A stretch of DNA of 64,000 nucleotides, from contig JAJFPB010000003.1 in assembly GCA_020881915.1 (NCBI GenBank), positions 620,001-684,000 on the forward strand, read 5' to 3'. Origin of the DNA: Paramyrothecium sp. XJ0827. Its lineage: Eukaryota; Ascomycota; Sordariomycetes; Hypocreales; Stachybotryaceae. The stretch's first letter is position 1; each line of letters begins with the position of its first letter. A model generated the notes under the pieces. The model was not told the DNA's origin. It saw only the letters and a program-made list of their open reading frames with translations, and did not search any database. A program made the position numbers and the translations under genes. This document shows positions 1 through 64,000 of this stretch, one piece after another.

Positions 1-789
1 AAAGCCTCTTTCACAACTTAGCTTCCGTGAAGCAAGACAAGGCACACCGAGGCAGCCAAGAGTGCTTTGATAGCTTGCCAGCTGTTCTTGAACATGACTT
101 GGCTCTGCAGGCAGTTCAAGCAAGAGAGGAGGTGGTTTTGGCTATAGTAGGGCACGTGAAGACCGCATTATCACGGGTTTTCTGAGGCAATGTTTGAATC
201 GTTAGGCACCATGATAATATTCCAATGTTCCTAATGGCTGAACTTGCTGTCGTGATCGCTGCTCAGAGAATTAGGCCATAAAATACCACAGGCCGTAATT
301 TTGCTGCTCTTTTCATCTTTCCTCCAGATCATTAAATTCCAATCCCTAAATAGTCCTCAGGCTGTCGCGACTTACTCTATGCGGATTTTAGCTTTTCCTC
401 GATCTCGGCTGTATGACATAAGAGACCTATCCAAAGATATTGCGAGAAAGGCTAGATGCCGATCAAATAATCTACTTTGCATGAAGCAGGTTCTCAGTAA
501 TGCTACTGGAGTCTGCCTGCGACAACCTCGCTGAACCCCGATGACCACATGAACAAACCCACTAGCCAAGTAAATAAGAAAGATAATTCTAGGAATCATG
601 ACGATTGTCATGCCATATTCTATAGGTAGCTAAATCCAGCCTATAAAGGCTAGGATCAACAATAGTAGTGTTGAATAAAGTAACCTTGACTACACATCAT
701 TACTAGATCTTGAGTTTACCTTTTCCTCATTGTGTATCCGTCTTTCCTTAGCTGCATTCAGCAGCCTTCACATCGTATCCGACATCGCG
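1..789. other. No gene recognised (left edge)
   Basis: Normal-composition sequence with only short overlapping ORFs on both strands (longest about 79 codons), none resembling a known protein. A short run around 640-700 looks like possible promoter or UTR sequence, but no start codon can be tied to it. Confidence 0.5.
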
Positions 790-1141
790 CGTAACATTAG
801 TTTTAAGAATTAATTTAAAAAAATCTAATAATTTAAATCTCCTTTATAGTAATCTAAATATAAGATACTTAAGATTTAATTTTTAAGACTTTTACTATAA
901 ATGAAATATTATAATTATTAAGTATCTAGATATAATATATATTTTTCTACCTTAATAAAATAAGTTAATCTTCTTTTTATTACCTAAAATATCTTAAATT
1001 ACCTTATATAGCTATATAAGTATCTTTAGCCACTCTGCTTATAATTTCATATTATAATTTAACTATTTAGCTAGGAAGGGAGGGACAATAATCTATTATT
1101 CCCAAGACATATAGTTACTCTATATAGATATAGCCTGGCTA
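790..1141. other. AT-rich flank of the retroelement
   Basis: Composition drops sharply to AT-rich at about 790, some 350 bp before the left LTR. A few CpA and TpG dinucleotides survive here, unlike inside the element. This may be RIP that leaked into flanking DNA or the remains of an older insertion. No coding potential is seen. Confidence 0.5.
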
Positions 1142-1745
1142 TATTACGACCTGACCCAAGGCCATAACTAAACCATAGAAAACTACATAATACAATATAT
1201 AACCCCAATACTAATCTAAGGCTACTAGCCTTAAAGAAAGACTAGCCCTATAGCACTAATATAATACCTAAGGCCAGCCCCAATATACTAGCCCAAAGTA
1301 GATACTAGTATAAAAGAAGGGCTAGAAGTAAAGGACTAGTAATAAAGAGCTAGTAAAGAAAATATCTAATATAGATAAAGATCTATATAGAAGAAGATTC
1401 CTATAAATAATAAAAATATATAGAAATGGATTAAGGGATTATAATTTAATTATAATCTAGAATAAAATTAATAGATTATAATTACTAGGTAATCTAGTAC
1501 TCCAAGAAAAGGAAACTATATATATAAATAGGAGGTTCTATATATTATATCTAGACTAGAACCTACTAGTTATTAATAATATATAGTCCCTAAGATAATC
1601 TTTATTATACTATTCTCTTATAGATTAGTAATAACCCCCTTATATACTTTAAATACTTTCCTATTATTCTATCTAAGAATAAATAAACCCCTAATAATCC
1701 TTAGTTACTTTATATCTAATAATATAAAGCTACCTTTAATTATTA
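1142..1745 (+). repeat. 5' LTR (604 bp)
   Basis: Direct repeat of 8505-9108, same length, differing almost only by transitions. It begins TATTACGACC, which would be TGTTACGACC before RIP, and ends in TA where the right copy has CA, so the termini fit the TG...CA rule. Its outer left part keeps more C and G than the matching part of the 3' LTR. Confidence 0.85.
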
Positions 1746-4700
1746 TATATTAATAGCTCTTATTCTAGGTAATATTATTATACCTAAAGTAATATTAAAA
1801 AATAGTAAGTAAATTAACTAAGCTAATCCCTAAGGGAAAGAAGGTAGCCTACCCTATAGTACTAAGGCCTCTACCTACTAAGGTTACTTCCAAGAAAACC
1901 CCCTTAGGAAATAATATTATTATAAGTAAGGATCTAGCCTTATAATTAGACTTTAATAATAATAATAAAATTACTACCTTATAAGTAAAAATCTAAGAGA
2001 ATATTTAAATTACTAATAAAAAGCTTAATTAACTCTAAGATAATATTCTTAATACTTAATAAGCCTATAAACTAAAGTAGCTTATTAAAACCCTTAAGAA
2101 GGAGATAGCTAATATAGTATAACTCTATATAAAGGAATCTAAGAAAAATAGGGAAATACTTAAATAACTCTAGAATATAAATCTTAGTAGAGCTATAGGG
2201 ACCTAAAAAAATAAGAGAGTTATTCTATAAACTAGAAAGTCTAAGCCCTTTAATAGTACCTTAAGTAAGCTCTAAATATTTATTATATTACTTAAAGTAT
2301 ATTACCTAAATTATCTCTTACTCTTTATATAAGATTATAATAAAATTATATTTATAGCTTATAATTTAACTAGAAAAGTATAAACCTAATTTAAGCTTAT
2401 ACTCTAAGACTATATTAATAATACTTTTATTTTCTAAATAGACTATACTAAATATATCTTTATAAGCTTCTAGAAATTTAAGGAAGAAATTAAATATATT
2501 TTTAAAATAATTAATAAAATATAAAATACTAAGAGAGCTCTTAACTTACTTAAATAGATTAGGTCCTATACTAAGTTTATTACTAAATTTCTCTATATTA
2601 CTATATTACTCTATTAGCTAGAGAATATCCTAAAAAAGACCTTCTATAATAGAATTAAATCTAATATAAAAAATAAACTTATTAAAGTTAAATATAATAA
2701 GATCTTATTATTAGAATATATATATAAAGTAGTAGAAATTAATAACTATAATTAGGAATACTAGAAGAAAAGGAAATAAGAAAATAAAATAAAGAAATTT
2801 AAAACCCCTTACTAAATAAACTAAAAAAAGAAGAAATTTATCCCTATAAGCTATAGAACTATAACTAGATCTATAGAAATTAATATTATTTAGAAATAAA
2901 GAAAAGACTTCTTCTACTATAACTACAGAAAAAAGAAATACTATATATAGGACTATAGAAATAAGCCCTAAGATAGAAAGAAAACTTATTTCTAGTTAAT
3001 CTAAGAAAACTAATATAATATTAATATAATTAAAAAACAATTAATTAATATTATTACTAAATAGGAACTTACTAAGGAAATCCCTAACTAATAAATAATA
3101 ATTAAAGATATCTCTAATATTATTAGTCTAACTAACTTACTATAAGGAACCCCTATAATTAATAAATCTTTAAATAATAAATTAAAATCTAGTATAAGAA
3201 CTACTAAAGGTACCTTACTTCTACTTAACTATATACTAATTAAAGCTAGAATTAAGTAATATAATCTACTCTTTAGAAATTAGAAAGTATATATCTAAGT
3301 AGTAACTACAAAGGTAGCTATAAGCCTATAAGAAGTAAGATTTATTATTAACTTTTAATATAATCTCTTATTTAATTCTAATTACTATAAGTATAATAAA
3401 ATCTTATAAGTATTTTATATAGTATACTAATATTCTATCTACCTTACTACTAAAGTAAAATAAAATATATTTCCTATATATATATAAGGCACTAAAATAG
3501 AAAATCTCTATATATTTAAGGAAATACCCTATTAGGAAGTTAAGATATATTACCTTAGATATTAAATTATAATTCTTAAATTAAGTAAGAAATACCCTAA
3601 AGAATATTACTTTAAGGTAAAAGAAACCTATAAAACTAATAAATACTAAATATACTATAGAGTAAAAATTAATTAATTCTATAGATTCTAAAGTAAATAT
3701 AAAAAGGAGTATACCTAGCTAAAGAATATACTTTTAAATAAAGACTATAAATATATTAAAATAGTAATCTTATAATTTCTTAATAAGCTCCTAAGAAGGG
3801 AATACTACTATAGGATAAGGTACTTTACCTATAACTATAGAAAAAAAAACCCTACCTCCTATAGGACTAAATCTAGCCTTATAGAGATTAATTATATAGA
3901 AAATAGCTTATATTACTACTATAACTATAAAAAATATAAGGTAGAAAGAAAATATCTTTATAAAGAAATAGAACCTAAAATAATAAGTACTATAGAGGAA
4001 AAATATACCTAGGAGTATAAAGAGTATTACTACTTATACTAAATCTACTATAGGTATACTATTTATATAAAAGAAATAAGTAATAAACCACCTATTAGTA
4101 TTAGAGAAACTAAATAAAGAATTAATAGGATCTCTATATAAAGTAACTAAGTAAAAAATAAGATCTATTAATTATAATTAGGCTATAAGGTAATAGAAGG
4201 AAGTAATAAATTATTACTGTAATTTAAAAGCAAGAATAAGTAAAATAGTAAGAGTACTATATTAACTTTATAATCTAGGGTATAATTATTAATACTAAGG
4301 TAAATACTAATACTAAGGAAAATTATATTAATCTTAATTTTATAAATTAATATAAAATCCTATAAAGAAGAAAGAAGAAACTATATAAAACTATAAATAT
4401 AGAAGGAATCCCATTTACCTATAACTAAGGGCTAGTAAATAAAGAAGTAGTTCTTTATATAATAATATAAGAGACTATATACTAAGTTACCCTTAATATT
4501 ATATATATATAATTTAATATACTTCTAAATAAACTATAATTAAAAGATTAAAGATCTACTTTTAATTAAAATACTAGCTAAGTTATAATAGTAGAATTAT
4601 AATTATTTTAAATAAGAAAAAGGAAGTAAAAGAAAAGAAAAGAAATAAATATTTATAATAAAACCCTATTTAAAAAAGGAAGGACCCTCCTAAGATAGAA

Positions 4701-7700
4701 GGATTATTAAATAAAAACTAAAGTATTAACTAATAATAGAATATAACCTAATATATAATATAAATAGAACCAAGTAATATCTACTTATAAGCAAAAAGTA
4801 ATTAATTTTATTTATACCCTTATATATAATATTAAGAAGTAAATATAAGCTAAATAAGAAGTAGAAAATAAATTTATAAATATTCTAGAAAGATACTATA
4901 AATATATAAAGCTATTTATAGAAAACCTAGAAAGTAGATTCCCTAAATACTTAAAATAGAACTATAAAATCTACTTAATTAATAGAAAAAAGACCTACTT
5001 TCTACTAATTTATAACTTTAATACTAAAGAACTAAAAATATTAAAAGAATATATTAATAAGAACCTTAAAAAGAAATATATTTAATAATTAATATTACCT
5101 ACTAAATACCCTATTATATTTATCCTAAAAAAGAATAAAAAACTCTACTTATATATAAACTACTACTAACTTAATAATATTACTATTAAGAATAAAATAC
5201 CTCTACCCCTTATTATAGAAATAAGAGATTATTTATATAATAAAATAATTTTTACTATACTTAATCTTAAAGGTACCTATAACCTAATTAGAATAAAGAA
5301 AGGAAATAAATAAAAGACTGCCTTTTATATAAAATTCAGACTCTTTAAAACCTTAGTAATACTATTTAACTTAACTAATATACCTACTATATTCTAATAA
5401 ATAATTAATTATATTCTAAGAGAATTTATAAATAACTTTATTATTATTTACTTAAATAATATACTTATTTTCTTAGAGAATAAAGAATAATATAAAAAGT
5501 ATATATATAAAGTACTCTAGGTACTATAAGATACTAAACTTTTAGTAGAATCTACTAAAAGTAACTTCTATATATATAAAGTAGATTTTCTTAGATATAT
5601 TATTTAATTTAATAAGATTTAAATAGAAAAAAGTAAAATTATAGTAATTAAAGAATAGAAGCCCCCTATAAATAATATTAAAGATATTTAGAGTTTCCTA
5701 GGATTTATAAACTATTATAGATACTTTATTAAATACTTTAGAAAGATTACTAAGCTACTAATAGATCTAATTAAAAAAGATATATTCTTTAAGTAGATCT
5801 TAGAGATTTAATAAGCCTTTAAGGAAATTAAAGAATAAATTATTAGTAAATTTATTCTAATAACTTTTAATCTAAAGAAGTAAATTATTCTAGAAACTAA
5901 TACCTCTAATTATACCCTTAGTACTACTATTAGGTAAATAGGAAATAATAAACTTCTATATTCTATTACTTTTTAATCTAAGAAAATTACTAAATCTCTA
6001 CTTTATTACCCTATCTATAATAAAGAATTTATAGTAATTATTAAAGTATTTAAGAAATTCTAATACTATCTTATAGATATAGAATATAAGATTAAGGTCT
6101 ATACTAATTACTAGAATATTACTTACTTTACTATAATTTAAATCCTAATAGTAAAATAAGTCTACTATATAAAAATACTTATATTCTTTAATTATAAAAT
6201 TATTTATTAAAAAGAATCTAAAAATAAATATACTAATATATTAAGCTAGAAAAGTAAATATAAATAAGAAATCCCTAAGGTAATATAATAATTACTATAC
6301 CTTAAGTTAAAAGGGAATTATAAATAAAAAACTATTAATTTAATTAAAACCTATAAAATTAAAATAAAGAATAAATAATATAATAAAATTAGGGAATAAA
6401 GTAAGAAATATATTATATATATTATAGAAGTACCTATAGAAGTAAGTATAAAATATAACTTAGTACCTATATATAATAACTAAATATAGATTCTAGAAGA
6501 AATATAAGAAGAAATTCTAATTAAAATCTATAAATACTATACTATTAGATATAAGGGAATTAGAAAAACTATAGAAGTAATATATTAAATATATAATTAC
6601 CTTAGAATAAAAAAAGATATAGAAAGAATTATAAAAAAATATAATATTTATAATAAAACTAAAGCCTTAAGATATAAACCTTATAAATACCTTAAATTAC
6701 TACTAGTACTAACTAGATCTTAGTAATTAATCTTATAGAACTTTATTATTAAGCTCCCCTAATTAAAGAAGCTAAGCTTAAAAAATAGCTATAATAGTAT
6801 TTTTATTATTATTAATAGGCTTACTAAATATACTTACTTTATTACCTATAATAAGGTAACTAATACTAAAGATATAATATATTACTTTTATAAGTATATT
6901 ATAAGCTAATATAATATACTAGAAGAAATTATTTCTAATAAAGAACCTATATTTATATCTAAATTCTAATAAGAATTAGTAGCTCTCTTAAATATTAATT
7001 ATAAGCTAAGTACTACTTACTACCTATAAATAAATAAATAAATAAAATATATAAATTAAATCTTAGAATAATACCTTTACTATTATATTAATTACTAGTA
7101 GAAGAACTAAGTAAAATAACTACCTATAGTATAATACTATTATAATAGTACTAAATTAGAAACTACTAAAGTATTACTATTTTATATAAATTATAGATTT
7201 AAACTAATTATTAAGTATATTAAATATAAAAGATCCCTTAATAAATTAGCTATTATTAAAGTAAAAGAACTTAAATAATTATATAATATAATAAAATAAG
7301 AAATTTTATTTATAAATTAAAAAATAAAAAAATATTATAATATAAAAAGATTATTAAAGCTAATCTTTAAGGAAAGAAATATAGTTTACTTACTTAGAAA
7401 AAATATAAAAATAATATAACTAAGTAATAAGCTAGATTATAAAAAACTTAAATCTTTTAAAATCTTATATAGAATTAAAGATATTAATTATAAACTAGAA
7501 TTACCTAATATAATAAAATACTACTTAGTATTCTATATTATACTCTTAGAACTAGTACTAGATAATAAATCTATAGAAGAATTTATTAAGGTACTTATAG
7601 AAGAAAAAGAATATAAAGTAGAATAAATACTTATATATAAATAAACTAAAAATAGAGAAGAATTATATTTTATTAAATAAAAAAACTATAATAAATATAA

Positions 7701-8504
7701 AAATATATAGGAGCCTCTAAAATATCTAGGAAAAGCTATAATAAAGCTAAAGGAGTTCTAATTATAGGTATAGGGCCTAAATCTAAGAACTTCTTCCCTA
7801 ACCTAAAAGAAGACTAATCTATAGAGCTAGAAATACTAGTAATATTAAGATTATAAATAATCTAATACTTATAAGAATCTAGAGTAATAAGAAAATCTAA
7901 AGAAAACTTAATACTATTCTTCTTATTTAACTTTACTATTTTATAATAAAATAACTTATTACTATAATCCTTTACTTTTTAATAAATCTTTTAGATCCTT
8001 AATAATTAGCTTATTACCTTAATAAACTTAAGTTAAAGTTTAGCTAGACTTTCCTTAGTTTTCTTCTTCTTAGTATCTAACTTCTTTTATTAAAATAATA
8101 ACTAAGCTACTAAAAGAATATAATTAGAAAATAAAAATCTATAGAAAATAAAAATAATTTATAAGTAAAGGCCACTAAAACCCTATTATAAGAATACCCC
8201 TAATAAATATATTCTAAATAATAAAATAAGCCTAATATAGGAATCTTATATCTCTTATTATATTTAAAATAATAAGTATATAATATATTAGTAGAAATAG
8301 ATTTCTTAATAGTATAAAATAAAAGGCTTAGGTACTTAAAGGACTTTTTTAAAGGCTTCTTAATATAATCTAATATAGTATTAATATAATAATAGAATAA
8401 AATAAAAAGAAGAAAAGAGAGACCTATATATATAATAAGAACTAATAACCTTAAGTATATTTAATATTAGACTATAAGACTTAGCCTTAGAAGAAGAAAT
8501 ATTA

Positions 8505-9108
8505 TATTATAACCTAACCTAAGGCTATAACTAAACTATAAAAAACTATATAATATAATATATAACCTTAATACTAATTTAGGGCTACTAGCCTTAAAGA
8601 AAAACTAGCCCTATAGCACTAGTATAATACCTAAGGCCAGCCCTAATATACTAGCCTAAAGTAGATACTAATATAAAAAAAGGGCTAGAAATAAAGAACT
8701 AATAATAAAGGGCTAGTAAAAAAAATATCTAATATAAATAAAGACCTATATAGAAGAAGATTCCTATAAATAGCAAAAATATATAGGAATAGATTAAGGG
8801 ATTATAATCTAATTATAATCTAGAATAGAATTAATAAATTATAGCTACTAAGTAATCTAGTACTTTAAGAAAAGGAAACTATATATATAAATAGGAGGTT
8901 CTATATATTATATTTAGATTAGAACCTACTAGCTATTAATAATATATAGTCCCTAAGATAACCTTTATTATACTATTCTCTTATAAACTAGTAATAATCC
9001 CCTTATATACTTTAGATACTTTCCTATTGTTCTATTTAAGGATAAATAAACCCCCAATAATCCTTAGTTACCCTATACCTAACGGTATAAGGCTACCCTT
9101 GATCGTCA
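8505..9108 (+). repeat. 3' LTR (604 bp)
   Basis: Partner of the repeat at 1142-1745. It is preceded by a purine-rich run (8490-8504) that could be the polypurine tract. The last 60 bp are much less mutated than the matching part of the left LTR and run directly into normal-composition DNA. The PKS stop codon lies 112 bp further right. Confidence 0.85.
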
Positions 9109-9220
9109 TATTTACTGCCCGTACTTATACTTATACTCGGCGCAGGAAGACCTCGACAAAGCAATCTGCATAACTCTTTCTAATCCGACAATGCATTACT
9201 ATTCCCTTAGAATCCGCTTA

Positions 9221-12200
9221 TCACAATCCACCCTCTGCCGCGTCATTTTTCCTGACATTAATGCCCATCTTGACTAGCAAACCAATGGCAACAAACTCGG
9301 CCAGTCCCACCAGCGATTCCGATTTCCCAATCTCCAATACGCTAACATCCAACCCCACCCTTTGCCGAAACCAGCTCCTCAACTCAATTCCGACTAATGA
9401 GTCAATCCCAAACTTTGAAAGCGGCACTGTCACGTCCAGCTCGTCTAGGGGCTTCATCATGAAGCTGAATAGCGTCGTACCAATCTGCTGTGCCAGAACC
9501 GTCACTGTCTCCGTGTCGGCCAGCGCCGCCGGATTCGCCTCCACCTCTGCTAGCAAGCTCCGCAGCGAGTCTTGTTCGCTGGAGCTAACTCCCAATACTC
9601 CGTCCACAGTCTCTTCAATATTGCGGTAGAGGCCCATGCGGGGATCGCGTCGCCAGATTATACGATTGATTGGCGACGCGATTGGCTGCGTGGTGCGCAG
9701 TCCCAGGCCGATCTGGCTGGCATTTATATAACCTTCTCCGGCCTGCGTTAAAGGAGGATCTGATACCTTGAAGGCGAGCTCGAGGGAATCTAGCAAATCC
9801 TGCTCCCGCAGGACATGCACCGACGCCGCGCGGAAATGATCCAAGATATGGGCGTTTCGGCTGACATAGCCAACATCACCCATGGCCCCAATGTTAAGAA
9901 CAGACGCTGGTAGGCCTTGGCCGTGTCTATATTGGACAAAGGCGTCGAGGAAGGTATTGGCGGCCGCATAGTTGGCCTGGCCTCGTTGCCCAACAAGGCC
10001 GGAGAAGGAGCTGAATAGTACAAAGAAGTCGAGCTTGGTGTCCAGGAAAGCCTTGTGCAAGGCCCACGTTCCATTCACCTTGGGACTAATCGCCGCTTCC
10101 CAGTCCTTGTGGCTCATGTCTGCAAATCCGCTGTCCTGGATATCTATTAGCCAAACGAGACAGAAAAAGAAAGGACAGCAAAGAAAGTACTTACCCTCAA
10201 GACCATCGAGGCATTAATAATACCTGCAACGGGGAAAAGAGCCTCCGACTTGACGCGATGCAGGTCATCTGTATTGGTAACGCAACCCTGAATGAGTTGG
10301 ACGGTGCAGCCTGTAGCCGTCAGATCCTCGACAAGCGCGTCAACGACCTCATCTATGCCCAGGGAAGCTCCTGGGGAGAGGTAAATGAGATTCCATGCCC
10401 CACGCGCAGCCATCCAGGTAGATATGGAGCGGCCCAACCCTCCGAGACCGCCGACGAGAAGATATGATGCGTCGGAGCGCAGACTCGAAGGTTTGTGCAC
10501 AGCCGCAACGTCCAACACGCTCGGGTTCGCCGGCATGCGCACCACGAGCTTGCCGATGTGCTGGCCCTTCGACATTGTTCGGAAGGCCTTCTGGATGTTG
10601 ACAGCATCGAACACGGTGACGGGGCGGATAGGCTCGATCAGCCCGTCCCGGTAAAACTCCATGCACCGGTTCAGCAGCTTGCGGATCTTGTCCGGCCGCT
10701 CCGTGCAGATTGGCGCGACGTGGACCCCGAAGAAGGCGCGATTGTCCTCGAACGGGTTCATGGCAAGCTTTCCTTGGCCCATGAAGTCTCGTTTGCCGAG
10801 CTCGATCATGCTGCCAAACTTGGCGACGCAATGCCACTAGACACAAATAGACATTAGCCAGCACTTGGCAGGGGCAAACTTGAAAAATAGTGGGAAAACT
10901 TGCCGATGCGTGGAGAAGATCGCCAGATAGGGAATTAAGGACGACGTCGACGCCACACCCATTAGTCTCCCGCATGACGCCAGCGTAGAAACTCGAGTCG
11001 CGCGAGTTGAAGATGCGGTTGCGTGGGATGTTGAAGTTGTCCTGGAGGAACTGGACCTTTTCATCGTTACCCACCGTGGCGAAGATCTCGGCGCCGAGCA
11101 TTCGACAGATTTGGATGGCTGCGATGCCGACGCCACCACAGGCTGAGTGAATCAAAACGCTCTGGAAAGATAGAATAGTTAGAAAAAGAGAGAAAAGAAA
11201 AAGGTTACCAGAACTGGGAAAACTTGCCTGTCCCTTTTCGAGCCTTGCCAAGTCCTGGAGCCCGTACACAACAGTGCCGTATACGCACGGCATCGTAGCC
11301 GCCTCCTCGAAGCTCAGCCCGTCGGGCATCTTTACGCACAGAGCAGCCGGTGTCTTGAGCAAGGTCGAGTATGAGTTACCGGCAAATACCATGACTTGGT
11401 CGCCAACGACGAGGTCCGACGAGCAGCCGGGCCCAAGGGCTTGCACCACGCCGGCACACTCGAAACCGAGCCCGTTGCCGTCCTCTTTGGAACCGTCGAC
11501 AACGCCCATGGCGATAAGGATATCCTTGAAGTTCATGCCCACTGCGCGAACCTGTACTGCCACCTCGTCGCCGCGGAGCTCCTGCGTCGGCCTGTCCACC
11601 CACTGTAGCGACTTGAGCGAGCCGCGCTTGCCGATCTCGAGGGCCTTGGGCGACTGGGCCGAGTCCGACCGCGAGGACAGCTCCCCAGAGACCGAGATCC
11701 AGTGAAAGCGCGGGATGTGCACGCTGCCATTGGAGAAAGCGAACTCACAGTCGCCGTGAACCCCGTCTGCGACTCCATCCTCCTGCCTTTGCGTGCGCTG
11801 GTACACACCAGCGATGGCCCGCACCGCCGCAGCAGAGGCGTGATCGTCGAGCTCTAGCGTGACTATGCTGTTAACGGACTGCTCATTGCGGAGCACACGC
11901 ATCAGGCCCAGGATGGCTGCATACTGCGGTTCAGAGCTGCGGATTTGGCACGGCCGCGTGAGCCAGAGCAGACCGCCAGCTGACGATGTCTTTAGCAGGA
12001 AGTTCTGGAACTGGGAGTATGTCTCAGCTGAGATATCCTCAAGGATGGCGGAGCCTTCGAGGTCGAGGATAGATATGACACCTTGGTTTGGCTCATCTGA
12101 CAGAGATACAAAATCAACAGCGAAGCCCTCGCCTGCCGGCCCGAGCGCAGCAGCAACAAATTTGGCCACGGGGCCGTTGGGGTTGCACGTAAGGAGGGAG

Positions 12201-15200
12201 ACGGAGGTTGCGACGTGGCGGTTCACGGCGGGTGACGCGACAATGGTGGCATTTGTCTGGAAAGGCATCTCATCATCAACAATGATTGCTTCTGCGCCAG
12301 AGAATCCAGCGTCGGTCAATTCCTGGGTCCAGCGCTTGAGGCCAATATACGGCTCCTCAGGGCGGTCATCGGCTTCTCCTAGCCACCATCCGTGTAGTAC
12401 ACCCTATGATAAACCGAATTTTAGCTCATCGTTAACACTTGATTCATTGGAAGATATTGCTTACTACCGCATAGTTGACCCATCGCGTGCTGGTGCACAG
12501 CTCCTGCATAAGCAGCTTCCCATCCGGCTTGAGCAGCTGGTGGATATTGGCCAGCGTTTCCCGCAGGCAGGGTGTGGCGTGAAGCACATTCGCAGCAACT
12601 ACCAGGTCGTACGAGTACGGCTGGAAGCCCTGGCCCTTAGGGTCCTGGCCAATATCCAGCGGCCTAAACTCCATAGCCTGGGCGCTCTTGAAGCGCTCCC
12701 TGGCCGCCGCAAAGAAGCCTGCGGAGATGTCAGTATAAGTGTATGAGTTGTACAAACGCTCGCCTGCGTCCGTCGTCAGGCCCTTCAGCACCAGCTCTGT
12801 TGTTGCACCGGTGCCAGCACCAATCTCGAGGACGCGTAAGTGTGGCGTCCGGTGGCCCAGCAGGCGGAGGAAGGGCGAGTAATTCCACGCATCAGCCAGG
12901 TTGTACAGCTTGGTTAGGATCTCGTCCTGGCGGAGAATGGCCAGCGGGTCGACGTCGCCGCGGTAGATTCCCTCGATGTCGTTGAAGACGCGCCACACAG
13001 CGATACCGACGGGCGCCACCTGCGTCTCGCGGAGTTGCCGCTCGCACTCGACAATGAGTGCGGCGCGCTCGTCCGAAGGCAGCCCAGTCAGGGCCTTGAC
13101 ATCGTCGACGAAGAGGTAGCCACTCGTCTCCGCCTCCTCTACCTGCTTCGCCACCCAGGTCCGGAACTTGAGCATGTGATCCAGAGGGCTCGGCGGAAGA
13201 GCGGCCAGCCGTTCACGGGTTTCGACGCAGCAGAGCAGCACCAGCTTCTGTAAGGGCCAGTACGGCTCGCGAATGTGCTTGCTTGAAGTGATCAACGCGC
13301 TGGTGTCCTGGAAATTAATATCGGGCTGCCACAGGAGGCGGACGGCGGCGTGCGAGTCCCGCTTGGCGATCTCGTTGCCGTCATCCAGGGGGGTGAGCCA
13401 CACGTCGTGGAGCCTCAGGAGCACCTCCCCTGTGTCGGAGACGCCCAGGCAGTCACCGTGGATGGCGCCTTTGGCTGTGGTCTCCGCCTGGACCTCAATG
13501 GATAGGATGCCGCTGGGCGTGGGCCGGCGGATGTAGACATCTCCCACAAACGTCGGCACCGACATGCGGCCAAAGTCACGGGCCAGGCCCCGGGCGGTGG
13601 CCGCCGGGTAGATCTGCAGGCACGAGTCCACGGTGGCTGGGTGGAGGTGATGCGGGTGCTCCTCCTGTGTGAGGCCGGGGATCTTGTTGGAGAGCATAGC
13701 AGCAGCGACGTCGCGCAGAGGATGCGCCGATGCGTTCTGCAGGCCTTGAAAATAGGGTCCGTAGTTGAGGCCAGCCTCGCGCATGGTCTGGTACCATGAC
13801 TCGCGGTATATCTTCCGTGGGTGCTCCGGGATTGTCCGGGTCTGTGGCGGATCGTCGGACCCGGCTCGGACCTGGCCGGCGCAGTTCTTGGTCCAGACAG
13901 TGCCGTTGTAGGATGAAATGGTGAACTCGTGCCAGATGGAGTCGAGACTGTTCGTCAGTCGCAGCGGCCGCAGCGAGAACATGGTCTCGACCTCGGAAGA
14001 CTCGAGAAGGACCAGGGCGGCGCTGAGCGTCACGTTGCGCAGCGAGTACTCCTCGGCACCGGAGACCTGCCGCATGGCCTCACACGCCATGGTCATGTAG
14101 CCGGTCGCTGGGAACAGGATGTCGCGCCCCAGCATATGGTGCCGGCACCACGGAATCTCGTCGAGCCGCAGCACATTGCGCCACATGGGCTCTAGCTGGC
14201 TGCCCTCGACGACCTGCGAGCCGAGCAACTCGTGGTGCGGGAATCGGCGCAACCGCCACTCCCGGGACACGCGCGACTCGGCCCAGTATGAAGTCTCGTG
14301 GTGCCAGGGGTAGGTAGGTAGGTTGGTAAGGACCTGTCCGGGCTTGGCGATGTTGGCAAAGGACAGACGTACCCCCCTTTGGAAGAGTTGGCCTGCAGCC
14401 TGGAGGAGGCACTGTGCGTCGTTCTCGTTGCGTGTCAGAGTTGAGATGTAGGTTGCAGAAGCCGCTTCGGCGTTTATGATCTGCCGGATCGGCCCAGCCA
14501 GCGCCGAGTGAGGCCCGACCTCGAGCAGGACGAGGTTCTCGGACGGCAGGTCCGTAAGCATCTGTGTTACGGCGGTGTTGAACAATACAGGCGATTCAAG
14601 ATTAGATCGCCAGTACTTTGCGTCGGGGCGAGACTCTGAACCCATTAGATTGCCCGTCACAGACGAGTAAAGCGGCACCGAACATGCCGTAGTGGAAAGA
14701 TATGGCAGAAGAATCGCTTCATAAGCGTCTCCGATCTCTTCCATGTGATCTGGAGAAGCCAGAATGTGAGATGTGTATACAATCAAGTAACCTCAGGGAA
14801 TAAGCACTCACGGGAATGGTACGCCATCTCAACCTTGAGACGCCTCGCAAACACCCCTTCCTCGCCCGCCTTGATGGCAGCCACCACGGCATCGACCTTA
14901 TCCTCATCGCCGGATAGGGTCACGCTGGCCGGACTATTCTCGCATGCCACGACAACCCCGTCTACCAGGTACTGCCGCACGTCATCTATGCCGAGGCCGA
15001 TTGCCGCCATGCCTCCCCGCCGCGTTTGCTGCCTTGTTACCAGGCCGCGCAGGTACGAGCAGGCGATGGCCTCCTGCATGGTAATGGCTGTGGAGGCATA
15101 TGCAGCGGCGATCTCGCCACTCGAGTGCCCGACAACAGCAGTGGGATTGATGCCCCAGCGCTGAAGCTGGTTGAAGATGACCATCTGGACAGCCGTGCAT

Positions 15201-17513
15201 ATGGGCTGTGAGAACTCCGCCTGGGCGATTCGGCTCTCCTGTTTGTCTTTTCGTAGTTCGCCTTCTATGGTCCACGATGGAGGTGGCACCATTTTAGCCA
15301 GTGCTTCGTCCATCATCTTGATGTCCTCCCGCACACCCTCAAACTCGACCATGAGTTGCCTTCCCATCGTGGCCCACTGCGCGCCCTGCCCCGTGAAGAC
15401 AAGGGCCACAGTTGATGCCGCCGAAGGGGCTTTAATGGGTGAGCAAAAACTGGGGGATCCCTCGCCATTAAAGACGGCAAAGGTCCGGTAGGGGAGGTGC
15501 TCGCGATGGAGGGCCAGCGTGTACTCGAGGTCGTCTAGGCTGCCCTGGTGCTCCTCTACGTACTTGGTGTAGCGATCGGCTCCCCTTTTGGCCGAGTCAG
15601 GATGGTTGGCCGTAAGTACGAGCAGCCTGTGCTCTCGCTTCGCCCGCGACGGTGCATACTTGGCCGTTCCTGCAACCAAAGACCGAGCAGAATCGAGGAT
15701 GACGTGCGCGTTGGACCCGCCGAGGCCAAACGAGTTGACACTCACGCGTTCGTCGCGATCCTCAGGCCAGGGTATGCTGTCAACGGGCACACAGAGCTTG
15801 CCTTCTTGGAACGGGACTATGAGATGGTTAGATAAGCTCTAGTGCAGCGCGTAAAGCGAGGGGGTCCATACTTTGGGTATTTGGCTTGCTGTACTTGATG
15901 TTTGGGGGAATTGTCCTTTTTTCGAGGGCCAGGATTGCCTTTATGACACCAGTCAGGCCCGACGCGCCTTCAGAGTGGCCAAGATTCGGCTGTGAGATAA
16001 ATAAACACTCAGTCAGCTCACAGGGTCTTAGCCAAGGCTACGTGAAAACTCCACCTTGACAGAACCGATATATATACCACGCTCCCCAAACACCTTGGCC
16101 ACGGCTGTCGCCTCTATAGGGTCACCTGTCCTCGTACCCGTGCCATGGCATTCAAAGAATCCGGTTCTGCAGTAGTCGGCGATGCCGGCCTCGTGGTAAC
16201 ACGACCGGATCAATGCCTCGTGGCCCGCCGTGCTAGGGTGCGATAGCCCAAGGGTCTTGCCGTCCGAGTTGCTGGCCGTTGCCCGGATGATAGCGCGGAC
16301 GGGATTGCCGTCACGCAGCGCATCGTCAAGTCGCTTGACATACAGCATGTTGACGCCCTCGGCCCTCGCATAACCATTGGCGGCGGCATCAAACGTCTTA
16401 CTAGAGACGTCAGGGCTGAGGACACCCTGTTTGAACATGAGCTGAGTTGCTGTCGGCGCGTTAGTATGACCAAGCTTTGTTTCATTCTGTAGACTTACTT
16501 GATGGGCTAAGAATCAGATTCGAGCCTCCGATCACGGCGGCGTTAATCTTGTTCGCCCGGAGGGCTTTGCATGCCAAGTCCAGGCCAACTAGGGCGGACG
16601 AGCAGCCAGTGCGAATTGTCATGCTACGGTTATGTTGGTGAGGAAGCACTAACGCATAGATTCGTTGGGTCTAGAGACGTGCTTACCTTGGACCTTTAAA
16701 ATCGTACTCGTATGAGATTCGGTTGCCAAGAAGGAAGTCACCATGGCCGGTGAGTTTGTACATCGCCAGCTCCTGTGGGTCTTTTGAGTGGATGTCGAGC
16801 CAGTCTTCCCCAAAGACTCCGATGTAGCAGCCGATGTCCTTCCCACGCCAGTTCAGCTCACCAGCATTTTCGAGGCATTCTCTGCATGAGTGATTTCAAG
16901 ATTAGAAGAGCAATGTTGAGAATCTGAGGACATCGTATACAACTTGCCTTGTGAGCTCTAAGAGGAGACGCTGTTGAGGATCCATCCATTCCAGCTCGTG
17001 CTTCGTCATGGAAAAGAACGAGGCATCGAATTGTGCGAGGTTTACATGGTTCAGGGTGTAGCCATAGACTTGGTGCTGCACGCTTGCGTCTGCTTCTGTG
17101 CCCGTAAGGTCAGTGTCATTCATGAAGCGCTCATAGTCGGCCGATTTATCGACCTGCTTCTGTGAAGCGTTGCCAAAAAAGGCGGCCGCATTATACCGGG
17201 ACTCAGGAATCAGGGCGCGGGCGTCCCGCTTGCTAATTAGAAAGTCCCAGAACTGCTCTTCTGAGTTAATGTCCCCGGGAAGCCTCATAGCCATCCCGCA
17301 GATGACAAGCGTCGACGAGGATGTGCCCTCGATGTTGGAGCCAGAGCTGCTCATCTCCGCTGATGAGGTAGATGTGGTTTCTACCACCGGGATGATGTGC
17401 TGCGCATTTGTGGTCTCTGAATCAGAGAGAGACAGAAAGGCGCCGGTGTGGCATGGGGCTGGTGCCTTGTCTTTGAGGAACTGGCTGTCTGGCATCGGAT
17501 CAAGGGATATCAT
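9221..17513 (-). CDS. Highly reducing type I polyketide synthase (KS-AT-DH-MT-ER-KR-ACP)
   Basis: Iterative synthase that builds a reduced, probably C-methylated polyketide chain. The spliced model has 11 exons and 2,559 residues. The KS triad is Cys261 (TGCSS), His397 (ECHGTGT) and His432 (NLGHSEG). The AT Ser is about 698 (GHSSG). The DH has His1005/1006 and Asp1176 (HPATVDS). The methyltransferase SAM motif EIGAGTG is near 1443. The ER nucleotide motif HSACGGVG is at 1960-1967. The KR has GGLGGLG at 2170 and active Tyr2311. The ACP phosphopantetheine Ser is 2501 (GIDSL). All seven domains look intact and no thioesterase follows the ACP. Introns: 10136-10194, 10837-10903, 11162-11227, 12404-12464, 14750-14811, 15817-15871, 15990-16054, 16450-16498, 16624-16686, 16882-16947. 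Three of them have GC donors. The start is the ATG at 17513. The product cannot be predicted from sequence. Confidence 0.95.
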
Positions 17514-18468
17514 GGTCTCAAAATATACTAACAGGACAAGACGGTTAATACGTGTGGGTCTGTGTATTGCGAGTTGAACATCAAAAACATTAACAGCCTC
17601 GATAGGCTCTCGATACTATCTTAAGTATGAGACGGCCTGACATATGCCTAGGTAGAGCCAGACGGAGTGCCAAGCCACAGACAATGGCGAGCTTCAGGCG
17701 AGCAGAGCAAATTCTCGATCACCAACATCACCCCCTGATCTGAAGTGCAGGCTCCCCATGTAGGCCCGGAACTTGCCTACCACAATCATGAAGAACTAAT
17801 TTGCTATTGGAACATCAGTAAGCCCCTTGTTGTTCTACAATCCATGTCGGGAGCACTTCTCACACTGTGCTATGTCAATCCTAGATCAAGGCGTGCTCTA
17901 CAGGCCTGCCCAGGTTTCAAGGGTTGGGAGGGGGGGGGGGGCAGGCTTGATGAGCCATGTCAGTTGGCGTGTAAATAACATGATAAGCTTGTGCAGGGAA
18001 GGTAAACTTGATTTGTCGTCGGGCACCGCATCATGACATTGTTGTAGCATTGGGGGCTGTAATAGCTACCTCGGCCACCATGATCGGACATGCGGAGTTG
18101 GGATGAAGATTCCTGGACCGTGCCGACATAGGATCATCTGATCCGTTATCTAAGCACGCGTCCGTTCAGCCGCCTCGCGCACAACCAACTGCATAAACGT
18201 CGAGCGAGGAAGACGGTTAATCCAGAGCGCGAAGGAGTCGCTTGCAACAACGCAATCCTAATTCCATGGTCGCATTGACGGTGAGTGCTACCCATCCGGT
18301 CTTGATAGTGTTCAATGCACATGGCGGGCCAGCGTCACCGCAGGATTCTCTGGTTACAAAGGTGCAAAGCCTCAAACAGCCTCATGTCATGGTATGCGGG
18401 GGCCGGTCGTAATGTAGTACTGGATTGTGTGTGCATTCTCCCAAAGGGGAGACTCTCGGACATGTTGG
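17514..18468. promoter_or_regulatory. PKS upstream region
   Basis: Intergenic space between the PKS start and the P450 stop, both on the minus strand, so it should contain the PKS promoter and the P450 3' UTR. A G homopolymer of about 13-15 bases lies near 17929-17941. Scattered CGG triplets occur near 18080-18100, but no convincing paired Zn2Cys6 site was seen. No coding region. Confidence 0.5.
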
Positions 18469-21400
18469 TCAAAACACATCCGCAGCATAACGGTGTCGGA
18501 TAATGTCTAGCCACCACTCCTCCACAGCCTCGTCATTCTTGAACCCGCACCTCTCCTTGGCTACCTCGGAGTAGATGTGCATCGCTGCATCCTTGACCCC
18601 AGCGCTCAAGCTGCGGCTGCCACACACATAGACTCGTGCCCCCTGATCCCACAGCGAGACCAACTCCTCTCTATCGGCGTAGACCCGTTCTTGGGCATAC
18701 CGAGGCAGGGAGCCCAGCTGTGTGCCCCCTCTTTCGGAACCGTCCGTTTGGTGTGCCGACTCTGCTGAGTACACCCACCGCACACCGCTTATCGCCCCTG
18801 AAGCCTGCCACTCGGACAGCTCATCAGCGTAGATGGCCTCCTGCGCGTCCCGACAGCCAATGTATAGCAGGGATGTAGCGAGGGACTTCGCCATCGACGG
18901 CTGGCGACGGAGCATCTCGGCACGATGCTCCACGAAGCCCCGAAATGGCGCGATACCGGCCCCTGCGCAGACCATGATAATTGGCACCGATCCGGCGTCT
19001 TCCCAAGGAGGAGGACGGAACCGGTCTTTACCCTGGCGAACCATCGCTCTGAAAGTTTGACCTGGCACGAGCCCGGCAAGGAAACTCGACGCGAGGCCCA
19101 TGACGGGTGCATGGTCTTTGAGCCGGGCGCTTTTATACGTCATGACCGGTCGGTCCATCAAAGTCAAAGTTAGTGTGCAACGGGAGGGGGAAGAGAGTGG
19201 CGAGGACGAGATTGAGTATGGGCGGGGCCGTATGGGCGGCAGCATAGAAGCCAGTTGGTCGAGGGAAATCGAGACTGTCGGATAGGCTTCCAGGAGCTGT
19301 AGCAAGGTCGGTGCCTCATCGCGGCTAGAGTGGATGGAAAGCTCATTGGCCAGTTCTGCGAGCGAGTCTCTGTCTTCCTTGCCAAGACACGTTTCCAAGA
19401 GCTTGCCAACTTGCTGTACACTCTTTATCAGTCTCCATGTAGTGCTCAAACCTTTCACAAAACATACGGTAACAGTTGCGGGCTGGTTGAGCTCGAGGCG
19501 GTCAAACATCGCCATAATAAGCGGCTCCGCGTCCTCTCGGGTGGCAATCTTGAAGACACGCAGCAGTCTTTCTAGGTCCTGCTGCGAGTTCTTCGGCCAG
19601 ACCTCGAGGTAATCGCCCACATCATACGTCGTGCCCTTGGGAAGTCGCAGCTCCACGTGATACTTTGGGCGCTTCGCCGACGCCGTCATAGCCTCGTTCC
19701 GGACAGCTTCGACCTGCACGCCCATTACGGGATCCTGATCCATTAACAGCGACAAGTAGCTCACCCGGTCGCCAGCGGCTGGCTCCTCACCGTAAAGCCG
19801 GGACACGCCCGGCCATAGCTGCTCCGTCGTCCAGCGCTCAAAGTCGCCCAATATGTCGCCCTGGCTCGCATCGGTGGTCCCCCGCTCGGCAAACGCGGTG
19901 GCGCCTTGATCGTTGAGGAGGCCTTCAATAAGGATTGGGGTGACTTGGTAAGTATGGAACCAGTCACCTAGCTGAGTGATCAGCACAAAGCAGCTATCGT
20001 CATGAAGGAGCAGGTGTTTGTACTCACGGTTGCCACAGCCAAAGATGGAGTAGTTTACCCGCTGGAGGTTGGCGCTCTGGGAACTTTTGAGCCATTCAAT
20101 GAACTTGGCTCCATTGTCTGTTCAGTTTTATTAGTTCCCTTTCGACATCCTGTATACTCGCGGGTGAAGAAAAAGCAGTGTCTCGCCTGGATGGTCCTCG
20201 TAGCTCGCAATCACAAACACCATAGGATTCCGGCTTGAGATCGACCCAATTGCCTGGTCGAGAGGATCAACAGTACACTTGAAACCTCTCAAAAAGGCCG
20301 AAACAGCTAGTCTCTCAGCAAGGCCTTTGGATGTTCCAGTGTTTGATCCATAAAAAACTGACATTGGTCGTAGTTTGCTGTCCATACCCGCGCTGGAAAC
20401 ATCACGATAGGGCGTCGTGTTGACGTCTGAAGAGACGGAGCATATGCCGCTAAACATCTCTTTCTGCAGAGACGTAGCGTCAAGGCCGTCACGGAGCCTG
20501 GCATGCATAAACAGGCCCCGTGGCTTGAGTGTCAGTGTCTGTTTGATTGAGAGCTTGTAACTTGAATCGGCCAGTTGAAAATTAAATTTCTGGAACAAAA
20601 GGGTTGTAACGAGGATCGCTTCCTGGATTGCAAAGTCCGAACCTACGAATCCATTGGTAAGTCCGAGACTGCACTGTTGTTCCCGTTGAGACATTATTTA
20701 CCTATGCAAGCCCGGGCCCCGTTTCCGAATGGCTGTGACAAGATTAGCACTATTCTCCGTGACAAGACACTGTTGAACTGACCTTCCAGCAGTTTTTGGG
20801 CAGCGCCCGGAATTCGTCATCTAGCATCCTCTCTGGTTTAAACTCCTCAGCGTCATCGCCAAACACGGCAGGGTCTCGGTGTAGCTTCGGAGACAAGATG
20901 AGCACCGTCTGGTTGCGTCGGATGGGCCACTTGCCTGCCAGCAAAATCTGCTCGTCACCGCCCTCTGTGCCATCGTTGGGAAGGGGCGAGACGCCATAGA
21001 CAGCGGCGGTCGGGTACAGCCGCAGGGTTTCCCGAATGCTAGCCTTGACGTAGGAAAGTTTGCTCAAATGATCAGCTTGAATAGGCCCTTTGCCAACAAC
21101 GTCATCGACCTCTTTCTGTAGCTTGGAGTAGGCTTCTGGGTGGGACATGAGTAGGTAGAACAGGAACGACAGCAGGCCAGATGTTGTTTCGTGTCCTGTT
21201 CTGAAATCAGTAGTCATTATGGGCAACCTATCTCAAATAAACCCACCAGCAATAAGAAAGGTAATCATGTTGTCAATAATGACATCGTCGTCTAGTTTCT
21301 TTCCAGTGACTGGGTCTTGCCGATTTAGCATGGCGTCAAGCAGGTCCTTTTTGGCGCCGGAGCCTTTGCTTCGACGTTTGGTAATGACCTTGGCGGCCAT

Positions 21401-22201
21401 CTGATGAAGATATGATATAGTATCGTGGAACTTCTGGTCTGCTTCCCACATGAAAGAAGTGATAAAGGCAGGCCTGCTTGAACGAACTTGAGCTTCTTGC
21501 ATAACTGTCCTCATGGCGTCTACAAAGGGGTCCATATCCTCTTTGTAGAACGAGTTGAAACGCGTGTCCATAGAGCACCTTAGAGTTGTCAGTTGAAGTT
21601 TCTCCAGCAAATTTGAGATGACATACAATGCAATTGTGTCAAGGGTGAGTCGTGTAAAGTCATCAGTGACGCTAATCACATTATCATCACCAGCTCTAGC
21701 CCATCGAAGCACTGCCTGCGAAGCAATATCAAGCATTTCTAAATGAAAGAGAAAATTACAATCAATAATCTGCAATGTTGGAGGCTAGCAGCAAATCTAC
21801 CTGGAAACATGTTCTGCACTGGTATCGGCCCAAACGCTGGCACAAGCGTCCGGTGAGCCACATCCCAGTACTCTGCGCCATGAGGAGCGGTAAAGAGTCC
21901 CTTGGGTGTTACATTTTGAAGCTGTTTGATGGAACCTATGGGGATTTTGACGAATTCTTTGCGGGAGGAGACTTCGTTGACGAGCTCGTGACTGCTAATG
22001 AAGATGCGGTCGTCACCCCCAAGACGCAGCTTGTATATGGAACCTTATTTGTCAGAAGTGCTTTGACCGAAGCTTCCTCGCGAATTTCTTACCATAAGTC
22101 TCCGCCAGATCTGAGAAGCATCTGACAGTGTCGTTGATGTCGACGTCTCTGAGGTTTCCAATGATGGGCCAGCCCGGTGGCCCGGGGATAGGTGTCGGCA
22201 T
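18469..22201 (-). CDS. CYP505-family self-sufficient cytochrome P450 / NADPH-P450 reductase fusion
   Basis: Bifunctional monooxygenase of the P450foxy/FUM6 type, which hydroxylates fatty-acid-like chains using its own reductase. The spliced model has 10 exons and 1,076 residues, usual for the family. There is no N-terminal membrane anchor; it starts with a PPG-rich P450 entry. The I-helix is AGHETT (about 265-270), the K-helix ExxR is ETLR, and the heme loop is FGNGARACIG with Cys412. The flavodoxin motif YGSNTGTSKG follows, then FAD/NADPH domains ending with EEWW...RYATDVF-like residues. Introns: 19414-19467 (54 nt, in frame, so its removal is inferred from family spacing), 19968-20027, 20118-20186 (GC donor), 20643-20701, 20733-20782, 21196-21246, 21579-21626, 21739-21800, 22044-22092. 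It sits head-to-tail with the PKS, suggesting it oxidises the polyketide product. Confidence 0.93.
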
Positions 22202-22653
22202 CTTCTAGGCACGTGGTATTCCTCTAAGAACTGGAGCTGGTCGCGTTGAGCTATGGGAGTGAGCATCTACTCTCTCTTCTCTCGCCCGCGTGTTGCTCCT
22301 TGCCAGAGTCTCGGGTGTGAGTAGCCTCTGTATGGCGTGTTGGTCATGTCATCTTCCTTTGTCCTTAGCGGGGTAGCCTGAGAGTAGATTATATTTAGCC
22401 ACTAGGATCATCGGGCTTTCACCAGGTCAAGGCGCTGCGACGCACACGGACAGGGATAGTCACCCTTGCAGCCTTCAGGCAGGCTACACCCCCCAATTTC
22501 TAAGAGTGTGGGTGGCAGAACTTGGCTTCGTCTTTTCATAGTCGTCAAGAATCCCGAGCCTTGGGCATCACTTCGTTCGCCGTCTCAAGACTTGCCTTGA
22601 AGTTGCAATTTACCACCTGAATGGCACACCAACTAAACTGTCGAGCCAAAACC
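22202..22653. promoter_or_regulatory. Shared divergent promoter of P450 and transporter
   Basis: A 450-bp space between divergent start codons. An A/T-rich TATA-like run (about 22386-22400) lies roughly 190 bp upstream of the P450 start and 255 bp upstream of the transporter start. The shared promoter would allow co-regulation of oxidation and export. No specific operator was identified. Confidence 0.45.
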
Positions 22654-24527
22654 ATGCCCAAAGCCGACGACGCGCCCCAGATAGAAGCCCAGGTGTCTGA
22701 GCCGGGCCGGAGCGTCGTCGAGAATCCGATCAGCGAAGAAGCCGACTGGAAGATGGGGAGGCAGGAGCTCACAATCCTTCTGACCATGGCATTCCTGTGC
22801 GTCGCGGTCGCCGTAGGTATTAGCCTCTCCTCCAAGCCATGAACAAGTTAATAACTTTTCTCTTTCAACACAGCTCGATGCCTCCATTTTGGTACCCGCT
22901 TTACCAGTAAAGACAAGCACAAATAATCAACGACCATAGAACCTATCACTGACCATACGTTAGACTCTTGCCACAAACTTAAACGGCTCGGCTATCGAGA
23001 CTTTCTGGGCCGGCACATCCTACCTGCTCTCCAATGCCGTCTTCCTCCCCTTCATGGGCGCCCTGTCCGATGTCTTTGGCCGCCGCGCCATACTCCTCCT
23101 CTCACTTTTCCTGTTCACCGTCGGCACAATAATCTGCTGCACTGCCAACCACTTTCCCCAGCTCCTCACCGGCCGTACCGTCCAGGGGATCGGCGGCGGC
23201 GGGCTTATGACCATGGCCCTGGTTATCACCACGGACATCATTCCGCTGCGGCAGCGGCCCAAATACCAGACAATTATATCCGCTGCGTTTGGAGTTGGGG
23301 GGGTCTTTGGCCCACTGACGGGCGGACTGATTGCCGAGCGTACCACGTGGAGAGTGAGGAGAAGCCCCGAGATGATGAGAGAGGCGGTCTTGCTGACGGT
23401 GCTTTGCAGTGGCTTTTTTACGTCAACTTTCCGTTTTGCGCCATCGGCTTTCTCGTCACACCCTTTGCCATCAAATTAAAACCTGAGCGCCGGCTCAGCA
23501 TTGGCGAGGCCCTGCGGCAGATTGACTGGCTCGGCGGGGCACTGTTCATCGCCGGCGTCTCCAGCTTTCTCCTCGGGCTGACATGGGGCGGCGTGCAGTA
23601 TAGCTGGGCCTCGTACAAGTCGTGGCTACCCATGCTTCTTGGGGGCCTTGTGGTGGCCGCATCGCTCTACTACGAAGCTAATGTCCCCAAAGTGCCGTTC
23701 ATGCGCCTCCGTGTGTTCAATAGTGCCTCTGCGGGGATCATTTTCTTTTCCACTGCCATTCAGGGCTTCATTGTAAGGCCTCGTCCAGAAGGAGACATGG
23801 TCATACGTCAGTGAACAAGGTCGGCTAACAATGGGCTCAGCTTTACTCCCAGCTATATTATTTGCCGTTCTACTTTGCCTCTGTAAAGGGCGCTAGCACA
23901 ACCCTCGCCGGCATTTTTATCATGGCCGTAAACATCATCCTCTTCCCTGTTAGCATCGGCGCTGGATTGGCAATGACGCGCATGGGGACGTACGTCTGGT
24001 CAGTCCAGATAGGCTTCGTCATCATGACACTTGGCAACGGCCTCTTGATCTATTTGAACCAGCATAGGTCTATTGTAGAGCACCTGTTCGTTTTCCTCTT
24101 ATCTGGTGTCGGCCATGGCTTTTTACTCGGTTCTCTCAACTATGCGAACCAAGCAACGGCTAAGGCGCAAGACGTTTCCTTTGCCGTGTCCATGTTCACT
24201 TTCATGCGGGCATTCGGGATATGTATAGGTGTGGCTGTTGGCGGCACCGTCTTCTCTAACATGCTACTCGATGCGCTGAGGGACGGTGGAGCGAGTCTCG
24301 AGCAGGCACAAGCGATCACGGAGAGCTCTGAGGCATTTGTCTCAAGGTTGAACGACATGTCGGACAGCTCCATCAAATCGGCGCTGATTACCGCCTACGT
24401 GGAAGGGTTCCGGGGCATCTTCTATGTCCTAACAGCTTTTTCTGGCTTCTGCACCATTCTCTCGTTTTTCATTACACCATATAACATGAACGTAGCCAGG
24501 GCATCGGGCCACCGCCTGGACAAGTAA
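22654..24527 (+). CDS. MFS efflux transporter, 14-TM drug:H+ antiporter type
   Basis: Plasma-membrane transporter likely to export the product of the neighbouring PKS. The spliced model has 5 exons and 543 residues; introns are 22813-22873, 22907-22963, 23354-23409, 23773-23840. It shows the DHA signature GALSDVFGRR between early helices, the RTVQGIGGGG region, and antiporter motif C (GVGGVFGPLTGG) just before the third intron. Many hydrophobic segments continue to the C-terminus. The start at 22654 is chosen because it has A at -3; an in-frame ATG at 22621 has a weaker context and would add 11 residues. The family includes aflatoxin- and trichothecene-type cluster pumps, but the substrate is inferred only from position. 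Confidence 0.88.
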
Positions 24528-25985
24528 GGGTAGCACGTGGAGACATAGTGTCAGGATTCGTTGTACACGTCTAACACTAAGTTCCTATAATTAATTACAA
24601 CCGGGTATGTTATGGGCGGGTAGGCCATTATGAGACGGTCGGATCGCAAGTCTATATGTATTTTGATGCGTGGTTCTTACGTCCATGGCGCATGTTTCTA
24701 TGAAACGTCCAAATAAATGCTCTTCTGATCCTAATGTATTTCTAAACACCAAACAAACCAGGCAAATGGTCCAAATGTACATTGATACCAGTCTGATCAA
24801 ACGCCGCCTTCCCAAATCGTTGACAATATGCACACCGAGCCGGATGATACAACACCCCAGGGAGTGTCGAATAAGAATTATCTCGTCCTGCCGCTCTTGC
24901 AGATTTCGAGACCAGGGTGTAGATAGCCTTGATTGCATTCTGCAGGTGGCACAAAGTCTTGAAAGAGATCTAGCGAATAGAAACCCATATCGAGCCGCCT
25001 GTAACGTCCGCCAAGTGAATTTGTGTGCGCGACCACCGCTGCCAAAAATGTGGATAGATGGCTACATGACGCGGCCCACACGCAAAGACCCAGCCTTGTT
25101 AACCCAGGAGTCCCAACTTATCAATGTGATAATTCGGGCCGTGGCTGCCGGGCTAAATGGAGCAGTGTTGCATCGGAAGATACTCGCATCAACACAGGGG
25201 GATGACTTTATGCACGGGCTGGTCCTTTGACGATCACGAGCCAGTTCAAGATCGATACGGCGTAAGAATAGAAGGAATTGCTGCGGGAAGATAAGCCGTA
25301 AGTGGGCCGTTTTTGACGAGGTGAACGTCGTCTCCCTCCACTGCACACCAACATGTTGTTGCATCGTGCCTATGCTACAACGGCGAAATTTGAAAGAAAG
25401 CCATAGATGATACCGCCTCATGCTGCCCTTGCCCCGGTCCGTGTCCTTGAGCCAAGAGACCGAGAAGCCTTGGTCAGCCGAGTCTCCCATCGCAATAGAC
25501 TCGCCTGGGACTTTGGACACCCTATTGAATTAGTCTAGTAAGAAGTTCCGAAGCCGGAAGGCAACGATCGCTAGGACCAGGTTGCAGCGAGAGCCATCCC
25601 GCCCGCCACGTCCTAGGCTTGAACGCCCCCTCACCCCTCTCCCCCCTCACTGCCCGTCTCTGTTGGCTCCGGTTGTTGGTTTCAGCAACAGCAGGTTGGT
25701 CGCAATAACAGGTTTCGGCCTACGGCCCTGTTCTTTGACCTGCAGACGTGATCAGAGGAGAAAAAGGGGGAGAGTACCGGTAACTCCACGGCTTTAAAGA
25801 TACTGCTACCACCGTGCGAGTAACGAGGTGTTGTAAGAATAGTCACTTGTGTCCGGTCGTCCTAACTCAACCTTGTCTTCCTCGTCTGATCGTTTGGTTT
25901 TCTGTCTTTGACTTTGTTCCCTTCTTCCGGTCCTCTTCTCCTATTAGATTTTTGCATCAAACCTACAGCGACAGAGAGATTCATT
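24528..25985. other. Intergenic, no gene recognised
   Basis: Several 60-190 codon ORFs overlap on both strands without family resemblance, start context or plausible splicing. A pyrimidine-rich C tract near 25630-25660 and the region up to 25985 probably serve as promoter for the receptor gene to the right. Confidence 0.45.
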
Positions 25986-27680
25986 ATGTCTAACTTGACC
26001 GAGGTTCTGACACTACTACCCAAGGCGGCTGTAAGATTCTTCCCCGTTCCACAATGAGCCGACATTTTGAAAGAACAAGACCAAGCTAACACACTGATTC
26101 TTAGGTCAATTGCCTTGTCGCGGCTATCAGTAACTCCACTTGTAAATTCGGCGACACAGCATGCACCTGCGCAAGCCCAACTGTCCAGGGCCAAGCGGCC
26201 CTGTGCATCGCCGCAAACTGCACGATCCGTGAAGCACTTTGTTCGCCTATTCCCTCTTCCCAAGCGCTCTTCCCAATCTCCAGAACACTTAACTGACCAT
26301 TCTATCTTTTTCCAGACACAAAGAACCTCACCGCACCATTATGCGGCGCCGAACCAGAAGTCGACCACTCCTTCGATGCCCCTTTCATCGCATTCGTGGT
26401 TCTCGCGGGCATCGCCGTCATACTTCGCCTAGTATCCAGGGTCGTGACGAGAGCAAACTTATGGTGGGACGACTTGTGCAACGTTTGTGCCTTGGTAGGG
26501 CCCTCGTACAAGAACGCGCAGCGCATGGCTCCGACTCACCGTATAATAGATTAGTTGCGTTGCTTTCACAGCTATTGGCTTTCGACGTATGCCATCATCT
26601 AAAAGCACAAATCTATCACTTTGCACAAGATCGCTAACAGGTTTGCAGTCAAGGACCTTGGCTTTGGCACCGACATGTGGGCAGTTCCGCACGAGAATAT
26701 TACAGAAATCTTGATCGTACGTTACTTCTCACGTCCCAGTCTCGTCCCCAACCATTTACTAAGAATCAGGGCTACTATATTGAATTTCTCTTGTACGGCT
26801 TGGCTCGTCTCTTTATCCGCATCTCTATAGTGCTCTTCTACCTTCGAATCTTTCAATTGTCGAAAGCCCGATTCGTCATGATTGGAACCATGGTTGCTAT
26901 GTGCTGCTTGTCAGCCTCATTTATCACTGCAACTTTATTCCAATGTACACCGGTCAAGTTCTTCTGGTTAAAGTGGGATGGGACACACAAGGGTCATTGC
27001 ATCAACACCACTGCAATGGTGTGGGCGAGTTCCATGTGCGCGATCGTCTTTGACTTTTGGCTCTTTTTCGTGCCTATCCCATTCATTATAAAGCTGAAGC
27101 TGTCGTGGAAGAAGAAACTTCTCGTCTCAATCATGCTGTTTGTCGGTATTGCGTAAGTTTCAGCATGGTCTAGGTCTTCATATTTTGCAGAGGCTTACCG
27201 AGTAACAGGGTCATCGTCATAAGTATTCTTCGAGTACCGTACATCAACGAATTTACAAAGACTCACAACGTGACGAGTGAGTATCATGCCTTTCCCGTTT
27301 GTTCTTTTAATAGTGCTAAACGGATCATAGAGGACTTTGTAGGCATCGGTATTTGGTCAGCTCTCGAAATAGACGTTGGCATAATTTGCGCTTGCATGCC
27401 AAGTATCCATGTCCTTTTCAAGGTACTGAAGCGCAAGCAATGGACCACGACGCGCAGCTCCGCGAGCCATCAATTTAGCCCCAGGTTAAAGCCTTCCGCT
27501 GGTAATGGACGCGGACCGTTCTCGAGAATTAATGTAATAAAGACGATCCAACAGAGCACTGCAACCGAGTCGGAAACACATCTCCCGCTCGACTGCAATA
27601 TCTTTAACAAGGTCGATATTGAGCTTACACCAGTTAGGAACGGGTCTTTCAAGAACTACGAGTTGAGCATGGACAAATAA
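25986..27680 (+). CDS. Pth11-like receptor with N-terminal CFEM domain
   Basis: Seven-helix fungal GPCR-like protein of the Pth11/rhodopsin-like family, used in sensing surfaces or host cues. The model has 8 exons and 420 residues; introns are 26031-26104, 26241-26315, 26506-26571, 26587-26640, 26717-26769, 27153-27208, 27277-27330. The cysteine-rich CFEM segment covers about residues 16-70 (Cys18, 28, 35, 37, 49, 54 and one near 67). The family marks LGFGTDMW, FLYGLARL...SIVLFYLRIF, LFQC and [23 protein letters not shown] are all present. No classical signal peptide is obvious before the CFEM region. The 15-nt fourth exon and its borders are inferred from phase. A close paralogue lies at 41666-43162. 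Confidence 0.85.
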
Positions 27681-28174
27681 TATAATACGCCATGAAGACC
27701 GAACTTTACTAGGCGTAGTCTAGTCAGGTCCTATGAAACTGGCGGTATTTAATATCTAGAAATTAGGATGGCTATTTTATTAAGAATCAGCTATACATTA
27801 TGACCTGACTTAAGGTTATAATGGTTACGCTTTCCCAATCCTTACCACTTAGATCCATACCGGGAGTGCTAAAGCTTGTTGACATTCAACCATTAATTCC
27901 ATAGCCCACTTCTTCATTTCATTAAGAAAGTGGAACAGCCCAAAGATTCGTAAGCACTCGTAAAGATCCTGACTACTGTTCCTCCTAAGCTCATTAGTGG
28001 ACGTTGCCCCAGATCTACAGGCCCTTGCTACAGCCGTGGAAGGCAGATAGCTGAGAGAGCGCTTTTAACGAATCAATGCTAAGTATATTGAATATTAATA
28101 ATCTGACACAATATCAGCATCCTTTTTTACACTCAGTTCGGGAAGAGACATTGGTGGGTCTAATATTTCTTGTC
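27681..28174. other. Intergenic, no gene recognised
   Basis: AT-leaning sequence downstream of the receptor gene. No ORF of interest and no repeat seen apart from short A/T runs. Confidence 0.4.
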
Positions 28175-28504
28175 ATGGCATGGACCAGAATCATAGTCGA
28201 TGCTACCGTCACGGAGACTATAACCGAACCTGCTATTACCGCATCGGCCGTGACCACCACAACCATTACTACCACGGAGGCTTCTCTACCGACCGCCACT
28301 AGCTTCCGCGTCAACGTCTGAGACGCAATCCTTGGCCAGGCCTACCTCGGAGTCCTTGAGCAGGGCGGCTTGGACTACGCCATCTGGACTAAGGACGCTA
28401 GTCAATCCATAACTGTGACCCTTGAGGCTCCAAGTGAAGCCAAACACCATACATCAAAACGATCACTAAACCTTGATGAAGGCGGAGAAATGTTTCATAG
28501 TGTG
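28175..28504 (+). pseudogene. Remnant of a Thr-rich extracellular protein gene
   Basis: One frame reads a short hydrophobic start and a Thr/Ala-rich stretch (TETITEPAITASAV), then phenylalanine and valine residues. It hits a TGA at 28319-28321. The same frame stays open for a further 60 codons with protein-like content (YLGVLEQGGLDYAIWTKDAS) to a second stop at 28504. The post-stop part resembles beta-rich modules that follow Thr-rich linkers in fungal wall proteins. This suggests a nonsense mutation in a truncated gene. No signal peptide or upstream exons were found, so it may be only a fragment. Confidence 0.4.
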
Positions 28505-28630
28505 ACTTCCTGATGACGGATATAATGAGAAGCGCTCCTATGGATGAGGCTGCCTAAAGAAATGACCACTTTCTTCACGGTGTCTTTTCGCCCTGGATGG
28601 TTGAAGTCGTAGCCGCGTTTGACGAGAACT

Positions 28631-30259
28631 TCAAGCAAGGGGATATCGAGGGTTCTCTCGCAGTTGTTCGCCGTAGATCCAGAACAGAGGAGGAATACCA
28701 CAGCCCACCACGGCGATAAAGCCAAGCAGACTATTTCCCCAGCCATAGCCCAGTTGTTCATACATATGCAATGCAAAGAGCGGGAAGGTAGCCGCAAATA
28801 TTGAACGAGATACAGTAATCGCGGCCATGGCAGATGCAGCATGTATGGTGAACGTATCTATCATATAGGTGGCGACAGACGACATGATGACGATAAATCC
28901 GAAGCCGGCGATGAGAGTCCCCAGTAGCGGCGCTGCCCAGTGGACATGGTTTTGCGCTGTCCAGCCGTAAATGAACAACCCAACAGGGACAAACGGCGAC
29001 CCAATGATGGTTAGCGGAAGACGATACTCTGGCTTCGGCCGTTGATCACCGTGTTTCTTAGTGAGATGCTGGATTATCTTATCCGAGGTAATTCCATAGA
29101 CGAGCATGCCTGTTAGCATCCCGATACCAGAGCCAATGTAGGTCAATCCAACAATACCCTCATTGAATTGGTAGACGTCCGAGAACAAGAAGGTGAAAGT
29201 GGTGAAGAAAAGGTAGAGCATGGCATATATGAATGCGTTGTACAAGCTGAACAGGCCGCAAATAGGTGACAGGAATAAGAGTTTTGCCGGACGAATAGCG
29301 GCTTGTATAAAAAGATCCTTAGTCTTGAGGCCGTGATCTTGTTTAGATCGCAGATTCTGGTTACCGGTCGCCTTCTGGAGTCGTTTTGTCTTCCTCTGCA
29401 ATAGCACTCTTGGGTTACTTTCTCGAAGAACGATCATACTGCCAAGCATTGCCACGCCGGAGGAGATGGCAACCAGCCAAAACAGCCATCGCCAGCCCGC
29501 AGCTTGAGCTAAGAAGCCACCTGCAACAGGACCAATGACAGGGCCAGCTACCAGAGGCAGATTCCAAACCATGATGCCGAGTCCGCGTTTCTCTGGGGGC
29601 AAAAGATCCACAATTGTGCCACCACCGACCGTGAGTGGAGCGCAGCTGAGCAAGCCGGCCAGGAACCGAAACCCGACTAGCATATCCATGTTCGATGAAA
29701 GAGCGCAGGCAATGTTGAGGATAATGAAGCTAATGTTTCCGGCATGATATATTGCGACTCTTCCGAAGATGTCGGCGAGGGGCACTAAGATAAGAGGGCC
29801 ACTATTCAACGACGTACGGGTCAGCACAAATCGTAGGGGTACGAGGAGAAAGGACACCATACGCCACGTAGCCGAGAAGGAAGATGGACACAACAAATGT
29901 GGCGAGTGTTGGATCGTGATTGTTGAATTCTTTCTGCGCCTGCGGTACTCCTGGAGCAAATACCGATGAGGCTAGTGGACTGAAGAAGGTGATTGCGGCA
30001 AGCGCGCCCACATTGGCCCATTTTTTCGTAGCCGGCCTGGTCTCAACTATTAGCAAGAAGCATGGTCTGTTGGCGACAGAGTCGTAGCTAACCAGTTTTG
30101 AGGATTCTCTGGATCATCGGGACCGTCCCAATCGACTATGTTTGGGTCGATTTCCTCTTCGTCAGCAGTACGTTGGACCTGTTGGGCTTTTTCCACGTCC
30201 TGGACGGTCTCGCTGTTGCGCGGTAAATCGCCAACGTCTGTGCTAGATGCCGCAGACAT
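28631..30259 (-). CDS. MFS multidrug/polyamine-type transporter (12-TM DHA1)
   Basis: Plasma-membrane drug:H+ antiporter family member of 503 residues with two introns (29802-29862 and 30037-30092). A hydrophilic acidic N-terminus ending in the typical WDGPDDPENPQNW motif leads into twelve predicted helices. GPLILVPLADIFGR (loop 2-3) and the motif-C-like region GPVIGPVAGGFLAQAAGWRW are present. The start is the ATG at 30259; the longer frame to 30274 begins with a non-ATG codon. The stop is at 28631. The gene is convergent with the decayed gene to its left and divergent from the HET gene. Substrate unknown; relatives export azoles, cycloheximide or polyamines. Confidence 0.88.
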
Positions 30260-31399
30260 CGCAATGGCGCTCAATCCGTAAGATTATTTAGCAAAGAAAG
30301 CTTTGGTATTATCTTACGGTCGTCAAATAACGAATATGCCTGAGGTGCTTAATATAATAACAGATCGGTAGCAGTTTTATAAGACGAAATAAGTGGGATA
30401 CCCCGGCGACGTGAACCAGGCTCGGTGCATCGCTTAATGTAGATTGAAGCGGTGGCTGACCAACCCACCTCGGGTCGACTCTCGGCGTCTACCGCAGTCC
30501 TTGCGGAAATGACATGATTGTCAATCTTGGGCCCTCACGCATAGAAGAGTTAAGCTGCCACCCGGCGGCGTTCTTTGGTAGCACGACGGTACGGGCCCCA
30601 TATGACGGCGGATTATCATAAATTATTAGCTCACAGAGAGAGTTTGGGCTGCTCGAACAGCCTTATTGATGTCCATACAGTTACAGAAGTTCGCGTGCAC
30701 CATCGCCAAATCATGCTCAGATCATAGATCTCGGCAGGGTCTCGGCGTTGTGGCAGCTCATGCGTATTTGATTGGTTCATCCCAAAAGGGTAAGTCGCCG
30801 TAGGGCGCCGATCAACCAGCGCCGACGCCGAGGGCCGACGTCTTTACAGCACGACGACCGCCTCTGCAGGTTATGTAATGGTCGGCCCAAGGCGAAGAAA
30901 CCAGGCTTTTGTCTTGTAGAGCCTCCGAGTCACGCTCATGCTCTAGGCCGCGACCTCATATTGCTAAGCACAAGAGTCCATCTAAGCTTACTCGGACAAA
31001 TCTAAACGATCCATGTTTAGAAATCGACTCCTTCTCAGCCCACGCACAAAGCAGGGCGACCAAACAAAAAGCGGTTGCCGTGAGAATGCTCAGGTTGACA
31101 TAAATAATATATCACCAGCTTTCGTAAAATAAACACAACGGTTGCCCAATGATTTGTGGCTTGAATGGTGCCTGTTTAGGATACCCTATAGAATGCTGGA
31201 TCCCTGTCGTGCACGACATGGATACAACATCACGTGTTAGAGGCCTTGCGCACGATTTTCAGCTGAGGGTCCAACGCTACCACCATCAGCATGAATCAGG
31301 GGCCAATGATATGTTCACATCCAACTAGCCTGGCAGGAAAGCTTTCTCTCTATCACCTCCACTACAACTTGGTTAGGCTGGCAACCGCCGGTGCTCGAG
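30260..31399. other. Intergenic between divergent genes, no gene recognised
   Basis: 1.1 kb between the MFS and HET starts. Short ORFs at 30772-31005 and 31291-31497 lack recognisable content. It is the likely promoter region for both genes. Confidence 0.4.
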
Positions 31400-33076
31400 A
31401 TGCGGCTCTTAAATGCCAAGACACATCGACTGGAAGTCTTCACAGATTCGGCAATTCCTCCGTACGCGATACTGTCTCACACTTGGGGCCAAAATGAAGT
31501 CACATTTCAGGATATGCAGAGTTTCCAGCCGGGCACCACTGGTTCTACTCAAGATGCCGATTCGGGGTACAGCAAGGTCTTGCATACCTGTGGGCAGGCT
31601 CTCCAAGACGGGCTCTCCTACGTCTGGATCGACACTTGCTGCATTGACAAGTCCAGTAGCGCGGAGTTGACCGAAGCAATTAACTCCATGTTCCAGTGGT
31701 ACCAGCGAGCTGCAGTTTGCTACGCCTACCTCTCAGATGTTCACAATACTGAGGACCCAAGACGGCCGGACTCCGAGTTCAGAAGGAGTAGGTGGTTCAC
31801 TAGAGGCTGGACCCTGCAGGAACTTTTGGCTCCACGCATTCTTCTCTTCTATTCTCGCAGTTGGCAGTTCATCAGCCCAGTCAATGGTCTCTATGAGACA
31901 ATAGAGGATATCACGGGCATTGAACGTTTCTACCTTCAACGGAGTTCGTCACAATGGAATTTCGTCTTCCGTCAAGCTAGTGTTGCGACACGGATGAGCT
32001 GGGCTTCCCTGCGAGAAACAACGAGGCTTGAAGACAAAGCATACTCTCTCCTCGGTATCTTCGACGTCAACATGCCGCTTTTGTATGGCGAGGGCCACAA
32101 GGCCTTTATTCGCTTGCAAGAGGAGATAATGAAGCAGACCGACGATGAAACAATCCTGGCGTGGGATTGGATCCGAAATGGTAGTAGTCTCGACGTCCCT
32201 CAGCATGGGTTTTTAGCAACTTCGCCGGTGCACTTTGCCAGTCGTTGGAAACTCATGCCCTGGTCCAGCGCCGGTAGCGGAACGGCCTTTTCCATAACAA
32301 ATAGAGGACTTCTAATCACGACACTTTTGAGAGATGACGCAAACGACAGTGGAGAGCCAAGATACCTTGCGATCCTCAGATGTAGCAGCAACATTGACCA
32401 CAACTATGGTATTGCTCTTCCATTGAAGAAGCTCGACAACAGCCAGACCAACCGCAAAGATGTTCCTTGCTTCTCTCGCACCGACGAAGATCCGTTCAAA
32501 GTCTTTGTAGGAGAAAGCAGCCGCTCCGCATCGGTGACCAATATCTGTATCTCGGCCCGACCTTGGTGGCCAAGTACGATATTCGAGGAATCGTGGTCGC
32601 TAGGCTTGCATGTGCCCAAGCTACCAAAGGGCTGTTTCATCGTAGCTGCATACCCCCCAAACGAGTGGTCGCCTGTTGATAATGTCGTTCTTGTCAACCA
32701 CAGGAGCAAGCACGAGCCACGATACATTGGAGCCAGCTGTGTCGACGGAGAATTCGTCATCAGGGCCCGGTTTGTGTCAGACTCTTGGAAAGTTGACTTG
32801 GCCAACGGGCAGCTGTGGGACCCAGCCCTAAGCCAAGCTCGGCATTTGCGCAGCCTGGATTATCGCGATGAGATATCCATCAATGGCCGTGCGTTGTGTT
32901 CCTTTGTGGAAACAAAATATGTCTTTCAGCGGGAGTTGATTATTATAGACGTAGAAGAAAAGCTGGAGGACTGGAGATGGGAGCTAGTGACCATCGCAGG
33001 AATGATTGTAGGTATTGGGTTTGTATTTACTCAAATGATTCCATTTCTGGAGCCCGGGAAGAGGCGTCGTCTTTAA
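31400..33076 (+). CDS. HET-domain (heterokaryon incompatibility) protein
   Basis: Single-exon, 558-residue cytoplasmic protein. The HET domain occupies about residues 20-150 and shows its three signature blocks: YAILSHTWG at 22, VWIDTCCIDKSS near 74, and RSRWFTRGWTLQELLAPR near 125-142. The remaining 400 residues resemble the C-terminal half of similar HET proteins (EDKAYSLLGIFDVNMPLLYGEG, KAFIRLQEEIM). A hydrophobic segment near the end (TIAGMIVGIGFVFTQMI) could be a membrane anchor. HET proteins mediate allorecognition and programmed cell death in fungi; whether this one is active in incompatibility is unknown. Start: MRLLNAK is the usual family start. The longer frame at 31391 lacks an ATG. 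Confidence 0.92.
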   Translation: MRLLNAKTHRLEVFTDSAIPPYAILSHTWGQNEVTFQDMQSFQPGTTGSTQDADSGYSKVLHTCGQALQDGLSYVWIDTCCIDKSSSAELTEAINSMFQWYQRAAVCYAYLSDVHNTEDPRRPDSEFRRSRWFTRGWTLQELLAPRILLFYSRSWQFISPVNGLYETIEDITGIERFYLQRSSSQWNFVFRQASVATRMSWASLRETTRLEDKAYSLLGIFDVNMPLLYGEGHKAFIRLQEEIMKQTDDETILAWDWIRNGSSLDVPQHGFLATSPVHFASRWKLMPWSSAGSGTAFSITNRGLLITTLLRDDANDSGEPRYLAILRCSSNIDHNYGIALPLKKLDNSQTNRKDVPCFSRTDEDPFKVFVGESSRSASVTNICISARPWWPSTIFEESWSLGLHVPKLPKGCFIVAAYPPNEWSPVDNVVLVNHRSKHEPRYIGASCVDGEFVIRARFVSDSWKVDLANGQLWDPALSQARHLRSLDYRDEISINGRALCSFVETKYVFQRELIIIDVEEKLEDWRWELVTIAGMIVGIGFVFTQMIPFLEPGKRRRL

Positions 33077-34177
33077 ATACTGGAGATTTCGGAGATAATG
33101 TACACCATCTGTTTTTAGTATCCACAAGGCAAACCTTTTGAATCGGTTCCATCATAATTAAAGGCCGATAGCTCAGCGATCTTACTGCAGCATTGATTTG
33201 ATGCGCATCAAGGGCCGCTTACTTTCAAAGCCGTATCCACCGCGGCTCTAGTGTGAGAACGGCCGGCAAGGAAGTGACTGCAGCACGCACATTGAAGGCG
33301 TCAGACAAGCTCTTCCCCAATGACAGGTCTTTGATCGTGACATCAAGTCACCGGCACGGACAAGCCGAACCAAGAACTTGTGCAAGCCATTTGTACGGAC
33401 ACCTAGAATTCAACTCGTCTAACGTTTCCCGGTAGTGGAGTTTCCGAACAGCCATTGCTGGCGTGTTCTTGCCCCACAAGAACAGAATGGCACTCATCCT
33501 TAGAAGCAAAAGAGACGCACCCATCGGGATGACGCTGCCAAGACGCGTTGCGCCACAAGTCTACATTCGAGTCTTAGGGAGTAACCTCAAGCCATTCCTG
33601 ATTACGAGCATTGAGAGTAAAATCTGTCAAAATTTCGGAAAAAAAGCAATTTGCAAGTATTTGATGGCAACAGATTTGCCCAATTTGTTAATCGAGTCAT
33701 CGCAAAATTCTGCACAAAAGATGCACAACGATCGTATTGAAGTGCCTTGACACGGAAGCCGGCACTTACATGTGGCGGCCAAGAGTCTGGGCACAGTGGC
33801 TTGCGCGGCCTGGACCTTTTCAAGGTTTGCGCAGCCATGACATAGACCAAGAGACTTTATTTTCCATCAAAATCACCTGGGTAATGCAATCAGGCTCCTA
33901 GAGTTAGATTAGGAGCTGGGTCTCGTGCTTATCGCTGCCGCCGCTTGGCCTAGTTCCGACGAAGCTCAAGGCTAGGCAGCGTCACTGGTGTGACGGCATC
34001 AATGCTGGACAAGATGTCTTTTACTGTCTATATAATGCCATCGTTCCTCTCAGATACTAGTAGACTTCATTCTTCGTCAAACAATCAACAGCGATAAACA
34101 CCTCTACTACCCTCAATCGTGGCTCAAAAATTCCACAAACCAAACAATTCTACAACAACCCTCTTATAATACACAAA
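33077..34177. other. Intergenic, with promoter of the small Gly-rich gene
   Basis: No convincing gene in 33077-34000. A clear TATA box, TATATAAT, lies at 34029-34036, about 140 bp upstream of the ATG at 34178. The leader between them is A/C-rich, as in highly expressed fungal genes. Confidence 0.5.
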
Positions 34178-34408
34178 ATGTGTTTTGGCGGTTCTTCTCG
34201 ACGGATGGGCGGTGGCATGTCCAGCGGCCGCATGGGTGCCCGTCCCGTCAAGGAAGTCCACCACCATCACCATGGAGGCGGCCGCATGGGTGGCGGCATG
34301 GGCGGCGGCGGAGGCTATGGTGGCCGTCGCACTGGTGGAATGAGTGGCATGTTCGGTGGTCGCCGTCAGGGTGGTGGTGGTATGATGGGTGGTAGCCGTC
34401 GCTACTAA
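34178..34408 (+). CDS. Small Gly/Met/Arg/His-rich protein (76 aa), unknown function
   Basis: I do not recognise a characterised family. The 76-residue protein begins MCFGGSSRRMGGG and is about 40% glycine. It contains repeated GGRMGGG and GGRR/GGMM blocks, a natural run of five histidines (residues 28-32) and an SRRY end. There is no signal peptide or membrane segment. Evidence that it is a real gene: a strong TATA box at 34029-34036, an A/C-rich leader, an ideal ACACAAAATG start context and consistent codon bias within the frame. The composition suggests a flexible, possibly RNA- or metal-binding peptide, but this is inference only. The alternate frames over the same bases are shadows. Confidence 0.7.
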   Translation: MCFGGSSRRMGGGMSSGRMGARPVKEVHHHHHGGGRMGGGMGGGGGYGGRRTGGMSGMFGGRRQGGGGMMGGSRRY

Positions 34409-35176
34409 TCGAGCCATTGGCCATCGAACGTACTGAAAAAAATCATACAAAACAAATGCCATCTAGCGGTGTTGCGGCTTCAACACGGTGTACCACTTTG
34501 AGTGAGATTATGGTACGATTTACGATGCAAGCAACCAGTCGTCATTAATAACGATATACCACGAGAGTTCAGTATTGACTGAAGTGTACCCGGTTATACA
34601 GGAAGCGATAACGTGGAGGAACAATGGGCTAGAATATGTTCTTGGCAATTCGTTGGCCGATATAATGTATAAATAGAGCCTTGCACTATGTGTATCAAGT
34701 TAAACTATGACTTTACTGGAATGATTTATTTGAGATCATGTCATTGTTACTTGGTTTGCATAAATAGGGGATAAGGATGATGCTGCAACCACGGGGCCAT
34801 AGTGTTGTTAACAAACACAAAAGTTCACCCGAATCTCGAATTAGCATCAATTAACGACTGCCCCATCGCACCATCCTCCCCACCAGCTCCCTCCGTTATT
34901 CCCTTTGATAACGCCATGTATCGAATCAAGCCTTAATAAGCGACAACATCTAGGTTACAGCCTTTGGCGTCTCAGTACCCAGCCCAAGGCCTCATAGAGA
35001 TAGGCAGACAAGTATGCATCACCAGAGTACTTGATAGCAAAGCGTTCATTAGAATGTCTGAAAGAACAGCATCTTACGTGCACTAAAAAGCATAGCAGAC
35101 CAAATGAGCATACGAAACAAGCACCTGCACACACACACACTTGAAAGCTCCCGACCAGACATTGACGCGCAACCTT
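34409..35176. other. 3' intergenic, no gene recognised
   Basis: Between the small Gly-rich gene and the convergent DUF1766 gene. It contains a short CA repeat (about 35128-35140) and T/A-rich sequence suited to 3' UTRs. No coding potential found. Confidence 0.4.
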
Positions 35177-37183
35177 CTACCGCAATTTCTCGAACAGCTC
35201 GCCGGTCTTCCTCCGAACCAAACCAAGCTTTGGCTCTTTTTCAGTTGTTGTTTTTGAAGAGGCTTCTGCTTTTCCTAATAACCGGAGCGACGACCTTACC
35301 CCTGCGGTCCAAATCGAGCCTTTGCTACTACGCTCGGCCATCTTTGGTTGGTTTGAGCTCTGTTGATCTGGTTGCGAGGCCTTAGGGGCTACCCTAGTTT
35401 CTTGTTGCTTGGAGGGATTCGTGTCAGGAGCAGGACAATCTCTCCTAGTTGCCGTTGTGGCTGCCAATGTTCCCGAATTGCCTGCAATGACCACTCGCTT
35501 GGGAGGCTCCAGCGAGGGGTCTATCGCGCCGTCCACTTTGTCCCATGTTTGTGGCGTTTCCACGATGAACAAATTCCGCTCCATCGTCGTACCCATTGCC
35601 TTTTCTAAGTCTGGAACTATCCTTTGGGGAGAAAATTGTTCGAGGAGGTAATTCAAGACTTTGAGGGATAAGTTTCCTCGTGCATCATAGGCCTCATTCT
35701 GTACGAATCGTGTCCAGAACTCTACCAATTCATACACTTTCTCTTCGGTGGTCAGGAACCATTCTCTATGCCCGTGTTCCTCTCCGTCCTTCGAGCAGTG
35801 GGGACAGTTGATCACGTTCCTTTCCTCCCTCGCAAGACTTTCGTGGACCAACCTTTCAACACGCTTTGCCCCTCTGAAAGGCACTTGTGTTCGAGCGATG
35901 AACAAGCTTGTTTGGGGCACGAGTTGGCAACCACGTCCGTATCGTGACTTGATGTTTCCTGTTGTCCACCCGATCTTGAAAAGACCGTGGCCATCGCTGA
36001 GGTTTTCTGGTTTGTAGTCTTTGTAGACTGCAATGTAAACAATACCCGGGTTTTTTTCCGACTTAGTCAGTGGCGATTCGATGACGGCCCAAATCCCGAA
36101 CCTTCTGGCTTTCTTTTTGGGTGGCTCGAGGGTAAGTGGAAGAGTCGCTAATGGGGGAACATGTGCTGGAGGAGGAATGTTGATCAGAGTAGGCGACGGA
36201 GTCTTCGTCTGCTTCCCAGCCTCTTGAGTCTCATCATCAAGAAACTCCTCACTTTTCACATATTTACCCACTCTTAAATCAAGAGCTTTCAAGGGTCGTA
36301 TCGAACTCCTGCGCTGACTTTCGGGATTAAACGACTGTTCCTTGAACGGATCGTATACAATGCCCACGACGCCCTTTTCATACTCTTCATCAGACTCCGA
36401 TGTGTCATTATCCTCGCCCTTATTCGAGTGTTCGTACTCGCGACTGACAGGATGCGGAAGATTGCCCGTGCGAATTCCCTTAGCTAAACTCGGAGAGTCT
36501 TGTATCCCAGCAGTGTAGTCCTGGAACCTGGTAGTTGGCCCTGACGAAGGTGGGGTCATAGGTGTGGACATGATCGAGCTAGTGTTGTCGAATAAACTAC
36601 CAGGTGTGGCAGTATATGGGGTATCACTAACGGGGCTGCTTAATTCTGGTGGACTGAAGGCGATGTTCGCCCCACGCCGTTGAAGTGTTGTCGGACGGGT
36701 AGGAGTGAATGCGGCAAACGATGAAATGGGTTTGGCTTTTCGCGGAGTTTCCAGCTTGGGGCTCGGAGCATCATCGTTTTCAGACTGAGCAGCGCCATCG
36801 ACTCGATCGGCAGTGGGATTAACCTCGAGAATAGCCGTCAGAAGCATATCTCCATGTCGAGGCTGGTGGCTGCAGGTCAATGCCTCAACAAGTTCTGCGA
36901 GCGATGGAAAGTTTTCATCGTCTATTGTAGGATCTTCATCCAAGAGCTCCCTCGTAACGTCGGCGATTGATGCGTCTTCAACTCGAGCTAGCAGAAGCCT
37001 CGCTTGAAGAAAAGCGAACCTTCCCTTTCCTGATGTGGGATTCTTGCAGCCTCGCCACCCTCTGGCAGACCCATTCGCTACCAGGGCTAGACATTTCAGG
37101 TCCGTCCCGCTCTTCATAAGCTTGAGTTGGTCGGTCAAGTGCGTAACCCTTTCTTGGGAGGTTGGACCTTTGGAAGGGGCCAT
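35177..37183 (-). CDS. DUF1766 / T5orf172 (GIY-YIG-like) domain protein
   Basis: Single-exon 668-residue protein. The C-terminal third (about 380-495) matches the Mug113/T5orf172 family, a GIY-YIG-like fold. It opens with GIVYIAVYKDYKPE, then LFKIGWTTGNIKSRY, a V.R.VERLVHESL helix and HREWF. A CPHCSKDGEEHGHREW segment (460-475) resembles an inserted metal site. The N-terminal CLALVANGSARGWRGCKNP block recurs in fungal DUF1766 proteins. The middle is Ser/Pro-rich and disordered. PPKKKARR at 355-362 looks like a nuclear localisation signal. Possible DNA-binding or nuclease role by fold; no activity is established for the fungal members. Confidence 0.85.
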   Translation of the reverse strand: MAPSKGPTSQERVTHLTDQLKLMKSGTDLKCLALVANGSARGWRGCKNPTSGKGRFAFLQARLLLARVEDASIADVTRELLDEDPTIDDENFPSLAELVEALTCSHQPRHGDMLLTAILEVNPTADRVDGAAQSENDDAPSPKLETPRKAKPISSFAAFTPTRPTTLQRRGANIAFSPPELSSPVSDTPYTATPGSLFDNTSSIMSTPMTPPSSGPTTRFQDYTAGIQDSPSLAKGIRTGNLPHPVSREYEHSNKGEDNDTSESDEEYEKGVVGIVYDPFKEQSFNPESQRRSSIRPLKALDLRVGKYVKSEEFLDDETQEAGKQTKTPSPTLINIPPPAHVPPLATLPLTLEPPKKKARRFGIWAVIESPLTKSEKNPGIVYIAVYKDYKPENLSDGHGLFKIGWTTGNIKSRYGRGCQLVPQTSLFIARTQVPFRGAKRVERLVHESLAREERNVINCPHCSKDGEEHGHREWFLTTEEKVYELVEFWTRFVQNEAYDARGNLSLKVLNYLLEQFSPQRIVPDLEKAMGTTMERNLFIVETPQTWDKVDGAIDPSLEPPKRVVIAGNSGTLAATTATRRDCPAPDTNPSKQQETRVAPKASQPDQQSSNQPKMAERSSKGSIWTAGVRSSLRLLGKAEASSKTTTEKEPKLGLVRRKTGELFEKLR

Positions 37184-38863
37184 GATGAGGAGACGGTGGG
37201 ATGATCAGTGTAAGCGATGCACAAAATGGGTTTCTGTATGTTGCTCGATTACTCCAGAGTAGCTAGATCCCTTATAAAAGCTGCGTGGAGGTTGGGTAAA
37301 GGTATAGAGGAGCGTCCGCGACGCGTCCAGCACGTGTCGTAGCCCCAGCACAAGGCCACAGCCTCGTTCCCCTTACCCTGCCTTCTCAGCCCCATCCCCT
37401 GATCTGTTGTTTCATGGAGTCTGATGGAAGTGGATAGCTCCTACATCTGTCGGATTTATGGGATCACGTCATTGGCTCGACCCTTGCACGATATTATGCT
37501 GTTGGTTGTGGACAATCCGAATCGGGAAACAGGATGAGCCACTCGCCAGTGGGTCGTGGAACTACGATACATGCCCGTAGGAATTGTGTTACTGGATTAA
37601 CTCGGCGAGTCCCAAGGCTCCTGGGGTATTCCTCTACTGTACGTACGATTAAGGGGCAGGTACTGCGCGTACAGCGACCAGCACGGGGATACCGATATGA
37701 GTAGTCTCGCGGCATAGGTCCGAGCAGACCTCTTCAACTTTTCCGCGTAGTCCCACTCAATCCTGGCAGTTGACATTAGCGAGCTTGGCAGATACTGGAG
37801 TGGCTACCGCGTGACACCCTGCAGACCGGTCTGGTGGTGATAAGGCGCCCCATGACCCCAAGCTCCAACAATGGGACCCAAGACAATCGTGTGCGAACAT
37901 GGACAAATGATTAAAAAAGCACTTGTTCCAATATTGGGGAATTTCCGAGAATGCGGATGCTTTGATACAAGTAGAGAGCTGGAGACTGGCTACTGAAGGA
38001 AACGATTTGGTAGTCCCGAGAGTTGACCCCAGTAGCATAGCCCTGACCTCCGCCCAGACAAAAGATCCTGGAAACGGGCTGAATCATGCGGGTACAGCCC
38101 AGCCGAAAGATCCTAGCATTTAAATCTAGGGGCTGGAGTATCGCCCGGTTTAGGCATCCACAACGGTCCAGTCCCCCCTTGCCCTCGGCAAATAAAAAAA
38201 CCTCTCATCGTTATGGAGTAGGTATGCGAGCGTTTGGCACCGCTGTGATCCTAACAAAGCAGTGGGGAATCGTATCCCCATCATGATTAAATGAATGCCG
38301 ATGCATATATCGAACCCATCAGCGTGGTCAGCCTGGCGAAACTCGATATGAGAACCTGCCACTGAATATGCGAGCACGGCTGCAGGTTGACCATAGGTTA
38401 TATTACCTCTCATAGTCTGTCTAAATGCTTATTGCCGTGTAGAATCCAGCTTTCTGTGCTCACGTTTATCTTCTCCAGAATGAATGAAGTGATCACCAGA
38501 ACGTACTCCCTTGGGTGGCATAATGTGAGGCAAGCTTGATGCGGCCGGGCCATAAGAGTAAATTCCGTCTCTATGCATTGGACAAGATTTTGAAACCCGA
38601 AGTGATGTCAAAGCGCCTCAAATGTAGTACTTTGAGGCAAGGATGCGGTTGTATTGTGGTCGTTCGCGGGACCCCCTCTCATACCAACGCCCAGCTGCCG
38701 TACCAACGTGCAACACCGCAGCCGTTGAACTCGGTTGTCACAATTTAACCCTCAGACCCGTCTAAAATTCCTACAGATTGTTTCCACTCTTGACCTTGGA
38801 CCGTCGCTTGCGGTATTTAAGCCTTTGTCCTTCCACTCTTTGATTCCACCTATCTGAAAATAG
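37184..38863. other. Gene-poor intergenic region
   Basis: 1.7 kb with only short ORFs on both strands. A perfect 8-bp inverted repeat (arms 38615-38622 and 38631-38638, 8-nt spacer) is the only structured element noticed. No tRNA, transposon terminus or conserved protein fragment was recognised. Confidence 0.4.
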
Positions 38864-39171
38864 ATGATTTGTACCTTGAAAAGCTTGGTTATAAAGCCCA
38901 AGCCAGGATCACTTATGCAAGTACGTATTATTTCCTATTGAGTCTAAATCGGCCTCTTCGCCCATGAAGGGTTTATTTTGCATTGTGGTCTCGAGGATTG
39001 GTTGCCTAAAACAAGGCTGGGGAGGGGTCTGGAGAAGCACCAAAAGCAGACATAATTAAGCAGCACGAGGGCGCCCCATTCATTAAGAAGCTTGAGAGTT
39101 CAAGCTTTAATATCTTCCTCGCGCTGGGATATATCTTGGATATCGGAGTCGATAAAACCGCCGACTCCTGA
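38864..39171 (+). CDS. Putative small two-exon protein (70 aa), unknown
   Basis: Weak candidate. Exon 38864-38920, intron 38921-39015 (GTACGT donor, AAG acceptor) and exon 39016-39171 join in phase to a 70-residue protein. Its second half is protein-like (IIKQHEGAPFIKKLESSSF, then LALGYILDIGVDK). An AT-rich TATTTAAG box lies 50 bp upstream. No family is recognised, the start context is poor and the acceptor is ordinary, so it could equally be the relic of a longer gene. Confidence 0.2.
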
Positions 39172-39286
39172 TGTTAGCAGAGTCGCCGGGATTTTTTGAA
39201 ACTAGTTTATGAAAGTGTGGACTTTCTGGATGATAATATTGTCGGGTCCGTTGGTCGCGGAGGGGCCTCGCGTGACCCTGCCGGCG

Positions 39287-39481
39287 TTATTTAGGCGGTC
39301 GTTTTTGATGAAGCTCACAAGAGTTCAGATCCGTAGTGGATGATATGGAGAGGTTGTGTCTCAATTTCTTGTCGTACGGCCGGTACGAATAAGCATCGTC
39401 CGCGGCACTTATGTATGTCTTGCTTGACGCAGCTGGTGGTTTCTTAAGGCTGGCCGTGTTCCCAGATATGGACGAAGCCAT
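39287..39481 (-). CDS. Putative small hypothetical protein (64 aa)
   Basis: Weak candidate supported mainly by an optimal start context (GCTGCCATGG) and 64 open codons encoding a Ser/Lys/Tyr-rich peptide without signal or membrane segments. No family recognised. May be fortuitous. Confidence 0.2.
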   Translation of the reverse strand: MASSISGNTASLKKPPAASSKTYISAADDAYSYRPYDKKLRHNLSISSTTDLNSCELHQKRPPK

Positions 39482-41665
39482 GGCAGCAGCCAGGGATAGG
39501 GAGGGGGGCAAAAGGGTTATGTGGAGCCGCCGATGGAGCAACCGAAGGTGTTGGCATAGGCAGTCGTACGTTCAGCCATTTGCCTGTCTTTCTTCATCGC
39601 TCGAGTATGCGTAGCTAGTCCTCCGGGTCATCTTGATTGTGTTAGACTTTCCATCTTCGTCCTTCTTGGCTTCTTTCCTTTTCCAGACCTCTTCGTGCTC
39701 CTTTGTTTCCTCGGCTTCTCGGGGTTAGTCTCTCCCACGCCTTAAATCCGCCGTACCGAGGCGGTAGCACCCGAAAGTTACTAGATGCTCTTCCTAAGGG
39801 TGGCTGTTGGAAGGTGTCGACAAGCAAAGGTATCGAGATAGAACAGCATTATCAACGAGTCTACGTGGGGATGGCGTAGCCGTGGACTGTCATCAATTCA
39901 TAGTAGGCCTCCAATGGTTGGTCCATAAGGATAAGCCAAATCTGGAAAATAAGAACCAAAATCATTCAATCATCAAAGCGGAATGGTGGCGGATGGTACA
40001 TTAGGAAGATAAAGGAGGGAACATTGGCAGACCACGAACGCCAAGTTCCGAAGCAATGCGCCATTTTGTTGTGGGTGAAGGAAATAAGACATCTGTGATT
40101 TCGTGGTCGAATCAATTCGTCACAAGAATGCATTTGCCAGATTGAGATCGAAAAATTCGTTGTTGGTGCTATGCTCGTTCATGAATTGCTCGAACTCTTC
40201 TCATCTCGAACACGCCCAAGACTTTCTAGTCAGTCCAGGGTAGGTTAATCAGAGCTACGACAGTTGCTTTCCAATCGCCCTCACAGTAGGTTGATTTTTC
40301 ATGATAGGCGCCTCAAGGGCATGGCTTTCCGTTCTGCGGGCAAAGTCAAGGTTTAGTAACTGCTTTGCAAGCATATTTAGCGACCCAACGCTTGACGTGA
40401 TCGCGCCAAGTGGAGACCACTCCCTTTTATGAATATCGGAAGCTTGTTGCAGCCCATTCCGAACAGAAAGGGGCGCAACAAGAAGTCTGACTTTGGAGTA
40501 ACTTTTACCGTCATCATGGACTGAAAAAATAGTGCGAGCGTCCTTTTTCTATCAGAAACGCCCGACACAATCAAGTTCAAAGTTAAGATTTCTTGCTGCC
40601 GCTCCCGACGGTTAAATGGCTGTAGCCAGGGCTGTTGCAACACCCACGAAACGCGACCAGACTCATAAGAGTTAGAAGATAATTCGCCCAATTGACACCG
40701 CGGAATCGCGCAATGTGGCGGGACGGAAACTCACGGTTGTAGGGTAATAAGGGTTGAGGAACAGATCCACTTGGAACACGTTGTATGGCTACCCTAACGC
40801 AGGTTAGTCGAGGCGCCAAGTTGAATTTGGTACGAGTACTGAGGCCAGGAGCGTTAGCCCCCGGTAACCGGACTGCAACGATTCATGCACAAGCCTAGCC
40901 CGGGGGCTGACCCGAGACTTTCAAAGTGGTGGCAGACAGCTGAGCCGTTGACAGGCTGTCGGGCCAGATTCAGGGGCCGACTTTGTTTTAGCATCCTCAT
41001 CATTTAGGGGATGTTACCCTCTTTGTCCAAGCCAACACACGCGCCGGTGAGGAACCGTTACGCTACTCAATTTTGTGGCTGTAGAGCTAACACCCGATTT
41101 GCCCCAAAATGCCCTCAGTGTGCGGTTCAGCATCGGTCCGACGGCTGAAAAATGACCGAGTAGGTCGTTTGCTGCCAATAAAATGGAGTCAGGCGTGCTA
41201 ATGTGGCAAGGCCCTCGTTTCTTGACTTGTGTAGGTAAGACCCTGCTTGTAACACTTACTCGAATAGCTTCCAAACTAGGGCTGGTCGCACTACCATCAT
41301 GACTTAGCTTTGGCCGTAACGACGCCTCCTGCAATGAACCATGGATGGCATAGGTAGTTTTAGCGTCCATAGACCCGCCATAGTTCTCCAAGATTTAATA
41401 TAATCCTGGCCTGTGATCATCTTAAAGTTTCTCAGCGTGTTCGAGTTTCGTCTCACCCTCACAGGCTCGCACCCCTCGTCTGCCGTATTCGAGAAGCTGC
41501 ACAAAAACATCTCCGCCTGCAGAGCCAGTCCGTGCCGTGTTCTTTTGGAGCATGACTCCAGTTCCCGCTCCCCCTGTCCACATCCACGCACACCGGGGCC
41601 GGCCTGCTCCTTGACAGCATCAACCCACGAAAATTGGTGGCATTCGAAGGGCTGTCAGGGTCGTT
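39482..41665. other. Intergenic, no gene recognised
   Basis: 2.2 kb with small ORFs (longest 104-125 codons, minus strand near 40377-41391) that show no domain, signal or splice pattern. The right end should contain the promoter of the second receptor gene. Confidence 0.4.
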
Positions 41666-43162
41666 ATGAGGTTTCTGGATACGCTACTGTTTCTCTGCTG
41701 TGCCCTGGGGTTGGCGAGCGCAGAAATCAGTACTGAGGATGCAGTGAACTCGCTTCCAGTGTGCGCTGTACGTTTTACTGCAGGCCATCTGGGTCATTTT
41801 GTTAACATTTCCACAGTCCCAATGTCTCAATACAGCCATAGAGGAGTCAATATGTTCGCCTACGAACCAGACGTGCATCTGTGCCGACGCAATGCTACTG
41901 AAACAAGTCGAAGGTTGTGTGTTGTCTAGTTGCACACAGAAGCAAGCCTTGAGTGAGAATCTCTTTGTCCCTAAGCCTTCGTGTGTGCAATGCTAATTGT
42001 CAAAGTCACCATGAACCTTACCTCCACGTCCTGTGGCGCGCCTGTGCGTGATCGGGGAGGTCCATTTAACGCCTTCTCCATCTCGTTCGGCGCAATAACA
42101 GCCGTCATCGTCTTTATTCGAATGATTCGCTATCACTTGTCTTCGGCCTCAAATTTGGGATGGGACGACTTCTTCATTGTCATGACTCTTGCCGTCGGCA
42201 TCCCGGGAAGCGTCATCAACAGCGTTGGGTTAGTGGCTAACGGCCTCGGCAGAGACGTTTGGAGAGTCACTTTCGATGACCTCACGGCCTTTGTCAAATG
42301 GCTCTATTTCCAGGAAGTTCTCTACTTTGCCCAGATTTCCCTATTGAAGATCTCGATTTTATTCTTCTATTTTAGGATATTTGGGCAAAGCAACATACGA
42401 CTACCCATAATTGTGACTTTGGCCTTCAACGCACTATGCGGCATCGTTTTCGTCTTTATAGGCATATTCCAGTGCAAGCCCATTGAGTACAATTGGAACA
42501 GATGGCACGGAGAGGCAGAAGGCCATTGCATGAACATCAATGGCATCGCCTGGGCAAACGCTTCTATTAGCATTGCACTGGACTTTTGGATGCTTACTCT
42601 GCCATTGTCGCAGATTTCGTCTTTGAACATGCATTGGAAGAAGAAGATCGGAGTTGCTATGATGTTCTGCGTCGGATTGTTGTAAGTGAACTCTTGATCC
42701 AGCAAGCAAAACCACGTACTAATCCTGTTTACCAGTGTCACGGTCGTTAGCATCCTGCGCCTTCAAACCCTGGTAGCGTTTGCTAGCACTCACAATCCAA
42801 CCTGGGACCAGTACGACGTCGTCAATTGGTCCACTATCGAGATCAACGTTGGCATCATTTGTGCTTGCATGCCAGCTCTCCGCCTCACATTGGGCCAGTT
42901 CTTCCCTCGCATCCTTGGCAGCACAAGACACACTTATGGAAACTCTGCTGGACAGTCTGGCAGATCAACTCGGGGAAACCGAGGAGTCGTCGCAAGTCAT
43001 AAATCTGCCAATGAGTCAGCTGCACGGGACAATGATGGGGAGAACTCAGCAACCGGGCCAACAAGGGGAGAAGTTGGAGGTAGTACGCATTCACGCGACA
43101 ACACAATTGATTATCATGATGAAATCAGACTGGTTGACTTATCAAATTGGAAGCAGCAATAG
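41666..43162 (+). CDS. Pth11-like receptor with signal peptide and CFEM domain
   Basis: Second member of the CFEM/rhodopsin-like GPCR family: 446 residues, four exons (introns 41768-41816, 41953-42005, 42682-42735). It has a clear signal peptide ([19 protein letters not shown]). The CFEM domain spans about 24-85 with Cys spacing [24 protein letters not shown] and GCVLSSC. Seven helices follow, with [51 protein letters not shown] and [14 protein letters not shown]. The tail is Ser/Gly/Asn-rich. Exon 2 is 136 nt, exactly as in the 25986-27680 paralogue. It is convergent with the sulfatase gene. A likely surface or host-cue sensor at the plasma membrane. Confidence 0.9.
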
Positions 43163-43398
43163 AATATTATTAGAATAGCGTAATGTTTGAAAGACAAGCC
43201 TCACTGCAGAAGCTTGCCTGATTGGTAACAAGCTTTCCCTTCGAAATCCCGCATAAAACTTTGTTCCGCCGTCCCCTGCAAATTTTGATGCTACTATGGT
43301 CCATGTAGTAATGTAACTCTTTCAGTATCATACAAAACCCAATGTCCAGAACGGAATTTCGATCCTGTACAACATAACCTGCTGTGATGCAGATAAAT

Positions 43399-45301
43399 CT
43401 ACAACTCCCCACCCGGTCCTTGAAATGTGAACAGAGCAGCGGAAAACCTGTTCACAGGCGTCTGGTTTTCTGTATCAAAAAAGTAGCCTAACGGGCACTC
43501 CGTGAAAAACATCTGAGGCTGTGTCTCGTAAAAGTCATCGAAACGGGAATGAAGTGCCATTTTGAGAGATGTAATTGTGCCGTCTGGATGTAGTTGCCTC
43601 CATGGATTGGTGCACACTTCGCCTTGACAAGTCTTGAGCACCATAACCAAAGAATTCAGCCGTGGGAGAATCTTCTGAAGTGGCCTCCCTCCTATCGAGT
43701 AATCTTGATTGGTAGCTATTAGGTTCTTTGTTTGATACGGGTCGGACTACATAATGTTAGCCGCTGCTTGTACTTCGAAGGACCACATACCTTTAAGTCA
43801 AAGAACTCGGTTTGGTTTGTGCACCACACGGCATAGTACAAACTGTACTCTTCCGCCACTATTCTGATGCCCTTGTAGGTATTATTGAGGTAAATATTCT
43901 GCCATTGGCCCGCCTCGCGGTTCTTGTCACTGCGGCCACCGTAAATGCCTTCTGGAACAGCCTGCAAAAGTTAGCATGGGCTAAAGATATTGGAAGTGCG
44001 AGCTATACCGCTCCCCAGTACTCAATTGTAGCGTGCTCGTGCCGCGTGGCTATTTTCTCAATCTCTCCTAAGGGCATTGGAAGGCCGTCAAGTTGTCTCT
44101 GAACTCCAGCAATGTCGAGAATTGTTGAGCTCACGTCTGTGTGTGTAGTGACGACATCAACTGTGCTGCCCTTCGGGATCCCTGGCCCACGAACGAAGAA
44201 TGGAATATGTATATCCGTATCTGTGCATGATGAGCTAATTGGTCAATTTTGAGAGGATTTCACCCTACCATAGCCGCATTCTTTGCCCGGTTTCATACGA
44301 TGTTGGCTCAAATGATAGCCATTGTCAGTGGTATAAAAGATGTAAGTATTGTCGAGTTGTCCCGACTGCTCAAGCACCTTGACCAGATCTGAGACCATCT
44401 CGTCCACAGCTTGAAGAGCTCGAAGGCGTTGACGTTGATAATGATCGTGATACTGAATCAAGGTCTCGTTCAGAGGAGGAAGCTCCCCAACCCAACTAGC
44501 GCCGCCCTCAATTGCTTTGTTGAAGCTTGGATCCCGAGGGATAATGTAGTTTGAAAACAGATGCTGATGTCTCGGCGCAGACTTTGGCTCCTCCAGATAT
44601 GATACGTCCCGCTCGACATCAATCACCCAATTCGAGTGAGGTGCAATTGGGGACACAGTCAGAAAGAACGGTTCATCCTCCTGCAGGGCCTCCTTCAGCC
44701 ATGCGACGGACTTCTCAGCAACAACATCAGTTGAGTACTGCCCGGCATAACTGACGGGCTCTTCGCCGTTGTGGGAAATCTTGGCGTTCCAGTATTGGTA
44801 TGTGAAGGGGTCAAGGAGGAAATCGGAGCCGTTGAACCCTTTGGCATGGGGCTGATTGTAATTTTCCACGGAATGGAAGTTCCAGAGTTTTCCGACGTAG
44901 TAGGTGTTGAAACCAGCCTCTTGAAGCCACAAAAACAAATTGTCATCGTTGACACCTTGCTCGACAACCTTTGGATATCCACCATGGGGAGGCGAGACGT
45001 TGGTGATGTTATGGTTGTGAGCAGCTTTGCCTGTCCATAGACTAGCTCGTGACGGACAACATAGCGCCACCGTGCAGTAATGCTGGCTATAGGTGGCCCC
45101 TTCATTAACAATGAGATCCTGCCTTACGTCAGTCCTTGAAACCAGGCGTTGAGTGGTAACTCTTACATTAACATGTGGCATATGCTCCACGCTTTGCATG
45201 TGAGAATCTTGATCATCGGTCAGAATGAACAAAATATTTGGACGCCGGCAAAACACTGGCTGTCCAAGCAGCAAAACCGCAAATTTCCAGAAAGATATCA
45301 T
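43399..45301 (-). CDS. Secreted arylsulfatase-type sulfatase
   Basis: Hydrolyses sulfate esters, probably outside the cell. The spliced model has 571 residues and 5 exons (introns 43747-43790, 43962-44008, 44221-44268, 45119-45166). A signal peptide ends near Cys18. The metal-binding ILTDDQD motif is at 26-32. The sulfatase signature CCPSRASLWTG provides Cys65 for formylglycine modification, followed by TGKAAHNHN. TDNGYHLSQH, PGKECGYDTDIHIPFFVRGPG and DVSSTILDIAG complete the fold, so catalytic and metal sites appear intact. The C-terminal extension (FTECPLGYFFDTENQTPVNR) resembles fungal arylsulfatases. Likely used for sulfur scavenging. The exact substrate (aryl sulfate or glycan sulfate) is unknown. 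Confidence 0.9.
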
Positions 45302-45809
45302 GGCTCAATAATTTGACGGATCTTCCTCCCAGGGAGTAAGCAGTGGGAAAAATGCATACTCGTCTTCGGCAGCTGCTGCTCAAATGTCTTCAAGCTTTTA
45401 CGGATCACTTCTTACAGGTTAGGCGGGCGGGACTATGGAGTGGGTCTTCGAGTATTGGGGCGCCCCTCCGATGGCCGAATGATCTACACGCTTCCGATGG
45501 CCGAAACCCCCCTCCGACGCCCGACCACAGTTTCGAGCCTGTTTTCTGCATTGGTGGGTAATACCGGCGAGCCAGACGACTAATCAGAACATCGAAAACT
45601 GAAAGAGTCGACTAGCAACAACCCATGCTGGACAAGGGATGCTGGACCTAGAGTTGCCTGTCGAACCTTCGGCTGATGTGAGCTATCGGAGCCCGGTACT
45701 GTTCTTGCCCGTCTCCATATGAGAAGTTCTACATATCTTTGGAGAAGCTTGATTCAATCCTTGGCCCGTCTTGCGTGACACTGTTGACATCAAATAAATT
45801 TCTGTCAAG
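45302..45809. other. Divergent promoter region, no gene recognised
   Basis: About 500 bp between the sulfatase start (minus) and the MFS start (plus). GC-rich in the left half. A near-duplicated phrase, 'ctccgatggccgaa/cttccgatggccgaa', occurs around 45468-45506. Possible shared regulatory region. Confidence 0.4.
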
Positions 45810-47821
45810 ATGAAAGCAAATGAGACATCGCCACTCCTACCTGCAGAAGGGCAGGGTAGGTATTCTACCTCACGACCAAACCAGCATCCATCTAACTTGT
45901 GAAACCAGGGGACAGCACCATTCAAACTGAACCTGCCGCATCTTCAGCTGTAATCTGGACGGTTTTTCCAATCTTGCTGGCTGGTAAGCAACCCTCTGGA
46001 ACACGCGAGCAAATCTAACCTCCCTGCAGGCGTTTTCCTGTCCAATGCCGTTTCATCAGTGGTCATTGCAGCAGGCCACCATATTGCATCCGAATTTAAT
46101 GCGTCTTCGTCAGCCGCCTGGTTGTTGACGACTTACACACTGGCGCAATCTTCCAGCCAACCATTGGTAAAGAAATCTTCCCACGCAGGATTTGTTCTGA
46201 CTAACATACGTTAGTATGGTAAACTAAGCAACATTTATGGCAGCAGGAAATGTCTTATCTTTAGTTGGTTTGTGTTCGGAATTAGGTGCTTGCTCGTGTA
46301 AGACATTCGTCCTTCCACGATATCATGTGTCTGATTCAAACAGAGGGCTGGGCCAAACGTACTGGCAGGTTCTGCTTGGACGCGCCATTGGTGGCATCGG
46401 TAGCGCGGGAAAAATTGCGCTGACGTCCATCATCGTTGCCGGTAAGAATGTCTCGACAACGTCATTCTACGTTCCAAATGGCTTACATCGGTAGATCTCG
46501 TGCCTCTGCAGGATGTAGCACGCTATCGTGCATACACAAACTTGACAGCAACCATGGCTCGGTCGCTTGGGGGCCCTTTGGGCAGCTGGGTTGCGGGCAG
46601 CATTGGCTGGCGATGGTGGGTCAACCCGTTTCGTTTAGTAGCTTTTACGTTGACAGCATCAGGTCCTTTCTGATCCAACTTCCGGTTGCTCTAGTTGGAC
46701 TCATGCTGTTATTTTGGACACTTCCCCAGTCAAGCTCGACGAATGATGCGGATAGCAAGCAGTCGAAACTCGCGAGCTTGGACGTGGCTGGCGCCATAAC
46801 GTTGGTTGGGGCAGTGCTGACGGGCCTTCTTGCTCTAGACCTTGCCTCAAAATCATTCTCACTTTCTTGTGTTGGTTTCCTCGCAGCAGCGTTTGCTTTC
46901 TTTGTTGTGTTATTCATTGCAGTGGAAAAATACTACGCAAAGGATCCTGTGGTACCCCTGGATCTAATTTCAAATCGCGACGTCATCACGTCCTATTTAA
47001 TCGTTGCTTTACAATCCGCCGGACAGTTTGGCGTAAGTAAACCGGGGATCATCTGTTGCCTTTGACTAACTCTTACAGCTCCTGTATGCTATTCCTATTT
47101 ACTTCCAGGTCGTCGGGCACGAATCTGTCTCCTCGACTGGCTTGAGGATCATGCCCGTCGCCGTTGGCAATGCCGTAGGTACTGTTTTGAGCGGCAGTAT
47201 CATCACAAGGACGAAAAAGTACAAGAACTTGACAGCGGCGGGAAATATTGCGGGATTCATCGGATTTCTTCTCATCTTGTGGCGGTGGCACGGTAGCACA
47301 CGCTGGATGGACGCAATTCTCGTCTGCCTCCCCGGCGCAGGGATGGGCATCATTCAGTCAACAACTTTTGTGCATCTGGCAGCTAGTCTTGACCACAGCA
47401 AAGTCCCCATCGCGGCCTCGACTTGGTTCCTAGCGCAGAGCGTCGGCGTACTCCTCGGTGCCAGCTGCTCTACGGCGTTGATTAACCGAGTGCTCGTGAT
47501 GCGCCTTCAAGAATTGTTGAAGCTAGTAGAAAATAAGGATGAAGTAACTTCGCTCTCCTTCTTTGACGTATCAGGTACTTGCTAATAGTAAGTTAGGGTT
47601 ATCCGACGTGTCTTGTCCAATATTGGCTACATCGAGAAACTCGCGGCTACCACATCGTGGTTGGTATCCCAAGCATACACGCAAGCATTGTCCTCATCCA
47701 ACGGTCAGTATCTCACTGCTAGCCTACATTTTCACGACGCTGACAAGTCATAGTGCTCTCAATGGGCTTCGTATTTGTGAGCTTGCTAGTCACGTTGACA
47801 ATTCGAGAAAGGCCACTATAG
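45810..47821 (+). CDS. MFS transporter, vacuolar basic amino acid / DHA2 type, C-terminus disrupted
   Basis: The N-terminus MKANETSPLLPAEG is typical of vacuolar Vba/Fnx1-like amino acid transporters. Helices and motifs follow across at least eight exons: FLSNAVSSVVIAAGHHIASEF, YGKLSNIYGSRK, GRAIGGIGSAGKIALTSIIVA, DLVPLQDVARYRA, LGGPLGSWVAGSIGWRW and LLYAIPIYFQVV. Junctions are in phase up to about 47546. The last conserved part (VIRRVLSNIGYIEKL to TIRERPL and stop at 47819-47821) lies in a frame that no canonical splice pair near 47547-47602 reaches. Either a noncanonical intron or a frameshift separates it. Read as given, the canonical intron leads to an unrelated 90-residue tail ending at 47880. 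Function is likely impaired or mis-modelled at the end only. Confidence 0.75.
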
Positions 47822-49901
47822 CTCCTCAATACGGTAAATCGAGAAAACCAAAGCCGAGGGACTGTGGTCCGCCATTTTGATCGCATGGTCTGCTAGTGGT
47901 CGCTCTAAATCGAACAATCTAGCGTAGTGCGTAGATGTGCTTGGAGTCGAAGCAATATCTGGGGTCTTGGGCTCGAGATATATGCCGCGGTTCATTCCGA
48001 TGGATCAACCAGATTGAAGATTTTGAGCCTAATAAAACTGGTTCAATGAGCTATGGTCCCTTTCAAAGTAATGAAACTCACGGATTCTCGATGGTCTATT
48101 GGCTGCTTATGTTTGCATATTATTGTTGGCCAGTTCGAGTAAATCACTCAGGGGAGGCAGAGATGACGAATTTTGAATGCGACGGTATCGGTGAGACAAA
48201 TTTGGCACTTGAGACATCACCTCAGCACGCATTTCATCGCATGTTTGCGTTTTGTCGATTAGCTATGTGTCATCCACTGAGACCCATTCGCGAAGGTGGC
48301 TGACCGGAGAGGGCCATGACGTTCAAAAGCAAGATATACTTCCAAAAGAATTGTCAAATTTATCCTTATACAAACCACTACTACTAACTGTGCACCCCTC
48401 TCAATGTCTGGCAGGTGCCCGCTATTGCGGCCACTGTCTCTTCGCCCGTAAGCCTACTACTCAACCTTGGATTCTAACATATCACAGTGCGTGCCAATCT
48501 TCCAAGACAGATATGCACAGTTTCATACCCAAGATCGCAGCGATCAAACAGAACCGCGATCAGAGACAAAGGCCCGCACGGGAAGTCCAGATTTGGGGAT
48601 GGAAGGGGGCTTGTCTCAGATATCGTCCGCCCCCTAGATAGCACATTTTGGTGTTTGCGTGAAATGTCTCTCGCGCATGTGCGAATGAGCCGGGTGCAGT
48701 GCAGAGTAGATCAAGCCTCTTGGAAAGCGCATGCAGCTAACCAGGTTTTCCGCGTTTGAAGTCTTCGAAACCGACATTAGGGTGATCATTGGTATGGAAT
48801 TAAAGGGCGGTTTTGCACAAGACAAATGCCCTGGCTTCCGGTACCGTGTCGTGTACTACTTTTCCAACCGTTTTTCTTTTCCTTTCTCCTTCTTTGCCTT
48901 TTTTTCTTGGCCACCTTATCTCCCACCATGGTCTTAGTCTTGTCGAACATCGCAAGACAAGGCACTCACTTGGCCATCTACAATCGTCTTCTTCTTTTAA
49001 TTCCTAGCTAACTTGTGATTACTTTGACAGGTCTTCCGCGTATAGTAGGATATGCATAAAGAGATAATTCAAGGTGAAATTGTGCGGGGTTTCGCTCTTG
49101 CATGCCAATTTTCCACCTGAAGCGGAAATGAGAGCTCCCGTCTTAGGCTCCCAAGTTCACAAGATAGCGGACGACTAAAATCCAGAAGACAAATTCACCA
49201 TGTTATCTGTAAAAGCATAAGTAAAAAAAGCCTCCAATACCGCTGGTTAGTGTTCGCCATTTTGCGCCTCCAAGGCAATCGTGCTCAGGCCTGGAAGAGA
49301 ATCTAGATTGGCCATGGTGATGACAGTGCTCAAATAAGAACAAAATGACCCTCACAAAATTAATCTAGTCTATTTAGAAGGTGTCGTATTGCAGTGTAGC
49401 AGTAATATCTCAAGGGCCTAGGTTGGTGGAAGGTTGAGATCCTGGAGCCTGGTTCCTCTCCGTTTGCGGGCCCGAGTACTAGCTGCTTTGCTTAGAGGCG
49501 GCGTCGGCTGGTATGGTGCTTGGATTAAAGTAAGGAAGCCGGGCACAGGTGAAATTTCCAAGGGTGTCTCAGTTCTGAAGGAGGATCAAGTAAACAGACC
49601 AACGCGTAGAAATGGCTGCCGTCTCCGGCAGAGTCCTGCATTGAGAAGGGTTTCGCATTCCCGCAGTCGCGTCGTGTACCGACATTTGTTCATTCCTTCA
49701 GTAATAACCGTTTTCTCTCAAAAGAAAACAATCACTCAGAAGCATTATAATTATAATAAAGTTCGCATCAGCTCCTCCAAGTGAGATAAAGACATCGGGT
49801 TCACACGTCTCGACCACTCGTTGGAGTCTTCAACGTCACTCGTTTACACCACATTCTTTTTATTCTTTTTTTTTTTTTGGTCGTGCATAACAGAATAAAC
49901 C
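47822..49901. other. Intergenic, no gene recognised
   Basis: 2.1 kb. Two overlapping plus-strand ORFs (47935-48303 and 48252-48641) start with ATG but show no family, signal or bias and are not called. A/T-rich and pyrimidine tracts near 49855-49880 precede the surface-protein gene and fit a core promoter. Confidence 0.4.
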
Positions 49902-52900
49902 ATGTCGTTTCTTTTTGGTATTCTCTTGGCCTTCAGCCTTGTGGTGAGGGTCCTCTCCGAGGATCTTCTCATGGTGGATACACTGAAGGCTGAGGAGTAT
50001 AACCAAGCCATTGGCGCGGGCTTCACTGTCAAAGTCGTGACAAAAGCAGAGTTTAACGCAATGACAACAGCGGAATTCTCCGCCTTCAAAGCAATTGTCA
50101 TCGGAGACCCGTATTGCGGCTCTATTAGCAATATTGCTTTTCTAGACACTAACCGAGATGTGTGGTCAAGGGCTGTTACGGGAAATGTGGTACTAATTGG
50201 TATGGTTCCTTACCTCTAGGCTCAGACGTGACGCAGACGCCAACTTAAACTTAATAGGAACCGATCCGAGTTATCATGCTGCTACCCGGGCCGGAGCCAA
50301 AAGCCTGATGAAGAATTCAATCACTTTCGCAGCCGACAATGATGGCAAAACGGGGCTTTACATGGCCATGTCTTGCTACGGAGTTCAGGCCCCGGTCACG
50401 GCCTTGAGCTACTTTGGGACCTTCAACATGGATCGTGCGTCAACCTGCGATGTTCACATTGTCGCATCATCGCCTGCACTGGGCACGCTCTCCTATGCCG
50501 ACATTTCCAACTGGGTCTGCAGTGTGCACGAAAAGTTCACAGCCTATCCCAGTACGGGATCGAATCCCTTCCTGCCGCTCGCTATTGTGCCAAGGGAGAC
50601 GGGTGCCGGTTCAATGACCTTTGCAGACGGAACTTCGGGGGTTCCGTACATATTAGCTCGCGGCGCAACACCAGCTGGGTGTGGTGATGGAATTTGGCAA
50701 TCCCGTTTGAGCGAGGAGTGCGATAGTGGATCAGCATTGAACGGGGAGGCCGGTGACGAATGTTCCATTGCTTGTAGGTGTGTCAGTGGAAGACCTGATG
50801 GGGCCGGGCACTGTCTTCCCGCACTCACTACATCCTCCACAACCACTACCACATCCACAACCAGCTCGACGTCTACTACATCTACGACTAGCTCGACCTC
50901 CACGACATCTACGACCAGCTCGACGTCAACCACGTCACCGTCATCAACTACCAGTAGCCACTTGACGACTTCGAGCTCCAGCTCTTCCTCAACAGTGCAG
51001 TTTTCTAGTTACTCGTCAACGTCTACTTCTAGCACATCGCAAAGTTCAAGCAGATCCAGTTCCTTGTTCACTACGTCCACGACATCTACCACCACCACGT
51101 CACCCTTAAGCTCTCCCGTCACTGGGAGATTCATTCTACAGGTACAAGTCGCTGCTGCACTTAACAAGAGACAAGCGGCACCAAACTTAGCCATCCTCAA
51201 CTCCGACGGAAATGTGGAAACTGTCTCAACTTGCGCGCAAGCTAACTTTTTTGACATCACCGAAGATGGCCGCTTGGCTGTCGGCTCGCTCGTCGCTCGA
51301 GCCCTACCAGAGAGCATTATAGCTGGCTCGGGAATATTCTCCTTTGCCTCTCGTGCAGTTGGACAAACTGAAACTACTTTCGCCCTGAATGGAGGTCAGA
51401 TACAATGGACCAACTCTATATTTGGAAACAGAAATGCCGTCTTTGCCTGGAACCCTGCTAGCTCGTTGATTGAAGTATTCTACAACGGCGCACCTCCTGC
51501 GAATTACCTAATCCTTACCCTGCGGCCGATCGTTGGCCCAACCGTGGCAGATGCGTGCGTGGCATTGGTCAATGAACAGACAACCTCTTCATCATCTGCC
51601 TTGACGACTTCTAGCACGAGGACTTCTACCAGCTCGCGTAGCACCATTGCCAGTTCCTTCCATACAAGGGATGGTAACCAGGATGGCCACCATCCTCCTT
51701 CCCCTACGAAGTCAAGCGGGCACAATGAGCATGGAGGCGGGCACAATGAGCATGAAGACGGACATAATGAGCATCAAGGCGGGAATGATGAGCATGGAGG
51801 CGGGCACAATGAGCATCAAGGCGGGCATGATGAGCATGAAAGTGGTCACGATAAGCATGAAGGCGGATATGATAAGCATGCAGGTGGACACGATAAGCAT
51901 GAAGGCGGATATGATAAGCATGCAGGTGGACACGATAAGCATGAAGGCACAAAGGCTGGTCACAAAAACAGTCACCCTCAGCATACTGCCACGTCAAATG
52001 GCCACGGTAAACATGGCGATAAGGAAGCAGGTCACAAGAGTGACAGCCCCGTGTCTACTACGACGCCAAGCAAGAACCATAAGCCCGTCGGTCTGGAGAA
52101 GGTTGTTTATGTCACTATTACCACCGTGGTCGTAGGCGGCAAGACACAAACTCGTACCATTATCGAGGCCACCAGCACGAATTTCGTCTACCGGAGCGCT
52201 ATCCCAGGTCAAGCTTGCTATGCCTGCTTACTCGCCTCAGAAAACATCGAGTGCCCCAACGATGATATGAACAAATACAGCGTCATCACTTCGTCATGCA
52301 CAGGGGCGAATTCGGGCCTGTTCACAGCCCCAAGCGCAGTGTACATCCCCTGCCCTACCTGCGCGGACACCACTCTGCCGTGTGCGGCCTACACTCCAGG
52401 CGCGATTGCGGCTGGTAAACCTGCAGGCTTCCCAGCTGTATCGACCCTCACTGTCGGCGGAGCAGAAGTCGTTGTCGGTTCAGTGACTGTAAATGGACAC
52501 CCAGTCAAGACTGCGGTTGTTGTTGCTTCCGCAACCAGTGCCGCCCCTGCGAAAGCCAATTTGTCTCATGGCAATAAGGCTTCTGGAGATTCTTCGCCCC
52601 ACGATAACAAGATCTCTGGAGATTCCTCGCCTTATGGTAACAAGGCTTCCGAAGGTTCCTCGCCTAATGGTAACAAGGCTTCTGGAGATTCCTCACCTTA
52701 CGGGAACAAGGCTTCCGAAGGCTCTTCGCCTCATGGTAACAAGGCTTCTGGAGATTCTTCGCCTCATGGTAATAAGGCTTCTGGAGATTCCTCACCTTAC
52801 GGGAACAAGGCTTCCGAAGGCTCTTCGCCTCATGGTAATAAGGCTTCTGGAGACTCTTCGCCTCATCCCGGCCAATCTTCTGCAGATTCATTGGCTCACG

Positions 52901-53028
52901 GCAACAAGCCTTCTGGAGAGAAAAGCAGCCCCATCGACGCCAAGCCAGCTGCAGTCACTGTGTCAGCCGCTTCCAGCCTCAAGATTTTGAGTTTGGTGCC
53001 CTTGTTCCTGTTAGGATTGATGATTTAA
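49902..53028 (+). CDS. Mucin-like GPI-anchored cell-surface protein with Ser/Thr, His-rich and decapeptide-like repeats
   Basis: A 1,022-residue protein with one intron (50200-50257). A signal peptide (MSFLFGILLAFSLVVRVLS) is followed by a conserved fungal ectodomain (about 20-285). That domain contains the FKAIVIGDPYCGS motif and a Cys-rich end (CGDGIWQSRLSEECDSG...GDECSIACRC). Next come a Ser/Thr tract (about 287-385), a beta-rich module (to about 545) and eleven His-rich heptads (about 585-662, type GHDKHEG). A Cys-containing module (to about 850) and nine 11-residue repeats (868-966, type PHGNKASGDSS) follow. A hydrophobic C-terminus (LSLVPLFLLGLMI) fits a GPI signal. The family role is wall-bound adhesin or surface coat, O-glycosylated on Ser/Thr. 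His repeats could bind metal; this is inference. Confidence 0.88.
51718..51948 (+). repeat. Tandem repeat, 11 x 21 bp (His-rich heptads)
   Basis: Eleven in-frame 21-bp units inside the surface-protein gene encode G-[HNY]-[ND]-[EK]-H-x-[GSD]. The last five units alternate between two variants (GHDKHEG and GYDKHAG) with near-identical DNA, indicating recent duplication of a 42-bp pair. Confidence 0.9.
52564..52860 (+). repeat. Tandem repeat, 9 x 33 bp
   Basis: Nine in-frame 33-bp units encode P-[HYN]-G-N-K-A-S-[GE]-[DG]-S-S. The units alternate between a GDSS form and an EGSS form. Near-identical later units indicate recent expansion. Arrays like this vary in copy number between strains. Confidence 0.9.
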
Positions 53029-54372
53029 GATTCTGCCCTAGCGCCTAACGGGGCCAGTGGCGGATAATGTCCCGTGTATGCTTCAATATTATAGATCTCA
53101 TTTTCGTGTTTCTCGTGTTTCTTAAGTGCTCTGGGTTCGTTGTGGGAAACGGCCGAACAGAAAGATACTCAAGGCCGGTGGTTTGGCGTTGGCATGTTTG
53201 TTGGCGGCAGTGGCAGGGTCTTGTCCGACGGTTCCAAAAAGAAAGAAGAATATATTATCATCGCTCACGTATCAGATGTGTGCACCCAGCCTTGTTTAGC
53301 CGAGACATAATGACGTGTCAATCGTACACTTCCGTATGACTCTTCGTGTAGCCACGGCGCCCCTCACAGTCCAAATCAGCAGCGCGAATCGGGAAAATTT
53401 ATTCATTCATGGACCAATTCCTACGACTTCAACACTAAATTGTCCCAGGTCCAAATGTGCAATGGCCTGTGCAGGCTTGCTCGTGCACTGCCGCGGTCTT
53501 TGTCACCAAAATGGACGAAGTCGACGCCAAAGACACCTAGCCTCGTCAAACTTCCAGGCGTGGCTAATTTCTCGTTCGAGATTGGAGCGCATGTGGCATA
53601 GCCTTCCTTATCATCAGCTGTCCTGGTCCCTGGGCTCAACCAATATGCTGTTTATCAAATACGTGCTCTCCATCTTGTCAGCCCTGACCCAGTATCAGCT
53701 CTAGATGGCTCCTATAGACTTCAGACAGGGCCACATTCTGATCAAAATTACACAGCTCAATGTAACTGCAGGGATGAAGGACGGCCCCAATGTTGACGGC
53801 GTCGGGGGTCAGTCGGAAGATTATGGTTGGGGGTTGGGGGTTGGGGGGGTGTATAGCATCTGGACCGGATCCGGAGCTGGTACGGAGTCACACGTCTCCG
53901 AGAATTCTATTCCCTCGCCTTCGCTCTTTCCAACCCATATCTCACCATAAGCCATCCATTTTGGAGCGTTGGAAGGTGCTCAAACACTGTCAGGGGCGTG
54001 GTACGGAAAGACTTCCGCACAGGCCCGCCATGCCAACACCGGCCACTGGCAAGACTAACCTTTCTTTGTTTGCACTGTGATAACATCTTTTAGGATTTCA
54101 GCTGACCGCATTAGTTGTTTGTTATGCTTTTCTGTTGCCACCTACATCATGTTCAAGATCCAATGGTTACAGTCTCTCCGTTGCTCAAGCTCCGCTATAT
54201 CATTCCACGGCCTTTGGACTGCTCCGCTTGAATCCTAAATAAACTTTTACATTGTCATCAACATTCAAGGTTTACTTATTGTGCTGGTCGAGTATATATT
54301 CGGCAGGAATATCCATCGAGTCTTGCCCCGAAGCACATCAATCCTGCATTGATACTTGAACCTCGACACAAA
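53029..54372. other. Intergenic, no gene recognised
   Basis: 1.3 kb. The 53315-53704 ORF lacks recognisable features. A G-rich run with G5, G5 and G7 tracts (about 53828-53849) could form a G-quadruplex. A TATA-like TATATATTC at 54293-54301 lies about 75 bp upstream of the inhibitor-like gene. Confidence 0.4.
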
Positions 54373-54704
54373 ATGCGTTCCACCACTTTATTTACCTACT
54401 TATCATTCATTCTGGGTACCCTCGCCGCTACCTTCCTCGTCAGCTTAAATGATGTGAGACCTTGCCTCCCGGCCCTGTCGTTTTACTCCGCATCTCAAGT
54501 CCCATTGGAACATTGCTAACTTCTTAATTTTTTCAGGGCGTTGATGTAGACGGTTTCAGTGCCAGACTCGAAAACGAGATGATTTGGGTCCTCAACAGGT
54601 ATTACGCACTCAACCACCTGCGAGTTGAAACCGATCAAGATATCTCGGTGCTGAGGGCCTATCCGGAGGTTGCGGACGTGGAGGAGGAGCCCGGGTCAAT
54701 CTGA
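54373..54704 (+). CDS. Small secreted protein resembling an I9 (subtilisin propeptide-like) protease inhibitor
   Basis: A two-exon gene (intron 54454-54536, exons 81 and 168 nt, phase 0) giving 82 residues. Exon 1 is almost entirely a hydrophobic signal-like segment (MRSTTLFTYLSFILGTLAAT). Exon 2 carries the pattern of inhibitor-I9 modules: a beta-strand/helix start (GFSARLENEM) and the hallmark end LRAYPEVADVEEEPG, which occupies the protease active site in propeptides. It is shorter than a typical subtilase and has no catalytic domain, so it would act as a stand-alone inhibitor or chaperone. A TATA-like box lies upstream and the start context (ACAAAATG) is good. The family assignment rests on a short motif. 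Confidence 0.6.
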
Positions 54705-55540
54705 TCCCAGAGTTCAACCAAATCGAGACACTTGGCGCACCGACGCCTCCAACTTCATGTCTTGTCATCTACGTGCTCAGTAAATCTTCAGCAATCCAAG
54801 CTCTGTAGCTTTAGGAGTAATTTCATGGAATGTGTGTCGCCGGAGTCGTTGTGATCTCTGCAATTGTCCTCAACATAATTCATGCTGTTGTTTGAAAATC
54901 TTCGGGTTGGAGTGATTGTATGAATATGTTTGAATTAAAATAATTTTAAGAAATCCTTTCTTTTTTTTTACTTTTCCTTTCAGACGTCAACAACGTGCTC
55001 AAAAATCGAGGACACCAACCAAGCATAATCGTCTTACGAGGAAAAATCCATGCAAGACCATTTCATCCGTCCAGGAAACCAAACATGATTTCAAATAATA
55101 TACAATAGACTCGAATCATGTTTGCGCAGCGTGCAGTGTAGAGCAGTTTTGCTCAAGTTTTTAGGTCAAACATGCCATAGGATACGTGCATATGCCATTG
55201 CTAGAGCCTATTTGGCTGATCACATGGGAGCTTCATGAGGTTTATCTTCTTTCCTTGGTCTCGGCCTCTCGCCTGAATGAGACGGTAATCGTTGAGTCTC
55301 TTTCTAGCACATGCGTGGGTCCCCAAACCCTGAATACTACGTGAGACTTGTGCTGCTGGAGAGCTCCACTCCGGGGTTGAGCACGCCATTTTGGCGGCAC
55401 TAACACGTCTCTGTCGACTACATCAGCTCTCCCCTAATTCGTCTTCCCAAGCCTAGCTGAATCTCATTTGCACACCATGAACACCTCGCTCGAGCATATG
55501 AAAATAAACTTGGTTGTGTGAGTAGAGATCTACTCTGCCC
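54705..55540. other. Intergenic, no gene recognised
   Basis: About 840 bp, including T-rich runs near 54958-54975 that fit a 3' UTR for the small gene and promoter space for the regulator. No coding region found. Confidence 0.4.
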
Positions 55541-57563
55541 ATGGATTCAGACGTGACCTCGGCACAGAAGAGAAGCTCAGCAATCAAGGCATGCCCACGC
55601 TGCCATCGACGCAAGCAACGATGCGTTGGCTACCCCACCTGTTTCAACTGCAAGGCGGCCGGGATCTCCTGTAGTCGCGACTCGACTCCGGCCCTGCGAA
55701 GATTGGCGGGATTGTCCAAGGAGGAGCTTATCAAAAAGATTGAAGTGCTCGAGCGTGAGGCGCTTCCGGCTAATGAACAGACTTCGTTGCGACGGACGTC
55801 CAATGCGTCTCTTGCGAAACCACCGTCGGGGAGAACCCAGCAAGAATCAACCTTTGCCAATGATCATTCGGTGGTAGATGCAATGGATGAGGATACTCAT
55901 GCCATAGAGCCGGTGCATCCTTGCGCATCGGAAGCCGGCCGTGATATCGCTTGGTCCGTCTCAGAGATGGCTGTGACGAAAGCTAGTGGTCTCATGATGA
56001 GGTTGGACGAAGCTCGAGAAGGCGTCCTGCTCACAGCCTACCTCGAAAGCATGCACCGGCGTACCCCGTTCTGTGACTACCTGGAGATTCTCAGGACTCT
56101 TCAATCCGTGGCAGGTGACGAAATCCACTCGTTGCCCTGCACGATGCAGCTCTTTCGCCTTTACATGGCTTGCGCGGTCGGGGCTGGCGTGAGGCAGCTC
56201 AACGGTAGGGTTGGAGGGCAAGGCGCAGAGGTATATTTCCGGGAAGCAAACCTCGTTAAGCACTCGCTCGGTTCGTTACAATTAGTCGAACAAGCCGAGA
56301 TGCTTCTCTGGGTTATTCTGTACAAATTACGGTATTCTTATTCGCCGGACACGTGGTACTTGATTGGCTCTGCTATGCGAACAGCCGTCGATGCGGACTT
56401 GCACCGCGAACATCATTACCGAAATCTTGATCCAGCTGAGGCTGAGATGCAGCGCCGCCTTTTCTGGGCAATCTACGCCACAGAAAGAAACGTCTGCCGG
56501 GCATTGAAGAAGCCCTTCAGTCTCAGCGACCACGATATTGATGTTCAGCTACCGGCACCCGCAGTTCTTCAAACCTGCATCAACATCAATAACGAAACGA
56601 CTGACGCACAGCCAAACAGCCCTCAAAGACCTCTGGATCTCAACATATACATATCACTTATCAAATTAGCACGCATCAACTCACGCACATTCAGGCTTTT
56701 GGACCCTTGCAGTGAGGATCTTAATGTTTCCAAGGAAGTCACATCTAGTCTACAAGAAATCGGAAATCTTGAAGCATCACTGCCTACTTGCAGCGGGGTG
56801 GATATGGATTTCCTGCTATTACATACGAAGAACTCGGTGCGGGCTCTCATTGAACCTTTCTTGCCGAGCCTCCACATGTCCGAGGACCTGGTCGCTAGTT
56901 GTCTGGAAGCCTCTGGGGCCGTGTGCCGGCTCTTCAAGCGCCTCAGGTTCGAAAGGAGCCTCGGATTCTCTTTCACAATGATCAAGTCCGTGTTTACTGC
57001 GGGCGTGACAATATGGTGAGTCCATTGATCAACAAACTTGATGCGGACAGCTGACATATTCTAGTTACATACTGTTCCGGGACCCTGGTCTTTGGACGCC
57101 CACCAGAGCCAACGACTTGCGAGCATGCTCGTCCACTCTATTCGCAGCAGCGGAGAGAAACGGCGTTGTCAGGAAGTACTGTGACACGCTGGAGACCATC
57201 ATCGAAACCGTCATGGGTCATGTAGAGCAGAATTCTCCCAGTGCGGGCAACAAGACGGCCGATTCTATTCGGGGCAGTGCTGCAGTATCCCCAACCCATA
57301 CGCCTATAGCTCAGCGATCTTTTGAGATATTGAGCAAGGGACTACGGGCCTCAAAGCTAGACTTCCCGACGCGGTCGTACCCATCATACTGCACGGAGCC
57401 GGAAGAATGGCGTAAAAGCTTTACCAACAATTGGTCTGCAGGACTCTGCTTCGATCCTGTCCTGGACTTCCATGGAAGTTCATGGGATTTCTTAAGCTCC
57501 TACAATGAGACGGTAGACATGTCTTCCATAGCAGATCTCTTTGGGGTTCAACCTGGCGGGTAG
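55541..57563 (+). CDS. Zn(II)2Cys6 transcription factor
   Basis: Nuclear regulator of 657 residues with one intron (57016-57064). The binuclear zinc cluster has canonical spacing CX2CX6CX5CX2CX6C, with Cys18, 21, 28, 34, 37 and 44. It is followed by a linker and a short coiled coil (SKEELIKKIEVLERE). The middle region matches the fungal-specific transcription factor domain: YLESMHRRTPFCDYLEIL, then RTAVDADLHREHHYR, AEMQRRLFWAIYATERNVC and KPFSLSDHDIDVQLP. The start at 55541 is the first ATG before the cluster. The transporter gene 376 bp downstream on the same strand is the obvious candidate target. Confidence 0.92.
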
Positions 57564-57938
57564 CAAATTTAATCCATCGAGAAAATCCGCTAGACGCGAT
57601 GGCCAGTGCATGGCAAACAACATTGACAAGACTAGAAAAAGCCAAGCTGTAGGCGAACCCTTGTTGGGATCCACATGGCTCGTCTGCTCGCCATTTAACC
57701 GTCGATTGCGCCATTCCATACCCTACCACTATGCAGTCGGCCATCGGAATTGCAACGGCAGCGGGCTCCTATGGCCGATCCCAATTGACTCCGATCGGGA
57801 ATGGATGTTTGGCTGATAATTTATTGGATTGGTCTTCGACAGTATAAGTCGAGAGATCAAGCATAGCGATCTGAGCATGAAGCGCGCTCTTCACGGCGCT
57901 TGTTTGGACATTTTGCTCTTTGGCAAGCCATCGTAAAA
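57564..57938. promoter_or_regulatory. Space between regulator and transporter
   Basis: 375 bp between two same-strand genes, serving as 3' end of the regulator and promoter of the transporter. CGG and CCG triplets are present (for example 57767, 57777, 57794), but no clear palindromic pair was verified. Confidence 0.35.
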
Positions 57939-59605
57939 ATGGCAGGTTTTGACTCTGCACGCGATGCCGAGATTGGAGAGAACAGTCCCCACATTAGACA
58001 TGCAACGCCTACTTCGAGTGAAAAGGCGCCTGACGATGAGAAGGTCTGCGCCGCGGAGCAGGTTATTGTGTCAGACTGGTCCAACGAGGCCGAAGTCAAA
58101 CTGAGACGGAAGTGGGCGGCACTCTGTCATAAGTTTATCGCGGAATAACACAGCATAGGCTCGATCTCATCGTCATACCTATGCTCATGCTCGGACTATT
58201 TTCTCTTCAGTTAGACAAGGGTAACTTGTCCTACGCCTTGACCACGTCCTTCACAAAGGACCTCGGGATCGACAATGACAAAGTCAACTACGGCCAACAG
58301 CTCATGCTCGCTGCCATCATAATCTTCGAAATACCGTTCAACATGATTCTTTCCCGGACCGGGCCGGCGAAGTGGCTGACGATCCAGATCTTTGCGTGGA
58401 GTGTTATTGCCACGGCGCAAGCGGCCATCCATAACTTGGCTGGCTTCTATGCCACCCGCTTCTTGCTTGGGATGTGGGAAGCCGGTTATCTTGCCGCCTC
58501 GTTGACGATCCTGAACTCTTTCTACACGCGACAAGAAATGGCAATGAGGGTCACACTGGTGTACATTGGAAACTACTTCTCATCTGGCGTGGGCGGTCTG
58601 ATAGCTGGCGGCATCTTTGGCATTCCCGAAAGCAGTGGATTGAAGAAATGGCAGGTGAGTGGTGATTCTAAAGCAAGCGTGCTCAGCCGATATTGACTTC
58701 TCCAGTGGCTGTTCATCATTGATGGTCTTTTTGGACTACTTGTCGGCGTTGCCTTTATCTTATTCATGCCATCCTCACCCACCAAAACCATACCTCAGTG
58801 CGGCGTTCAAAAGTTTGACTTCTTCACCGACGAGGAGCGCCGTATTTTGAAACATCGCGTCGTTCTCGATGATCCGCGAAAAGTCGTCGGCCTGACCAGT
58901 ATCAGCCTGAAAAGCTTAGCGAGAATCCTTCTGACAAGCTTTCGGATCTGGGGCCACTTCGCCATCAATGTCATTTCGCTGACACCCAAAGGTGGACTCG
59001 GTACCTATGGCCCGACACTGATCAAGAATCTGGGGTTCAGTGCAGTGACAGCCAGCTTCCTGTCCTCAGTCCACAACTTTGGCGTGTGCATCTTCGCCCT
59101 TGGTGTAGCGTGGGTAAGTGACAGACTGTCTGTGCGCGGGCTCATCTGTCTCTTTTGCGGTGTTTACTGCACCGTCTTCGCAGGAGTGCAATTCTCACTC
59201 ATCAGAAGCAGCGATGTCTGGCTTAAATACGCCATTTTAACCCTGTTTACCTCGGGAGTAGCTGTATCACAGAGCCTCAACGATGCTTGGTTCAGCGTGA
59301 ATACAGCTAATCCGCAAGAGAGATGCATTGGACTCGCCCTGGCTGTTGCCGGATCCAACCTTGGCGGATTATCCGGGCAGAATATTTTCAGAAAGAAAGA
59401 CGCCCCGCTATACGAGCCTGGCTTCCTCAAGATCATCTGCATCTATGCTGGTAGCATTGGATTGGTGGTTGTAATGATGCTGTTCTACTGGAATGAAAAT
59501 CGCTTGCTGGCGAAGCGTTATGGTCGTGGGCAAATGGTGGACAACAAAGGCACGGAGATGGTCGTTACCACGGATCGTACTTTAAGAGTGAAGAACCAGA
59601 TCTAG
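57939..59605 (+). CDS. MFS anion:cation symporter, allantoate permease (Dal5/Tna1) family
   Basis: Plasma-membrane uptake carrier of 522 residues in three exons (introns 58112-58158, 58655-58705). The family pattern is clear: a hydrophilic N-terminus, then KLDLIVIPMLMLGLFSLQLDKGNLSYA, FEIPFNMILSRTGPAKWLT, GMWEAGYLAASLTILNSFYTRQEMAMR and WLFIIDGLFGLLVGVAFILFMPSSP. A late GLALAVAGSNLGGLSGQNIF loop follows. Members import allantoate, nicotinate, pantothenate, biotin precursors or small carboxylates; the substrate here is unknown. The start is chosen at 57939 for its AAAAATGG context. Pairing with the Zn2Cys6 gene upstream suggests regulated catabolic uptake. Confidence 0.9.
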
Positions 59606-60137
59606 AATCCATGAGAAATCTTGCAAGACTTTGATTTACCCTGATTTTACCTGGTCCCAATTTCATTGATATTCGTCGAACTTCACGTTTGTAGTAATTG
59701 TGTCTTGCGCTGGTCGAAAGGCATTGACTGGTCTACTAACAAGGCGCCGTGATTGTAATGGAAGATGCCACCCAGTTGGCCCAAATAAAAAAGTGCTAGC
59801 CACTGGGTGCTATGTTTTACTGGCTATTCCCGCCTTGGACCCAGCAAGTCGAATGATGTGAAAGGGTGCCGAATAGGAATACCCAAGGCTTGATGCTTTC
59901 TCTCCCGACCTTTGGCCCTCACGGCAACATCTGCTTATTGCGTAGGCTTGAGAAAGCAACTACCAGGTGCGTTGAGTGTTAATTTATCTATTCTATGGGG
60001 TCTGGGAGTAGATCACCGACAGTTTCCCGCAAGCATCGGATCTTGTGAGCCAATATCGCGTTCGTTCAGTTAATGCTTTGGGCATTGTCGCCTGTATAAT
60101 GTCTGAGAATGACAAGGTTGTCACATGACATCACAAA
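59606..60137. other. Intergenic, no gene recognised
   Basis: About 530 bp of 3' flank of the transporter gene up to the tRNA gene. No protein-coding or structural feature noticed. Confidence 0.4.
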
Positions 60138-60299
60138 GTCTTCGTGGCTCAGTTGGTTAGAGCGTTGGTCTCGTTAGTCCCTCCGATACCGTCTGTCTGC
60201 TGCTTTGACGCTAACTAAGTAATTAGATATCATCCTTGATGTGACTGAGTTCCAAATTCGGCAATCCAAAGGTCGTGAGTTCGAGTCTCACCGAGGACA
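60138..60299 (+). tRNA. tRNA-Thr (anticodon CGT) with intron of about 88 nt
   Basis: Acceptor stem GTCTTCG pairs with CGAGGAC (60292-60298), with discriminator A at 60299. The D arm is GCTC/GAGC (60147 on) and contains box A (TGGCTCAGTTGG). The anticodon-stem 5' side TTGGT and loop CTCGT place CGT at 60172-60174. The intron runs from about 60176 to 60263. The 3' half supplies TCCAA, variable AGGTC and T arm GTGAG-TTCGAGT-CTCAC, with box B (GTTCGAGTC). One base pair of the anticodon stem (31-39) is T-T. A T5 tract follows. The intron is long for a fungal tRNA. Confidence 0.8.
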
Positions 60300-60303
60300 C
60301 TTC

Positions 60304-60308
60304 TTTTT
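60304..60308 (+). terminator. RNA polymerase III terminator
   Basis: A run of five T residues begins five bases after the tRNA 3' end, the usual Pol III stop signal. A second longer T run follows at about 60312-60319. Confidence 0.65.
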
Positions 60309-61102
60309 GCCTTTTTTGTATTTTTGTATCTTTGTTTCCATCGTTAACTTCAGGCCTTGCTCTGAAGGTTAAAAGGACAGAGCTCAGCACTCTACTGTGA
60401 CAGGCAAATCAGTAGATTTGTGAGTCTGTGGAAACTTGGTCCCTTATCTCGCTGGGTCTCACTAACAGTAGTAGTATGAGCTAAGCAGTCGTTAGGCACC
60501 CAAGAAGGGTCTAGAACACCTCCAAGATATCTTTTGAACGGGTTCCACTAACGGGACTTGATTTCTAGAGACATCACTTGCCAAGCGCTTGAGCAGGCAT
60601 GTAGGATGTTCTGTACTTAACCAGGATGGTGGCGGAAGAAGACCGAGGGCGCACGACCTGCGCCTTGCCGTGGGTTGCAACTTGCCATAGAATCTACTTG
60701 AGTTCTCAACCGGCTAGAGTACGCTATGGGCCTGAAGCCTGACTTATTATAAGTAATGAAGCCAACCACTCGACTCAGGCGAGCTAGCCATGAACGCACC
60801 GTTGAGAACCTTAAAATGAAAGAATGTTCTTTATCTCGACCCATGTCAGGTGGCCCCTCTTGGTCAGTTAATTGCCGACTTATCATGGTAGGATCGACAA
60901 CCCCAGGGTCCGCACCGCCCGGCAGAGCGATAAGCAGCAGTTTTCTCATGCGATATGACGCACGCCTTTGACGAATCGCAGGCCGCGATTGAGCAGGGTC
61001 GCAATCGTCGTGGAACGTAAGAAGAGGCGCCTTTCCGGCGACCGGCCGACGCATTTTCTGCTCTGCCTCCTCACTCTTACCAGCTCTCCCTCCGTCGTCA
61101 TC
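60309..61102. other. Intergenic, no gene recognised
   Basis: About 800 bp up to the permease start. The long minus-strand ORF overlapping 60617-61645 is an antisense shadow of the permease exon 1 and is not called. It is the likely permease promoter. Confidence 0.45.
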
Positions 61103-62831
61103 ATGGAGCACGCCTCGGACCTCGAGTCCAAGCACACCGGAGCAAGAACCTCGCCGGACCACGAGGTCGCCGAGACGAGCGAGATCGTGTCCAGGTATGG
61201 TCAGACCAAGCGCGGTCTGTCCCCGCGCCATGTGCAGCTCATGGCCATCGGCGGTTCCATCGGCACCGGCCTTTTCGTCGGCATCGGCGCCAGCCTTGAG
61301 CGCTCCGGGCCCCTGTCGCTTCTGCTGGCGTTTACGTTCTGGGGGTTGTTGTTCGTCTGGCCGTGCAACCTTTGCGTGGCCGAGATGCTCGCCTACCTTC
61401 CGATCCGCGGATCCATCTTCGAGCTCGCAAGCCGCTTCGTCGATCCTGCGTTGGGCGTAACTCTTGGCTATGTGTACTTCTACGCCGGCGTCATGCTGGT
61501 GTGCGTCGAGTACTCGGCCATTGCATCCGTCGTCGGGTATTGGAACGCGGACATCAACCCAGGCGTCTGGATTGCCATGGCCATGGTCGTCTGCATCTTT
61601 CTCAACGTCGTGGGTGTTCGGTATGTGTTCAGCACTCATCTTCAACTAGTCCTTCCCCATTCACTTGCTGATGCAAATAAGATGGTATGGTGAGGCGGAA
61701 TTCATCATGGCCTCGACCAAGATCCTGCTCCTCTTCGGCCTCGTGGGCATCACGATTGTGACCATGGCGGGCGGCAACCCCAGGAACGATGCGTACGGTT
61801 TCCGGAACTGGGGCGACGGCAACTACATGCATGCATACTACGCCGATGGCGCTACCGGACGCTTCCTCGGCTGGTGGAAGGTCGTTCTGTATGCCGGGTT
61901 CACAATTGCCGGGCCGGACATGATTGCTCTGTCCGCTGGCGAGATCATCAACCCACGTCGAACGATCCCCCGCGTTGCCAAACTCATCTTCTACCGTCTG
62001 GTCGGCTTCTACGTCATTGGTGTGCTCTGCGTTGGTATCATCTGCAGCTCTCGAGACCCTACTCTCATGGCTGCACTGGATTCCGACGCGGCAGGTTCGG
62101 GAGCATCCCCGTGGGTCATCGGTATCCAGAACCTGGGCATCACCGGCCTCCCTGACCTTATCAACTTCTTGATCCTCTTGTCGGCGTGGTCCTGCGGAAA
62201 TGCCTATCTCTACTCCTCTAGTCGCACGCTATACGGCTTGGCTCGTGATGGGCAGGCCCCTAGATTTCTGCTCAAGTGCACCAAATCAGGTGTGCCTATT
62301 TACTGTGTCGGCGTTGTGAGCCTCATCAGCTGCATCACGTTCCTAGTCACTTCCAATTCAGCCGTCGAAGTCTTCTTCTGGTTCATCGACCTCACAACCA
62401 CCGGACTCATCGCTACCTACACCATGATGCTGTTGACATTTCTGGGGTGGTACCGCGCGCGCAAGGCTCAAAGCTTGCCGGAAACGTCTTTATACTACAT
62501 TGCGCCGTTGACCCCATACGCCGCTTATTTCGCCACGCTTCTCGGCTTTCTAGCCCTCATCTTCATTGGTTTTGACACATTCCAGCCTTTTGACCTGCAG
62601 GGCTTTATCACCAGCTACTTTTGTCTGCCGTACGCTGTGGTGCTGTTCGTGGGCTGGAAAGTGATCAAGCGCACCAAGTTTGTCAATCCAAAGATGGCGG
62701 ACCTGGTCAGCGGTAAGGCAGAAGTGGACAAAGAGTGCGCGATATGGGAGGATGGTGGCATCGAGGAGAACTACAAGAGGGCATTGGCTGAGATGTCTTT
62801 CCTGAGGAGAAGATGGGAAGGCCTTTGGTAA
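61103..62831 (+). CDS. Amino acid permease (AAT/YAT family, general amino acid permease-like)
   Basis: Twelve-helix plasma-membrane amino acid/H+ symporter of 555 residues with one intron (61621-61681). It opens with the family consensus RGLSPRHVQLMAIGGSIGTGLFVGIG and SGPLSLLLAF. It continues with AEMLAYLPIRGSIFELASRFVDPALG, NVVGVRWYGEAEF, GRFLGWWKVVLYAGFTIAGPDMIALSAGEIINPRR and YLYSSSRTLYGLARDGQAPRFL. It ends with a cytosolic tail carrying charged residues (EENYKRALAEMSFLRRRWEGLW). Relatives import a range of amino acids under nitrogen control; substrate range is unknown. Confidence 0.94.
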
Positions 62832-62897
62832 TGGGCTAAAGGATGAATATTGCACCGGCGAAAGAAAATATTTTAAAACATCTTCAACGTTCTTGGT

Positions 62898-63368
62898 TCA
62901 TTGTGAATACTGGTCAGTAGCCACAGAGGAAACGTGTGCTGGACGCGTGTCCCAGACTCTGACTCGCCATCCAATAGGAGAAGAATCACAGCGATAACCA
63001 AATCGCGGGACAAGAGCTCCGCCATTGTGCAGGGCGATTGAGAGGCCCCTCATGCTGCCAGCAAAATCGTACTTTCTTAGCCCGTTCCGGCGTTGACCGC
63101 GCTGTGCCTTTCCTTGGCAGACATAACTGTTGGGTGGATACACGGACGAATCAATTTTCTCACCGCAAGACCGAGCTATTGAGATGGCTGCACTCTGCAT
63201 GATGGCTATTAATTTCTGGTGCTCGGCGAACGAATTATCAGCAACGTCTCCCAATGTTGGTCTAGCGTATGTGAGATTCCCCGCCTCCAGAAGCAGCCGA
63301 GGATGAAGGATTCGGGTCGTCGGGATGGGCTTGACTGAACTGGATCTAGCTGCAGCAAACTGCGTCAT
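62898..63368 (-). CDS. Hypothetical protein (156 aa), weak
   Basis: A 156-codon ORF with an ATG start on the minus strand, downstream of and convergent with the permease. There is no signal, membrane segment or family motif. It could be a chance ORF or a broken gene (it contains a plausible helix near LIAIMQSAAISIARSC). Confidence 0.22.
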   Translation of the reverse strand: MTQFAAARSSSVKPIPTTRILHPRLLLEAGNLTYARPTLGDVADNSFAEHQKLIAIMQSAAISIARSCGEKIDSSVYPPNSYVCQGKAQRGQRRNGLRKYDFAGSMRGLSIALHNGGALVPRFGYRCDSSPIGWRVRVWDTRPAHVSSVATDQYSQ

Positions 63369-63852
63369 TACTCTCTCAATGGTGCTTCATCTTTCACCAT
63401 GTATTGTTTCGTTAGTACTGTATATCAGTCGGAAATAAAACCGTATGCCTCCATAAAAAACAGCAAAGTTAGATGTCGACCTTCTTAGCCTATTGCCAAG
63501 CATGGCTATTGTAGACGCAGATCCCCCGGGGCAGCTGAGAGAGACTTTCAGGAACACTCGCTTCAAAGGGTCGGTCATCTCCCGACTCCTCCAAGGTGAT
63601 CCTCCTGGCAGATTTCACCTTCCGACCTTCCTAATGCGTGTCTAGGCGCGACGAGTACCGTTATCCGTCAAGCGGCACAGCGACGTTGCGAGCCCACGTC
63701 CGAGATGCCGAGCTTTCCTGTGCTAAAGGATAGATTGACTTTTCATGCCTGTATCGAGTGATTATAATGTCTTGTCTCCGCGCCTAAGAATATTTCGTCT
63801 TGGGCTTACTCTACATCTTCGAGATCATTCAGAGGACTTTAAGATAATCACA
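63369..63852. other. Intergenic, no gene recognised
   Basis: About 480 bp between the weak hypothetical ORF and the partial gene at the right edge. Probably promoter sequence for the latter. Confidence 0.35.
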
Positions 63853-64000
63853 ATGGACGAACCACTGCCGTCTGCTATCACAAATATCCAACCTGTAGAA
63901 GGCAAGCATGCACCATGGTCTATGGTCACGGCCCTCGCTATAGGCGGACTCTCCTCATCGTTGTATTTGTGGCGCAAACGCCGTGACCCAAAAGCATTGA
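63853..64000 (+). CDS. Partial gene at right edge, N-terminus with membrane segment
   Basis: Open frame of 49 codons from an ATG with good context (CACAATGG), continuing past the window. A short polar N-terminus is followed by a hydrophobic stretch (MVTALAIGGLSSSLYLW) and basic residues (RKRRDPK). This fits a signal-anchor or inner-membrane protein. Family not recognisable from this fragment. Confidence 0.4.
   Translation, partial: MDEPLPSAITNIQPVEGKHAPWSMVTALAIGGLSSSLYLWRKRRDPKAL

Follow-up and report, generated by a model that had tools for sequence, protein, structure and literature searches.

Organization of the locus

The window analysed here is a stretch of 64,000 nucleotides from Paramyrothecium sp. 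XJ0827. Its positions 9221-24527 hold a highly reducing polyketide synthase (HR-PKS), a CYP505-type P450 and an MFS pump, all intact in spliced models derived from the sequence:

9221..17513, minus strand: HR-PKS gene; ATG at 17513, stop ending at 9221; 11 exons, 2559 aa (gene models, Pfam, motif alignment)
17514..18468, no strand: PKS upstream region between PKS start and P450 stop, 955 bp
18469..22201, minus strand: CYP505-type self-sufficient P450 gene; 10 exons, 1076 aa, haem domain fused to FMN/FAD/NAD reductase (gene models, Pfam, PDB sequence matches)
20702..20732, minus strand: 31-bp exon with the P450 haem-binding motif (gene models)
22202..22653, no strand: divergent intergenic region between P450 and MFS genes, 452 bp (gene models)
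22654..24527, plus strand: MFS efflux pump gene; 5 exons, one of 33 bp; 543 aa (Pfam)

The PKS and P450 genes are arranged in tandem with a spacing of 955 bp, and each of the three spliced models contains a single, terminal stop. Conserved motifs and splice sites guided the manual placement of short introns and of introns with GC donors; the models of PKS and P450 were also compared with homologues. The P450 searches (Pfam, homologues, own genome and PDB) and the main P450 tree used a 1092-aa model in which one 48-bp intron was retained; a haem-domain tree of the final 1076-aa model again gave the grouping with Clonostachys described below.

A divergent promoter region of the P450 and MFS genes had been proposed in a preliminary description of this DNA, and the 452-bp gap between the two starts agrees with it. 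This gap and the PKS upstream region have four distinct 9-mers in common, two of them overlapping (eight when both strands are counted). Since about three were estimated by chance, we do not claim a regulator site in the divergent gap. A RIP-degraded LTR element lies about 0.4 kb beyond the PKS stop.

Domains of the encoded proteins

Pfam placed the following domains on the PKS (aa):

KS 69-460
AT 606-928
DH 974-1259
MT 1442-1547
ER 1842-2140
KR 2164-2341
ACP 2483-2537

In an alignment of seven sequences the motifs of all of these domains were intact; two window residues are unique to the window row and one column is absent from the window alone. The presence of KS, AT, DH, ER, KR and ACP with intact motifs is that of a highly reducing fungal PKS, and the Methyltransf_12 match at 1442-1547 with the SAM-binding motif LEIGAGTG predicts a C-methyltransferase. 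The seven domain types found by Pfam together with the motif alignment bear out the earlier description of a fully intact seven-domain reducing PKS. Downstream of the ACP no further domain was found in the PKS.

For the P450, Pfam detected four P450/reductase domains in the 1092-aa model. Haem domain and FMN/FAD/NAD reductase are thus joined in one protein, and the haem Cys motif PFGNGARACIG sits on the 31-bp exon. Domains, homologues and haem motif confirm the self-sufficient CYP505-type enzyme proposed before. The same holds for the efflux pump of MFS type, which matched MFS_1 and TRI12 as well as Sugar_tr. CYP505 enzymes have been described to hydroxylate fatty acids at omega-1 to omega-3 (PMC5869400). 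The window P450 has the haem domain and reductase fusion of CYP505A-type fatty-acid hydroxylases (P450foxy, CYP505A7) and by analogy would be expected to hydroxylate acyl chains subterminally, as they do.

Neighbourhood and comparison with the fumonisin cluster

Neither a release enzyme nor a regulator was found in the adjoining ORFs scanned, as the preliminary description had stated. The neighbouring genes encode a CFEM/rhodopsin-domain protein, another MFS protein, a HET protein and a T5orf172 protein. No Zn_clus domain was detected within about 140 kb (150 of 474 candidates scored). The MFS stop is separated by about 31 kb from a transcription-factor domain of fungal type (PF04082).

The pairing of FUM1 and FUM6 in fumonisin clusters had been put forward as a parallel. 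The window shares with the fumonisin cluster an HR-PKS and a P450 of the CYP505 class, to which the fumonisin P450 is assigned in a table of PMC5869400, and some PKS matches carry the source name 'FUM1', e.g. P0030 (50%). This would fit a cluster for fumonisins or another sphinganine analogue, in which an aminotransferase frees the PKS chain and a FUM6-type P450 oxidises it. However, homologous FUM clusters are described in PMC12821873 as having 11 genes in common, FUM8 and FUM21 among them, and FUM8-like aminotransferase, FUM21-like regulator and 11-gene set were all missing from the window neighbours in the ORFs scanned. Aminotransferase matches are missing from this part of the contig: PF00155 was found in none of the window ORFs scanned, and its closest scored match on the contig is about 4.4 Mb away (9 of 52 candidates scored). 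Moreover, Fusarium FUM1 and FUM6 are not named among the 120 best matches of the PKS or P450 search. Judged by gene content and these match lists, we regard a fumonisin-like cluster as very improbable. The enzyme classes are the same as proposed, but the parallel is one of functional analogy.

Relatives in Clonostachys and other ascomycetes

Relatives were taken from the 120 best matches per gene. Among these the best homologues were P0001 of Clonostachys rosea for the PKS (77%, 2560 aa), P0121 of Clonostachys solani for the P450 (66% with the 1092-aa model; 64-66% across Clonostachys relatives) and P0241 of C. solani for the MFS pump (82%). Listed matches from other genera reached at most 55% for the PKS, 56% for the P450 and 61% for the MFS. 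In the trees all three genes pair most closely with Clonostachys sequences, at a support of 1.0 (PKS), 0.999 (P450) and 1.0 (MFS); the next node beyond the pair has 0.067 in the PKS tree and 0.215 in the MFS tree.

Relatives were considered to lie on the same contig if the contig sizes were identical, and some of these contigs span many Mb. By this measure, PKS relatives lie together with a P450 relative on seven contigs and with an MFS relative on 20, among 118 distinct PKS contig sizes in the matches listed. A linked partner was present for 25 of the 60 PKS matches ranked 1-60, whereas ranks 61-120 yielded one. The linkage of PKS relatives with P450 or MFS relatives exceeds chance. Like the window, the loci of C. 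rosea and C. solani hold relatives of PKS, P450 and MFS, in contig pairs of PKS with P450 (P0001 and P0122 in C. rosea) and of P450 with MFS (P0121 and P0241 in C. solani), each inferred from equal size; among the 120 best matches the C. rosea MFS is absent from that C. rosea contig. Adjacency or near-adjacency could be read from gene numbers in two species only, namely Diaporthe amygdali, where P450 and PKS are adjacent (N8I77_013353/013354), and Pycnora, where P450 and MFS are near-adjacent (M1827_006610/006612). All three genes were assigned to one contig only in Pycnora among the matches listed, and the Pycnora P450 falls outside the clade of linked P450s. This clade has 17 members, a support of 1.0 with midpoint rooting, and contains ten of the 11 linked P450s (P0123, which is without contig, was left out of the count). 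The window P450 belongs to it, and the other listed CYP505 matches are excluded from it and 39-43% identical to the window P450. Only one of the 20 PKS/MFS contigs shows a CYP505 match among the matches listed, so that a P450 is not always present at these loci. Judged by these sequence matches, Clonostachys provides the nearest relatives of all three window genes, which are part of a broader set of PKS/MFS loci that occurs in several ascomycete groups and in some instances includes a CYP505.

The common promoter region could also mean that P450 and MFS form a unit of their own, for example in lipid or xenobiotic handling, and that the PKS is merely a neighbour. A related divergent P450/MFS pair without PKS is indeed found in the same genome (C13:680-684.5 kb), and besides C. 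solani two contigs (621779, 1013046) carry P450 and MFS relatives but no PKS among the 120 listed. Nevertheless, the C13 pair may once have had a PKS and lost it, and the 20 PKS/MFS and seven PKS/P450 contigs inferred above as well as the separate clade of ten of the 11 linked P450s make an independent P450/MFS unit quite unlikely.

The identity gap between Clonostachys and the other genera listed raises the question of whether the cluster was gained horizontally from a Clonostachys-like fungus. Consistent with this, the housekeeping-type CYP505 on C3 groups with seven matches, six of them named Xylariales and one unnamed (0.987), and a PKS stretch on C12 groups with Xylariales (0.984). The C3 placement is weak, however, because no named Hypocreales occur among the housekeeping-type CYP505 matches listed; the CYP505 on C7 is 78% identical to a Paramyrothecium CYP505. 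By its ITS signatures a degraded rDNA fragment looks Hypocreales-type, and shared descent with Clonostachys would then be ordinary. GC3 of the cluster is 0.62-0.71 compared to 0.51-0.59 in six of the seven other window genes, but it is not diagnostic, with 0.706 in the amino-acid permease of the window, 0.723 in another PKS locus of this genome and 0.89 in the C3 CYP505 stretch. Altogether, we consider a horizontal gain unlikely.

Comparison with other polyketide systems

In C. rosea, deletion of PKS22 led to the loss of methyl-substituted octenoic and octanoic acids (PMC6177402). According to the same report PKS22 (2490 aa) gives rise to clonoroseins and is closest to PKSs of Rosellinia and Podospora, while PKS29 (2378 aa) is nearest to that PKS of Rosellinia, followed by Madurella. 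PKSs of Rosellinia necatrix (P0009, 53%) and Podospora anserina (P0034, 50%) are also among the listed matches of the window PKS. Both C. rosea enzymes are described as HR-PKSs with the domain types of the window PKS, and PKS22 is probably a cousin of it, a link that is indirect. P0001 (2560 aa) is probably neither PKS22 nor PKS29, as their lengths differ. Compared by description, the neighbour genes that PMC6177402 gives for PKS22 and PKS29 in its accessible part include no P450, unlike the window.

Two further named relatives are crs5 [Clonostachys rosea] (P0026, 50-51% identical) and the gloL-named HR-PKS of the pneumocandin side-chain type (P0074, 46%). The pneumocandin acyl chain is passed to an NRPS, whereas no NRPS or ligase adjoining the window PKS was found in the ORFs scanned. 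In the open-access literature we found no paper on crs5 and nothing on a set of PKS, CYP505 and MFS or on a CYP505 with a polyketide in Clonostachys. A cluster putatively assigned to TMC-151, which includes sugar transferases and an NRPS-like enzyme (PMC5999785), did not match; neither did PMC8403587, which makes no mention of a CYP505 in its accessible part.

Proposed pathway

We propose, with a probability of roughly 60%, that the locus is a compact secondary-metabolite cluster whose product would be a medium-chain, fatty-acid-like polyketide that is methyl-branched, hydroxylated and exported. The PKS, whose domains are intact, would iteratively make a largely reduced, methyl-branched chain. 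The P450 would, as its family suggests, hydroxylate this chain, a subterminal carbon being the most likely position, and the MFS pump would carry the product out. As no domain follows the ACP, chain release might be spontaneous, intramolecular or due to an enzyme encoded elsewhere. If the parts act as suggested, natural products of a hydroxylated, methyl-branched, fatty-acid-like type would be reached by a route of three genes, and the locus would be a clean case in which to ask how chain release works in an HR-PKS that lacks a release partner.

The locus had been called the strongest candidate for an undescribed pathway in the window. This is overstated, because Clonostachys has orthologue-like versions of the PKS, P450 and MFS genes and the same pairings are seen again elsewhere in ascomycetes. 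On the sequence comparisons, the gene set is not unique to the window and represents a plausible, fairly ordinary secondary-metabolite cluster. Clonostachys species are biocontrol fungi in which another PKS is needed for antifungal acids, and a role in competition between fungi is therefore testable.

More tentatively, the locus may belong to a minimal cluster family, ranging from Clonostachys to lichen-related fungi, that combines an HR-PKS and a pump, sometimes with a dedicated CYP505. Its members might produce exported, in-chain-hydroxylated, methyl-branched acids, with a PKS that releases its chain itself without a dedicated enzyme, perhaps aided by the P450, and with repeated reduction of related loci in the present genome.

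Further related P450, PKS and MFS pieces lie elsewhere in the genome, including, at C12:3282.8-3289.1 kb, a P450 haem domain adjoining a PKS without KS and AT. On the tentative reading above, one of the related loci may have been reduced to this form.

An intact PKS/P450/MFS cluster

The genes for an HR-PKS, a CYP505-type P450 and an MFS pump form a real, intact cluster. The preliminary description had proposed an intact PKS, a P450 and an efflux pump between 9221 and 24527, bounds that coincide with the stop codons of the PKS and MFS genes. Gene models, Pfam domains and the alignment of PKS motifs showed all three genes to be present and intact.

17513 to 9221, minus strand: PKS gene, 11 exons, 2559 aa (spliced model)
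22201 to 18469, minus strand: P450 gene, 10 exons, 1076 aa (spliced model)
22654 to 24527: MFS pump gene, 5 exons, 543 aa (gene model)

According to Pfam, the PKS comprises ketoacyl-synthase (KS), acyltransferase (AT), dehydratase (DH), methyltransferase, enoyl-reductase-type (ER), ketoreductase (KR) and carrier domains, and its KS, AT, DH, SAM-binding, ER, KR and ACP motifs are undamaged in an alignment with six relatives. The P450 protein combines P450, flavodoxin, FAD and NAD domains, as scored on a model that still retained a 48-bp intron. GC donors were found in 4 of the 19 PKS and P450 introns (16947-16882, 11227-11162, 10903-10837 and 20186-20118; three GCAAGT, one GCGAGA), and the introns at 11227 and 10903 are identical over the initial 13 bases. 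None occurred in the MFS gene (0/4), in two other CYP505 models (0/13) or in the models of the neighbouring CFEM protein and second MFS (0/7). GC3 amounts to 0.71 for the PKS, 0.62 for the P450 and 0.70 for the MFS gene, compared with 0.51-0.59 in six of seven other window genes. Equally high or higher values were seen outside the trio in the seventh gene (0.71), another PKS locus of this genome (0.72) and the CYP505 stretch on contig C3 (0.89).

Surroundings of the cluster

Beside the trio, the ORFs scanned include neither a release enzyme nor a ligase, an NRPS or a transcription factor, although genes built of short exons could escape such a search. The preliminary description had likewise named no adjacent release enzyme or regulator. 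To the right, the ORF scan revealed the following genes:

25986-27680: CFEM/fungal-rhodopsin-domain protein, presumably of the Pth11-like type
28631-30259: second MFS
31391-33076: HET-domain protein
35177-37183: T5orf172 protein

A second fungal-rhodopsin-domain gene is located at 41981-42685. Within the window, the closest domain of a fungal transcription factor was detected at 55541-57016, and no Zn_clus domain was detected within about 140 kb of the trio among 150 scored of 474 genome candidates. For the aminotransferase family PF00155, the closest scored match on the same contig is more than 4 Mb away (9 of 52 candidates scored). FUM cluster homologues have 11 genes in common, including FUM8 and FUM21, according to PMC12821873; none of these partners was found beside the trio among the scanned ORFs. 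No Fusarium FUM1 or FUM6 is named among the best 120 PKS and best 120 P450 matches, and the trees were built without verified FUM sequences.

To the left, positions 1140-8802 are AT-rich, with a GC of 0.16-0.27 per kb and dinucleotide ratios typical of heavy RIP, and are flanked by two 300-nt direct repeats that are 90% alike; beyond this block GC returns to normal. The block ends some 0.4 kb beyond the PKS stop and resembles an LTR retrotransposon degraded by RIP.

Relatives in other fungi

All three proteins join Clonostachys in the trees (support: PKS 1.0, P450 0.999, MFS 1.0); the next deeper nodes are weak for PKS (0.067) and MFS (0.215). The top PKS match is P0001 of Clonostachys rosea (77% identity, 99% coverage), with the remaining listed matches at 55% or below. 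For the P450, Clonostachys (64-66%) is followed by Stachybotrys elegans (56%) and Diaporthe amygdali (49%). The top MFS match belongs to C. solani (82%); the second by score reaches 58%, and the homologue P0244 61% over 92% of the query.

Among the best 120 matches per gene, common contigs, as judged from equal lengths of the longest contig tabled for each match, were obtained for PKS and P450 in 7 cases, PKS and MFS in 20, P450 and MFS in 4, and all three in one (Pycnora). A linked partner accompanied 25 of PKS matches 1-60 but only one of matches 61-120. Gene numbers indicate adjacency or near-adjacency of P450 (013353) and PKS (013354) in Diaporthe amygdali and of P450 (006610) and MFS (006612) in Pycnora. 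In the midpoint-rooted tree a 17-member clade (support 1.0) takes in 10 of 11 contig-linked P450s, or 11 of 12 if homologue P0123, which has no contig, is counted; the Pycnora P450 is the sole one outside.

Related loci in the host genome

The own-genome search identified further CYP505 genes. The copies on contigs C12, C13, C10 and C7 belong to the PKS-linked clade, which here has 21 members and a support of 1.0; that on C3 was placed outside it among other CYP505 matches.

C12:3282864-3289079: CYP505-type haem-domain ORF, then PKS stretch, on one strand
C13:680000-684460: divergent P450/MFS pair, 33-68% identical by piece to the window pair
C7, about 1758220-1761765: full-length CYP505, belonging to the PKS-linked clade and sharing 78% identity with one from Paramyrothecium foliicola

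At the C12 locus, an uninterrupted haem-domain ORF of 483 aa (3289079 to 3287628) is separated by one stop codon from the PKS frame in the unspliced sequence. The PKS stretch matches residues 1059-2536 of the window PKS in pieces free of stops (45-59% by piece), and neither KS nor AT gave a significant match in C12:3273001-3303000. No PKS match was found beside the C13 pair in C13:668001-698000. Here, the P450 match breaks off before reaching the bulk of the reductase. The matched pieces are interrupted by stops, some of which may be due to unspliced introns. Other own-genome PKS matches reached at most 52% (protein search; E ≤ 1e-80; 18 of the 256 candidates were scored). Genome-wide, 128 ketoacyl-synthase domain pieces, which are exon pieces and not genes, point to many PKS-type loci.

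Predicted product and origin

According to PMC6177402, C. rosea needs PKS22 to make clonoroseins, which are antifungal octenoic or octanoic acids with methyl substituents; PKS29 has an effect on biocontrol and on a C15H28O3 polyketide. The closest relatives of PKS22 in that study are PKSs from Rosellinia necatrix and Podospora anserina; for PKS29 this same Rosellinia PKS comes first, followed by one from Madurella. Our matches include Rosellinia P0009 (53%) and Podospora anserina P0034 (50%), which may be those accessions. Since, as far as this source describes them, PKS22 and PKS29 also differ from the window PKS in neighbours and length, the latter is at most their cousin. In fatty acids, the carbons hydroxylated by CYP505 enzymes are subterminal (PMC5869400). 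Together with the possible kinship to PKS22, this leads to our best reading, in which the PKS would make a reduced, methylated chain that would then be hydroxylated and finally exported.

The trio may be common to Clonostachys through shared descent or may have been gained by horizontal transfer. As to the affinity of the host, the tree places the C3 copy, a CYP505 of housekeeping type, with Xylariales, while a degraded rDNA copy on C9 looks Hypocreales-type to judge from its signatures. This rDNA-like stretch, at C9:2907943, is rearranged and mutated and includes a 5.8S piece.
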